Origin: Zingiber officinale
Taxonomy: Eukaryota > Streptophyta > Magnoliopsida > Zingiberales > Zingiberaceae
NCBI RefSeq assembly: GCF_018446385.1
Contig: NC_056006.1
Location: 1,116,001 to 1,180,000 of the forward strand
Reading direction: 5' to 3'
Length of the DNA stretch: 64,000 nucleotides
Position numbers and translations under genes: made by a program. Shown piece after piece: positions 1 through 64,000 of the stretch. The notes under the pieces are model-generated. The model was given only the letters and a program-made list of their open reading frames with translations, did no database searches and was not told the DNA's origin. Each line of letters starts with the position of its first letter. Positions within the stretch are counted from its first letter, which is position 1.

Positions 1-2325
1 CTACTCATAAGCATCTGGTCAATCTTGACATGCTCCAGGTCTTCCCTGTGACCATTCGGTCATGTTGACCTGCTCCAGACCTCCCCACGAGTATCTTGGT
101 CACCCTGACTTGCTTTGAACCTTTCCGCAAGTATCTTGGTCACCCTGACCTATTCCCGACCTTCCCCACGAGTATCAATCATCCTAACCTACTCCAGGCA
201 TTCCCAGTGAGTATCCAGTCACCTTGACCTATTTCAGGCCTCCTCATGAATATCCGATCATCCTGACCTTCTCTAGGCCTTCTCCGCAAGCATCCGGTCA
301 CCTTGACCTACTTCGGGCATCTCCGTGAGTACCCGGTTACCCTGACCTTCTCCAGGTCTTCCCCACGAGTATTCGATCACCCTGACCTTCTCTGGGCCTT
401 CCCCGTGAGCATCCGATCATCTTGACCTATTCCGAGCCTTCCCTACGAATATCTAATCACCTCTGACCTACTTCAAACCTGAGCCCTCATGGCTTTGCTC
501 TTGGACTCTACCCAAAATGTCTCATTTCCAACGAAGATATCATATATCTTTTTAAACTCATGATCTTTTCTATATATTTTCAATGTAGAACTTTGATTGT
601 ATTCCAACAATCCTCCACTTAAATGAAGGACCACAATTACTCTCATGGTCCGAGTCTCCCCACGAGCATTCGATCACTCTTAACCTGCTCTAGGCCTTCC
701 CCATGAGCATTTGGTCCGTTTGACCTACTGTGGGCCTCCCCGCGAGAATCCTGATCACCCTAACCTACTTCGGGTCTTCCTATGAGCATCGGGTCATCCT
801 GACCTGTATCGGACCTTCCCTACGAGCATCTGGTTACCTTGACTTACTTCGGGTCTCCCTATGAGTATCCAGTCACCTTGACATTCTCCGGGCCTTCCGC
901 GCTAGCATCTGGTCACCTTGACATGCTCCGGGTCTTCCCTGCAAGCATCCGATCACTTTGACCTTCTCCAGACCTTCTCTGTGAGTATCCGATCACTCTG
1001 ACATTCTCTGGGCCTTCCCCATGAGCATCCAGTCATCCTGATCTTCTCCCGGCCTCCCCGAAAGCATCTAGATCTGGTCACCCTGACTTGCTCCTAGCCT
1101 TTCCTATGAGTATCTGGCCACCCTAACATTCTCCAAGCCTTCCCTACGAGCATCCTAGTCACCCTGACCTTCTCTAGGCCTTCCCCATGAATATTTAGTC
1201 ACCTTGACTTTCTCCAGGCCTTCCCCATGAGAATTTGATCACCTTGACCTGCTCCAAACCTTTACCACAAGCATCTGGTCACCTCTGACCTACTCCTGGC
1301 CCACCCTTAACTTCGTTCAAGGCCACCCCACATGACATCTAGTGTGGACCATGGATCTAATACCGTTTGTTAAGATTGAAGGATATTTACATATATCCAC
1401 AATGACATAATACTGTCAACTTTGGACCTAGTCTCTCATGGATTTACTCTTGGATTCTACCCAAAAGGTCTCATTGTCAATAGAGATATGATACATCCTT
1501 TTAAACCCATGATTTTTTTTTCATATCTTTTCAATGTGGGAGTTTGATTGTATCCCAACAATCCTCTTCTCAAACAAAGGACCACAATTACTCTCATAGT
1601 TTGGGCCTTCCCGTGAGTATTTGGTCACTCTTAACATACTCCGGGCCTTTCTCATAAGTATCTGATCACCTATTCTGGACCTCCTCGTGAGTATCCTGGT
1701 CACCCTAACCTGCTTCGGGCGTTCCCGCGAGTATCTGGTCACCCTGACCTGCTCCGGACCTTCCCATAACCATCTGGTCACCTTGACCTTCTTCGGGTCT
1801 CCTCGACCTTCTTCGGGTCTCCTCGTAATTATCCGGCTACTCTGACCTTCTCCAGGCCTTTCCCGCAGGTATCCGGTCACCTTGACCTGAGCCAGGCCTT
1901 TCCGCGAGTATCTGGTCACCCTGACTTTCTCCGGACCTTTCTCGCAAGTATCTGGTCACCTTGACTTTCTCTGAGCCTTCTCCGTGAGCATCCAATTACC
2001 TTGACCTGCTCTAAGCCTTCCCCACAAGCATCTGATCACCTCTGACCTACTCCAAGATTGAGCTCTTATGACTTTGCTCTTGGGCTCTATCCAAAAGACC
2101 TTATGTCAAATGGTGATATCATATATCCTTTTAAATCCATGATCTTTTCCATATCTTTTCAATGTGGGACTTTGATTGTATCCCAACAATCCTCCCCTTA
2201 ACGAAGGACCACAATTACTCTCATGGTTCAGGTCTCTCCGTGAGGATCCTGTCACTCTTGACCTGCTTCAGGCCTTCCCCATGAGTATTTGGTCACCTCG
2301 ACCTGCTCTGGGCTGAGTGAGAGAA
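1..2325 (-). mobile_element. Concatemer of a TRIM-like miniature LTR element with internal 40-bp arrays
   Basis: Four blocks of a degenerate tandem repeat of roughly 38-42 bp (core like GGTCACCCTGACCTGCTCC plus GCCTTCCCCGTGAGTATC) fill 1-480, 610-1340, 1561-2045 and 2189-2325. They are separated by three LTR-like segments ending at 609, 1560 and 2188. Each segment ends ..CCCAACA or ..TCCAACA and is followed by ATCCTCC.., the reverse complement of a polypurine tract, so the element reads on the minus strand. The same architecture with a clean target duplication lies at 49199-50034. The repeats give long accidental open frames on the minus strand (for example 1521-1919), which I do not regard as genes. 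Neighbouring units share LTRs, as expected from unequal recombination. Confidence 0.75.
1368..1560 (-). repeat. Full-length 193-bp LTR of the TRIM-like element
   Basis: The segment has TGTT..AACA termini. On its left, about 1352-1365, is a degraded initiator-tRNA-Met primer site (reverse complement GGTATTAGATCC). On its right is a purine tract in reverse complement. The LTR remnants at about 482-609 and 2056-2188 match only its right two thirds. Both lack the same 60-70 bp at the left, so the two truncated copies probably descend from one deleted ancestor. The kinase-intron copy 49199-49388 has the same size (190 bp). Confidence 0.75.
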
Positions 2326-2600
2326 GAGGAGAGTTCAAGAGAAAAAAAGGGAACAAACAGTCAGGAAAACCTAAAATCACAAATTTTGCGACAGAATTTA
2401 AATTTCATCACAAAATGGGGATGAAATTTTAGGTTTATGGTTTCTCGCCACCTCAATAGTGATAGTTTTATTGGTGCAATATCGGTCCTACAAGTATTAG
2501 GGCCGAAATTTATTTTTTGTCGCTAATTAGCGATGGATAACAAATTTTGTAGCTAATTAGGGTTTCCTGTCGCCTCAATAACGACGATATTAGCGACGAA
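2326..2600. other. Unclassified repeat-like sequence with GCGACGAA / TTCGTCGC motifs
   Basis: No gene is seen. Short motifs such as GCGACAGAATTT, GTCGCTAATTAGCGA and TAGCGACGAAAAAC recur in both orientations, resembling subterminal repeats of a DNA transposon. It abuts the broken reverse-transcriptase end of the copia relic at about 2610, so it is probably the sequence that truncated that element. I found no CACTA terminus or target duplication. Confidence 0.35.
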
Positions 2601-5463
2601 AAACAAAATTCAGTAGGTTCCATGTGTCATTCATGTGAAGTGATTTCATCTCCTCTTGTATCGCTATCATCCATTTACCAGAGTCATGGCAACTAATCGC
2701 TTCTGAGAGTGGTGCAGGTTCCTCATTAAAATCAATTTTTTCAGCTACATTTAGGGCATAAGCAACTAAATCAGCCTCGGCATATCTCTGAGGAAGCCTA
2801 ATATCTCTACGATGCCTATCTTTCGTAATAGAATAATGTGGAGATGCTTGTGAGGAGCTACTAGCATCCACTAAATATGAGTTAGACTGCATAGTAGAGT
2901 CTGGTGTAGATCCAATTCAAAGTTCCACCTGTGTGTTTGACTTTTTTTATCTGTTTCATAAGTATGTTTGGAAGAAAGATCATTAAGCATGATAGTCTCA
3001 TAAAAAACATCATATCGACTGATGACGACTTTACTAGTCTCTTTGGATACAAAACTTGTATCCCTTCACACCAGACTTAAAACCTATAAAAATACACTTC
3101 ATAGACCAGGGCTCCAACTTTCCATTATCAATATGAGCATAAGTAGGACATCCAAAAATTATCAAATCAAAATAACTAGCAGAAGTACCAAACCATACCT
3201 CTTGTGGAGTTCTCTTGTCAATAGTAGTTGACAGAGAGCGATTGATAAGATAACAAGCATATGCAACAGTTTCGACCGAAAAATACTTCAGTAAACCAGC
3301 ATTGAGGAGCATACATCGAACCTTTTCCATCAAAATCATATTCATCCTCTCTTCCACACTATTTTGTTGAGAGTTACGTCGAACTGTGTTATGCCTCACA
3401 ATTCTATCCATTCTACATAAGGCAATTCCATCCATTCTACATAAGGCATTGAACTCATTAGACCAAAACTCTAAACCATTATCTATTCGGAGACACTTGA
3501 CTTGCCTTCCAGTCTACTTTTTTATCATAATTTTTCACTCCTTAAAAGTAGGAAACACATCACTCTTCTGCTTCAGAAAAAACACTCACAACTTTGACCT
3601 TTCTAAAAAAATCATCAATAATTGTGAGCATATACAATGCACCTCCCTTCGAAGACACCCTGGATGGTCCCCAAAGATCAGAGTATATGTATTCTAGTGT
3701 CCCCTTCGTGTTGTGGATGTCTATCGAGAACTTGACTCTCTTCTACTTGGCAAAAACACAATGCTAGCATAATTTCAATGTCGTAATGCTTTACGCACCA
3801 AGAAGTCTTCTCTTACTCAATTCAATCATGTCATTCTCACACATGTGACCCAGACGTATATGCCAAAGCCTCGTGATGTCATTATCAGATAACGAAGGAC
3901 TAGCAACAACAACATCACCCATAACTATAGAACCTTGTAAAACATACAAATCGATAGTTTTTATATATCCCTTCATCACCACAAGAGAACCTTTGCTGGC
4001 CTTCACAACTCCACCTTCACCAGTGTACTTGTACCCTTTTGAGTCAAGAGTACTCAGAGAGATCAGATTTCTCTTTATATCAGGGACATGCCTTACATCA
4101 CCTAGTGTCTGAACAACTCCATCAAACTTCTTAATTCTGACTGTTCTAATACATGCAATTCCACAAGATGCATTATTACCCATCAAAATATCACCTCTAG
4201 AATTAGTTTGATACGTTGAAAACCAATCCCGATTAGAACACATATGAAACATACTATCAGAATCAAGAATTCACTCATCGTTCAGTTTAGAATCACCATT
4301 AGACGCAACTAGAAGTTCCCCCATCACTGTGATCTTCAACAACATCAGCTTCATCAGATTTCTCTAGTTGTTTTCCCTTTTGATTTTCACCAGCTTGTTC
4401 TTATTTTGTATCTTGTAACACTCTACCATAACATGTCCTTTTTTCTTGCAATATCGACTTGTCTTATCCTTATTACTCCTGAATTTCGATCTGCCTCTGT
4501 TATTGCCACTAGAATTTCTTTCTGGCAGTCTCCCTCATGCAATAAGACCCTTACATTTGGCCTTAAATCCACAGACGAGCTTATCCATCCTCTCCTTAGA
4601 GAATAAAGCATCATAAACCTCATCTAAAGTTAGAGAGTCATGACTATATAAAATAGTATCTCTGAAAGTAGCATACGAGGTAAGCAACAAACACAACAAT
4701 ATCAAACCTAAATCCTCTTTGTCAAACTTAACTTCCATAGATTTCAAATCAGAGATAATTTCTTTAAAAATATTCAAATGATCTTCTAAAGATGTATCTT
4801 AGACCATACGATGAGAATACAAACGTTGCTTTAAGTGCAGTTTGCTAGTTAGATTTTTCGTCATAGACAACTGCACCAATCTCAACCACAACGTCACAGT
4901 GAATTTTTCTTTCAAACAATTCTGGAGAATTTGATTCAACAGATGCAGATGAATTTGAGATAAGACTTTTCGATTCTTGTGCTACTTTTTCTCAGTACTC
5001 CATGAAGATGACATCTTTTCAAACCCTAACAAAGCATCATCCAAATCCATCTGTGCTAGAACATCCCGCATCTTGACTTGCCATAATGAAAATATGGTGT
5101 TTCGATCCAACAACGAAATATCCTACTTCATGGTCGCCATAACTCCGAAAACAAACCAGACTCTGATACTAGTTTGTTAGAAATTTATGACAATAAACGA
5201 AAAATGAAGCACAAAAAGAAATAAAAAATTCTGAACACAAGTAGATTTACATGGAAAACCTTTGACAAGGGAAAGCCACGAGAAGAGAGCAAGAGAATAT
5301 TTCACTATCGAACAATTTTGGTACAACTTTCAAATAAAGGGAAAAACAACAGCTAAAAAAGGTAATATCATTGTACTCTAAAAATATACTTTATAAGTAA
5401 AGTGTAAATAAGATTAAAAAATTAGATCGGTTTAATGGATTGTTGGGTCAGCAAACTCTAACA
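2600..5463 (-). mobile_element. Degraded Ty1/copia retrotransposon, 3' part lost
   Basis: Reading the minus strand from 5463: LTR, primer site, gag, protease/GAG-pre-integrase, integrase and the first part of reverse transcriptase. Gag pieces lie at 4535-4777. A zinc knuckle near 4400-4460 has Ser in place of the first Cys (SRYCKKKGH). The GAG-pre-integrase block at 3791-4252 contains LWHIRLGHMCENDM. The integrase C-terminal part at 3034-3435 contains YLINRSLSTT and GCPTYAH. The RT entry at 2608-2892 contains AISCHDSGKWMIAIQEEMKSL. The protease motif reads LDSDS in place of LDSG, with a stop codon just before it. Several frameshifts separate the blocks and the RT core is missing, so the copy is dead. 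Confidence 0.88.
5175..5463 (-). repeat. 5' LTR of the copia relic (289 bp) and primer-binding site
   Basis: The segment begins TGTTAGA and ends TCTAACA, a 7-bp terminal inverted repeat. Just outside, at about 5159-5172, the minus strand reads TAGTATCAGAGTC, a one-mismatch version of the initiator Met-tRNA primer site, which fixes the orientation. No second LTR is present in the window because the element is truncated near 2610. Confidence 0.8.
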
Positions 5464-6065
5464 ATAACTATAAGTGCATTGCAGTAATAAAGTATCCAAA
5501 GGAAGAAATAAAGTATTCAAAGAAAAAAAACTAAGAGGATTAGATTTGAATCCTTAATAGAATGAATATTCTATCAGTTAACTTCTGATTAAGTATAAAT
5601 TGTACTTCAAATTTATTTGATAGATGAATTAAGAGAAGATCATCTATCTCTAAAATTAATCAATTGAAGGCCGAACACCTAAATTATTAAAAATTAAAAT
5701 AATGAAGAGTACCTTAAGTATATTAGTTATGCCATATTTTCTTTATGCCTTTATATACTCAACATAAAAGAGTAATGTGGAAGAAGTAGGAGGGTATATT
5801 CTTAAATTTCAAAAAATTATTAAACACTTTGATGAGCATCAACTCTAGCTCTCTCTCTCTGTATATAATGATAATCCTAATTAGTCTTATTGATTATCTC
5901 TGAGTTGATCGATCTGATCCCACGAAAGTTTTCCATCGATTATCGGAGTAAATCGGAAAGCGCACATGACGATTAGCCTAGAAATCCAACATCAACTATA
6001 TATATAGCACTAGGTAGCAATGATACATGGAGTTTGATAATTAATTAATATTAATATTAATGTAG
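5464..6065. other. AT-rich sequence upstream of the PHO1-like exons
   Basis: No coding exon was recognised, and in particular nothing resembling an SPX domain. There is a short CT run near 5850. The AG splice acceptor for the first visible PHO1-like exon is at 6064-6065. The stretch is either intron of a larger gene whose 5' exons lie beyond the copia insertion and this window, or flank of a truncated gene copy. Confidence 0.5.
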
Positions 6066-8260
6066 GTGTTAAAGTTGGGAGATGAGGTAGAGTCCATTTT
6101 CACAAAGCACTTCGCCAGCAACGATAGGAAAAAAGCCATGAAATTCCTCAGACCTCAACAGCCCAAGGAGTCTCACATCATCACCTTCTTAGTTGGTAAT
6201 AACATTTCATATATATATTAATTTATTAATTATACATTAATGAAAGATATGTACGTGCAGGTTTATTCACTGGCAGTTTTGTGACACTATTCACCGTGTA
6301 TGCTATCTTGGCTCATTTATGTGGCATCTTTTCTTCTGAATCTGATTACATGGAAACAGTTTACCCTATATTCAGGTACATCATCGATCCTTTTAATTAT
6401 CAATGTAAATAATTAAGTTGATGATTAATTAAAATATATATTGTTTTCTTGAATGCATGCAGTGTGTTTGCGTTAATTAGCCTGCACATATTCTTGTATG
6501 GATGCAACATATTAGCCTGGCGAGGGTGTAGGGTTAATCATAACTTCATCTTTGAGTTCTCACCCAACACCGCTCTCAAGTACCGTGATGCCTTCCTCAT
6601 CAGCGCCTCCCTCATGACCGCCGTCGTCGCCGCCCTCGTCGCCCACCTCCTCCTCCGGTCTGCTGGTGTATACTCCCAGCAGCACGTGGATACTATTCCA
6701 GGAGCCCTCTTTCTGGTATATATATCTATAAATAAATAAATAAATACTATGTGATTGCTCAAATTCAGACACTTTATACACTATCATGTGCTGTGCAGGT
6801 ATTCACTGTATTGCTCTTGTTGCCCTTCAATGTATTCTACTGCTCAACACGCTATTGCTTTCTCCGTGTGATTCGCAATATTATCTTCTCCCCTCTGTAC
6901 AAAGTAATTATAGATTAATAACTACATTATGTAAATTGTATGGTAATTAGGAATCCTTATAATTAAGTTACATTTCTATTAATTTTATTAATTGTAGGTG
7001 TTGATGGTTGACTTCTTCATGGCTGACCAGCTGACCAGTCAGGTACGTAATTAAGAGTATACTAATTATGAAATTTAATGTAAAGGGCTTAATTTAATTA
7101 TGAATGCAGATTCCATTACTGAGGCATATGGAACTGGCAACATGTTATTTCATGGTTTCTGGATTTAAAGGGCAGCCTTATGAGACTTGCACTCGCAGCC
7201 AGCAGTACAAGCTGATGGCCTACATCATCTCCTTCTTACCCTATTACTGGCGTGCGATGCAGGTATATATATAGACCTACTAAGCATAATTATTATCAAT
7301 CAATTTAGGGGGCGTTTGGTTAAATGATGGGAATGATTATGGATATGAGTTTGATAGTAGGGTGGAATGATAATAGGAATGAAAATGAAACCCATCAAGT
7401 TATATGGGTTTGGTTGATTCCCATAAATCTAGTAATCATTCTCAAAATGTCATTCCCAAACCCACAATCCAAACACTATCTTTTTCTATCATTCCATTCT
7501 CTCATTCTCAAACTCATCAACCAAACACCCTCTTAATTAATCAAACTTTTTATATTGTCTAATCCTGATGAGTTAATTGAAGTGTTTGAGGCGGTACATG
7601 GAGGAAGGATACGACATGAACCAACTAGCGAACGCAGGGAAGTATATATCGGCAATGGTGGCGGCAGCGGCACGGTTGAAGTACGCAGTGGAGGGGACGC
7701 CAATGTGGTTAGGCATCGTCATCCTCACCTCCACTGGTGCCACTCTTTACCAGCTGTTTTGGGACATGGTGAAGGATTGGGGCCTCCTTGACCTCGGATC
7801 CTCTAACCGCTTTCTGAGAGATGAGCTTATTCTCAAAAACAAATCATATTATTATGTTTCCATGGTAATTTAATAATTGCTAAAGCTAAGATATCTACAT
7901 ATATATAATTTTTATTAATTGTAATTATATATAAATATTGCAGTGTTTGAACTTTGTGCTTCGACTTGCGTGGATTGAGAGTGTGATGCGATTGAGCTTA
8001 AACCAAGTCGAGCACAGACTGATTGATTTTTTGCTCGCTTCTTTGGAGATCATTCGACGAGGCCACTGGAATTTCTACAGGTACGTACATATATATACTG
8101 AATGAATTTAATGATTATATGTATTTTGATAATATTGACCAATGTGTATATATATATATACACCTACAGATTGGAGAATGAGCAACTGAATAATGCAGAC
8201 AAGTTCAGGGCTGTGAAGTGTGTGCCATTGCCATTCTCTGAGATGGTCTCTGAGGGATGA
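6066..8260 (+). CDS. PHO1-like: PHO1-family phosphate exporter, C-terminal half (5' part missing)
   Basis: Nine exons join in frame: 6066-6195, 6261-6375, 6463-6715, 6799-6903, 6998-7042, 7110-7262, 7583-7864, 7944-8080 and 8170-8260 (436 codons plus TGA). All introns are GT/AG. The protein runs from [22 protein letters not shown] through several hydrophobic helices into a full EXS domain ([39 protein letters not shown]). PHO1 proteins load inorganic phosphate into the xylem and sit mainly in Golgi/endosomal membranes. They are usually near 780 residues, with an N-terminal SPX inositol-pyrophosphate sensor. Here the roughly 340-residue SPX part is absent from the 600 bp upstream, which meets a copia LTR. 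The visible exons have no stops or frameshifts. The locus is therefore either a gene with distant 5' exons or a young 5'-truncated pseudogene. AATAAA signals follow at about 8327 and 8471. Confidence 0.87.
7308..7532 (+). mobile_element. Tourist-like (PIF/Harbinger) MITE in a PHO1-like intron
   Basis: This 225-bp element has terminal inverted repeats GGGGGCGTTTGGTT and AACCAAACACCCTC. TTA is duplicated at 7305-7307 and 7533-7535, as expected for PIF/Harbinger elements. A second copy, inverted, is at 12793-13011. The two share a translated pattern (MMGM..MSLIV.., WVWLIPIN) over their whole length, but no protein is intended. It lies in the intron between the sixth and seventh visible exons and leaves the splice sites intact. 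Confidence 0.88.
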
Positions 8261-9019
8261 CTAGCAGTAAGTTAACTGGTTAGTGCAGTAGCTGTTGATG
8301 GGGTAGCGAAGAAGGCGATGGAGAAATAAATTAAAGGCAGAACATGGAAAGATGGATTTCAGACATCAATGAGCGAGAGAATTAACTAATGTAGAGGTAG
8401 CAGTACTACTGATTAAAGACCAGTTAACAGCTGATGCATCTGCATTAATTCCATATTGTATGAGGTGGATCAATAAAGAAAATCAATCTCATTAACTACG
8501 GTGAAGTGATCCCTTTATTCAAGAGCAGAACTGGATGAAAGGGCCGGGAGGGGAAATAGATCCGACTAATAATGTTTGCTTAATTAGTTTGCTGGCGGTT
8601 ATGTAATAAATTACGACATCAAATGATGGCGGAGTTTTTGGGTTTTCTTTTTTATAAGAAAATGTCAGAAGGAAAAGGGTTTATCATTTAAGTTAAGTTT
8701 GATTAGGTGTAATGTAATCGAACTTGTAATATAATTAAATTTGTAATGTAATTTAATGTAATCTTGATTACATTACTAAGTTGGATAATATAATCTATGT
8801 AATCTTTGATTACAAAGATGATTACATTTTTTTATTTGGTATCCATTATTTTTAATAAAAAATGTAATTCGTATTATCATAAAATAACAAAAATATTCTG
8901 CAACTTCTACCGACGGTCGTTGCACCTCTATCGAAGCTTGTGGCAATCACCGGCAACCATCGACTGCCATTACCAGCAACTGTCAGCCGTCGCCACCGGC
9001 AACCGCCGGCCACCGCCGC

Positions 9020-9470
9020 AGCCGTTGGGTGACGATGGCCGGCGGGTGGGCGAGCGGTGGGCGGCGGGCGAGCGGGCGGGCGAGCGACCGGCCAGCGGCC
9101 GGCGAGCAGGCGAGCGACCGGCCAGCGGCCGGCGAGCAGGCGAGCGACCGGCCAGCGACCGGCGAGCAGGCGAGCGAGCGGCAGGCGAGCGGGCGAGCTA
9201 GCGGCCGGCGAGCGGGCGAGCGAGCGGTCGGCGAGCGGGCGAGCGAGCGGCCAGCGGGCGGGTGGGCGAACGAGCGGCCGGCGGGCGAGTGGGTGGTCGA
9301 GCTGTTGGCGGGCGAGCGGCAGGCGGGCCAACGGGCCGGCGAGCGGTCGACCGACAGGCGGGTGGGCTAGTGGTCTGGCAAGCGATCGGCGAGCGGGCGG
9401 TCAACGGGCGGACAGTCGACCGACGAGCGGCCAGCTGGCCGGTGAGCGAGAGAGCGACGGACTAGGGGTA
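9020..9470. repeat. GC-rich minisatellite (GCGAGCGGCCGGCGAGCGGG type)
   Basis: A degenerate array of GCGGGCGAGCGAGCGG / CCGGCGAGCAGGCGAGCGA units, with an almost perfect 30-bp repeat three times around 9085-9175. Base composition switches abruptly from AT-rich to over 70 percent GC. Open frames on both strands are Arg/Ala/Gly/Ser-rich low-complexity translations, not genes. Confidence 0.85.
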
Positions 9471-9594
9471 TATTCAACATTCAAATTTTAGTTAAACGAT
9501 GACCTCGTAATGTAATCAAATTACATAGTATGTGCTTTGTAATCTATATTACAAAACTTCACTAACTATTGTAATCGAGATTACATTACATTAC

Positions 9595-10500
9595 GGGTGC
9601 GTTTGGTTGTAGGTTATCCTTGATAACCTTGGTTATTCATTCAAGGTTATTAACGAAAATCCTGTTTGACTAATCGATGATTCCCGAATAATGTTCCATA
9701 CCTAACACGCTAGGGATATGTAACCCGAAATTGGAAAACCTCGGAAAACTGAGGTTTTTATTAATTCTAGGATTAACGAATTCTTTTTACCTAAAATACG
9801 CTCGGATAAGAGAAAAATACGATAAAAAATAAAAACGTAAAGAAAAAATAGAAAATATAAAAAATAAAATAAAATAATTTAAAAAAAAAGGAAAAATACG
9901 TAAAAAATTTAAAAAAAATAGAAAAAATGAAAAAGTAAAAAAATAAAAAACGTAAAAAATATTAAAAAATAAAAAAAATGGGGAAAAAAAATAAAAAAAC
10001 ATTAAAAGCCTTAAAAATAATAAAAAATGGGAAAAAATCTTTAAAAAATAGAAAATAGAAAAAACGTAAAAAATATATAAATTTTTTAAAAAAAAGTAAA
10101 ACATAAAAAATAATAAAAAAATGGGACAAAATAAAAATAATAATAATAAACTTTTTAAAATAAAAAAATAAAAAATTTCAAAAAATAAACATCCGAAAAA
10201 ATTTTTTAAAAAAAATAAAAAACACATAAAAAGAAAAACGTGAAAAAGAAAAAGTAAAAAAAATGTAGAGTTTAAAATTATAATAATAATATGTATGATT
10301 GGTTTTGTATCTGAGAGTAATATAGTAAAATATTAAAGTAGGTTATGCATTAAAATTTTCAAACAAATAAATTTTTACTGTATTACTTAGGTTGAATCAA
10401 ATAATATTTGATTATGTTTTATTCTCATAACTTTGGTTATATGATTGCATGGTAATCACGTAACCAAGGTTATATATGATAACTTGAACCAAACACACCC
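9595..10500. mobile_element. 906-bp Harbinger-like non-autonomous element with A-rich core
   Basis: The termini GGGTGCGTTTGGTT and AACCAAACACACCC form an imperfect inverted repeat, followed inwards by GGTTAT-rich inverted sequence (CTTGATAACCTTGGTTA against TAACCAAGGTTATATATGATAA). TAC flanks both sides (9592-9594, 10501-10503), a 3-bp target duplication. The core (9810-10260) is almost pure A with scattered T, C and G. The Phe-rich open frame seen on its minus strand is an artefact of that composition. Confidence 0.72.
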
Positions 10501-10799
10501 TACAAGTTTAAAAGTAAACCAAACAAAATAATCAAGCTTGTAATGTAATCCTGATTACATTACAAGACATATTTCACCCTACCAAATGCCACCTTAAGGT
10601 TAAATATTTTTTTAAAACAATATATCACCTAAATTTGATGGTATTTAGTGGGATGACTTGACCAAAATAATTAACTCTGCCCATAATGAACCAGTCATGA
10701 CCAGTTCCAAACCTGAATAATGGATGAGGGTTGCGTTAGGTTGCTAGCTAGTAATAAAACTATAGCAAATGTTCAATGAATAGTTCCATTAAACTATTG

Positions 10800-12590
10800 T
10801 GCTAATGCTATGTTGTTTCCCAGAAGGAACGTGTTGTAGGGTCTGATTGTAATATCTCAGATAGGACCGCTACATCTTCAGAACTCAGGTGTAGTGCTAA
10901 ATATGTAACAGTTTGCATTGTAAAATTTGACTGTATATCGGCAAGGACCGCTGCATCTCCATGAGAACTTGAGTGTAGTGTTAAATTGGCAATAGTTCTC
11001 ACACCATAGATTGGATAAGAACAAATATGATAAGAAAACTAATAGTTTAAGACTTGGAACATGAAACATAGGAACATTCACTGATAAATCACTAGAGGTA
11101 GTAAATACAATACTTAGGAGAAGAATTAGTATTTTGTGTGTACAAGAGATAAAATAGATAGGCGAGAAGGTAAAGATGATGGAGAACTCAGGTATTAAGT
11201 TATGGTACACAGGAAAGAGTAAAATAAGAAATGTAGTGATTATTGTTGTAAATAATTTATTAAAAGATGAAGTTGTAAGAGTAGTTAGAAAAAATGATCG
11301 AATTATAACCCTTAAGATAATAGCGGCACAAGAAACTATGAATATAATTAGTGTATATGCACCACAAGTAGAATTAGATAAAGTTACCTAATCATGATTT
11401 TGGGACGACTTAGATGAAGTATTACAAAATATTCTGCTAAATGAAATAATTTTAATAGAAGGTGATCTAAATGGGTATGTTCGAATGGAAAATGAAGAAT
11501 ATGCAATGGTATATTGGGGTTATGAGTTTGAAACAAGAAATGAATAAAGGAGAGTTATATTAGATTTTGTGATAGCATATGACCTTATATTAGCTAATAC
11601 ACTTTTTAAGAAAAAAGAAGAATACTTAGTCACATTCAAAAGTGAGAATGATAAATCGCAAATTGACTTTCTTATGATTAAGAAAAAGGATAAAATTTTT
11701 TGTAAAGATTGCATGATCATCTATGGAGAAAGCTTAACTACCCAACATAGGTTAGTAGTGTTGTATATACGTCTTAGGAATAATATCAATAGAAATAAAA
11801 TATATACAACTCCTAAAATTAAGTGGTAAAAATTAAATGATGGGAAGTAAAATATATTTATGGAGAAGGTAGGAGTACAAGTATTAGGTGAAATATATGA
11901 TAACTCTAATACGATATGGGATAAGATAGTATCAAAGTTGAAAATAATAGTTAAGATTGTACTTGGTGAGTGAGACATGCACCACTAAATAAGGAATCTT
12001 GGTGGTGGAATGAGAAAGTACAAAAGAATGTGAAGGAAAAATGAACATCTTATAAGGAATTATATATTTATAAGAAAGAAGAAAATTTTAAAAAATATAC
12101 AATAGCCAAGAAAAAATCTAAGAAAGTAGTGAATGAAGCAAAGAATAAAACTTTTAAACGATTATATTAAAAATTGGATACAAAAGAAGGGAAAAATATT
12201 TATAGAATAGCTAAAGTGAGTGAAAGGAATATAAGAGATCTTATCCAAATAAAATTTATTAAAGATAAATGTAATATAGTACTAGTAAACGATGGAAAAA
12301 TAAAATAACGATGTAAGAGTTAATTTTTATTAATTTTTTAATGAAGGTTTATGTGACCCACTTAACTTAAGTAATTTAAATAAGTTAAATAAGTATATAA
12401 ATTAAAATTTTTTATCATAGAATTCAAATTTCAGATTTAGAACAAGTTTTAAATGGGATGCATAATGAAAAAGTCGTTGGATCGAATGATATTTTGATAA
12501 AGATATGGAAGTGTATATAGAAAAAAGGTATTGTTTTGATGAATTTATTAGATGTAAAGTATTCAAAAAAAATTAAGGGACGGAATAAAA
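10800..12590 (+). mobile_element. RTE-type LINE relic (endonuclease to start of RT), AT-mutated
   Basis: The sequence translates in pieces to an apurinic endonuclease of the RTE type common in plants: TWNMKHRNIH-like start near 11050, ILCVQEIK near 11140, then at 11176-11391 KLWYTGKSKIRNVVIIV and NIISVYAPQ, then GDLNGYV near 11463 and QIDFLMIKKKDK within 11569-11829. Many stops and frameshifts and a very low GC content mark it as old. The leader at 10860-10990 holds two imperfect copies of a roughly 80-bp unit (GACCGCTACATCT.. / GACCGCTGCATCT..). The 3' half of the reverse transcriptase is unrecognisable or missing. Confidence 0.75.
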
Positions 12591-12596
12591 ACTTAG

Positions 12597-12780
12597 GGCG
12601 TGCTTGGTTCGGGTAAGGGAAATGGAATGAGAATATGAATGATTGTCAATAATAATGAAATGGGAATGATTCCCATATCACCCATTCCTATGGGTGATGG
12701 CCCATTCCTTAAGGATCCGAACTGATAAATACTGGCCGATTAATGTTTTTTTTATTCTTTTCATTTATTAATGGTTCCAT
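12597..12780. repeat. MITE-like fragment with GGGAATGATTCCC-type palindromic core
   Basis: It starts near TTAGGGCGTGCTTGGTTCGGG and contains TGGGAATGATTCCCATATC and CCCATTCCTATGGGTGATGG, resembling the Tourist-like copies at 7308 and 12793. It lacks a clear right terminus, so it is probably a truncated relative lying against the next copy. Confidence 0.45.
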
Positions 12781-12792
12781 CAAATAGTTTAA

Positions 12793-13011
12793 GGGGGTGT
12801 TTGGTTGATGGATTTGGGAATGAGGGAATGGAATGATAGTAAAAGATGGTGTTTGGATTGTGGGTTTGGGAATGACAATTTGGGAATGATTTCTAGATTT
12901 ATGAGAATCAACCAAACCCATATAACTAAGTAGGTTTCATTCCCATTCCCATTACACCTTACTATCAAACTCATACCCATAGTCATTCCCATCATTTAAC
13001 CAAACGCCCCC
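12793..13011 (-). mobile_element. Tourist-like MITE just upstream of the RhoGDI gene
   Basis: This 219-bp element has termini GGGGGTGTTTGGTT and AACCAAACGCCCCC. It is an inverted copy of the element at 7308-7532. The flanks (TTTAA and TCATT) do not give a clean 3-bp duplication. It ends 146 bp before the RhoGDI start codon, so it lies in the promoter or 5' leader of that gene. Confidence 0.82.
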
Positions 13012-13156
13012 TCATTATTTTCTCTGTTTCCCACTCTCCGTCTTTCCTCTTCTGCTGCTGCTGCTTCTGTTGCTTGTGTTGGTCGAGTGGAGGTGTGAAA
13101 GCAAGGCGATATTTTTTCCCTTTTTCTTTAGATCATCTTTCAGGAAGAGTCCAAGA

Positions 13157-15650
13157 ATGGAAGGCGGAGGGCAGCGACGAATGGAAGCGGAGAGCTCCTC
13201 CTCTTCCGCTGCTTCTTCGAGAGTCGATCCCCCGGCGAGAAGCCGCGATTTGGGCGAGGAAGAGAACAAAGTGGAGGAGAACGACGACGAAGTCACAGGC
13301 GATGAGGAGGCCACCGACGATGGATTCGTTCCCTCGCAGCTGTTCCCTCTCAAGGATCAGCTTGAGAAGGACAAGGTTTGATTTTTTTTTCCCCCCTTCA
13401 TATGTCGAAGCTCTTTAGGGCAGATTGAGATCCATTTTCTACATATTCTCCCCCTCTGTTTTATCTTTTCCCGTCTCATTCCTTAATGTCTTCATTTCTG
13501 TGTGGCCATCTATCTACTCGTGTTCTTAAATGCGTACCTGATTTCCCGAGTGTTAATTGCTTCTTTGTCTGTCTCCGGAATGGGATTGCTTCTGCCATTT
13601 GGCATTGTTCAAAACCACTATGGCTCGTCTTTATTCTGGCGTGGCTCATAATATGGGGTTCTTTCGCACTAATTTTAGTTGTTAGTTGTTTGGGAAACAA
13701 GCACTGAATTTCTATAAGTAAGAATTTTAAGACACTCAATTTGTGTCAAGTAAGATGTTGTTGCCAAAAGCTTCGGCAAACAAGTGCCCACACATGCAGC
13801 GTAACAAAGGTTGTCTGTTTTGATTTAACTAGATGGTGAAATTACTGTTTGAGATACTTCTATCATCATAGTGTGGTTCTTTAGGAATGTGATACTCATC
13901 CTATTCGATTACCATTGCCTATTTTAGACTAATCATCGTGAGTTCAATACTCAATAAGTATTCCCTACAGCTATAAATAGTGGTATTGACTCGTGTGTGT
14001 TGCCTAGTTTGTCTCAAAGATTCAACAACAAGTATCTCAATAAGCAATGGTTTATGGCAACCCAATGGATCTTTGTAATCTTTCTACCATGGTTGATTTA
14101 TTTGGGTATCTTTATGTTAAATCCGTTGATTTCCTCAATTTTGCGGTAGCAACCAAGTTGAATTTGGCATGTTGATTAAAACATTGGACATTGAAACACA
14201 TGTTTATTTGTGTTTTGGACTTGTCATTTTGAGTTTATTTGGTTCTAAAAAATATTTTAAAAAAATCAAACTCCTGTTTGCTTTCCTAGCTCTTTTTTTT
14301 GCAGAAAGATGTAAATGAATCAAAACATAGGTTTGCAGAGTCCTAATGTAACTGCATTAGAGTTGCTTTTGAAGATTTAATTGCCTCTCCATATCTTCTA
14401 TTTTCTTTGATTCCATGGAGGAAATGCTTTCTCCTTATATTGCTAGCTGCTACTTTAGATTGCTTGAAGTTATGTTTAATTGTCAATTTAATGCTTTGCC
14501 CACCCAAGAATAATGAATGAAAACCATCAGCTGATGCTTGTTTGCAGGAATAATCTATTTGTTAGTTTATATAAGCACTGTTCAGGGAGAAGTTATCTAA
14601 ATTCTCAACATAACTATGCTTTTATGTATATTCCAGGAAGATGAAAGTCTGAGAAGATGGAAGGAAAAGTTACTTGGTCGTGTTGATGAACACTTAAACG
14701 GTTGTTTTCTTTTAAAGAAATAATTAGTGTTAACAATTTTCCCAGTCTTGTGGAATGTCATTACTCATAATCCTTTCCTAAATCTTTTATCCGCAGGACA
14801 AATTGAACCTGAAGTTATATTTCATTCCATAGGAGTTATATCTGAAGGATGTTCTGATGTTATTACCTTCTTACCAGTCGCAGAAAACCAAAGCCGTGTA
14901 CTTTTTACTCTGAAGGAGGGATCAAAATATCACTTTAAGTTATCATTCAGTGTTAAGCATAATATTGTCTCTGGCCTGACTTACTCAAACATAGTGTGGA
15001 AGAGAGGGCTTAAAGGTTCATTGATCATTATCTGAAATCATATTCTTCCTACATTTTAGTGTAAAAAATTGTCACATTGTTCCATAAGCAAACTATATCA
15101 TTCAGAGACAAAAGCCAAGTCTGGTTTTTTAGTGAACTAATGTAAATGTTGTGGCTGCTACATTAATATAATTCACCAGGTTTATGTTTAAAATTGATAT
15201 CTGAGATACAAAATTGCTTATTACTTGATGATCCTTCAATTATTTTTGCACTAAGCAGTTGTTTCCTTCAGTAAACTTCACACTTTTAGATTAGTTACAC
15301 AATGACATTATTTGTTAGCTCTTAATCAATAACTATTTGATGATTTGCCAGTGGATCAAAGCAAAGAAATGCTTGGCATGTTTGCTCCACAATGTGATCC
15401 TTATGAACATTTGTTGGAGGAAGAGACTACTCCATCTGGGGTGCTTGCTCGAGGAATCTACTCTGCGAAACTCAAGGTAGCATCGATTATTTAACTTCAT
15501 GGCTAACCTCCCTATTATGGTACTTCAGCCAAATGCATAATTTACCGCCTTTTGATCTTTTTTCCCTTTACTTTTTTTTCCCAGTTCGAGGATGATGATA
15601 AGAAATGCCACTTAGAGCTCGACTATTCCTTTGAAATCAAGAAGCGCTAG
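13157..15650 (+). CDS. RhoGDI: Rho GDP-dissociation inhibitor (ROP-GDI)
   Basis: Five exons join in frame: 13157-13375, 14637-14700, 14797-15015, 15352-15476 and 15585-15650 (230 codons plus TAG). All introns are GT/AG. Plant RhoGDIs are close to this length. Residues 1-70 are a Ser- and acid-rich disordered arm. The rest is the immunoglobulin-like fold that binds the C-terminal lipid of ROP GTPases and extracts them from membranes: QLEKDKEDESLRRWKEKLLG, SGLTYSNIVWKRGLKVD, MLGMFAPQCDPYEHLLEEE, PSGVLARGIYSAKLKF and CHLELDYSFEIKKR. In Arabidopsis a family member (SCN1) confines root-hair initiation to one site. The start chosen is the first ATG of the frame; Met9 is possible. A MITE lies directly upstream. 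Nothing in the sequence suggests inactivation. Confidence 0.93.
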
Positions 15651-17253
15651 TCATGTTGTTCTCTCGTATGATTAATCATTGCAAACTACAAAGTGTATAA
15701 AGATATCTTACTGTGAATTATTTTAGGAACATATGCTTTAATAGCTGAAATCTATATCGAGACTCTCTGTACGCGTCATGTGTACTTTGACGTCTACTTT
15801 GCATTTAGAATTCATTATGGTATACAGGTCAGTTAAGTTCATGAGTCATGCTAGTATAATAAAAGATGATTATGTTCATCTTAAATGTCTCTCGTAATCT
15901 GTTCCTAGTAAATGAAAGTAAATCATAAAGTCAATTTATAGCCAACCGTTAAGTTGACTAAGGGATGAAAGTTTTTTTCCCAAAACATGCGTCTATAGGG
16001 AATTGATCTCGTCCCACTATCGTAAGTCTGCAACAGACCTTTACTCATATACTTTAACAGTACAGCTTGAATTGAGTACTTTCTTGAGCTTCAATAGGTA
16101 TCAAAGCACCTGCCCTCTACTCATTTGTCCCAATGAATTGAGGCAGTTGTTATCTATATGAGTATTTACTCTACTAAAATAACTCATTTTACGTTTATAT
16201 CAGCTCAAATTGGGTGCAATTCTTCCTCTCTTTGATCTTCCTGTCTCAATACCACTTTAGCAATAATAATGATACCCTTTAATTTTTCTCTCTCACGTGA
16301 ATTTTTTGTCATTATAGCTTAAAATAGTTTAGCATCAAACATGAGTTTCATTGCCCCTGGGACATGGTGCATTGCTAAAATATTTTCTCAATTTTTTAGA
16401 CATCTAAGAATCCCGTAAGTTGGATACTCGATACTAACTTTTTTTTTAAAAAAAAAAAAACATGAGTTCCATAATCTAAACCCTATATTTAGTACATCTA
16501 AGTTGTTTATCATATACCGTTCCTCAAGTTTTACACTTGAAGATGAAGTTTTACACTTTTACAAACATGCAAATAAGCACTTTTTTTTTATCTTTAAGAT
16601 AGAATACTTGTGGATCTAACTTGTTTATCCTACCACTGGAGCAAACATTAGCTCTGCTTCTTTGCAACAAATATTTGAAATTATACCATTGATAAATTAC
16701 AACTATCTACTATGGTAGTAAAAGTATCATAAGTAATAAAAAAGAAATAGATCGTAACATTGACTAAATCCTCTAAACAATAGACAACAGTTCACCACTT
16801 CACCCAACCTAATAAAAGTTTCCACATAAACAAAATACTAAATAATATACAGTAGTCATCGAACTTGCTCCATTATCATCTGAACTCTTTTCTCTATTTA
16901 TCATACTTTGGGTCAATTCTTGCTATTAAATAGTGCCTAATATTAATCATATATCTAATAACAAATTCTGACATACTTAAATACTCTATCAAGGTCGCTG
17001 AAAGCTCTAGTTTCCATTTCTAATTAACTGAATTTTTTTTATCCATCATTAATAGTTGAACCTTTCTAAACAGAATGTACACTATGAAGCACAAAAGAAA
17101 ATTTTCCAAAAGTGAAAAATTTTCTCTCGTCATCTTTCCAAAAATTGCATGCCATAGTTTATTAAAGCAAGAGCCCAAGTCATCGTTGTGTTTTTGAGGT
17201 TTACTCCATGCATTTGCAACATTCGTCAATTAAGCACCGATTTGCTTCAGGGA
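15651..17253. other. Intergenic space between convergent genes
   Basis: It holds the 3' ends of two convergent genes (RhoGDI to the left, the TRAIP-like gene to the right). It is AT-rich with a poly-T/poly-A run near 16440-16460. No coding, RNA or mobile feature was recognised. Confidence 0.5.
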
Positions 17254-20200
17254 CTAAACTTTTGACTTCCCAAAGAAATACTCGATCTGAGGTTGATTGA
17301 TTTGGTTTGGTTTGTGTTTCGGTTTCTTTGAAGAAATATTAAGCTTGCTACCCTGCACAGGACATACATAAAGATCTCAATTTGTTAGATTGATAATCAA
17401 ATGAAAGAGTTCTTTTGATACCATGAAATCATTATGAGTTCTTAACATCTTGATCCTCCCTCCTCTCCCATCAGCTCCAACAGCAATCAGATCACCGCTA
17501 GTACCAGAGGATGCCATTTTAAGACCCTGCTTGCACCATTTCCCTACCATATTTCTGGTCATGGCATTTCCTCCAGCAGCTCCAGAAAAACATTGATCAC
17601 CCATACCTTGAAGGCCACGAGGAAAGAAATTATGGAACAAGTTAAACAAAATGCTAGAAATCAGATTTGTTCAAACTGAAATTGATAACTGTCATATTCT
17701 ATTTTTGACTCTGGCGTCACTTTAATTTAGTTTTCTTGTTACATTGATAAATAAAGGGTTTTCCAAACACTATCACAATGCAATGTGATAGAGAAGACTT
17801 AGCAGAGGTGCAACTAATAAGAAAAACAAAACTAGAACTCACCAGGACACACAAAACTACCATGAGCTTGAATTTTCATTCCATTGTCTTCCTGTGATAT
17901 TTGCTTTGCAATATCACTGACAAGTAATACTTCTTTCTCCAGATCTGCCATAACTGGACTTCTCTTGAAAGGCTCATCTGTGCCTGCTATGTTCTTCAAA
18001 GAAATGCCTTGATTTGAAGATCCAATGCAAATGTTACCTTCCTTGTAGTTGGAATAACCTTCATTACTGGGATAATCGGATACATTTTGCAAACATGCAG
18101 GTCTTTTCTGTATATCTGCACCATTCTTTGATTCTGACTGACAGTATTTAGGAGCATGCTTATCTGGCAAACTTACATCATTATCAAGATTAATTACCCA
18201 ATTATTACCATTGTAATCGGATGAATCCAAACCATCATGAACCTCACAATCTTTGAAGCTTCTGTTTGAGTAACGATCAGTAGGGAAAACTACCTCCTTA
18301 GAAACTGCTATCGAATGACCAATCTGTATTGTATTATTTCCTGCTGAGGAATCTACACAGTGCTGATGCACTTCAGTCTTAACCTTCTTGGAGTTTTTTA
18401 GAACCCTGAGAGTGCCATTTTCTTTTATTTCAAGTGCCTTCCCTAGTTCAATTATCCTAGCCTGATGCAAGTTTGAAAAAAATAAAATTACACAGAATGA
18501 CAAGAGAAAGAATATAAGACAAAACTACAGAACCACTTAAAAGACTCACCTTCAGTTTTTTTATTTTATCATTAGCCTTTTCGAGATCTAGGCGTGAACG
18601 GTTCTCAGTTCTACCCAAAAGATTGCACTGGGCCATCAGTTCTTTATAGCACCTACAAGCAACCACTAGGTTAAAGTGGAAATCAACAAATGCTTAAGCC
18701 ATTCAATCACAACAAAATATAAATGGAAGCCATAAGCTGAGGACAATCAGCATTAAAAGTAATGTGACTCGGAATTGTCTTAACGACTTAGTTTAAGTCA
18801 GTATTCATAAGAATGATTACTATCACGACTCACTAATATGCAACACATATTAAAGAAGAAGATGCAAAAGGCCCATGTTGCTAATTCCTTGTCCATGTTC
18901 AAGGATGGAGTATTCTACTTGATAAGTTGAGCCTTTGGCCTACATGCTATACAGAAAATCTGCAATTTTAAAATGGAAAAGTAATCGCATTAGGTTAATG
19001 CTTAGCCTTTTGTAGAATTGCCAATACACCTTGTTGAACAGTTGACGCTTGTTTCTAAAGATAATGAGAACTGATATTTCAAGTTTGGCCAACGAAACTA
19101 GTCTTTTGCATTGTGTGCGGCTTAACATGAGCACACGGCTCAGCAAGCCTAGAGTTGCACATTTTGCACCAAGAAAATAAGGCCATGGTGTATAGAAAGT
19201 TAATGAATTATTCCTATAACAGACAAAGATTTCATTGCACATTTTGCACCAAGAAGATAGGGCCATGGTGTATGGAAAGTTAATGAATTATTCCTATAAC
19301 AGACAAAGATTTAAGCCACTGATTTCGATGCAAAGAGGGTGGTTTGAGGTTGTAGCTTCAAGCACCTACAATTTGAGGATGATCCATCATTTGTTTTTAG
19401 TGTTGATATCAATAAATGATGCTAGAACAGCATCAACGCCAATAATATGTGACATTTATCTACAAATCTTGTATATGATTTGAAATTCATAACACATACT
19501 TGTTACGCAACGCAAGAGACCTCCGCAGGACATCTATCATATTCTCAAGGTTACGCCCATTTCCAAGTGATGCAAACTTCAAAATCTCTCCTTCTTCCAA
19601 GTTGACATCCATTGCACTAAACTATCAGAAAAATCACAACAAGATCATTATCCAAATTGAGAAGCCACAATAGAATAAGCTTCTCTTACAGTTTAAGCGT
19701 AGCAAGTTCCTTAGCCAACCCTAAACTCCTCTCCTCTAGTTTTGCACACTCTGATGACTTCCTATTCAACTCCTGTCACAGAAAACCACAAAATTCCAAC
19801 CTTGAAGACAGTGTATCAAAGCTACCAAAAGATCAATCATTTTTTACCTCTGTCTTTACACAAAGAAACTGCTGCATGCGATCTTTCTCTAGCTTGATTT
19901 CTTCCCTTTTGGACTCTTCCTGTTTGGCTAATTTCTTCCAGACAGAGACCTTGGTAAATGAAAGAAAAGAACAAATTTTACCACATTTGATCAAATATAT
20001 ATCTAGCAGAAGAAAGCTAAGTTCAATTACTAATCACCTCGTGGTCCAATTTCTTGAGATTGTCCTGCTGGGTAGCAAAGCTTTTAGTGAGGGAGGAAAG
20101 TTTCAGCTCCAACCTCCCGATCTCCACTCTTAGGGCCTCAGCGCTGGGCCCCTGTTGGTTCACGGAGGATGTAGCCGTAGTCTGGGTGGAGGCAGCGGCG

Positions 20201-20518
20201 TCAGTGGCGGATTGGAAATAGAGGCGAGTAGGGCGACTGCGTGAACAGGACTGCTTGCAGATGGGGCAGGCCTGCTTCTGGCCGGCGGGGCAGTACTCGA
20301 GCCATTGCTGCAAGCTGATTCCCAATCTATGAGACCACGCATCCAAAGAAGTGGAATAGGGTTTTCCAGAAGAGATGTTACCAGAGTTCGTGGAGGACGT
20401 GGCCGCAGACGGGGATGCACTGGAGGTGTTCGGCGAGGGGTTTCAGGTCTTCGTAACAGATGGCGCAGATCGGCTTGGATGATGAAGTAGCGCCTTCTTC
20501 TCCGACGCTGGAGCACAT
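17254..20518 (-). CDS. TRAIP-like: RING-H2 E3 ubiquitin ligase, TRAIP homologue with C-terminal PIP box
   Basis: Nine minus-strand exons join in frame: 20518-20382, 20314-20038, 19949-19848, 19772-19690, 19616-19500, 18652-18550, 18461-17843, 17606-17422 and 17352-17254 (573 codons plus TAG). All introns are GT/AG. An N-terminal RING-H2 finger is complete: C18, C21, C38, H40, H43, C46, C62, C65. Residues about 95-275 are a long coiled coil (KLSSLTKSFATQQDNLKKL, KKLAKQEESKREEIKLEKD). A Ser/Asn-rich middle follows. Near the end is a conserved-looking block (GGNAMTRNMVGKWCKQGLK, ADGRGGRIKMLR). The extreme C-terminus carries QPQIEYFF (561-568), a perfect QxxIxxFF PCNA-interacting motif. Animal TRAIP has the same order of RING, coiled coil and terminal PIP box. 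It acts at replication forks, ubiquitinating the CMG helicase and repair substrates. The plant role is inferred from that architecture. Confidence 0.85.
19155..19313. repeat. 80-bp tandem duplication in a TRAIP-like intron
   Basis: Two consecutive copies start TTGCACATTTTGCACCAAGA at 19155 and 19235 and run through GGCCATGGTGTAT.AAAGTTAATG to ACAGACAAAGATTT. They differ at only a few positions. The duplication is within the intron 18653-19499 and does not touch splice sites. Confidence 0.85.
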
Positions 20519-21378
20519 CGTGTGACCCTCCACCTCCTCTTCCGACGCCGATCTCCGGACTCCGGTAGGGTTCTGAAGGCCGGCTAATTCAGGGGCGGGA
20601 ATATGGAATTTGCGAGGGAACGAATCTAGTTGGAATTCAATCGACCTTTCATGGGTTCTATCAATTTATAGTAGTGCAGTTATGATTAATGGGCCTTGGG
20701 CAATTGGGCTTCTAAAAAAAATTGCACTTATGTCCTTAGATATATATCAATTTGCATATTCCCCAAATATCTAGTAAGAAAGGACCTTCTATTTTTTAAA
20801 AAAAAAAATAAAATACAAAAGTGAATACTTAGATCATTCTCTTTTGTTATGACAAGTTAATTTTCACCAACTATTTTGCTTATTGTTAACTTGTAATTAA
20901 TTCCCAAGTGTTTGACTTGTTAAAAGTCAAAGGTTGGAGCAAGTCATGAGCAACCTAAAGTTGAAAACGAAAATACTTTGTTTACAAGTTAGGTGTCATG
21001 ACTATTGACGTCATGGCGATTAATATAATTAAATTGGTTTATTTCCGCATGACATTTTGGAATTAGGACATTTATAAAATCAACTTTTTTTTAAAGGAAA
21101 TCTCAACATTAGTTTTTTTTTTTGAAAAATAATTATGATCAAATTATAAGTACCTATCTAATTTCTTCCTTTAAATTTCTTTTTATTTTTATTTTTATTT
21201 TTATAGCTGATATCATGCATCTAACTTTTTGAATTGACTAATCTTAATAATGAATTCGACCTTATAAAAAAATTTTTATTAATAATCGAAGAAAATCGAA
21301 AAGTGCTTATGAAAACTTATCCAACTGATATTCTTATATTCATTTCTCTGTCATACAAGTGCACTGTAGCTGATATTC
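20519..21378. other. Upstream region of the TRAIP-like gene and AT-rich intergenic DNA
   Basis: About 130 bp of GC-rich leader precede the minus-strand start codon, then an AT-rich stretch with poly-A and TTTTTATTT runs (near 20800 and 21180-21200). No further gene or mobile element was recognised before the solo LTR at 21384. Confidence 0.45.
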
Positions 21379-21383
21379 AAACT

Positions 21384-23016
21384 TGTTGAGATCAAATATG
21401 TAGCTAGAAAAGGGGGGGGTGAATAGCTCTTCGCGCTCGTCGTGCTCTTCGTTGTTTGTTTATTCAAAGATATGCAGTGGAAATACAAGAAACAACACAT
21501 ACAACGCTAACGCATAGATTTACTTGGTATCCACCTCAAGAAGAAATGACTAATCCAAGGATCCACATACTCACGCATCCTCCACTAATAAAACACTCCT
21601 TTACGGTAACTACCGAAGGCGGAGAAGCCCTACAAGTTCACACTACAAGAAGAAAAGAAAATGAAACAAAATATAAGCAAAAGCTTACAAGTTTGCACAA
21701 GAAACCCCTAACACTAGCTTTCTTCTTCTTGTTGTAGATCTGCCTCTTGACTTGGAAAAACCTCCAAGAACTTCAAGGACTGGCGGTGAGAACTCTATCG
21801 AGAAGCTGTGGAAGCGCTGTGAAGATCTGAGATGGAAATCGTGAGCTCTGCAGAAGATGAACGCACGCCAACAGCTATATCCTGCGCCAACGGTTGGATC
21901 CCAATCGATTGGATTGCTCCCAATCGATCGGGGAGGCTTTGGATCGATCGACCGATCGATCCAGAGCACCTCTGTGCTCCTGGGAATTGTCTGGATCAAT
22001 CGGCTAATCGATCCAGCCCTTATCGCGCCAAAACACACCTCCCAATCGATCGGCTGATCAATTGGGAGACTTTCTGTTCGCGCGACACTTCTCCCCAATC
22101 GATCCATTGATCGATTGGGAGGAGGTTTGTCGCAGGGACTCACCCAATCGATCAACCGATCGATTGGGCATGAGCCAATCGATCGGTTGATCGATTCAGC
22201 TCCTGTTTTTGCCCAAAACAAGTCCAAAGTCCCCTAACCCAATATCCGGTCAACCATGACCTGTTGGTCCATCATGCCTAGCATCCAGTCACCCTTGACC
22301 TACTAGGACTCCCATACCAAGTGTCTGGTCAATCCCTTTGACCCACTTGGACTTTTCTCCTCGTGCCAAATATCCGGTCAATTCCTTTGACATACTTGAG
22401 CTTCCAACACCAGATGTCTGATCAAACTTGATCCATCTGGATTTCCTGTGCCTGACTTCACTCACCGGGACTTTTAGCTAACTTCACTCACTAGAACTTC
22501 TCATTTATCTGGCTTCACTCACCAGGACTTTCATACTGCCTAGCTTCACCCACTAGGTCTTTCACCTGGCTTCACTCACCAGGATTTTCAGCTGTCTGGC
22601 TTCACTCACCGGGACTTTCATACTACCTAGCTTCACTCACTGGGTCTTTCACCTGCCTTCACTCACCATGATTTTTAGCTGTCTGGCTTCACTTACCGGG
22701 ACTTTCACCTAGCTTCACTCACTAGGATTTTCCTTCTGTCTGGTTTCACTCACCAGGACTTTCCTTCTGCCTATCTTCACTCACTAGGACTTTCACCTGA
22801 CTTCATTCACCAGGATTTCCCAGTCAAGTATCCAGTCAATCTTGACTTACTTGACTCTTCTTCACAATTTCCCACATGAACAATTGCACCTGCAATCTCC
22901 ATGTCTTGTCTTCATGTATTGTCAAACATCGGAATCCAAACATCAAGACTCGAGCTTGAACCAATTCAAGATCAATCAACCAGGTCAATCTTGACCTAGG
23001 GAATATTGCACCAACA
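21384..23016 (-). mobile_element. Solo LTR, family A (1633 bp), target duplication AAACT
   Basis: The minus-strand reading starts TGTTGGTGCAATATTCCC and ends in a GGTGAAT/CCCCCCC region followed by ..CTCAACA. The 5-bp sequence AAACT flanks it on both sides (21379-21383, 23017-23021). It aligns throughout with the LTRs of the element at 32704-42045. It contains an array of GGCTTCACTCACCAGGACTTTC-type units of about 30-40 bp (22430-22830) and a cluster of GATCGATTGGG palindromic motifs (21895-22200). There is no internal region, so it is the product of LTR-LTR recombination. Confidence 0.93.
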
Positions 23017-23164
23017 AAACTTAAATCTTTTAATGATCCATTGAAGGATCTAACTATTGTATCATTACCGAGCTACTAATTTCATTCTTAAATCTACTCA
23101 TATTTGGTCAAAGATTTTAATGTTTCAAAATTATTAACTAGCAATTAGTAAATCCTAACCTTTG

Positions 23165-23510
23165 GTATAATATTTCCTATAAATTGTATTAAATTTAATA
23201 ATTATAATTTCTCGACATAGCTCCATATTTATGAATTTACCATACGATCCACACTCATAAAAATGTTCCATAATTACAGTCAGATTTTGACTGGAACCCG
23301 ACCGTAATTGATTACGATCCCTCCCTGAGTTCACATTCCCATCCAAGTTATGATTTGGATTGGGATAGATGGCTGGAGGCCACCAGCGGTGGACGGGCAC
23401 CTAGAGACCACCAGCGATGGGTAGACGACCAAACTATCAGGTGCCAAGAAATTACAATAATTAAATTTAATATAACTTACAAGTAATTAGCAATGTTATA
23501 GAAAATATTA
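23165..23510. repeat. Fold-back element, copy 1
   Basis: The left arm around 23165-23220 (GTATAATATTTCCTATAA.., ATTAAATTTAATAATTATAA) is the approximate reverse complement of 23445-23510. The core (TTACGATCCCTCCCTGAG, CCAAGTTATGATTT, GGCTGGAGGCCACC) resembles the core of the fold-back unit at 24874-25240. No target duplication was identified. Confidence 0.5.
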
Positions 23511-23538
23511 TATCAAATATTATAGAAGATTTACTCTC

Positions 23539-23557
23539 CATAATAATAATAATAATC

Positions 23558-23592
<35 letters not shown>
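23539..23592. repeat. ATA trinucleotide microsatellite
   Basis: About 18 nearly perfect ATA/TAA units with one TCA interruption. Confidence 0.95.
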
Positions 23593-24212
23593 TTATTGCT
23601 AAAAAGGCTTTAATTGCCCAAGAAACAATCAATTGGATTAGTTCTAAACATTTGTTTGACTAGAATGCGCCAGTAGCGTTGATATATCAATTTAGATCAT
23701 TCCACTCCAATTTAGATGGATGAATAAGCAAATTAAAAAATATTTTTTTCTCTAAATTTTAATATTAATTATTCATATCCTATTCACAACAATTTTATCA
23801 ATAAGGATGAATATTTTTATCCTTCTTCTCCTACAAACCTCCCACAAAGGACAAAGTAGTGTTTGAATTATGATATTTCAACTTGCAAAGATGTTAATTA
23901 ATATAATTGAAAGTGATTAACACGCGGTGTTAATTATTAAACATGAAGGTGATGAGATTAACACATGTTAGTGTAAAATATTAAAAAAAAAAAATTTCAA
24001 TATTAGACGACAAAAAGAAAAAAACACTATCAATAAAAATATATTTAATTAATCAAAAGCTAAATGCAACTATGTGAACATATCTAATGTTATCTCTTTT
24101 ATTGTTGCTTTGTTCGAGTCTTTTTTACCCTTAATAATATTTTGCATGTCCAGCCGACTTCATCAAACCAACTCATTCACAATTAAGTTTCCGGATTATG
24201 GTGCCTCCGTAT

Positions 24213-24727
24213 TAGGGGTGTAAATGAGTAAAACCGTTCGTGAGCTATTCGAAACTCGATTCGATAAAAACTCGTTTGAATTTGTTTAGTGAGACTCGTT
24301 AAGATAAACAAACCAAGCTCAAGCTTCACAATATTCGGCTCGTTAGCTCGTGAACATGTTCGTTAAGCTCATAAATTAACTTTTAAATAAAAAAATAATA
24401 ATTTTGATATTAAATTTATAGATTTTACATTCTACTTATGAAAAATATAGATAAATATATTAAATTTATTTATTAAAATAAAATTATAAATTTTAACGAG
24501 AATATTATAATTTTTTAAAAATATATAATTTAATTTTTAATGAATATTTAAATTTATAATTTATATTTATTAAACTCGTTTAGGCTCGATAAAAACTCGA
24601 ATAAGCTCGTGAGTCATGAATATATTCGTTAAATAAAGCTTGAGCTCGGCTTGATTATAAACGAGCCAAACTCAAACATCCAAGAGTTCAGCTCGGCTCG
24701 GCTCGGCTCGGCTCGATTACACCCCTA
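24213..24727. mobile_element. hAT-type non-autonomous element (515 bp), target duplication CTCCGTAT
   Basis: The termini TAGGGGTGTAAATGAG and CTCGATTACACCCCTA are near-perfect inverted repeats. The 8-bp sequence CTCCGTAT is present on both sides (24205-24212, 24728-24735), diagnostic for hAT insertion. The interior is AT-rich with many GAGCTCG / CTCGTTTA motifs in both orientations and a GGCTC pentamer run near 24690-24715. There is no transposase. Confidence 0.93.
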
Positions 24728-24873
24728 CTCCGTATAATATCTGGGTTGTCATTTGAATATTTATGATTTAATCTTTTAGTTATAATGTATTTATAAAAAA
24801 GATTTCTCTAAATGCATGCGCGATTAAAATTTCTGAATTAGTAACTGCACGTTCTTTTTAATTTAACTAGGGA

Positions 24874-25240
24874 TCTCCTGGACCACCTTTTTATGGTCCA
24901 AGGGATGTGCAACTTGTATTTAAGGCCGGATCGCGATCGCGATCCGATCGCAAATGGTTGCGATCCTTTCTTGGGTTTATCGTCCCCATCAAGTTATAGT
25001 TTTTATTCGGAGCGGACGGCCGGAGGCCGTCCGGAGGACACCCTCGATCGACGTCCAGTAACCTGACCACTTATCCACCACCGGAGGCCTTGGCTGTCCG
25101 CTCCGAACAAAAATTATAACCTAGTGAGGACAGTGAACTCAGGAAAAGATCGAGACCATTTGCGACCAAATTACGACCACAATCTGATCACAAATATAAA
25201 TGGCACATCTCTTGGAAAAAAAAAATGGTCCAGAAAATCT
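24874..25240. repeat. Fold-back element, copy 2, upstream of the lipase gene
   Basis: The arms mirror each other in order: CTGGACCA, then GGGATGTGC, then GATCGCGATCCGATCGCAA, then TTTATCGTCC..AAGTTATAGTTTTT, then CGGAGCGGAC. The complement of each appears on the right as GTCCGCTCCG, AAAAATTATAACCTAG, ATTTGCGACC, GCACATCTC and TGGTCCAG. The core contains a perfect palindrome-like GGCCGGAGGCCGTCCGGAGG. It ends about 380 bp before the phospholipase start codon. Confidence 0.7.
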
Positions 25241-25486
25241 GTGCTCTTGGATTGGCCATTAACTAATTAGGATTATCACAATATTAAACCTAAATAATAA
25301 ATTAATTTATATTTTCCAGCTATTAAACATCTATTATTTGATTTATAATAAAAAAATATTAATAACTCTGTAAGAGGTGAGAAGGAAATGAAATGAACCT
25401 TATTTCAATTTGGAAAGCCGCGCAAATTCCTGGACTGGAGCCTGTCAATGGAAAGTTTGATAACTTCTGTCCGACCAAAATTAATT

Positions 25487-25568
25487 TTGACCTTTTGATT
25501 TTTTATTTTGACTCCAACTTGTCTCCCTCCTTCTTGTCGTTGACCACGTCAGCTTTCGCCTATTTATA
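25487..25568 (+). promoter_or_regulatory. Promoter of the phospholipase A1 gene: three W-box cores and a TATA box
   Basis: TTGAC occurs at 25487-25491, 25508-25512 and 25540-25544, the last overlapping a CACGTC element. TATTTATA follows at 25561-25568, about 52 bp before the first ATG. TTGAC is the core bound by WRKY factors. Wound or jasmonate control is an inference from this and from the gene family. Confidence 0.5.
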
Positions 25569-25619
25569 GATCTCTTACCAAATCCGATTCCGTCCATCTC
25601 CTTCTCCTCTTCTCTTCTC

Positions 25620-27221
25620 ATGTCGATCGACCTAGCCATGGCGGCGGCTCCTCCTCTCCGAGGGCCGCAGGCACGCAACGCCCTCCCCAACTCTCCTCTC
25701 AACCCCCTCGCTGCCCGCCACCACCACGCAGCCGTCCACATCAGCAACGTAGCCACCGCTCCCATGCCCACCACCACGCTATCCACCGCCTCGCACCTGG
25801 CTAACTTGGAGCGCCTCCTCGAGAAGCAGAATCAGGAGTTTCCTGATCCGCCGGTACCAGCGCCGGTGAAGATTGACCACGACGGCGACCACGACGCCCC
25901 TTCGTCGTCACGGTCCAACCGCCTACTTCAGGCTCTCAATCTCACCTCTGCCATCTTCCCTGCCGGCAGGTTCTCCAACAAACCCGCCGGAGCCGAGGAG
26001 ATGTCGCCTCGGAGTCTCACACGCCTCCGCCGCCTGCTCTCCAACTCCAACCGTGCCTCCCCGCGCGGCAGCATCGCCGGCGGCTGGCGCCGCTTCCACG
26101 GAGCCGGAGACTGGGAGGGCCTCCTAGAGCCCCTCAACGACGACCTTCGCCGCGAGCTCGTCCGCCATGGTGAGTTCGTGCAGGCTACCTACCACGCTTT
26201 CCACTCCACCAGCGCCCGGCCGGGGCGCCCCCGCCACGTCCTCCTCCCCGACCGGTCCTACCGTGTCACGCGCAACCTCTTCGCCACCGCCTCCATCGAG
26301 CTTCCGCCGTGGGTCGATACGGTGGCGCCCTGGGTCATGGCCGCGCACCCTACCAGCTGGATCGGCTACGTCGCCGTCTGCGAGAACGAGCGCGAGATCC
26401 GTCGGATGGGCCGCCGCGACATAGTCATCGCCCTCCGCGGCACCTCCACCTGCCTCGAGTGGGCGGAGAACTTCCGCACCGAGCTCGTCCCCCTCGACGA
26501 GGAAGAGGCGGAAACAGACGAACAGGGACCCTCGACGTCGGTGCCGAAGGTGGAATGCGGGTTCCGGAGCCTATACAAGACGCCGGGATTGGGAGACACG
26601 CCGAGCCTATCGGCGGCGGTGGTGGAGGAGGTTAAGAAACTAAGGAAGGAGTACTCAGGGGAGGAGCTGAGCATCACGGTGGTGGGGCACAGCCTGGGGG
26701 CGGCGCTGGCGGTGCTAGTAGCGGACGAGGTGGCGACGCTAGTACCGCCAGAGCAAGCCGCGACGGCAGTGTTCACCTTTGGGGGGCCGCGGGTGGGGAA
26801 CCGGGCGTTTGCGGAGCGGGTGGAGAAGCGAGGGGTGAAGGTGCTGCGGGTGGTGAACGCCCACGACCTGGTGCCGTGCGTGCCGGCGGCGCCGCTGCGG
26901 AAGCGCGACGAAGGGTACGCCCATGTGGGGCGGGAACTGGTGGTGGATAACCGGAGCTCCCCGTACCTGCGGCCGGACGCTGACCCGGCATGCTGCCACG
27001 ACCTGGAGGCCTACCTCCACCTCGTCGACGGCTTCACAGCTGCCGGCCGACCTTTCCGTGAGGACGCCAAGCGGAGCCTCGCTCGCCTCCTCAGTCAGCA
27101 GGGCGCCAACATCAAGAAGCTGTACCTAAGCCAGGCGCAGGAGCTCCGGCTAAAGCAAGCCGCCGAAAGCTTCGGCCGATGCAACTCCGGCCAACTCGCA
27201 AGCCCTTCCTCCACATTCTAG
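25620..27221 (+). CDS. PLA1-Ib2-like: Phospholipase A1, class I (PLA1-Ibeta2/DAD1 family), chloroplast-type
   Basis: A single exon of 533 codons. Class I PLA1 enzymes hydrolyse the sn-1 acyl group of plastid glycerolipids, and some release the linolenate used for jasmonate. The N-terminal 100 residues are Ala/Pro/Ser/His-rich with few acids, fitting a plastid transit peptide. The PLA1 signature follows: WRRFHGAGDWEGLLEPL, GEFVQATYHAFHS, WIGYVAVCENEREIRRMGRRD and ALRGTSTCLEWAENF. The lipase nucleophile elbow is GHSLGAALA with Ser358, then FGGPRVGNRAFAERV, Asp416 in VNAHDLVPCVP and the candidate catalytic His460 in CCHDLEAYLHLVDGF. The C-terminus QGANIKKLYLSQ matches the beta2 subgroup. The second ATG (25638, codon 7) has a better context, GCCATGGCG, and may be the real start. 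High GC throughout is typical of monocot single-exon genes. It is intact. Confidence 0.93.
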   Translation: MSIDLAMAAAPPLRGPQARNALPNSPLNPLAARHHHAAVHISNVATAPMPTTTLSTASHLANLERLLEKQNQEFPDPPVPAPVKIDHDGDHDAPSSSRSNRLLQALNLTSAIFPAGRFSNKPAGAEEMSPRSLTRLRRLLSNSNRASPRGSIAGGWRRFHGAGDWEGLLEPLNDDLRRELVRHGEFVQATYHAFHSTSARPGRPRHVLLPDRSYRVTRNLFATASIELPPWVDTVAPWVMAAHPTSWIGYVAVCENEREIRRMGRRDIVIALRGTSTCLEWAENFRTELVPLDEEEAETDEQGPSTSVPKVECGFRSLYKTPGLGDTPSLSAAVVEEVKKLRKEYSGEELSITVVGHSLGAALAVLVADEVATLVPPEQAATAVFTFGGPRVGNRAFAERVEKRGVKVLRVVNAHDLVPCVPAAPLRKRDEGYAHVGRELVVDNRSSPYLRPDADPACCHDLEAYLHLVDGFTAAGRPFREDAKRSLARLLSQQGANIKKLYLSQAQELRLKQAAESFGRCNSGQLASPSSTF

Positions 27222-29727
27222 TTCCCGCCGGAGATCAAAGGAGGCAATTTTTTTAGTCATGTTCTGTGCATAAGAAAGCACCCTCATTTTGTAAAGATGT
27301 AAACTTCTTCCCAAGAACTGAGATATGGATGTCTTTAGAATTTCATACCTCATCAAATGTTTCAAGAACAAGAATCAGAATTCAATACAACAGTAGAAGT
27401 TCAATGAAGGTTAGTTGATAACCTATTTACTTCATAATGTTTTAGTGCTAACTGAATTGTTTTGTCTATGATATGCTGATTTATTTCGATTTTTTTATAC
27501 CTAAATTGTAGTTGAACTTAAAATTTGTTGGATTGTATTTCACAAGATTATGGGTGACAATATGAAAAGTTAAGTTGGTTAATGGATCATAAAAGTGAAA
27601 CAATCATAGACAATGTAATCTTGACAAGGAAAAGTGTCCATATATAACTGTGAAACAGTTTGAAGTGTTCATGCTTTACTGGGCAGAGCAATTTCCTGGC
27701 CTATAGTTAAACCTCCTTTAATCCCTAGTTAGGTGAGGTGGAGAAAAGAACTCATCAAGAATCTAATGTCCTATAAACATACAATTCACTTGGTGAGCTA
27801 GCACTAAAATTGTTATTGGGGTCATAATTATCTCAATTGGCAGAAAAGTGGGGAGTAAGCCTTGATGTCATGTATCTTGATGGCTGAATTGTCCATGGAA
27901 TGCATAGTGGAGAAATCCATTTCTTTCCACTTTCTTGTTTGAGTGGAGGTTGTGCAACATATGTCATAAAACATATCATTTTTTACGTCATAGAAACATC
28001 TTTGTTCAAAGCTTAACTAGTTTCACATTATCAAATTATTCTTACAAAGTAGTTCTGTGCATCTTTACATGATCTTGTTACATGATATGATACAATATGA
28101 TCATAGTTTAACCAATCTATATCTTTCTTTTTGCATAACATAAGAGTATATCCAAGCGTCCAACACATCTATTTCTGAAAAAAAAAGATATGCGTATCCA
28201 AGAGATATCAGCACCACTGAAAGTGTAATACATACTCTAAGAATGGAGACTGAGTTCTAGTATCATAGATGGTGGCTTCGTATCGGCGTGCAGCTTTACC
28301 ATATCAATCCTAAAACCTTTAAGAGTGTTTGTGCTTGAAGGTTCATTTTCAGAAACTCAAGAAACATGCTGAATTGTTTCTCTTTATGTGCACAGATTGA
28401 GTTTAGTTGTCCATAAAACACATGGTGGAGTGATGAATATTCCACTTTTCGGTTTGAGTGGAGAATGTGCAACATACGTTATATAAAATCTTTAGTCACT
28501 TTCATAAACATCATGTGTAGTGAAAGCTTAGCTAATTTTACATGTTTTACATGATTTCATATCGAAGTGATACGACCACATAAGGTTATGATCATTATAC
28601 AAATGCAACTTTCCAACTCTTGTCACTTGCCCTGTACCTGAACTCTAACAATACTTGAAAAATTTTCACAAGCCATCAAATTGGATGGTTGGCCATGCCT
28701 CACCTTGTGGTTCATTCCAAGTGTTGCGCGAGAAGGTGACCTGGAAATGATTTATGGTCCTAGGGCAACATAAAGGCATCAATCTTAGATCCTTTAAGAT
28801 TAGTTGGTGCTTTGAAGGTTCTTATATAGAAACCTAAGCTACATGTTAGATTGTTTCTCTCTATTTCCAGGTTCCGGATTTCTATAACTAAACAAACTCT
28901 ATGTAAGAATGCGACTATATAAAACATAAAGATAAACTTGTCACCTATCATTCAAATGAAAAGATCATACATTGTTCATGAGCCAATTGATGCTATCTTG
29001 TTGAACCATGTATGCAAGTATCCAACAAATACTATAATCTGATTATAAGAACTCTATGCAAGAATATGCTTATTAGAATACAAAAACAAAACTTTCATCC
29101 TGTATTTCATTCGTTGTGTTAGGATTTAGCCACCTTCTAACTCGAACTTCTCTAGCTTAAGGGAGAATATTTCTTGTTATCAATTAGGAAAACTTCAATC
29201 ATTCAAGCCTTAGAACAAGTCAAACTGTAGTCCTCTTGGTCTAGGCAGCAATCCTGCATAGTGAACACTCACAAAATTAAAATTGTGATTCATTCAGACT
29301 AGTTTATGTCGGATCAAAGCAAATAAAACCCATTTTTTTGCTTCTGACTTTTCAAATAGTAAGGATTTTCTGGTACTTGTTAGTGTTAGTTGTCTGGAGG
29401 GTGGTCCGAACTCAGAGATTGAGTAAGAGTGCATTTGTAGGAGTGTTGCTTATCCAATCGTCCTTGCAAAAGATGATGCCAATCAGGTGCGATTAAACTC
29501 AATAGAGTTTGAACAAAAATTGCTAGGAAGAAGGGACATCACAATGCTAGAATAAATTCAGATTGAAGATTTATTTTTCTACTACTGATTGAGATAGTGA
29601 ATAGCCACTTTTGAATGATTTCTGTAACTTGTAAAATGTCAAGCTCAGATATGTTTTATGTGCCCACATGGAATACCATCATAATTATTGATCCTATCCG
29701 AAAGTCGAAGAGACGGAAAGCTGAGGA
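27222..29727. other. 3' flank of the lipase gene and intergenic DNA with a diverged tandem duplication
   Basis: No gene was recognised. A unit of about 0.5 kb is repeated in diverged form. Pairs include GAGTGGAGGTTGTGCAACAT (27942) with GAGTGGAGAATGTGCAACAT (28450), and TGCTTGAAGGTTCATTTTCA (28331) with the similar GCTTTGAAGGTTCTTATATA (28808). Each second motif is followed by GAATTGTTTCTCT or GATTGTTTCTCT. Confidence 0.5.
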
Positions 29728-30603
29728 TGTGACACTCACGTTGACCTCCTATGGATTTCACTCGAACCTACAATACAGACTACGTCAATGCCGAGCCAGG
29801 GAAGGGATCCTCGGCGTTAACCCTCTTACGCTCAAGTCAGTCACCGGCGGTGAAGAATAAAGCGGAGCAACAAGAAAACTGTAGTACAGACAGTGAATAT
29901 TGCATGTATTGCGTACTTCCGCCGATGCTTGGACCCCACTTTATATAGAACTTCGGTAGTGCGCGTGCATGATTTCCAAGGCACGCTTCTCAAAGTTTTT
30001 CCTGAAAAGATTTGTCAGCAAAGTATCCCTGACACAGTACATTAACGGGTCGAGCATATCTCTGAAGTGACAGTGGAAGCTTCCGCTGTATGATCTTCTG
30101 GCTGTCCATACCCGGTGTTGGCGGTACCAACTTTCAAAAGAATGTTGCTGGATATCAGAGGGAATGCACTACTAAGTTGAGCGGGTTGGCCGCTCGACTG
30201 GGATCTCGCCGCTCTGGTACCACTTCCGGTCGGCCAGAACCTCGCTATTCCTAAGTGTTTGCCTGCTCGACCGAAGGTCCATTTTGTTACTACCGAGGCC
30301 TGCTGCCAAGTCGAGCGGGGTAGTCTCTCGGCCGAAGTCGAACTCTGGCCACATCAAGCTCTGCTGTTTGGCCAAGCGGGGTAGCCGCTCGGCTCGGCTT
30401 GGCTTCTGCACATCGTTTCCCTTGAGCGTCGGTTATTTGACTTCTCTTCGTAGCGAAGACGACGGTGGGTCGGAGCCTTCTCCCCGATCGGGGCATGTTT
30501 CGCTCGACCGGACGATGTCATCTACGCATTGATCGTCTTGATTTTGACCTCCTTGGACTTCCACCGTGACAGCGAGATGGGACCCTTTATTATCACCGCA
30601 TCA
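29728..30603 (-). repeat. Putative solo LTR of unknown family
   Basis: This island of higher GC has TG..CA-type ends (TGTGACACTCACG .. ACCGCATCA). On the minus strand, TTCTATATAAAGTGGGG near 29935-29950 looks like an LTR TATA box. It contains several GGCCGCTCGACTGG / GCGGGGTAGCCGCTCGG-type repeats (30180-30400). I found no matching target duplication, so the boundaries are approximate. Confidence 0.4.
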
Positions 30604-31543
30604 GTTATCATTCCTTTTTCGTTTTGAATTCTTGTATAAGCTTTTTGCTTCTGCTTCCCTTTTGTGATTCCTGCGTCACCAATGATAGGTTTGAGAATAA
30701 ACATCAGGTGCACATTATATTGTTGCAGAATCTCACCTGTCCCTTTGGGCCTAGCAAAAGTTAAAAACAGAATCAGCTGGAGCAGTTGTACCTCCACAAG
30801 ACAAGTCATCAACCAACTCTAAGAGCAAGGGAACCACTAAGTCGATGCTGGATCATGTCAGTTAGTGGTGAAATTAACACTTCTGTGGTTGGATTGAAGT
30901 GAGTAAAAATTAAGTTTTGCCACTGATGTAAAAGATGTATATGCCTCCAGAAAAGCTTATGCCAATGGAGTTGTACAAACTGTAGTTGTTCATCCTGATT
31001 CAGACTCCTGGAAGACACTACTGGAAAGTTGAGGGAGCTATCTGGTTTCCACTAAATTTTCTTTTCTTGCATTTGCTTAGTTTCTATTCACAATTGCTAC
31101 ACTCTTTAGATAAAGATTCAATCCATTTTACGTGTAGGTGTTAATTTGTATGAATCATATTAACTCTTGAGTTTTTGTATTCATTTTGGACTTAGTTTAT
31201 GATCTATATCATGTTCCAAATCTGTATGTTTTTTATGTTAAATCATATAAGACTTGGAAGTTCAGAACATTACTTAGTGTAGTAGATTTCTACTTGAGAA
31301 TGGAGGAACTGGAGAATTACTAATGGAAGATTATTTTGGAAGTTCTTCCTGAAGTTTTTTCAGGCGAGCAACTAAGTGACTAGGTCATAATTAGAAAGAA
31401 AGGTAGATCAATGTTTGTGTAGTCTTAACATTTTGGTTAATTTAATTTAAGCATTGTTTCCTTCAGTGCCTTAATGGTATAATTAATCAGAGAAGTCTTA
31501 TTATTTACCACTAAGCAATGACCTATGTTGTCTCTGATCTAGG
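30604..31543. other. Intergenic DNA without recognised features
   Basis: AT-rich with no coding region, RNA gene or repeat that I could support. It is the left flank of the nested transposon tower. Its last five bases, CCTGC (31544-31548), are the left target duplication of the outermost element. Confidence 0.5.
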
Positions 31544-31548
31544 CCTGC

Positions 31549-32131
31549 TGATGCAGGGAAGAAATTTTGGGTGCGTCGTTCAAATTAGAGGTTTGCAAAG
31601 AAAGCATAGGAAGAGAGGGAATTCACCAACAAATTGGAGCTACCTCTAGGTTTAAACGAAAATAATTTATTTATTCAAATCAAAATCAAACTCTACATAT
31701 TTTTACAAGAACCATAACCCTTCTTGAAATAACCTAAGAAATAAGAAAAAATTGTAACAGAAAAAAGAAAAAGAAAAAGAAAAAGAAAAAGAAAAAGAAA
31801 AATAATCTAAAAAAGAGATAAAACCTAAACTAACTTCTAGAAAATAAAATTAATCCTAAAAATTTAAAACAAATAAAAAAAAGTTAAAAAACCAAATCTA
31901 GAGTTTTGATGACCTAGTTAGCCGATTCCGTCTTACCTGAACTCCGAATAGAGTGCAATCATGTCAGGAGACTACAATCTAATCATCTTCCTTATAAGTA
32001 GTCTTGATTGTCATTCTTCAAGACCCAAAAAGGAGTTTGGTAGCTTTGTTTTCTTCTCATCATAGCTCGAAGGAGAATATAATCATATCGGAGGACATAA
32101 ATTGATCATGCTGCTGACTGCTCCAGCATCA
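31549..32131 (-). repeat. 3' LTR of the outermost element
   Basis: This 583-bp segment includes an (AAAAAG)n microsatellite near 31760-31800. It aligns with 44513-45031 plus 46302-46331, for example at GTTTAAACGAAAATAATTT, CTAAAAATTTAAAA, GAGTTTTGATGA and GGAGGACATAAATTGATC. Confidence 0.88.
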
Positions 32132-32703
32132 GACACCCCAGGTTGAAAAAAACTCATCCTCATGTTCATGGTAGTTCATGATCAAAAGTCCTCAAGTGGT
32201 TGTAAATCAAAAGTCATCTCGTAAGTGGTAGAACGGGAGGAAGATCCTATAACATTATCTCGGTCAAGTTTTTAAGCGACTACTCGTCATATACTGCTCA
32301 CTAGTTGACTCGGTCTTATTTTCGTCGAAAATTGGATCACCAACAGTTTCGATCTTGTTATCCATATCTTTCTCAAGAAAAACTGTACCCAAATTAAAAT
32401 AAAATAACTTACGACCTTTAAGATCTCGGACATTATGATCACAATGTAGGACACTACAAAAATAGTCAGGAATAACGATTGAATTTTCCGTCGACAATTG
32501 CGATTTCCGACGGAATACCGACAGAATTTATAATATCGGGATGAATTGGGTCGACGCTCAATTTACCGATGAAAATGATATTCAGTCGGTAATTACCGAC
32601 GGAATATTTCATTCTGTCGGTATATTTTAACGACAGAAAACTTATCCCATCGGTAGAGGACAAACGGAAGGAAATGGATGTTACCGACGAAATCACAACT
32701 TTC

Positions 32704-34387
32704 TGTTGGTGCAATATTCCCTAGGTCAAGGTTGACCTGATTGACTGAGCTTGAATTGGGTCAAGCTCGAGTCTTGATGTTTGGATTTCAATGTTTGACA
32801 ATACATGGAGACAAGACATGGAGATTGCAGGTGCAATTGTTCATGTGGGGAGATTGTGAAGAAGAGTCAAGTAGGTCAAGGTTGACTGGATACTTGACTG
32901 GAAAATCCTGGTGAGTGGAGCCAGGTGAAAGTCCTAACTGGAAGGTTAGGCAGACTAGAAAATCCTGGTGAGTGAAGCTAGGTGGAAAGTCCTAGTGAGT
33001 GAAGCCAGGCAGAATAAAATCCTGGTGAGTAAAGCCAGGTGAAAGACCTAGTGAGTGAAGCTAGGCAGAAGAAAATCCTGTGAGTGAAGTCAGGTGAAAG
33101 ACCTAGTAAGTGAAGCTAGGCAGTGAGGAAAGTCTTGGTGAGTGAAGCTAGGTGAAAGACTTAGTGAGTGAAGCTAGGCAGTGAGGAAAGTCCTGGTGAG
33201 TGAAGCCAGGTGAAAGTCCTAGTGAGTGAAGCTAGACAGTGAGGAAAGTCCTGGTGAGTGAAGACAGGCAGAGGAGAAGTCCTAGTGAGTGAAGCTAGGC
33301 AGAAGGGGAGTCCTGGTGAGTGAATCTAGGCACAGGAAATCCAGTGGGTCAAGGTTGACCAGACATCTGGTGGAAGTCCAAGTGGGTCATGGATGACTGG
33401 ACACTTGGCACGAGGAGAAAAGTCCAAGTGGGTCAAAGGGATTGACCAGACACTTGGTGAGGGAGTCCTGGCAGGTCAAGGGTGGCCAGATGGTAGGCAT
33501 AATGTACCAACAGGTCACAGTTGACAGGATGTTAGTTTAGGGGACTTTGGACTTGGTTTTGGGTAAAAACCTTGAGCTGGATCGATCAGCCGATCGATTG
33601 GGTGAGTCCCCGCGATAAGCCTCCTCCCAATCAATCAGTGGATCGATTGGGGAGAAGTGTCGCGCGAATAGAAAGCCTCCCAATCGATCGGCTGATCGAT
33701 TGGGAGCCTCCAATCGATCGGGCGATCGATTGGGAGCTGCGATTTTGCGCGATAAGCCTTGGATCGATCAGCCGATCGATCCAAGCGATTTCCAGGAGCA
33801 CAAAGGCGCTCTGGATCGATCGACCGATCGATCCAAAGCCTCCCCAATTGATTGGGAGCAATCCAAACGATTGAGATTCGACCGTTGACGTCGTATTTAG
33901 CTGTTGGCGAGCGTTTCTCTCGGTAGAACTCTCAACTTTCATCTCCGATCTTCATAGCGAGTTCACAGCTCCTCCACAGACTTCTCATCGCCATATCTTG
34001 AAGGTTCTTGGAGGTATTTCCAAGTCAAGAGGCGGATCTACAACAAGAAGAAGAAGCTAGGGTTAGGGTTTCTTGTGTAAACCGTGTAAGCTTTCCCTTG
34101 TATTTGCTTCTCTTTGTTTCTTGTTGTATTGAGATTATTGTAGGGCTTCTCCGCCTTCGGTAGTTACCGTAAAGGAGCGTTTTCATAGTAGAGGGTGCGT
34201 GAGTGTGTGGATCCTTGGATTAGTCACCTCTTCTTGAGGTGGATACCAAGTAAATCCCTAGTGTTAGCGTTGAGTGTTGTTTCTTTGTATTTTCCGCTGC
34301 ATATTATCTCAAGAAACAAGCAACAACGAGCACGACGATCGCGACGAGCTTTTCACCCCCCCCTCTAGCTACATTTCGGTCCCAACA
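32704..34387 (+). repeat. 5' LTR (1684 bp) of the gag-only element
   Basis: It starts TGTTGGTGCAATATTCCC and ends TTCGGTCCCAACA. It contains tandem GTGAGTGAAGCCAGGTGAAAG-type units (32890-33330) and a cluster of palindromic GATCGATTGGG / GGATCGATCAGCCGATCGAT motifs (33580-33850). It aligns with 38577-38977 plus 40733-42045 and with the reverse complement of 21384-23016. Confidence 0.93.
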
Positions 34388-34503
34388 AGTGGTATCAGAG
34401 CGAGGCCTCTCTTCACCGGAATCATCGCTGGAAGGGGCAAAGAGGGTGAAGAAGTTGAAGCAAATTCATCAAGCCAAAGAATTCAAAAAGGCTCAACTTC
34501 AAG

Positions 34504-36302
34504 ATGGAATTCCAAGATGGACTTGGATTTGATACAAGAGTGCCTCCACTATTCACAATGATGAGCTTCAATCTTTGGAGATCAAGGATCGAGAATTTCT
34601 TGATGGTGGAGATAGAGCAATGGTTTGCTCTAATGGAAGGGTTCGAAGCTCTAAAGAATTCAAAAGGTAAGATCTTAAAGAAGAGCAAATGGAGCCAAGA
34701 GCAAATTCAAAGGAGCGAGGCAAATGACAAAGTGACCAAGCTATTGGTCAATTTATTGCCAAGCAATATTTTGGCTCAAGTCGGAGAATTCAAAGATGCC
34801 AAGGGGCTTTGGAGCAAATTGGCAACGATTCATGAGATCCCCTCCACTGTACCAATTCAAGAAGAATCCAAAGAGGGCGACTCTGTGAGTCAAGATCAAG
34901 AGGAAGAGGACTCCGAAGTTGAGAGATGCTCAACTTCCGAAGAAGAAGAAGTCCAAGAAGCCTCATCTTCAAAGGAGTACAATAAAAAGGGCAAAGAGGG
35001 AGCATACTCTTTGTTCCATATACAAGATGAAGAGGAAGAAGCCTCCACCTCTAGGATTGAGGGGGAGCGACTTTCGGTGACACTGGATCAAGAAGAAGGA
35101 GAAGTCTCCACATCCGGGTCAAGAGAAGAAGAGAATGAAGAAGCTTCCACCTCCACAAGTCAAGTCAATATATTGGAGGAGTATCAATGTCGAATCAAGA
35201 GGAAGCCTCTACCTCTGGATCCAAAGGAGAAGATGTCACCCTTACATGTGAAGGTAAAAATATTTTAATTAGAAATAAAAAACACATTATATGCTTTGAG
35301 TGTAGGGAACATGGACACTACAAGAGTAAGTGCCCTAAATTGGCCAAGAAAAAGGGCCAAGTGGCACCAAAGGACAAGGAGAAACCCAAAGAGACCGCTC
35401 CCGGAACAAAGAAGAGCAAGGAGCACATTGTGTGCTTCTCTTGCAATCAAAAGGGGCACTATCGGAGTCAATGTTCCAAGGGGAAGAAAGCAGTCAAGCC
35501 TCAAGGAGGAAGCACAACTCAAGGAGAAGCCTCCAAGGTAAAACGAAAGGTATCGTTCATTGAGCCTACCCCTTTAAATAATGGTAAAAAGCATGCTAAT
35601 TCTAATTTTAATTTTATCATTTTAATGTTATTTACCATAAAAATAGGGAGCATGATAGCATTAAAGAAAAACATATGGCTCTCCATGCTAAGACTACCAC
35701 ACCTAGGGTTAGGAAGGTAGGTAAAAGGTTAGGAAATAACACTAAGGACCATAGTTATAAGCCTAGAAATAAAAATGTTCAAGGATTTAAAGAAAAATCA
35801 AAATCTAGGGATTTATGGGAAGAAAATCAAGTCTTTGAGATCAAGACTTGATAAAATGAAAAAGACCCTAAAAAGGATGGAAAATATCCTAAAAGAGCAA
35901 AACCTAGGTTTAACACAACAAGAGTCATTCAAGGGTCATAGGGGTTTGGGATACAAACCTAAAACTAAAAAGGATGTGCCCTCTTACCATATGATTTCAT
36001 ATAATTATGGAACCAACCCTAGGTCAAATGGTCAAGTCAAAAACACTAGGGAGGTTATCCCTAGAAGTATTTTTGCAACACCAAACGTGACCAAGACTTC
36101 TAAGAAGTCTAAGAAAGTCACTAAGAATGTCACAAGGGAAGCAATCCTTAGGGTTGACCTAGAAAATGTGACCAAGGCCCCTAAGAAGCCTAACAAGGTC
36201 ACTAGGAAGGTATCTAGAGAGGCTATTCCTAGTGAGTACTTAGAGCATACAAGGAGCACCAATAGGTGTCGGGTTCCTAGGAGCATTTTCTCTACCCCTT
36301 AG
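34504..36302 (+). pseudogene. Gag-like protein of the element, frameshifted, with two zinc knuckles
   Basis: 34504-35268 encodes a Gag of the plant copia UBN2 type (MSFNLWRSRIENFLM, LVNLLPSNILAQVGEFKDAKGLWSKLATIHE) followed by a long Glu/Ser-rich tract. Translation then continues in another frame at 35187-35720 with two CX2CX4HX4C knuckles (CFECREHGHYKSKC, CFSCNQKGHYRSQC). After a stop it resumes in that frame at 35775-36302 with a Lys-rich coiled segment (KIKSLRSRLDKMKKTLKRM) and SIFATP / SIFSTP motifs. The shift near 35190-35270 is more likely decay than programmed frameshifting. Gag forms the virus-like particle that packages element RNA; the knuckles bind RNA. Confidence 0.8.
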
Positions 36303-38562
36303 ATGGGTTAGAGAGTGTCAACTCTAATTGAAAGGGTAGTTAACCCAATCATGATGAAGTTGACACTCTAAGAGCATTTTCAAGGTTATTGTTAACCTTT
36401 GAAAATGATAAGGATTAACGGCTTACTCTTGGAAAGAGTAAGATGTGCCATAATTTGAGTATTTGGATATAATTTTAATTGGCACAAGAAATCAAGTCTA
36501 AATTAATGTAAAGTTGGGATGTTGGCATTTTATTGGGAAGTTAAAGGTAAATCTAAGCATTATTTTAATTTGTTACTCTTTAAAAGAGTAATATGTGTCA
36601 AAATTTGAGAAATATGCTTAGGTTAAATTGACATAAATTAGGAAAAGTAAAAGAAATGTCAAAATTGGGGTTTGGCATTTTCTTGAGACATTTTGGGCAA
36701 TGTAGGATTTAAATTTTAAGTTAGCTAAGGGTTAAGGATACTTAGATAACTATTTTAAGTATTTTATTTATGTAAATGTGTCATGCTTGGTTTGCCCATC
36801 ATATGTCATGACATCATGCTTGTGCATTTATGCTTTATTATGAAAAAAAATATAAAAATACCATGTCATGTCATACATACATCATATGGTCATAGGAAAC
36901 TTTCTTTTGAAAATTGTTTATCTTTGATGTATGCCATAACACATCATACATTATTTTTAATTCCTTGCAAACTAAGGACAAATGACATTCATTAACAAGT
37001 AACATCCTTGGTGGATGTTCCTAATCTCAAAATGCCTAGATAGATATGCATGATTCCTAGATTAGAGCAAAACCAAAGTTTACATCTCATTTAAGAAATA
37101 TAAGGTGACTTGTATGTGGTTTTGTACACATTAAATACAAGTGAGATGTTAGGATGATGAACAAAACTCAAGATGTTGATTTAGTGCATTTTTATGAGTT
37201 TTAGGTTCATCAAAACACATAGTTATGTGTTTTCCAATCATTGGGAAAGCTAATGTACAAGTCATGTGTATTGAGCCCAAAGAACATGGTTGGATATTGG
37301 TTTTTGAAAAAGATTTTAAATATATTTTGGAAAACCTTGATGAAGGTTATTTTTTGATAGTAATCATCATTGAATAGTTGAGCACAAACTTGAAAGAAAA
37401 CACTAAATTTATTATAAGTTTCCAAGTTTGTGTCAATCTTTGAAAATAGAAAGTATTTTCATAGAAAACTATTTTTTCTTGATAGTATATGCCCTAAGGA
37501 ATGTCTACATGAATTTTCATGATTTTTTGATTTTTGTAGAATTTTAGGTGAGTTTCTGAAATTCACTGAAATAAATTTTCAGTTTTTCAGAACTCCAATC
37601 GATCACCCGATCGATTGGAGTGCCTCAATCAATCGGGCGATCGATTGAAAGGAGTTTTCCCGCAAGCAGAAGCTCGCTGGATCGATCAGCCGATCGATCC
37701 ACGCAGTCTGAATCGATCAGTGGATCGATTCAGATGAGTTCAATCGATTGGGACCCAACTCCAATCGATTGGGGATGCTGATTTTAGCTGGGAAAGCTTA
37801 TTTTCAGCATCTTGAATCATTTTTAGTCTATAAAATCATTCCTAACCCCTCAAAACATATTTGTATATATTTAGGGGGAGTTTTCATGATGAAAACAAGA
37901 ATGGATTGGTCAAGGGAGACTAAGTAAAGGTTTAGGTTGAGGTTTGGTTTCAATATTGAATTCTTGAACCTCAAACTTCTAAATTTGGGTTTCCTAAAGG
38001 TTTAGGGATTCCAAGTCATTGTTGGTGCAATGACAGAAGTTATGTGCATGTCTTTAGGGGGAGTTACTCTTTAAGGACATGAAAATATACTTTTCATACA
38101 CCTTGGAAGGTGGTTAACTTTCTTTAGCGGAAATGCTCAAGGTTGGGCATTTTTAATGTAATGGAGAGTGTATATCTTCATTATTCAAGTGGTGTAGGCT
38201 CACGGTTGAGCATTTGATGAAAAATGAAGGGTATGAGACCTTCATTTGAATCGTGTGTGAATATACCAAGTGGTATATGCTCAAGAATGAGCGTTAAGAA
38301 TAATGAAGGGTATGAGACCTTCGTTATTGTGTTGTAAACAACGAGTGAAGTTGTAAACAATGATTGGGTAACTCTTCAAGGGGAGAGTTTTTTATGTGCG
38401 CCAATAGGGGGAGAATGTGTGGTTAAGTTAAACCTTCATTACCTAAGAGGGAGTTTGCCCTCTAGAAAAGGAGGAGAATGAAGGAAACCATCATTCTTAC
38501 ATTAGCATGAAGGAGAGTTGAGGCTATGAGATTAGCCTAACTTAAAGGTATTGTCAAAAATT
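36303..38562 (+). other. Non-coding interior of the gag-only element
   Basis: No open frame resembles pol. At 37594-37772 there is a second cluster of palindromic GATCGATTGGA / CTGGATCGATCAGCCGATCGATCC motifs like those in the LTR, here about 0.8 kb before the polypurine tract. Confidence 0.7.
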
Positions 38563-38576
38563 AAAAAGGGGGAGAT

Positions 38577-41500
38577 TGTTGGTGCAATATTCCCTAGGTC
38601 AAGGTTGACCTGATTGACTGAGCTTGAATTGGGTCAAGCTCGAATCTTGATGTTTGGATTTCGATATTTGACAATACATGGAGACAAGACATGTAGATTG
38701 CAGGTGCAATTGTTCATGTGGGGAGATTGTGAAGAAGAGTCAAGTAAGTCAAGGTTGGCTGGATACTTGATTGGAAAATCTTGGTGAATGAAGCCAGGTG
38801 AAAGTCCTAACTGGAAGGTTAGGCAGACTAGAAAATCCTGGTGAGTGAAGCTAGGTGGAAAGTCCTAGTGAGTGAAGCTAGGCAGAATAAAATCCTGGTG
38901 AGTGAAGCCAGGTGAAAGACCTAGTGAGTGAAGCTAGGCAGAAGAAAATCCTTGTGAGTGAAGCCAGGTGAAAGACCTGTTGGTGCAACCTTAGGTCAAG
39001 GTTGACCTGGTTGACCCGACTCGAGTTGACCTGACTCGAGTTGTATTTTGATGTTTGACAAAACCAGAAGAGTTGTATTTTGATGGGAGAGTGTTGGTGC
39101 AACCTTATGGTCAAGGTTGACCTGGTTGACCCGAGGTGAATTGACCTGACTGGGAAAAGTCCAAGTAGGGAGCTTGGCACGGGAAAAGTCCAAGCAGGGA
39201 GTTTGGCATGGTGAAAAGTTCAAGCAGGGAGCTTGGCACGGAGAAGTCCAAGTATAGAAGCTTGGCACATGGGAAGTCGGAGAGGGCTCGGTAGCTCGTT
39301 CTCCGGACTGAGGTCAGAGAGGGCTCGGGAGCTCGTTCTCTGGACCGGATGTGGAAATCCTGGTGAGTGAAGCCAGGTGAAAATCCTAGTGAGTGAAGCT
39401 AGGTGAAAGGGAAAGTCTTGGTGAGTGAAGCCAGGCAGTGGGAAAGTCCTGGTGAGTGAAACCGGGCAGATTGGAAATCATGGTGAGTGAAGCCAGGTGA
39501 AAATCCTAGTGAGTGAAGCTAGGTGAAAGTCCTGGTGAGTGAAGCCGGGCAAGGGAAAATCCAGATGGATCAAGGATGATCGGACATCTGGTGTTGAGAA
39601 GGTCAAGTAGGTCAAGGGAGTGACCGGATACTTGACACGAAGAGAAAAGTCCAAGTGGGTCAAAGGGATTGACCGGACACTTGGTGGGGAGTCTTAGCAG
39701 GTCAAGGGAGTGACCGGATGCTAAGCATGATGTACCAACAGGTCAAGGTTGACCGGATGTTGGTTTGGGAGACTTGGGACTTGGTTTGGGCAAAAACCAA
39801 GCTCTGGATCGGTCTCCAGACCGATCCAGTGATACGTTTGTGTATTTGATCGGTCTGGTGACCAATCAGATAACAAACAGAAGGCGATCATGGTTCTGTG
39901 GGCTTACTGATCGGTCTGGGGACCGATCGGTCCCCGGGACCGATCAGGGACGCTAAGGTGGGATCGGTCCAGGGACCGATCAGATTCCACACAGAGAGTT
40001 GGGCAACTCTCTGTGAAGCCTTCTGATCGGTCTGGGGACCGATCAGCACAGGGCCTGATCGGTCCCCACGACCGATCAGGCAAGGCCCAGACCGATCAGG
40101 GTGAAGCCTGATCGGTCTGGATCTATCCGTTGTGAGTAACAACGGCTAGGTTCTGCGTCTTCTGTCTTCGTTGCAGGTACTTCGCAGGTACAGGTAATAT
40201 AAAGAGGTCGAGGGCTACAGGGCGGAGTGACTCTTATTCCTCTCCTTCTTCTAGCTTGCTGCTGCTTGCGATCTGAGCTTTGTTTGAGCTTTCCCCAGTA
40301 AGCTTCGTGTGAGCTTCCAGTCGACGGTCAGCTGCTGCTGTTGTCCTAGAAGTTGTTGCTTCACAGGCAGTCGACGAGAAGACGAGTTAGTGTTTGTACA
40401 TTGTTCTTGTCTTTCTATTTGTATTTCTTGTACTCCTTCTTGTTGTTGCAAGTTTTGTGACGAGGTTTCTCCACCCAGAAGGAGTTCATATTAGCCGGTT
40501 TTCCGGGGACTCATCCACCGACGGATTGGTAGGTTTCGTCCACCTTACGGACACGCCGAGGAGTAGGAGTTCATCTCCGAACCTCGTTACATCCAGATTT
40601 GGTCTTCTTTTCCTTCGTTTCTACGTGTTATTTTCCGCTGCGCTAACCCTAGTTTGTAGAAACGCGACGATTTGGGGCCGGCTATTCACACCCCCCCTCT
40701 CTAGCCTCCGTACGAAGGATCCTAACAAGACCTAGTGAGTGAAGCTAGGCAGTGAGGAAAGTCTTGGTAAGTGAAGCTAGGTGAAAGACTTAGTGAGTGA
40801 AGCTAGGCAGTGAGGAAAGTCCTGGTGAGTGAAGCCAGGTGAAAGTCCTAGTGAGTGAAGCTAGGCAGTGAGGAAAGTCCTCGTGAGTGAAGCCAGGTAG
40901 AGGAGAAGTCCTAGTGAGTGAAGCTAGGCAGAAGGAGAGTCCTGGTGAGTGAAGCCAGACACAGGAAATCCAGATGGGTCAAGGTTGACCAGACATCTGG
41001 TGGAATTCCAAGTGGGTCATGGATGACTGGACACTTGGCACGAGGAGAAAAGTCCAAGTGGGTCAAAGGGATTGACCAGACACTTGGTGAGGGAGTCCTG
41101 GCAGGTCAAGGGTGGCCGGATGCTAAGCATAATGTACCAACAGGTCATGGTTGACCGGATGTTGGTTTAAGGGACTTTGAACTTGGTTTTGGGCAAAAAC
41201 CTTGAGCTGGATCGATCAGCCGATCGATTGGCTCATGCCCAATCGATCGGCTGATCGATTGGGTGAGTCCCTGCGACAAGCATCCTCCCAATCAATCAGT
41301 GGATCGATTGGGGAGAAGTGTCGCGCGAACAGAAAGCCTCCCAATCGATCGACTGATCGATTGGGAGCCTCCAATCGATCGGGCGATCGATTGGGAGCTG
41401 TGATTTTGAGCGATAAGCTCTGGATCGATCAGCCGATCGATCCAAGCGATTCCCAGGAGCACAGAGGCGCTCTGGATCGATCGGCCGATCGATCCAAAGC

Positions 41501-42045
41501 CTCCCGAATCGATTGGGAGCAATCCAATCGATTGGGATTCGACCGTTGGCGTCATATTTAGTTGTTGGCGAGCGTTTCTCTCGGTAGAACTCTCAGCTTT
41601 CATCTCCAATCTTCACAGCGAGTTCACAACTCCTCCACAGACTTCTCATCGCCAGATCTTGAAGGTTCTTGGAGGTATTTCCAAGTCAAGAGGCGGATCT
41701 ACAGCAAGAAGAAGAAGCTAGGGTTAGGGTTTCTTGTGTAAACCGTGTAAGCTTTCCCTTCTATTTGTTTCTCTTTGTTTCTTGTTGTATTGAGAGTATT
41801 GTAGGGCTTCTCCACCTTCGGTAGTTACCGTAAAGGAGCGTTTTCATAGTAGAGGGTGCGTGAGTGTGTGGATCCTTGGATTAGTCACCTCTTCTTGAGG
41901 TGGATACAAGTAAATCCCTAGTGTTAGTGTAGAGTGTTGTTTCTTTGTATTTTCCACTGCATATCATCTCAAGAAACAAGCAACGACAAGCACGACGATC
42001 GTGACGAGCTATTCACCCCCCTCTAGCTACATTTCGGTCCCAACA
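38577..42045 (+). repeat. 3' LTR of the gag-only element, interrupted
   Basis: The halves 38577-38977 and 40733-42045 join to about 1.71 kb, matching the 5' LTR. The interruption is a solo LTR of another family with its own duplication AGACC. Confidence 0.92.
38978..40727 (+). mobile_element. Solo LTR, family B (1750 bp), target duplication AGACC
   Basis: It starts TGTTGGTGCAACCTTA and ends GGATCCTAACA. AGACC lies at 38973-38977 and 40728-40732. The first 114 bp are tandemly duplicated (a second TGTTGGTGCAACCTTA starts at 39092). It carries GTGAGTGAAGCCAGGTGAAA-type units (39355-39550) and a cluster of TGATCGGTCTGGGGACCGATCA-like palindromes (39800-40125). ACACCCCCCCTCTCTAGCC is near the end, as in family A. 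Confidence 0.93.
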
Positions 42046-42189
42046 CTTTCGTCGGCAATTACCGACAGAATCACAACTTCCGCCGACGGAATCATTATAA
42101 ACTTAGACTTTCTAATAAACATATGTTGTTGCTTAAACGTTCATTAAATGAAATGACAATACATATAATAAACTAAGCAGGGGTCTGCG

Positions 42190-42430
42190 GCCAGCCGCTA
42201 GCAGGGGCCTACAGTAGTCGTGAGCAGGGGCCTACAGCCAGTCGTGAGTAGGGGCCTGCGGCCAGCCGCGAGCAGGCGCCGGCGGAGCAGTCGCTTGGGG
42301 AGCAGACGTTGGCAGAGCAGTTGCCTGAGGAGCATGTCCTTGGGGAGCAAGTGCCTGCAGAGCAGGCCCCTGGGGAGCAAGCCCCTGGGGAGCAGGCCCT
42401 TGGGGAGCAAGCGCCAGCGAAGCAGGCCCC
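42190..42430. repeat. Minisatellite in the CACTA element
   Basis: Units of CAGGCCCCTGGGGAGCAAG / GGGGAGCAGGCCC of about 15-21 bp, preceded by a GCAGGGGCCTRCGGCCAGYCG block repeated three times. Open frames on both strands here are low-complexity. Confidence 0.85.
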
Positions 42431-42947
42431 TGTGGCGGGCGGCCGGCCGTCAGTAGACCCTGTTGCGACTGGCGTACGTGTGAAACAGAAGAGAAGAAGG
42501 AGGAGAGGAGCATACTTGAGTCGTCGGTTGCTGATCGCCGAGAACGGGTGAGGAGGACACGAGGCTGCTAATTGCGGAGGACGCAGAGATCCCCGATTGC
42601 CGATCACCGAGGACACGAAGAGTAGATCGCGAGAAAGATTTGTTCGAGGGGAGAGGAAATTGAGATTGCGTGCCCTACCGACAGAATTTGAATTCTGTCA
42701 GTGAATTCCGACAGAATTCATATTCCGTCGGTAAATATTGAACCCGCTCCCCTGTGAACCGTTATAAATGCTTCTCCGTGAATCCCCACCCGGATTTGCT
42801 GACTGAATAAACATTTCAGTCGGTATTTATCGACGGAAATTTCAATTCAGTCGATATTTACCGACTGAATTTAATTCAATCGAAAATTACCGACTAAATT
42901 AAATTCAATCGGGAATGCTACCGTTATTTGCATGATTTTTTGTAGTG

Positions 42948-43146
42948 AGACTTCCTCAACTGGAACCTGTTTGTCATGATCTTAACCACGTACCTTATGA
43001 TTTTCAAGATTTTGCACAGCTAGATGCTGGGATAATTCTGTGACTCGTCTCTGCAGATCTTCGATGAGCTCGTAGAGTACGCTTTGATGATGGTGTGAGA
43101 CTTCTTCATCCGGAATCTATCTTTCATGACTATGACCACAATGATC
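42948..43146 (-). other. Internal remnant of the outermost element
   Basis: This AT-moderate sequence has two similar phrases, GAGACTTCCTCAACTGGAACC (42948) and GAGACTTCTTCATCCGGAATC (about 43107), that is an internal direct repeat. No recognised coding. It is continuous with 32132-32451 and 44484-44512 once the insertions are removed. Confidence 0.6.
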
Positions 43147-44478
43147 TGTTGGTGCAAGGTGCACCAGAATCAAATCTGAGTTTTGATGTTGTCGAAGGTT
43201 CAAGTTAAGTCTTGTTATGATCTGATGATTTGGCTAAGTGTGTAGGCTATTTACTCAATCAAGAAAGCCCTAATCACGACCAGACAGTAAAGTCTAAACA
43301 GGTCTGGAGGACCCAACGTTTTGGTAGGTAGGTTGAGGTAAATAACTGGAGGAGCAATAGTGAGGTCGGGTTCTTGAAGGGAACAACCTAAGGTCGCTGA
43401 TCCAACTGAAGAAACCGGGAAGGTTTCCAAATTGAGATCAAGATAGTTCTACTGTCTTTATATTACTCATGCATTTTATTATTGTGCTAATCTCTGTTTT
43501 GCAGGTTATTTTGGCTAACACTGTTTTGCAGGTCTGACATGATCGGTCGACCGAACCAGAGGATCGGTCGACCGAACCAGAGGATCGGTCGATCGAACCA
43601 GGTCAACTCAAAGCAGTAATAAGCACAGAACAGATCAAACTAGAGTCCGGTCAAAGCATGATCGGTCGACTGAACAGTAAGATCGGTCGACTGAACCTTA
43701 ATGACTCAGCACTGCCAGCTCATCATCACCGTTCAGCAGCAATGGAAAAAGAAGCTGATTGGTCGACCGAACTCGGAGATCGGTCGACCGATCCAATCAA
43801 CATTAATGGTGCAATAAATAAAGATCTCGACAAATTTCAACGAACAAGGAAAAAGCTTGTTCGGTCGATCGAAAAGTTAGTTCGGTTGACCGAACCATTA
43901 AAAGGCAGTTAATGCAGAAGATCGAGCCCGTGTTAGACTCCAGCCAGGAAGGAAGGGAGCGGGTTCGGTTGACCGAACAGTGGGATCGGTCGACCGAACC
44001 TTCAGTACACCTATAAAACGAGGCTCGAAGTCTGAGGCAAAAGAACACTTTCTGATCCATTCAAGTTCCCCTCTGCAAGCTGCTCATGCTACGAATTTTC
44101 ATCAGTCTTGCAAAACTACTCCGTCCGCCCGAGCTTCGACTTTAAATTTCTATTGTCGATATATTTCATTTTTACTGCACTTAATTTTATAAGATAGTAG
44201 AGTGTTACTATCTTACATCTTTGTACCTGTACAATCCACTTCTCTCCGAAGGTTTCGGAAAGAAGTGTTATAGTGGTTTACCCATCGGTGCGGTCAAGAA
44301 CCGCGGGCCTTCGAGTAGGAGTCGAGCTAGGCTCCGAACGAAGTAAACGCTTTTGTCTCTCTCTTTATTTTTTGCTGCTTAATTCTGTTTTTAAAAGATA
44401 AAGAAGAGTTTTTAAAGAGAAGCGATATTCCCCCCCCCCCCCCCCCCCCTCTCTATATCGCTCTCAATCGATCTATCA
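43147..44478 (+). mobile_element. Solo LTR, family C (1332 bp), target duplication TGATC
   Basis: It starts TGTTGGTGCAAGGTGCACC and ends TCGATCTATCA. TGATC lies at 43142-43146 and 44479-44483. It contains a cluster of GATCGGTCGACCGAACC palindromes (43550-44000) and a C homopolymer of about 19 bases (about 44430-44448) before CTCTCTATATCG, the counterpart of the CCCCCCTCTAG box in families A and B. Confidence 0.88.
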
Positions 44479-45031
44479 TGATCATCTATGGATTTAAGGC
44501 TTTGATACCAACTGACACAGAGGAAGGAACTCCGGGTGTGATGTTCAAATAGGTTTGTAGAGAAAGATATAGGAAGATAATTCGTAAACAAAGAGGAGTC
44601 ATCTTTAAGTTTAAACGAAAATAATTTGTTTATTCAAATCAAAATCAAACTCAACATGTTTTTACAAGAGCCCTAGCCCTTCTTTAAGTAGCCTAAGAAA
44701 AAAAGAAAAAGAAAAAGTAAAAGAAAACTTATCCTTAAAAAAGAGTTAAAATCTAAACTAACTTTTAGAAAAGAAAATTAATCCTAAAAATTTAAAATAA
44801 AAAAAAAAAAATTAAAAGATCAAATCTAGAGTTTTGATGATCCAATTAGTCAATTCCGTCTCGTCTAGACTCCAAATAGAGTACAACCATGTCATGAGAC
44901 CATGAGCTAATCATCTTCCTTGTAAGTAGCTTCAATCGTCCTTCTCTTCAAGACCCAAAAGGGAGGTTGGTAGCCTTGTTTTATTCTCTTCATACCTCGA
45001 AGGGGAACACAGTCATATTGGAGGACATAAA

Positions 45032-46296
45032 TGTTGGTGCAATCTCCACTAACGGTCTAACTCAGGTTTTGATGAATGACAAGTAAGTTAAGCTAGATAT
45101 TTTTTTTGTGATCTAATGCATTTACCGAGCATGCAGGGATTGATGGGTCTAGAGGACTTGACACTAGGATGAAACCCAACTAAGAACCTGTTAGTTGGTG
45201 TGAAGCCCAAATAGGACAAAGAACCGATCTGATATCTGGAAGGAAGTTTGGCTGGGTCTGCGGGGCCTGATAGCTGGCCAAAGTCCAGTTGGGTATGCGG
45301 ACTTGACAACTGGCAAGAAGACCTGGTGGGTCAAGAGGCTAGTCAATAAACTGTAAGTTGGTAAGTGAAGAGAAGTCACTAGAGGAGAGAGTTCCGGTGA
45401 GGAGGAGTCCAAATTTGGACTTTAAGTGTTGGTCCAATTTAGGTCCATTTGAGACACCTAAATTAAGATCATGACTAATTTTTGGTCTTGGAAAGACAGA
45501 AACTAATTAATAGTCCTATATTATGTTTGTGCTAACCCTATTTTACAGGGTATACTTTGTTTCTAGACTAACGCATTTTGCAAGGGTGAAAAAGCATAAA
45601 AAACCTCAGATGAACAGTGCTCGAGGCACCTCTTGGCAATTGGAGGCGCCCCAAGCAAAAGGCGCTGAGGCGCCTTAGAAGTGTTAGAGGTGCCCTCGCG
45701 CAGATAAGAGCTAGCGGTCGCGGAGGTTATCAAGTGCGCAGGTTATGGGGCTGGAGGTGCCTCGGAGGATGATTGAAGGCAGCCTCAACAGGATAAATTT
45801 CGTAGAAAGTGGATTTTAACGACTCTGAAGATAAGAGGATGAGAGCTGTGATTGGAGGCACCCTCAAAAGCCAATAAAAGGAGGGTCGGAGTAGCCCTTC
45901 TCACTCATCAAGAATCAACTCAAGTTCTAAAGTGATACAAACCTTTTGAATCTTCAGAAACATTCATTTGCCACTGAGCTGCTCCACTAAGTCATCCGAC
46001 CAAATTCTAAAAAGAAAGTGTAGGTTATTACATTGTCTCGATCTTTATATTTGATTACCTCTTCTGACAGTTCTAGAAGAGGTATTTGGTGGATTACCCA
46101 TCAATAGATCCTTGGGATCTGAGTCTTGGAATAGGAGTCGTCGAAGGCTCCGAATCAAATAAAACCGACCGAGTTTTTCCTCGTGTTTTTTTTTCAATTT
46201 AACCTTTCTACTACGATGTTATTTTGAATTTATAAAATAATTATGTTTTCAAAAATACATGATTCACTCCCCCCTTCACCCGCTCATGATCGAACA
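45032..46296 (+). mobile_element. Solo LTR, family D (1265 bp), target duplication ATAAA, inside the outermost element's LTR
   Basis: It starts TGTTGGTGCAATCTCC and ends CATGATCGAACA. ATAAA lies at 45027-45031 and 46297-46301. The interrupted host sequence GGAGGACATAAATTGATC is intact in the sister LTR at 32089-32107. It contains GGCGCC-type motifs (GGAGGCGCCCCAAG, GCTGAGGCGCCTTAG, 45630-45700) and ACTCCCCCCTTCACCC near its end. Confidence 0.92.
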
Positions 46297-46336
46297 ATAA
46301 ATTGATCGTGCTACTTGATGCTCTTGCATCACCTGC

Positions 46337-47835
46337 CTCAATGCCACCATAACTACCCATCAATAAAGAATTAGGGTTTTTTCTAAGCCGTTGAAACCAT
46401 TGATAAGAGGAACTTGAATATTCTCACAGTAACATTAATTCCTCTCAAAAGAAAAAGAAGAGGAAACAATATAAAAGGTCTATAATGTATCAAACTGCTC
46501 CACACAAGGTCAAATTACAAGTTGTATTTGAAAAACAACGACTTGCTAATCTAATAAATTCAAGAAACTTTGTGGGAAGTAATTTTTTTTTTTAACCATG
46601 CTTGGAATAAGTTATTCTACTTGGAGTGGTTAGAGGTCATTTTCTAGAGAGAGTTCTATTATAAGACTAGTGTATTGACATAATCAAAGCAATAATGCAC
46701 TAGGTTTTGTTCACAGCGAATTTCAAAAAAAAAGAAAAAAGAGTCTAATAGGTAGCAGAATCAACCCAAAGCAAGTAGAAGATTAACAATAATATCCTTA
46801 ATTTGGTAGTTCTATATAAACCTAAGAATTTCATCTAATCTACGAAAGTAAAATAAATTGTTTATCCAACACTATTGTTCTTTCAATTTCACTATTTGTT
46901 TTGTGAACCAACTGACATAGGATGCAATTGCTGTATACATAGTCTAAATTCCACACAAATATGAAAGGGAAGATGGTAGTGTCTCTGCCGATTCAATGTA
47001 TGCTTATGAAGCTATTGCTTCTACTGCCGTTGTTGCATATCAAAACTTCAATCCAAAGGGGTTATACTTATATCCGCTCCATCCCCACGACAAATAGTCA
47101 CCTAAATGGACACCATCATATAGGGGTTTGTTCAAGCTATTGTGAAGAAAGTTTACAGTACAATGAAAGTTTCTATATGCATTTCTAACAAAGAAAAAAA
47201 GCTATTCTTTCACCATTTGCTAAATCATCACAAGCCTATTACAATAAATTTAAAAAAAATTCAAGAAATATCTCAAGCCTTCTGAAATTTTGAAGAAAAA
47301 AAAATGACACGAGGAACATAGATCACACTCACAAGGACCTGATCAAATGTTGCTGGTCAACTCTTAAAATTTAGTGTTATATTAATCATCAAAGAAAAAG
47401 AAAGAAAAACTGAAGCATCAGAATTGCATTTCCAAATTGACAGGTCTAAATCCACGTGCCATTTAGTAGTTGACCCCCAAAATTCTACGCATTAAATAGG
47501 GAGATCGAGTCAAAAAAATTTAAAAAAACAAACCAAATACTCACTACAGACTAATGTAATCTAGTTAGAAAAGAAGTCAAGAAGGATAAACAAAGAAACC
47601 AGTTGCAACCTGTCACTTTAATGAGAGCACAAGATAAACAGGATTTCTGAAAAAAAAAAACAAAAGGAAAGAGAATACATCTAGATATTACCAGGTCTGA
47701 TCTTAAAGCAGTTAACATCATATACCATGATATAATAGAATAATAGATATTACAAGTTCTTATTTTTTAAGCAGTTAACATCCTATGACATGATATGATA
47801 GAAATGTAAGCATTTTTCTATAGGGTTTTAAGATC
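46337..47835. other. Intergenic DNA upstream of the receptor kinase
   Basis: AT-rich with no supported gene or repeat. A short near-duplicate occurs close to the kinase gene: GATATTACCAGGTCTGATCTTAAAGCAGTTAACATCATA (47685-) and GATATTACAAGTTCTTATTTTTTAAGCAGTTAACATCCTA (47747-), roughly 62 bp apart. The full phrases are given here only as landmarks; their shared core is AAGCAGTTAACATC. Confidence 0.5.
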
Positions 47836-47842
47836 TATATAA
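47836..47842 (+). promoter_or_regulatory. TATA box of the receptor kinase gene
   Basis: TATATAA sits 54-60 bp before the ATG at 47896 and overlaps the more upstream in-frame ATG at 47842. If it is used, transcription starts near 47865-47870, so the upstream ATG would not be in the mRNA and 47896 is the likely start. Confidence 0.55.
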
Positions 47843-47895
47843 TGAGAATTGTGTCTGAGTTGGTTGCCTCAACTATCAGTAGTGAATTAGCAGCC

Positions 47896-50800
47896 ATGTC
47901 TTCAGCAATAGCATTGGTGTCTTTGCTGTTCCAGCTGCTGCTTGCAGTTGCATCTCCTGTGCCTGACAGCAGTTGCCCGACAAAATGCGGCGACGTGGAT
48001 ATTCCTTACCCTTTCGGCGTCGGCATTAACTGCTCCTGGGGAATTCGTTTCAATCTGACCTGCGACGAGGTGGAAACCGGCGTCAAGAAACCATTCTTGT
48101 TCAATGTCGAGGTCCACAGTGTCTCGCTGCTCATGGGCCAATTACGCTTCCTCAACCCCATATCCTCGGCGTGCTACAATCCAAATTACAACAATGTCAC
48201 TTACACATCCTGGTGGATTAATTTCGAAGACACCCCATATAGGTTCTCTGATCTCCACAACAAGTTCACGGGCATCGGCTGCGATACCCTTGCCTACATA
48301 ATCGGCTCCCACGAGAGCAATATTAGCTACCAGAGTGGTTGTGTGTCCATGTGCGACGATGAAGAGAGCATCGTCAGTGACTCCTGCTCCGGCATGGGTT
48401 GCTGCCAGACTTCCATACCCAAGAATCTCAAATACTATGAAGTCAGCTTTGATGAGTATTTCAACAACTCGGCTATTTGGAGATTTAGCAGATGCAGCTA
48501 CGCCGTCTTGTTGGATGCCGAGTGGTTCGAGTTTCAGACATCTTACATCACCACGACCCAATTGATGCAAATCAACAGTGATGGCAGGGTGCCGGTGGTC
48601 ATAGACTGGGCCATCGGCAACGAGACGTGCGAGGTAGCAAGTCACGACTTGAGTTCTTATGCCTGCATCAGCAATGACAGCGAGTGCATCGACTCCTCCA
48701 ATGGCCCTGGCTATCTCTGCAACTGTTCGACAGGATACCAAGGCAATCCTTACGTCTCCGACGGATGCCAAGGTCTGTCTAATATATTCTGCTTTCAGTT
48801 ATGTTTTGACTCTCTGATTGCAACGGTGCCAACTACTGTTTCTTTTGCACTTCAATTTTAGACATCAACGAATGCAATCAGCAAAGAAATCCATGCTCAG
48901 ATGGCATCTGCCAGAACCTGCCTGGTAATTATAGTTGTGACTGCCCCGAAGGCAAGCACGGTGACGCTTACAATGGAACATGCATCCCAAATCAGAAGCT
49001 TTCCTTGGCGGTGAAAGCAGTTATAGGTAAGGTTCTTTCCCTGAACGGGCATCCGATTCCCTAACGTTGTTTCTTCAACTCTTCATCTGTTTATCCACTC
49101 AAGAATATAATTAAGATAAGATATCCTGAGTGATCCTCTCTATATATTGGCAGTAGAAAAAGAAGAGAATGAATATGCCCAATTTTCATGTCTTGTAGTG
49201 TTGGGGTTGAATCAAAGTTTTATATTAAAAGTTTTGGTAAAAATTATGAAATTAAAAGGATGGATGATATCTCTATTGGTATAAAATTTTTTGGAGAGAA
49301 CCTAAGAGTAAAGTCATGAGGGCCTAGGCTCAAAGTGGATAATATCATGCAATTATGGACATATGTGGATATCCTTTCGGTCACAACAAATAGTATCAGA
49401 GTCATAGTCCAGACCAGATGCCATGTGGGACGGTCTTGAACGAAGTTGAGGGTGAGGTCGGAGTAGGTCAGGGTGACCGGATATTCGTGGAGAATCCGAA
49501 GTAGGTCAAGGTGACCAGATGCTTGTGGGGAGGTCTGGAGCAGGTCAGAGTGATCAGTACTTGCGGGAGGTGAGTAGGTCAGGGTGACTGGATACTCACA
49601 GGGAGACTCAAAACAGGTCAGGGTGATCGGATGCTTGCGAATAAGCCCGAAACATGTCAAGATTGACCGGATCCAACCCCTTACGGGGAGGTCCGATATA
49701 GGTCAGGATGATCGGATGCTTGTGGGAAAGACCCCGAAGCAGGTCAGGGTGATCAGGTACTCGCGGGGAGGCCCGGAGTAAATCAGGATGACTGGATGCT
49801 TGCGGGGAGACCTGAAGCAGGTCATGGTGACTAGATGCTCGCAGGGAGGTCCGGAGTAGGTGAAGGTAACTGAGTGCGGATTCTTGCGGGGAGGTCCAGA
49901 ACAGATCAGGATGATGAGATGCTCGCGGGAAGGCCCGAACCATAAGAGTAATTGTAGTCCTTTGTTTAAGGGGAGGATTATTGGAGATAATATCATGTCA
50001 TTATAGAGATATATGGATACCTTTAAATACAACATGTAGCTTTGAAATCCACCAAATGAGGTTGGATTTACTTAGATGGAAATTCAGGAGGGAGAGGGAA
50101 TTAAGAAACAGATAACAAAACAACACCTAGAACATGAATCACTCTCCTATCTTTCCATCCAACTAAAACACCAAACATAAAACAAAAGATTAATTATCTG
50201 TGAAAGGATAAATTACAGCATCTTAATTTTCATTGGTTTTATTTAGTTTGGATGCTCACGTTCTGTGATGTTGATGGGTTCACAGGCACCTCCATCAGCT
50301 TGACTTTCTTACTAGTATTTGGCATGTGCATCTGTATGATTTATCAGAGAAGAAAACTTATCCAGTCAAGGAAAAGATATTTCAGTGAACATGGGGGCAT
50401 GCAATTACTGGAAGAGATGAGAAAACTAAGTCTTGCATTTAGGATCTTTTCAAAAGAAGAATTAGAGAGGGCAACAAATAGATTTGACAAGAGCAGAATT
50501 CTTGGACAAGGCGGATATGGAACTGTTTACAAAGGAGATATGGGAGACAATCAGTTTGTCGCCATAAAGCAGCCGAAGGTTATAAATGAGAGACAAAAGA
50601 AAGAATTTGGAAAGGAAATGCTTATTCTTTCCCAAGTCAATCATAGGAACATAGTCAAGCTCTTGGGCTGTTGTTTGGAAGTGGAGGTTCCCATGTTGGT
50701 CTATGAGTTTGTCCCTAATGGTAACTTGTTTGAACTAATCCACAGCAGGAACATAGATAACCTCCCTTTGGCTGTGCGTTTAAACATTGCTCGTGATTCT

Positions 50801-51445
50801 GCTGATGCTCTTGCTTATTTGCACTATTCGGCTTCGCCTCGAATCATTCATGGAGACGTGAAGTCTGCCAACATCCTCCTACATGAAAATTACACTGCAA
50901 AAGTTTCTGATTTCGGAGCTTCAAGGCTAAATCCCAAGGATGAAGACCAGTTTGCTACTTTGGTTCAAGGGACCTGCGGTTACTTAGACCCCGAGTACCT
51001 TCAAACATGCAAATTAACTGAAAAAAGTGATGTTTATAGCTTTGGTGTAGTGCTCTTAGAATTACTGACACGTAAGAAGGCAATTTATTTTGAAGAAAAT
51101 GGAGAAGAAACGAGTCTTGCATCAAGCTTCATTTTGGCCAAGAAAGAGGATCGACTCGAGGAACTCTTGGACAATCAAGTGACTAGTGAAGGAGATGCAG
51201 AGCTGATTGAAAGGATTGGAGAGATGGCAGTGCAGTGCTTGAGTATGAAGGGAGAAGAAAGACCTACGATGAAGAATGTGGCCGACCAGCTAAACAGCAT
51301 AAGAAAGTTCAAACAGCACCCATGGACACCACCAAATGCTGAGGACATTGAGAGCTTCCTTCCTGTTCCATCAGATGCTCAAATGTCCACCGGTAACACT
51401 AGTTATATTCCAAAGGTTGCATTGTGCATTGAATATGCAAGGTAA
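47896..51445 (+). CDS. WAK-like: Wall-associated receptor kinase (WAK/WAKL)
   Basis: Three exons join in frame: 47896-48772, 48862-49026 and 50286-51445 (733 codons plus TAA; 751 if the ATG at 47842 is used). A signal peptide (ALVSLLFQLLLAVAS) is followed by a Cys-rich galacturonan-binding GUB_WAK domain (CPTKCGDVDIPYPFGVG) and a first EGF-like repeat ending YLCNCSTGYQGNPYVSDGCQ. Exon 2 encodes a calcium-binding EGF repeat (DINECNQQRNPCSDGICQN). A membrane helix lies near 350-367. The Ser/Thr kinase has glycine loop LGQGGYGTVYKG at 420, Lys442, catalytic loop IIHGDVKSANILL (Asp538; Gly replaces the Arg of HRD), DFG at 556-558 and GTCGYLDPEYL. WAKs bind pectin and signal wall integrity and pathogen damage. 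Intron 2 carries a TRIM element. No inactivating lesion is seen. Confidence 0.94.
49199..50034 (+). mobile_element. TRIM-like miniature LTR element in intron 2 of the kinase, target duplication TGTAG
   Basis: 5' LTR 49199-49388 (TGTTGGGG..TCACAACA), primer site TAGTATCAGAGTC 49391-49403, an internal array of about 40-bp units (GGTCCGGAGTAGGTCAGGG, TGACCGGATGCTTGCGGGGA), purine tract AAGGGGAGGAT 49968-49978, and a 3' LTR 49979-50034 shortened to 56 bp by internal deletion. TGTAG flanks both sides (49194-49198, 50035-50039). It is the same family as 1-2325. It has no proteins. Confidence 0.92.
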
Positions 51446-52440
51446 AGATATGGTCCCTAAAGTTGTCAGTCTTGAGCGTTCCTCCCAAGTTGAACTATCA
51501 GTTGTAGCAATTAAGTCTCTTGGTGAGGGTTATGTTTGTTTACTAATTATTTAGTGGTAAGATAAAGAAGTGTGTGCTATGGTTCAAATCTAAGATTTTC
51601 TCACTTCCAAAAGTTTTCAGATTTTAAAATTATTTGAAAGCATTTTTATATTTAATAAGAAATAGAATTAAAACAAAATGAATAAATTTGAACGGGCCTC
51701 CAAATGAAGGTCATGCTCGACCTTTGCTTTGCCGTGGTAATTGATGGGTTCTTTTCATCGGGTTCCTCCTATCATTTTTTCTCCGCTGCATAGCCACGCA
51801 AGCCTAGGGCGGATCACGTGGTCAACTGCACGAGCGATACGCCATCCACTACCCAACCACATGAGCGAGCCATTGCATATGGGGAGACAACCGCTTGTCT
51901 GTACCATCAACACTGTCTAGCCATTGACCTGAGCTCGCTTTCCCGTGGGCAGCCTTACCAGGGCCAGGGACTGTCGGAGGTAAAGTGCGCTCAACTAAAA
52001 TACTTCCTCCTTCCCTAACGATTAGGGTTAAGCGAGTAGAGAGTTTAGGTCTTGACAGGCCTCCAATATTATGAAAGAGTGTCGATTGAGTGATGATGAT
52101 CCAATCGGGTTAATCGAGGTGGCATCAAACATGGAATGATGTGTTGTCATAGAAAAAGCAAAAAAACAATTTGAGAGTGATACGAGAATCAAATCAATTA
52201 TGACTTCACTGACTAGATAGAAAAAAAATATGGACATGATTTGGAGCTTTTTCTCTTCTTGTTGCCTTCATATTTCATTTGTCCATACAAAGTAGGGAGG
52301 TTTAAAATCGATCCACTCAAATTAAATTGATTTAATTGAAATCGAATGAGTTAATTTTTTTTTTTAAATTAACCAAACCGACATTAATATATTTTTTCAA
52401 CAAATATACATTTTTATCTAATTTTTAGATTCTATTCGGT
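51446..52440. other. 3' flank of the kinase gene
   Basis: No gene was recognised. Around 51710-52020 composition rises in GC, with an accidental open frame; from 52260 it is AT-rich (poly-T near 52354). Nothing else can be supported. Confidence 0.45.
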
Positions 52441-53570
52441 TATAGGGACTACCTTCTATTGTCCTATTCCCTCCTCTGAACTTGCTTGGAAGGATATTTA
52501 TCTTTTCCTTAAGTTTCCTTCTGCTGTGGAGTGGCCTACTCGATGGCAGTGAACCCTTCCCGTAATGCCTTATGTGGGGGATTTCAGTAATGACCCACTT
52601 TTCACAAATGCTCTGGCTCAGCTGAGGTGTTGGCGACTAGATTTGATGAGACTACTATCCGAGGACGTGCTGTCCTTCTTTAGGTTGAGCCACATCTCTT
52701 CTGCTGAGTTGCCTCGCTCCCTGGGTAAGTTTTGCCCGATCTTAAATTACTTCGCTCTGTTCTTTGGATATAGTTACTACAACCCTGGTTTCTCCATGCA
52801 ACCAACACCCTGCTTCGCGCCTCAGATGTCCAGCCTCTTCCCTTTAGTGAACAGAAAATAATGAGGAGAAGTAGAATCATATTGGATAAGAGACTTCTTC
52901 CACATGCTGCCTTTGCCCGGCTAGGAACAACTATCACTGCCCCTCCTCCGTCAGTCCCACAATCAACTCCCCGATCTGCCCCTCAAATAGTTCCGGAACC
53001 TTCTGTCAGTCCGACCCCCCGACCTCCTTCAGGGTCAATGGACCCAGTCTTTCCTTCCGAGCGGCTTCCCGGGCAGCCTGGCAGGCACATCTCACTGTCG
53101 ATCCTACCAGAACTGCTACCCCTCCCACGGCTCGGCGATCGCGATCCTCGCCTGAAGACTCTGACTCGGACGACCAACCCTTGGCTCACAGGTCTCGTCG
53201 AAGGCATATTAGCCCAAACCTAAGCGCTACCGGTCTGTCCGTTAAACCGGCCCCTCCAGCCCGGCATGTCCAAAAGACTCGTTTGCTCGCCAACAGTCCT
53301 GGGACGACCACAGATCCTCCTTCCACGCGTTGCTCCACCTTCCTCTCAACCTGCTTCTTCCTCTTTACCTGTTAATGCTCCTTCACGAGTACCAGGCGAC
53401 ACGACAAGTCCCTTGGCTACTCCCCTGCCTAATGAATCACGACCGGGGACATCTCACCCGGCCTCTCCTTATCCTCCCGACCCAACAACCTCATCTTCAC
53501 AGCCGCAAGACCCCTCCTATCACCAGTATTATTCCGCCAAGCCTTCTGAGTCAGGGCTAATGAGATAACA
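52440..53570 (+). pseudogene. Broken Pro/Ser-rich reading frames, probably a gypsy-type gag-region relic
   Basis: Fragments in several frames read FPSAVEWPTRW (near 52520), then GDFSNDPLFTNALAQLRCWRLDLMRLL (52565-), then Pro/Ser/Thr-rich text (52920-53560: PPPSVPQSTPRSAPQIVPEPSVSP, PSSQPASSSLPVN). Frames change without splice-like joins. The globular start plus proline-rich tail fits a retroelement gag or associated ORF. I do not recognise the family, so the call rests on context (gypsy DNA follows immediately). Confidence 0.35.
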
Positions 53571-53572
53571 TG

Positions 53573-54546
53573 ACGTGTCACGCCCCAGAGGAGTCCCTGC
53601 CAGAGGAAATTCCGATAGCACCTCCCCTGTACGGGTGACAATCTGAACCATTTCTACAGACATAATATACCTCAGCCACAGGCGGCTAGAATATACACAC
53701 AACCACGCAGTTTATATGCAGCCTACTCGGCTGATACAATAAAAAAATACAACCATACAGTTATATGTAAATCTAACAGCCCACTCGGTTGTACCAAAAC
53801 CAAACACAATGGACAACACATACAAACTAAAAACGAAGACTGCTAGCCGGCTAGGATTACACCACACAACAAAACAACACTCCAGAAACAAAACCAGAAC
53901 ACAAAGGTAAATACACAAATTTCATATACCAAAATAAAAATAAACAAAAGCGGAGGCAGGTCTCCTGATGTGACGTGGGGACCGGCAGGCAGGATACTCC
54001 AAGCGACTCCATAAACAACCTGGTACATGAAAAAGATAGTGTCCACGGGGTGAATTCAACAACTCAGCAGATACCTAATTGACATGTATAGTAAACTATA
54101 ACAAATAGTAATAACTATGGAGTACAGTCTCCTCGACAAAAGTTGGAAATGCACAATAGAAAAGGCTAAGAGAAATGTACTCACCAGGGTGTCCTATCAA
54201 AATAGCTAGGTCGTCAAACCGAAAGTGCCATAAATCCTGTATGCATGTCAATCATATGCATCCATCCAAATACAGCAAATAAATGCAGCAAACACAAGCA
54301 ATAAATGCATCATGGATATGATGCCAATGATATGTCCTGGTCACCCTTACTGCCATTCAGCCATCTCACACACGATGGTGAGACCGAGTAGGTAGGGCTG
54401 TGACAACCGTGCACTCTACCATCACTGCTCCTGATGAGTGACCGAGTGGACGGGATGCTGTCGGAGTACACCTATTCTCCTGCCCTAAATCATAAGTGGG
54501 GGAGCACAATGCTCTCATTTCTCGGTACATGATGACGGGGAGGGAT
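53573..54546 (-). mobile_element. Gypsy-derived terminal sequence left of the inverted-LTR unit
   Basis: It begins TGACGTGTCACGCCCCAGAGG, an LTR-like start. Its right third, 54211-54546, is a 336-bp sequence that recurs in the same orientation at 60259-60594. It is probably the LTR or 3' region of the minus-strand gypsy element whose pol lies at 61125-63197. No protein was recognised. Confidence 0.55.
54211..54546. repeat. 336-bp direct repeat, copy 1
   Basis: It runs from TCGTCAAACCGAAAG to TGACGGGGAGGGAT and ends exactly where the inverted-LTR unit begins. It differs from 60259-60594 at roughly 13 places by eye. Confidence 0.9.
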
Positions 54547-56422
54547 TGATGTGAGCTCGAGTGTCGTGCTACGGGCTTATCAAATTACAATTAAAGTTAC
54601 CGAACCCCTCTACACTAAAGTAGTATAGAGATGACTCGGATCGTCTCCCAAGGAATGTAATGATAGGATGATAACTTCATAATTAGTTATGACTTTTGGA
54701 TTTTTGATATGAAACTGGGGGTTTGGATTTTGAATTTTTGAACTACGATATGAAATAACAAACAAATATGAAATTAAACCTAAAGAACAAAAGAACAATG
54801 CAAGTATGAAATCTAATTCTAATTAATAAAAGGCATCCTATCTATCCATTAGTAGTGATCTCATAGTGCATTGTCACTCTACGTTACGATTTCACTAATA
54901 ATAGAATTAAACTAAGGAATGAAATAGCAAAACATTAAATGAAACCTATTCTAGTAAATGAAAGACAGTGCATGTAAGAAAACCTAGTCTAACTTAAACT
55001 ATGATTGCAAGGAAATTAGAGACAACATATAGTAAACAAATAATGAAACTAAACATGGAAAGTAACTTCGAGCATTAAAGAAAGCTAATCTACCCTAGCA
55101 TAATTGCATTCAAACGAAGAACAAAATTTATAGCAATTGCAAAAGACAAGATAAGCAAACATTAAGTGAAATAAAATGCACAAATTTAACCCTACTGTTG
55201 TAAGAAACATTTTGTCGAACACCTTACGAGCATGAATCAAAATGACATGAGTACGTGCACTAAAACATGCGAGAACAATTTAGTACAAGCATCAAACAAT
55301 CAACTAAAAGAAACATCACTATCAATTCGAATCAAGTGAGGAAACTGCAACAAACAAAAGCTGTCCAGATCTGTTGAAGAATTGCTGATCGAACTTGAAG
55401 ACTGCTGTGGAATGAAGAAAATGGACACCAAAGCTTGAAGAAAATCAGATCTATAGAAGATGGATCTCAGTCTGCCCAAATCTGATCCGGATGAAGGAAG
55501 TAGTGCTGCTCGGAATTGAAGTAGCTTCACTCAAAATGACCAGCTCCTGAACTCCCGGAATCTATGAACAGCTGCCAAGGAACCGGCTGAGCTTGCTTCA
55601 ACAACAGTGATGATGAATGGAAGTAATGGAGGTGCTGTGAATTCGGATGAACCGCCGCTGCTTCTCTGCCTCTGCCGCCTGAACCCCAGTCGGAAGAAGT
55701 GAAGAAGAACGCCGAGAGGTGAAGGATCTCACCAGAGAAACCCTCTCCGGCGAGGTGAAGATCGTTGCTGCTGCCGTCGCTCGCAATTGCCGCCAAGAGA
55801 TCGTTGCCGCTGTCGTCACCGCTGGAATCCAGAAGAGGAAGATTGGGCAGTGGATGGATGCCCGGCCGGCGGCAGAAAAGGTAAGGGAAGAGAACCGCCG
55901 GCCGGTGAAAGAAGAAAGAAGGAGGCGCGCGTGCCCTAGCCGCGAGGAAGAAACGCGCACAGTAGATTAGGTGGATCTCTCGCTACTGTGCATCGCGAGA
56001 AGGTAAGGAGAAGGGTTTTCTTAGTGGGTTCGGATCCGGGTTGGATTAAGAGAATGGTATCCAATAGAGCTTAGATCCGATTCATTAAAGATAGAGTTCA
56101 AATTGGGCTTTTATAATCGGGCTTGAAGAGTGGGCTTGAGGATTGGGTTTGATTGTTTTTCCTTTGATCCAAATTGAATTAGAGCACCATTTGTTGGATG
56201 AATCTTGGATGCCTTGATCTCGATCAACGGCCTAGATGCTCCAAATTGTTTCCCTACAAGTAAGATGCGTATTTTTAGATAAAATACCAAAAAATATAGG
56301 AAAAATTATATACAAGGCTCTAAATTAATATCAACTCGTAAAATGTGATATAAAACAAGAATTAAGTATATGAGATGATAAAAAATATTAAGTATAAGAA
56401 CCAAAATAAAATATAAAAATGC
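54547..56422 (-). repeat. Left LTR arm (minus orientation)
   Basis: The U5-type end is on the outside at 54547. On the minus strand the arm begins TGGGCATTTTTATATTTTAT at about 56427-56408, immediately after the purine tract. The middle (55500-55980) is GC-rich, with frames rich in Ser/Arg on both strands that I do not regard as genes. Confidence 0.88.
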
Positions 56423-58381
56423 CCATTATCAATTTCCCCACACTTATTCTTGCATGTCTCGAGCAAGTAAAATAAAACTAGGAAGCAACCAAAAACTCAT
56501 CTCCCTATCAATTCCCTAACAACACTCTGAAAATAGTAAAAGAAAGTTACTTAGGATAATCAAGTTTTAAGAATCAAGGTATTCATGGTTCCAATTCTCA
56601 CATAAGTCAACAAGCATGGTAATTTCAATCAACTTGAATAGATTAAGCATGATAAAGCCTTACAAGGTGGGTATATGCACTCATGCTCACATAAATAATA
56701 GACATGAAAGTGGAGCTCTCTCCAAAGCAACTCATGATATTGCACTACCATATGTTTGCTTATTTTCTACTTCTCCACTAATGTAAACATAAGTACACAT
56801 AAATCAAGAGGACTTGTCATGAATAATAATGAAACCACACATGTAAATAATGGAACAAGAAGGATAGACAATATAGGAATTCAAAGAGAATATGAGAGCA
56901 TTGGGGTAATCAACAAGAAGAATGCAATTAAATAATATGTCAAAAACTCACCCAAACATGCAACACTCAACTCTCTTTGCACATTCTAAATGTGATATAC
57001 ATCAACCACTATAACATCTCCAAAATACATGTATGTATTAACAACTTAACTCATGAAAATCTCTCAATAACAATGTTAAATGAGTATACATCAATCTTTC
57101 CATGGAGACTTCCTTCTAGTTCATCACTAACAAAACAACAAATGCTTGAGAAATTTTTTTTCCTCTCTTTTTATTTTTATTTTTATTTTTTGATGTTTTT
57201 TTTCTTTTTTTTTCCCTTTTTTTTTCAACAAGAATAGAGAGAAATTTTTTTTTCAACAAGCATTCGTCCAGACATATTTGCCTCCCCCACACTTAAACTT
57301 GTCCGTCTCGGACAATACAACAAATAATGATATTCTCTAAAACTCAACAATAGGGGGCTTAAAAAAAAACAATAGAAATGTGACAGTGAAAATGTAACTC
57401 TTTATGCAATCACCCAATGCTCTCATCAAAGGACTAGGGAATTAATGAATCAATAAAGATATGATAGTGAAAATATAATGACAATGAAAAGATATGATAA
57501 GGGAAGTACAATGATAATGATAATGAAAATATAATGGCAATGAGAAGATATGACAAGGGAAGTACAATGAAACATGAAAGCAATAGGTGAAATGCTTACT
57601 GGTAAGAACATCAAAGTAGAGGAACAACTAAGAGATGAATAAGAAAATTTGCCTCTATCATGTTCATGCAAGCTTATGTTACCATAATTTCAAAAAGAAT
57701 CAAAGCAAGTTCTAGAGTGTCAAGTATCACAAGTGCTATTACACACAAGAAGATTAAGGATAAGTGTGGAAAAAAAAACCTCACTAGGTGAATAACAACA
57801 TATCATGCATAATCTAACAAGATAGAGTCCATCACCACAACAAATGACTAATGCAATAAATGTACCCAACAATACCAAGGGAACCAAAACTTGATAGTCA
57901 AACTTAACTGTCTTTTCGATTCTCAAAGCATTATAAAGGGACATCTAGGGAGATATGACTCAAAATCAAGCAACGTATAAAAAAAAACAAAAAAAAAACA
58001 AGAAAGCAAAGTATGGAAACAAACAAACATACAAGTATAAAGATAAAGGAAAGCAAGAAAAAGAAAGGAAAGGAACAAACGCCCCTTTATTCCTGGCGGC
58101 TGAAGACGGTTCAGAAGTAGTATCCACGCCGGTAGTGGAATGATCCTTCTCGGTGGTTAAAGAAGATTCAATTTGAGCATCCAACTCGGAAATGGAGTTA
58201 TCCGAGCTAAGGAGAGAATTGCTTCTTCCACCATTTTCTCTTTAGTTCCTGGCGGCTGGAGGCGGTTTAGTAAAAGTATCCAATCCAGGGGCCTGTAAAA
58301 ACCTGCAAGGCCAAGGACAGAATGCACCTTCCACACGCATATAGGGTAAGGAAGAGATAAAACACTATCAAACTTAGATAA
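56423..58381 (-). other. Loop between the inverted LTR arms (retroelement internal sequence)
   Basis: On the minus strand the right part reads towards the purine tract by the left arm. A phrase GTGTGGGGGAGGCAAATATG near 57275-57295 resembles the internal purine-rich box of Athila/Tat elements. It contains T- and A-rich runs (57155-57260, 57360-57375, 57980-58010), an imperfect tandem of ATATGATAAGGGAAGTACAATGA (57490-57590) and a direct repeat TTCCTGGCGGCTG (58089 and 58247). No protein was recognised. Confidence 0.65.
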
Positions 58382-60258
58382 GCATTTATATTTTATTTTG
58401 GTTCTTATACTTAATATTTTTTATCATCTCATATACTTAATTCTTATTTTATATCACATTTTACGAGTTGATATTAATTTAGAGCCTTGTATATAATTTT
58501 TCCTATATTTTTTGGTATTTTATCTAAAAATGCGCATCTTACTTGTAGGGAAACAATTTGGAGCATCTAGGCCGTTGATCGATATCAAGGCATCCAAGAT
58601 TCATCCAACAAATGGTGCTCTAATTCAATTTGGATCAAAGGAAAAACAATCAAACCCAATCCTCAAGCCCACTCTTCAAGCCCGATTATAAAAGCCCAAT
58701 TTGAACTCTATCTTTAATGAATCGGATCTAAGCTCTATTGGATACCATTCTCTTAATCCAACCCGGATCCGAACCCACTAAGAAAACCCTTCTCCTTACC
58801 TTCTCGCGATGCACAGTAGCGAGAGATCCACCTAATCTACTGTGCGCGTTTCTTCCTCGCGGCTAGGGCACGCGGCCCTCCTTCTTTCTTCTTTCACCGG
58901 CCGGCGGTTCTCTTCCCTTACCTTTTCTGCTGCCGGCCGGGCATCCATCCACTGCCCAATCTTCCTCTTCTGGATTCCAGCGGTGACGGCAGCGGCAACG
59001 ATCTCTTGGCGGCAATTGCGAGCGACGGCAGCAGCAACGATCTTCACCTCGCCGGAGAGGGTTTCTCTGGTGAGATCCTTCACCTCTCGGCGTTCTTCTT
59101 CACTTCTTCCGACTGGGGTTCAGGCGGCAGAGGCAGAGAAGCGGCGGCGGTTCATCCGAATTCACAGCACCTCCATTACTTCCATTCATCATCACTGTTG
59201 TTGAAGCAAGCTCAGCCGGTTCCTTGGCAGCTGTTCATAGATTCCGGGAGTTCAGGAGCTGGTCATTTTGAGTGAAGCTACTTCAATTCCGAGCAGCACT
59301 ACTTCCTTCATCCGGATCAGATTTGGGCAGACTGAGATCCATCTTCTATAGATCTGATTTTCTTCAAGCTTTGGTGTCCGTTTTCTTCATTCCACAGCAG
59401 TCTTCAAGTTCGATCAGCAATTCTTCAACAGATCTGGACAGCTTTTGTTTGTTGCAATTTCCTCACTTGATTCGAATTGATAGTGATGTTTCTTTTAGTT
59501 GATTGTTTGATGCTTGCACTAAATTGTTCTCCCATGTTTTAGTGCACGTACTCATGTCATTTTGATTCATGCTCGTAAGGTGTTCGACAAAATGTTTCTT
59601 ACAACAGTAGGGTTAAATTTGTGCATTTTATTTCACTTAATGTTTGCTTATCTTGTCTTTTGCAATTGCTATAAGTTTTGTTCTTCGTTTGAATGCAATT
59701 ATGCTAGGGTAGATTAGCATTCTTTAATGCTCAAAGTTACTTTCCATGTTTAGTTTCATTATTTGTTTACTTTATGTTGTCTCTAATTTTCTTACAATCA
59801 TAATTTAAGTTAGACTAGGTTTTCTTACACGCACTGTCTTTCATTTACTAGAATAGGTTTCATTTAATGTTTTGTTATTTCATTCCTTAGTTTAATTCTA
59901 TTATTAGTGAAATCGTAGCGTAGAGTGACAATGCGGTATGAGATCACTACTAATGGATAGATAGGATGCCTTTTATTAATTAGAATTAGATTTCATACTT
60001 GCATTGCTCTTTTGTTCTTTAGGTTTAATTTCATACTTGTTTGTTATTTCATATCGTAATTCAAAAATTCAAAACCTAAACCCCCAGTTTCATATCAAAA
60101 ATCCAAAAGCCATAACTAATCCTGAAGTTATCATCCTATCATTACATTCCTTGGGAGACGATCCGAGTCATCTCTATACTACTTTAGTGTAGAGAGGTTC
60201 GGTAACTTTAATTGTAATTTGATAAGCTCCCGTAGCACGACACTCGAGCTCAAATCAA
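58382..60258 (+). repeat. Right LTR arm (plus orientation)
   Basis: Reverse complement of the left arm. Its inner end (GCATTTATATTTTATTTTGG) lacks the first few bases of the LTR and the purine tract, so the illegitimate joint of the unit is at about 58381/58382. Confidence 0.88.
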
Positions 60259-60594
60259 TCGTCAGACCGAGAGTGTCATAAATCCTGTATGCATGTCAAT
60301 CATATGCATCCATTCAAATGTAACAAATAAATGCAGCAAACAGAAGCAATAAATGCATCATGCATATGATGCCAATGATATGTCCTGGTCACCCCTACTG
60401 CCAGTCAGCCATCTCACACACGATGGTGAGACCGAGTGGGTAGGGCTGTGACAACCGTGCACTCTACCATCACTGCTCCTGATGAGTGACCGAGTGGACG
60501 GGATGCTGTCGGAGTACACCTATCCTCCTGCCCTAAATCATAAGTGGGGGAGCACAATGCTCTCATTTCTCGGTACACGATGACGGGGAGGGAT
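60259..60594. repeat. 336-bp direct repeat, copy 2
   Basis: It runs from TCGTCAGACCGAGAG to TGACGGGGAGGGAT, immediately after the unit's last base. The gypsy sequence then continues with CCCGGCGTGCTACC. Confidence 0.9.
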
Positions 60595-61124
60595 CCCGGC
60601 GTGCTACCACGCTGTAGTCACACTACCCATGAGCGTCTCAGCTGAGCACCACCGAGCAAAACTGACGTGCTACCACGCTGCGTCACGCTACTCATGAGCG
60701 GACCAGCGGAGCACCGACAGAGATGAAACTGACGATGTGCTCAACAATAATGAAGCAGACTATCACGCAGCATGCAATCATGCGAATGATGCATGACACT
60801 AAGCATGGCAAAATCCTGAAGATCATAGCAATATCCATATATATATATAAAATGTGTACCATAGGACAATGAACCAAATCAAAGGTACACAGATCAGATA
60901 AGGTATAAAAACTTAGATCCTGAACATAATAAACACATGGTTGTGTCACTACCCTATAAGCATGTATAATCAGGTAGGTGCTAACATGAAGTGCATAATA
61001 AGTAAATAAAACAAGCATGTAACAGGTATCGGGTAGTGACCAACCGAAGCAAAGACGAACATAATTATTACTAAAGGTTATAACCTACTAAACATATCAA
61101 CATGACATTATCAAAGATAAGTCA
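60595..61124 (-). other. Gypsy 3' non-coding region with short tandem motif
   Basis: GACGTGCTACCACGCTG.GTCACGCTACTCATGAGCG-type units repeat twice (60600-60700). After that it is AT-rich and without coding. It lies downstream of the gypsy integrase on the minus strand. Confidence 0.5.
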
Positions 61125-63197
61125 AGGTACCCGCCTCCAAATAGAAAGGTCCAATCCGAAATAGACCCCTCGTCGAGACACCGTCTCGAATCAAAGTCCT
61201 GTATCTCGATCCTGCGCTTCTGAGATCCTCCGTCTGATAATACAGACCAACTCTACCTCCTGCTGAGCTCTATGAGGTCCCAACAACTAGGCCTCTCCAA
61301 CCTCATCCCAGAGGGTGGGTATCCTGCAAGGCCTACCATACAACGCTTCAAACGGTACCATCTGGATAGCCGAATGAAAGCTGTTGTTGTAGGTGAACTC
61401 TACCAATGACAAATGGTCCTCCCAACTGCCTTAAAATTCCAATACACAAGATCTCAGCAAGTCCTCTAGAGTCTGAATGGTTCGCTCTGACTGTCCATCT
61501 GTCTGTGGATGGAAAGCTGTACTGAATCGGAGCTAAGTGCCCAAGGCCTGCTGCAGACTCTGTCAGAATCGAGACGTGAACCGAGGGTCTCTATCTGAAA
61601 TAATAGTCAAAGGGACACCATGTAATCTGATGAACTCCAGGCAATACAGATCTGCCAATCGATCCAGAGAATCAATCTTCCGGATCGCTAAGAAGTGCGC
61701 TGATTTGGTTAATCGATCAACGATTAGCCAAATCGCGTCATGACCTCGTCGTTTCCTCGACAAACCCACCATAAAGTCCATGGTAATATGTTCCCATTCC
61801 TACTCAGGAATAGAAATCCGTTGAAGTAAACAGGTAGGTCTCTGGTGCTCGGCCTTCACTTGCTGACAGACAAGACATCTCGCTACAAATTCCGCGATGT
61901 CTTTCTTCATACTATTCCACCAGTAGGAACGCCTCAAACCTCGATATATGCGGGTACCACCTAGGTGGATAGAAAATCGAGAGCGATGAGCCTCTTGAAG
62001 TAGCTCCTGCAAGACCGGGTGAGACTGAGGTACGCATAATCTGCCTCAGAAGTATATAATACCCACCTTATCTCGTGTGAACTCGGTCTGCTGCCCGGAA
62101 GCTATCTGGCTGCCAATAAACTGCAAATGCTGATCACCGGCCTAGGCCTCTCGGATCCTCGTCCTGATCGATAACTGAGCAACCATGGTAACCAGAATAC
62201 CCTGCTCTGTCTGTCCCTGCTCCTGAAGGTCCAACTCTGAGAAACCCTGAACCAAGTCTGTAACTGAAACTCGGTGGCAAGCCAAAGTCCCTCTAGACTT
62301 CTTGCTGAGTGCATCGGCAACCACATTAGCTTTCCCCCGGTGGTAGCTAATGGTACAGTCATCATCCTTTAGGAATTCCATCCATCTCCTTTGCCGGAGA
62401 TTAAGTTTCTTCTGGGTGAAAATATATTCGAGACTCTATGATCCGTGAGAATCTCAAAGGTAATGCCGTACAGATAATGTCGCCAAATCTTCAAAGCAAA
62501 GATAATGGCGGCTAGCTCCAATCATGTACTGGGTAGTTCTTCTCATGCGTCTTCAACTGCCGAGAAGCATAGGAGACTACCCTGCTGTGCTGCATCAAAA
62601 CAACGCCCAAACCTTGTAGAGAAGCGTCGGTGTAGTGTACGAATCTATCCTCTCCAGAAGTTAAAACCAAAACTGGAGTCGACACTAACCTCCACTTCAG
62701 CTCCTGGAAGCTGGTCTCGCGGTCCTCTGTCCAAGTGAACTTCACGCCTTTCCTGGTCAGGCGTGTCAGCGGCATAGCAATCCAGGAGAAACTCTCGACA
62801 AAACGTCGGTAATATAGGGCCAGTCCTAGAAAACTATGGATTTCCTGAACTGATTTCGGCTGCTCCCAACTAGTGACAGCCTCGATCTTCTGAGGGTGTA
62901 CTGAAATACCTCGACTAGAGACCACATGACCCAAAAAATCGATTGAGGATAGCCAGAAAGCACACTTGCTGAACTTCGCGTATAGTTGATGTCGTCGAAG
63001 AGTCTCCAAGACTATGCGAAGATGCTGTGCATGTTCCTCCTCGGAACGCAAGTAGATCAATATTTCATCGATGAAAACGACAACGAACTGATCTAGATAC
63101 TCCATAAAGATGCGGTTCATCGAATCCATAAATACTGCTGGAGCATCGGTAAGCCCAAATGACATTACCAAAAACTCATAATGTCTATATAACAAAC
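61125..63197 (-). pseudogene. Ty3/gypsy pol relic: partial RT, RNase H, integrase
   Basis: Minus strand in order. Reverse transcriptase, 63195-62760, starts abruptly at [20 protein letters not shown] and has the catalytic box changed to VFIDEIL (FIDD expected). RNase H is at 62760-62150 ([27 protein letters not shown]). The integrase zinc region is at 62012-61800 (HLGGTRIYRGLRRSYWW, CLVCQQVKAEH). The integrase core is at 61781-61400 ([47 protein letters not shown]-like). A C-terminal tail runs to about 61125. Frames break at about 62510, 62420, 62100 and 61550, and a stop follows in the core. The protein type is chromovirus-like. It is inactive because of the catalytic change, the frameshifts and the missing 5' part. 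Confidence 0.88.
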
Positions 63198-63266
63198 ATT
63201 CTCAATCAGAGATCCCCGATAACAAGTCTGAAATCTGATCACTAACTATAAATCACCAAAGAATAG

Positions 63267-63610
63267 ATCATCTCATGTGAGAGCAACGCTCCATCACAAG
63301 AAATACTACATATGTGGGAGCAACGCTCTACCACCAACAAGGCATCCTATATGGGAGCAACGCTCCACCACCACAATCCAAAATATGTAAGAGCAACGCT
63401 CCACTACAGACAATCCATAACATGTGGGAGCAACGCTCCACCACAACAATCCAAAATATGTGGAAACAATGCTCCACCACAAGCAATCCAAAATATGTGG
63501 GAGCAACACTCCACAACAAGCAATCTAAAATATGTGGGAGCAATGCTCCACCACAAGCAATCCATAATATGTGGGAGCAACTCTCCACCACAAACAATCC
63601 ATAAGTGAAC
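63267..63610. repeat. Tandem array of about 38-bp units (TATGTGGGAGCAACGCTCCACCAC)
   Basis: Nine units with a core GGGAGCAACGCTCC, which is itself a short palindrome-like hairpin (GGAGC..GCTCC), plus spacers such as ACAAGCAATCCAAAATATG. Open frames on both strands reflect the period. It begins about 70 bp beyond the truncated end of the gypsy RT. Confidence 0.9.
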
Positions 63611-64000
63611 AAGACCTCTAACTATCCAACTAAAGACTACACGAGATCACTCAACCACATATCACTGTGGGCAGCCAAGGGTATAACAACCTAGTAAGCA
63701 AAACAAATCCATCGTCAACTCTATCAACATCCTAGTGGGTCACCCACCAATAGGAGAATTAGTTGACAGGGTAATACAACAAATGATATAATGTAGACAC
63801 TCCACATCCTACATTTAACATAGGTAGAATCATCATGATGCCACCAACAATACACCTGGCACACGTGCACACACAATATAGGTATGATCGATATAATTCT
63901 CTAATTAGTACACACCCAACACACTCATAACACAAGTATAAATCAATGTGATACCTCCAACAATACATACCGAACCCGTGCGCATAAATCAACGTAGGTA
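63611..64000. other. Unclassified flank
   Basis: There are short diverged repeats of ACACAATATAGGTATGATCGA / CATGATGCCACCAACAATACA type and CACCTCCAACAATACATACC near the end, resembling retroelement leader DNA. No gene was recognised. Confidence 0.35.

Follow-up and report, generated by a model that had tools for sequence, protein, structure and literature searches.

Inverted LTRs inside a 336-bp direct duplication in Zingiber officinale suggest an aberrant retrotransposition

Introduction

How can LTR retrotransposons, which normally carry two LTRs in direct orientation and are flanked by a target duplication of 4-6 bp, give rise to an insertion in which two LTRs face each other and 336 bp of the target are repeated on either side? 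The question is raised by a locus of Zingiber officinale (genome of 3.09 Gb in 211 contigs) that lies in a stretch of 64,000 bp, C21:1116001-1180000, hereafter the window, in whose numbering coordinates are given. A sequence-only reading of the window had recognized a single insertion with inverted LTRs, which our alignments uphold together with its coordinates, and had modeled it as the joint product of two cDNA molecules. We describe the insert, its relatives and its target, and then weigh the routes by which it could have formed, of which one aberrant retrotransposition seems to us the most plausible.

Anatomy of the insert

The insert spans 54547-60257, opens with TGAT and closes with ATCA, so that it starts with TG, ends with CA and turns a U5 end outward on both sides, as had been noticed; both outer ends are canonical. 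The two arms (54544-56417 and 60260-58385) align in inverted orientation at 98.1% identity, with 34 mismatches and one gap of 2 bases in 1876 columns, a divergence of 1.8% (34/1876) where about 1 percent had been estimated. The left arm (54547-56431) consists of one complete LTR, 1885 bp long, on the minus strand, with its U5 end outward; read on that strand it runs TGAT...ATCA, or more fully TGATAATGGGC...ACATCA. Abutting it, also on the minus strand, is a polypurine tract, AAGTGTGGGGAAAT (56432-56445), which had been correctly assigned to the left arm only, and a similar tract occupies the same place in the relative L040. The inner part of the insert comprises this one tract and the 3' 1.95 kb of the parent family's internal region (56432-58381, minus strand), the latter identified by 85.9% identity to L040:4847-6748, a segment that ends just before the 3' LTR of L040. 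At the inner junction (58382-58385), close to the position of about 58381 predicted for the join, there is a GCAT microhomology, CAT being present in the L040 internal region and GCAT in the left LTR. The right arm, an inverted LTR on the plus strand (58382-60257), likewise has its U5 end outward and lacks both the first 10 or so bases of U3 and a polypurine tract.

The LTRs are thus an inverted and not a direct pair, and there is no 5-bp duplication at the insert, because GGGAT stands to its left and ATCGT to its right; a duplication of 336 bp is found instead. The LTR, the TG/CA ends and the polypurine tract are held in common with relatives whose LTRs are direct. Judged by its sequence, the insert is a derived product of an LTR retrotransposon family. 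An Rfam scan gave no match, and a search of viral contigs for the LTR-end pattern gave none either.

Parent family and common origin of the arms

The search for a parent with direct LTRs, which the sequence-only reading had recommended, led to L040, whose LTRs (1550-3481 and 6753-8674) are direct and 94.9% identical and enclose an internal region of 3.27 kb with a primer-binding-like site after U5. The insert shares with this type of element the LTR, the polypurine tract, the TG/CA ends and homology in the 3' internal region, but has no 5' internal part and has one LTR inverted. Three open frames of L040 gave no Pfam match, so that on these tests the parent family appears non-autonomous. The one exact case of a 5-bp target duplication seen in the family is at a solo LTR, L004, which has ATCAC on both sides; the copies on C15 are flanked by GTCAC/ATCAC. 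We dropped the idea that the integrase prefers ATC at U5 flanks, as the bases after CA vary in the 20 stretches examined.

Identity between the arms is 96.9% over the outer 858 bp, and the best of seven relative loci tested, two of which (L003 and L040) are the same place, reaches 92.4%. Among the best 40 of 3793 candidates in an LTR search, no match longer than 50 bases other than the arms exceeds 92%, and the other whole-arm matches stand at 74-75%. Of 943 bases shared by the arms, 36 are absent from eight aligned outgroup LTR rows, which include both LTRs of one element. By these comparisons no scored match is closer to either arm than the other arm, and within the matches examined the two have one origin.

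When the best 40 LTR matches are paired with neighbors within 25 kb, 13 pairs lie on the same strand and a single pair, that of the window, on opposite strands; within these 40 matches it is the only locus of its kind. A DNA transposon with terminal inverted repeats was considered and set aside: the 40 main matches contain no other opposite-strand pair, and the lack of a short target duplication also opposes such an element.

The 336-bp duplication and its target

The left copy of the duplication (54211-54546) ends directly before the TG at 54547; the right copy occupies 60259-60594. The two had been described both as exact repeats and as carrying about 13 differences; the first description has to be abandoned and the second was nearly right, as 14 of 336 positions mismatch, with no gaps (E 1.6e-156). 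At such length and identity the matches between the arms and between the 336-bp copies are far beyond chance. That the duplication is flush with the insert is true of the left side; on the right, a single A (60258) stands between the terminal CA and the right copy. The counterpart of this A is G in the left flank and in 21/21 relatives of the target, and it could be either a 337th duplicated base that has changed or one added base.

The target belongs to an abundant family of LTR-like repeats and is probably on the minus strand. Its left piece covers 53576-54546, all listed matches to the left flank except the window itself beginning at query base 274-318 (about 53576), and its right piece (60595-61204) continues directly from the sequence at 54546, likeness to the family ending at about 61204. 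The flanks gave 9731 (left) and 16465 (right) candidates, the best 40 of each being scored. Neighboring sequence to the right of the insert has reverse transcriptase, RNase H and integrase zinc-binding matches, by which we presume the repeat to be of Ty3 type; two further frames gave no Pfam match.

Of thousands of candidates, 28 target relatives were fetched; seven duplicated a place already in the set, so that 21 remained, 11 of them in two clusters on C11 and C12 and therefore not independent. All 21 have a single uninterrupted copy of the 336 bp and run on without a break from the base matching 54546 to the base matching 60595. Against these relatives, the two copies share eight non-majority bases, six of them rare: those at 54418, 54482, 54486 and 54519 occur in 0/21 relatives, that at 54331 in 1/21 and that at 54522 in 2/21, and the remaining two are common (5/21 and 9/21). 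Since the six rare bases (0-2/21 relatives) are present in both copies, the duplication is, on this comparison, derived from one target copy or its alleles and not from two members of the family. That the event itself created the duplication, as had been suggested, agrees with these data, and the alternative offered beside it, that the target family carried a tandem repeat beforehand, was rejected for want of support, given the single copy in 21/21 relatives and the shared rare bases.

The variant stretch of the right copy has no other site in the genome at two or fewer mismatches. Eight sites lie at three mismatches, each with one or two of the stretch's four own bases. A conversion donor for the right copy was sought among these places and rejected, the window site and the eight being all that was found and none being closer.

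Divergence and gene conversion

The copies are more diverged than the whole arms (14/336 against 34/1874, p 0.013), as had been anticipated, so that the two disagree in apparent age. The arm differences are unevenly spread (Kolmogorov-Smirnov permutation p 0.00075): the inner parts differ at 9 of 1015 bp (0.9%) and the outer parts at 25 of 858 bp (2.9%; p 0.0014), the boundary between inner and outer having been chosen after seeing the data. The outer arms do not differ significantly from the 336-bp copies (p 0.28). With this post hoc split the age conflict largely dissolves, and gene conversion from arm to arm, acting mainly on the inner parts, would explain the gradient; the conversion between arms put forward in the sequence-only reading fits a divergence that rises outward.

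Within the duplication, the first 180 bp contain 12 of the 14 differences (p 0.047 by Kolmogorov-Smirnov), and the shared rare bases lie mainly beyond them (permutation p 0.014). Conversion between the 336-bp copies over the last 150 bp or so is possible, without being a firm explanation. Arm changes, four junction columns left out, could be placed on the left in 11 cases and on the right in 17, six being assigned to neither side. This imbalance is opposite in sense to that of the duplication, where the derived state falls to the left copy at 10 differences and to the right copy at four.

Origin of the insertion

We lean towards a single aberrant retrotransposition as the source of the locus. 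Minus-strand synthesis would have passed through U5, R and U3, the polypurine tract and then 1.95 kb of the interior, whereupon the growing minus strand would have switched onto its own LTR at the GCAT microhomology, which lies some 10 bases into U3, and used it as template back to its U5 end. An extra second-strand step is needed because a snap-back hairpin has only one open end; such synthesis would yield a nearly palindromic cDNA that terminates in U5 on either side. In an uncoupled integration, opposite strands of one target would then have received these U5 ends at points about 336 bp from each other, where 5 bp is usual, and filling in of the 336-base overhangs by repair would have duplicated the target. 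Gene conversion would afterwards have kept the inner arms alike, divergence continuing in the outer arms and the target copies. Taken alone, a microhomology of 3-4 bases says little for a switch, and what points to integrase action at at least one end is the intact CA ends only. Observations that we counted against this single-event model are the greater divergence of the copies relative to the whole arms, the clustering of differences within the duplication, the uneven left and right changes, and the difference between the ends of HIV insertions and those of the insert.

In a further, doubtful scheme the hairpin cDNA left by the snap-back, with its one U5 end, would itself serve as substrate: integrase would join its one 3' end, and host repair would join the other strand hundreds of bases away and copy through the hairpin. 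This would be a regular but unrecognized way for LTR elements to form long palindromes between long direct repeats. The proposal of two cDNA molecules from one source, whose U5 ends integrated 336 bp apart on opposite strands and whose broken inner ends were joined by microhomology, yields the same anatomy, the microhomology at the join included, and has a precedent in HIV, where viral ends were joined to further viral DNA in either orientation, in the excerpted account of PMC5041404. Its two U5 ends, internal join and duplication stand; its second molecule is needless, since one molecule suffices with one join, and it asks for two molecules, each broken inside, plus end joining, while the near identity of the arms requires one source for both. 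We consider it unlikely.

Two independent insertions in opposite orientation, into two alleles or target copies, followed by illegitimate recombination would make 336 bp simply the distance between sites; flush ends and an overlap of any length then come automatically, and a target more diverged than the arms as well as the mosaic of the duplication are accounted for. This course of events is nevertheless improbable, as the 336-bp copies share bases seen in 0-2/21 relatives and thus point to one target copy or alleles, the arms are mutually closest among the matches scored, the right copy's variant stretch recurs nowhere at two or fewer mismatches and at eight places at three, and two hits of so scarce a lineage within 336 bp are not to be expected. 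Still less probable is a normal element with direct LTRs that was rearranged in the chromosome after insertion, by fold-back repair, inversion or tandem duplication. The interior is indeed the ordinary 3' part of a relative adjoining a normal 3' LTR, but no 5-bp target duplication and no 5' half of the element are left, and chromosomal fold-back repair would have copied past U5 into the flank in inverted orientation. Such repair is unlikely, given a direct right flank and a right arm that goes no further than CA. Long-read libraries typically yield palindromes as artefacts, and a fold-back chimera of reads or assembly has to be weighed for that reason; it is scarcely credible here, since the arms of an artefact are expected to be nearly identical, whereas there are 34 differences in the arms and 14 in the flanks, most of them assignable to the left or right side.

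Relation to known systems

Products of autointegration have an inverted LTR abutting internal sequence, with the U3 end flush. The insert resembles them in that an inverted LTR adjoins internal sequence, and departs from them in that its right arm is about 10 U3 bases short and has microhomology at the join. A long direct duplication of the target next to element ends that are intact or nearly so, as observed here, marks a product of aberrant (uncoupled) integration. Such integration is known from HIV-1 and ASLV, in which an impaired integrase or one bad viral end goes with a long duplication in place of 5 bp; for HIV-1 with inhibited or mutant integrase, duplications measuring hundreds to thousands of bp are reported, as are joins of aberrant viral ends to other viral DNA in either orientation (PMC5041404). 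The HIV cases covered there usually retain one normal end, the aberrant one being often truncated and joined by host enzymes (PMC5041404), whereas the insert, natural and old and in a plant, has two outer ends with the look of intact U5 ends.

In the DIRS-1 class, too, the interior of a retroelement is enclosed by inverted terminal repeats; its members code for a tyrosine recombinase and contain an internal complementary region (PMC5633606). The insert differs from this class in that its arms are LTRs of a direct-repeat family and the frames listed for its interior reach at most 101 aa. A tyrosine recombinase gene was looked for by frame length alone, and no stop-to-stop frame above 101 aa lies in 56432-58384; membership in DIRS was rejected on this ground and on the origin of the arms from a family with direct LTRs. 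Among the titles and abstract openings listed from open-licence literature on inverted or palindromic LTR retrotransposons, none presented the same structure, which may have been published elsewhere.

If a single aberrant retrotransposition did produce the locus, the window would hold a natural record of a cDNA that carried U5 at each end and was integrated in an uncoupled manner, in a reaction akin to those known from impaired retroviral integrases, and LTR elements could create long palindromes, in which conversion is possible and which could feed hairpin transcripts. It also predicts a searchable signature, namely an inverted LTR pair with one polypurine tract and a long flush direct repeat; annotation that requires direct LTRs and duplications of 4-6 bp would miss such loci. 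Should the hairpin route be the true one, such palindromes with long direct repeats in plant genomes would be mistaken for tandem duplications plus solo LTRs.

Locus context

An empty site, for which the sequence-only reading had advised a search, did not turn up among the best 40 matches scored for each flank: besides the window, the best matches reach at most 92% on the left (of 9731 candidates) and at most 94% on the right (of 16465). The segment 51600-52445 has no second match among the best 40 of 412 candidates. With no near-identical second copy of either flank and no second match to this segment among those scored, the locus seems to be hemizygous or lost on C22. The genome is very probably phased, with C21 and C22 as homologues, and related kinase copies are present on both. 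The proteins nearest to the kinase frame that adjoins the insertion come from Curcuma and Zingiber, at 94% and 85%.

Copies of the LTR element, the parent family of the inverted-LTR insert, lie at 120.07-120.28 Mb on C15, another contig of the same genome, and have identical flanks. At each of the loci compared (L003, L005-L008 and L040), the common flank is AATGGGTCAC before the element and ATCACTCAAGAT after it, an identity which suggests amplification of a C15 segment that contained a single insertion.

The abundant LTR-like repeat hit by the insert resembles its family, the target LTR family, up to 61204-61205 in the window, where the similarity ends abruptly before the integrase region is reached, so this host element either has undergone rearrangement itself or belongs to another subfamily. 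A local repeat is present in one target-family LTR on C14 (L018, C14:120778117), as two matches to query bases 1223-1404.

An open, Wall-associated-kinase-like frame occupies 50252-51445, and related copies of it occur near the starts of both C21, the contig of the window, and C22, very probably its homologue. No second match for 51600-52445 was found among the 40 scored of 412 candidates in the genome, so the two haplotypes probably differ at this place. Related repeats in opposite orientation, about 66-75% identical, lie at 1-2313 and 49199-49995, and a minisatellite (37-bp unit, about 9 copies; 63275-63601) adjoins the reverse transcriptase frame.
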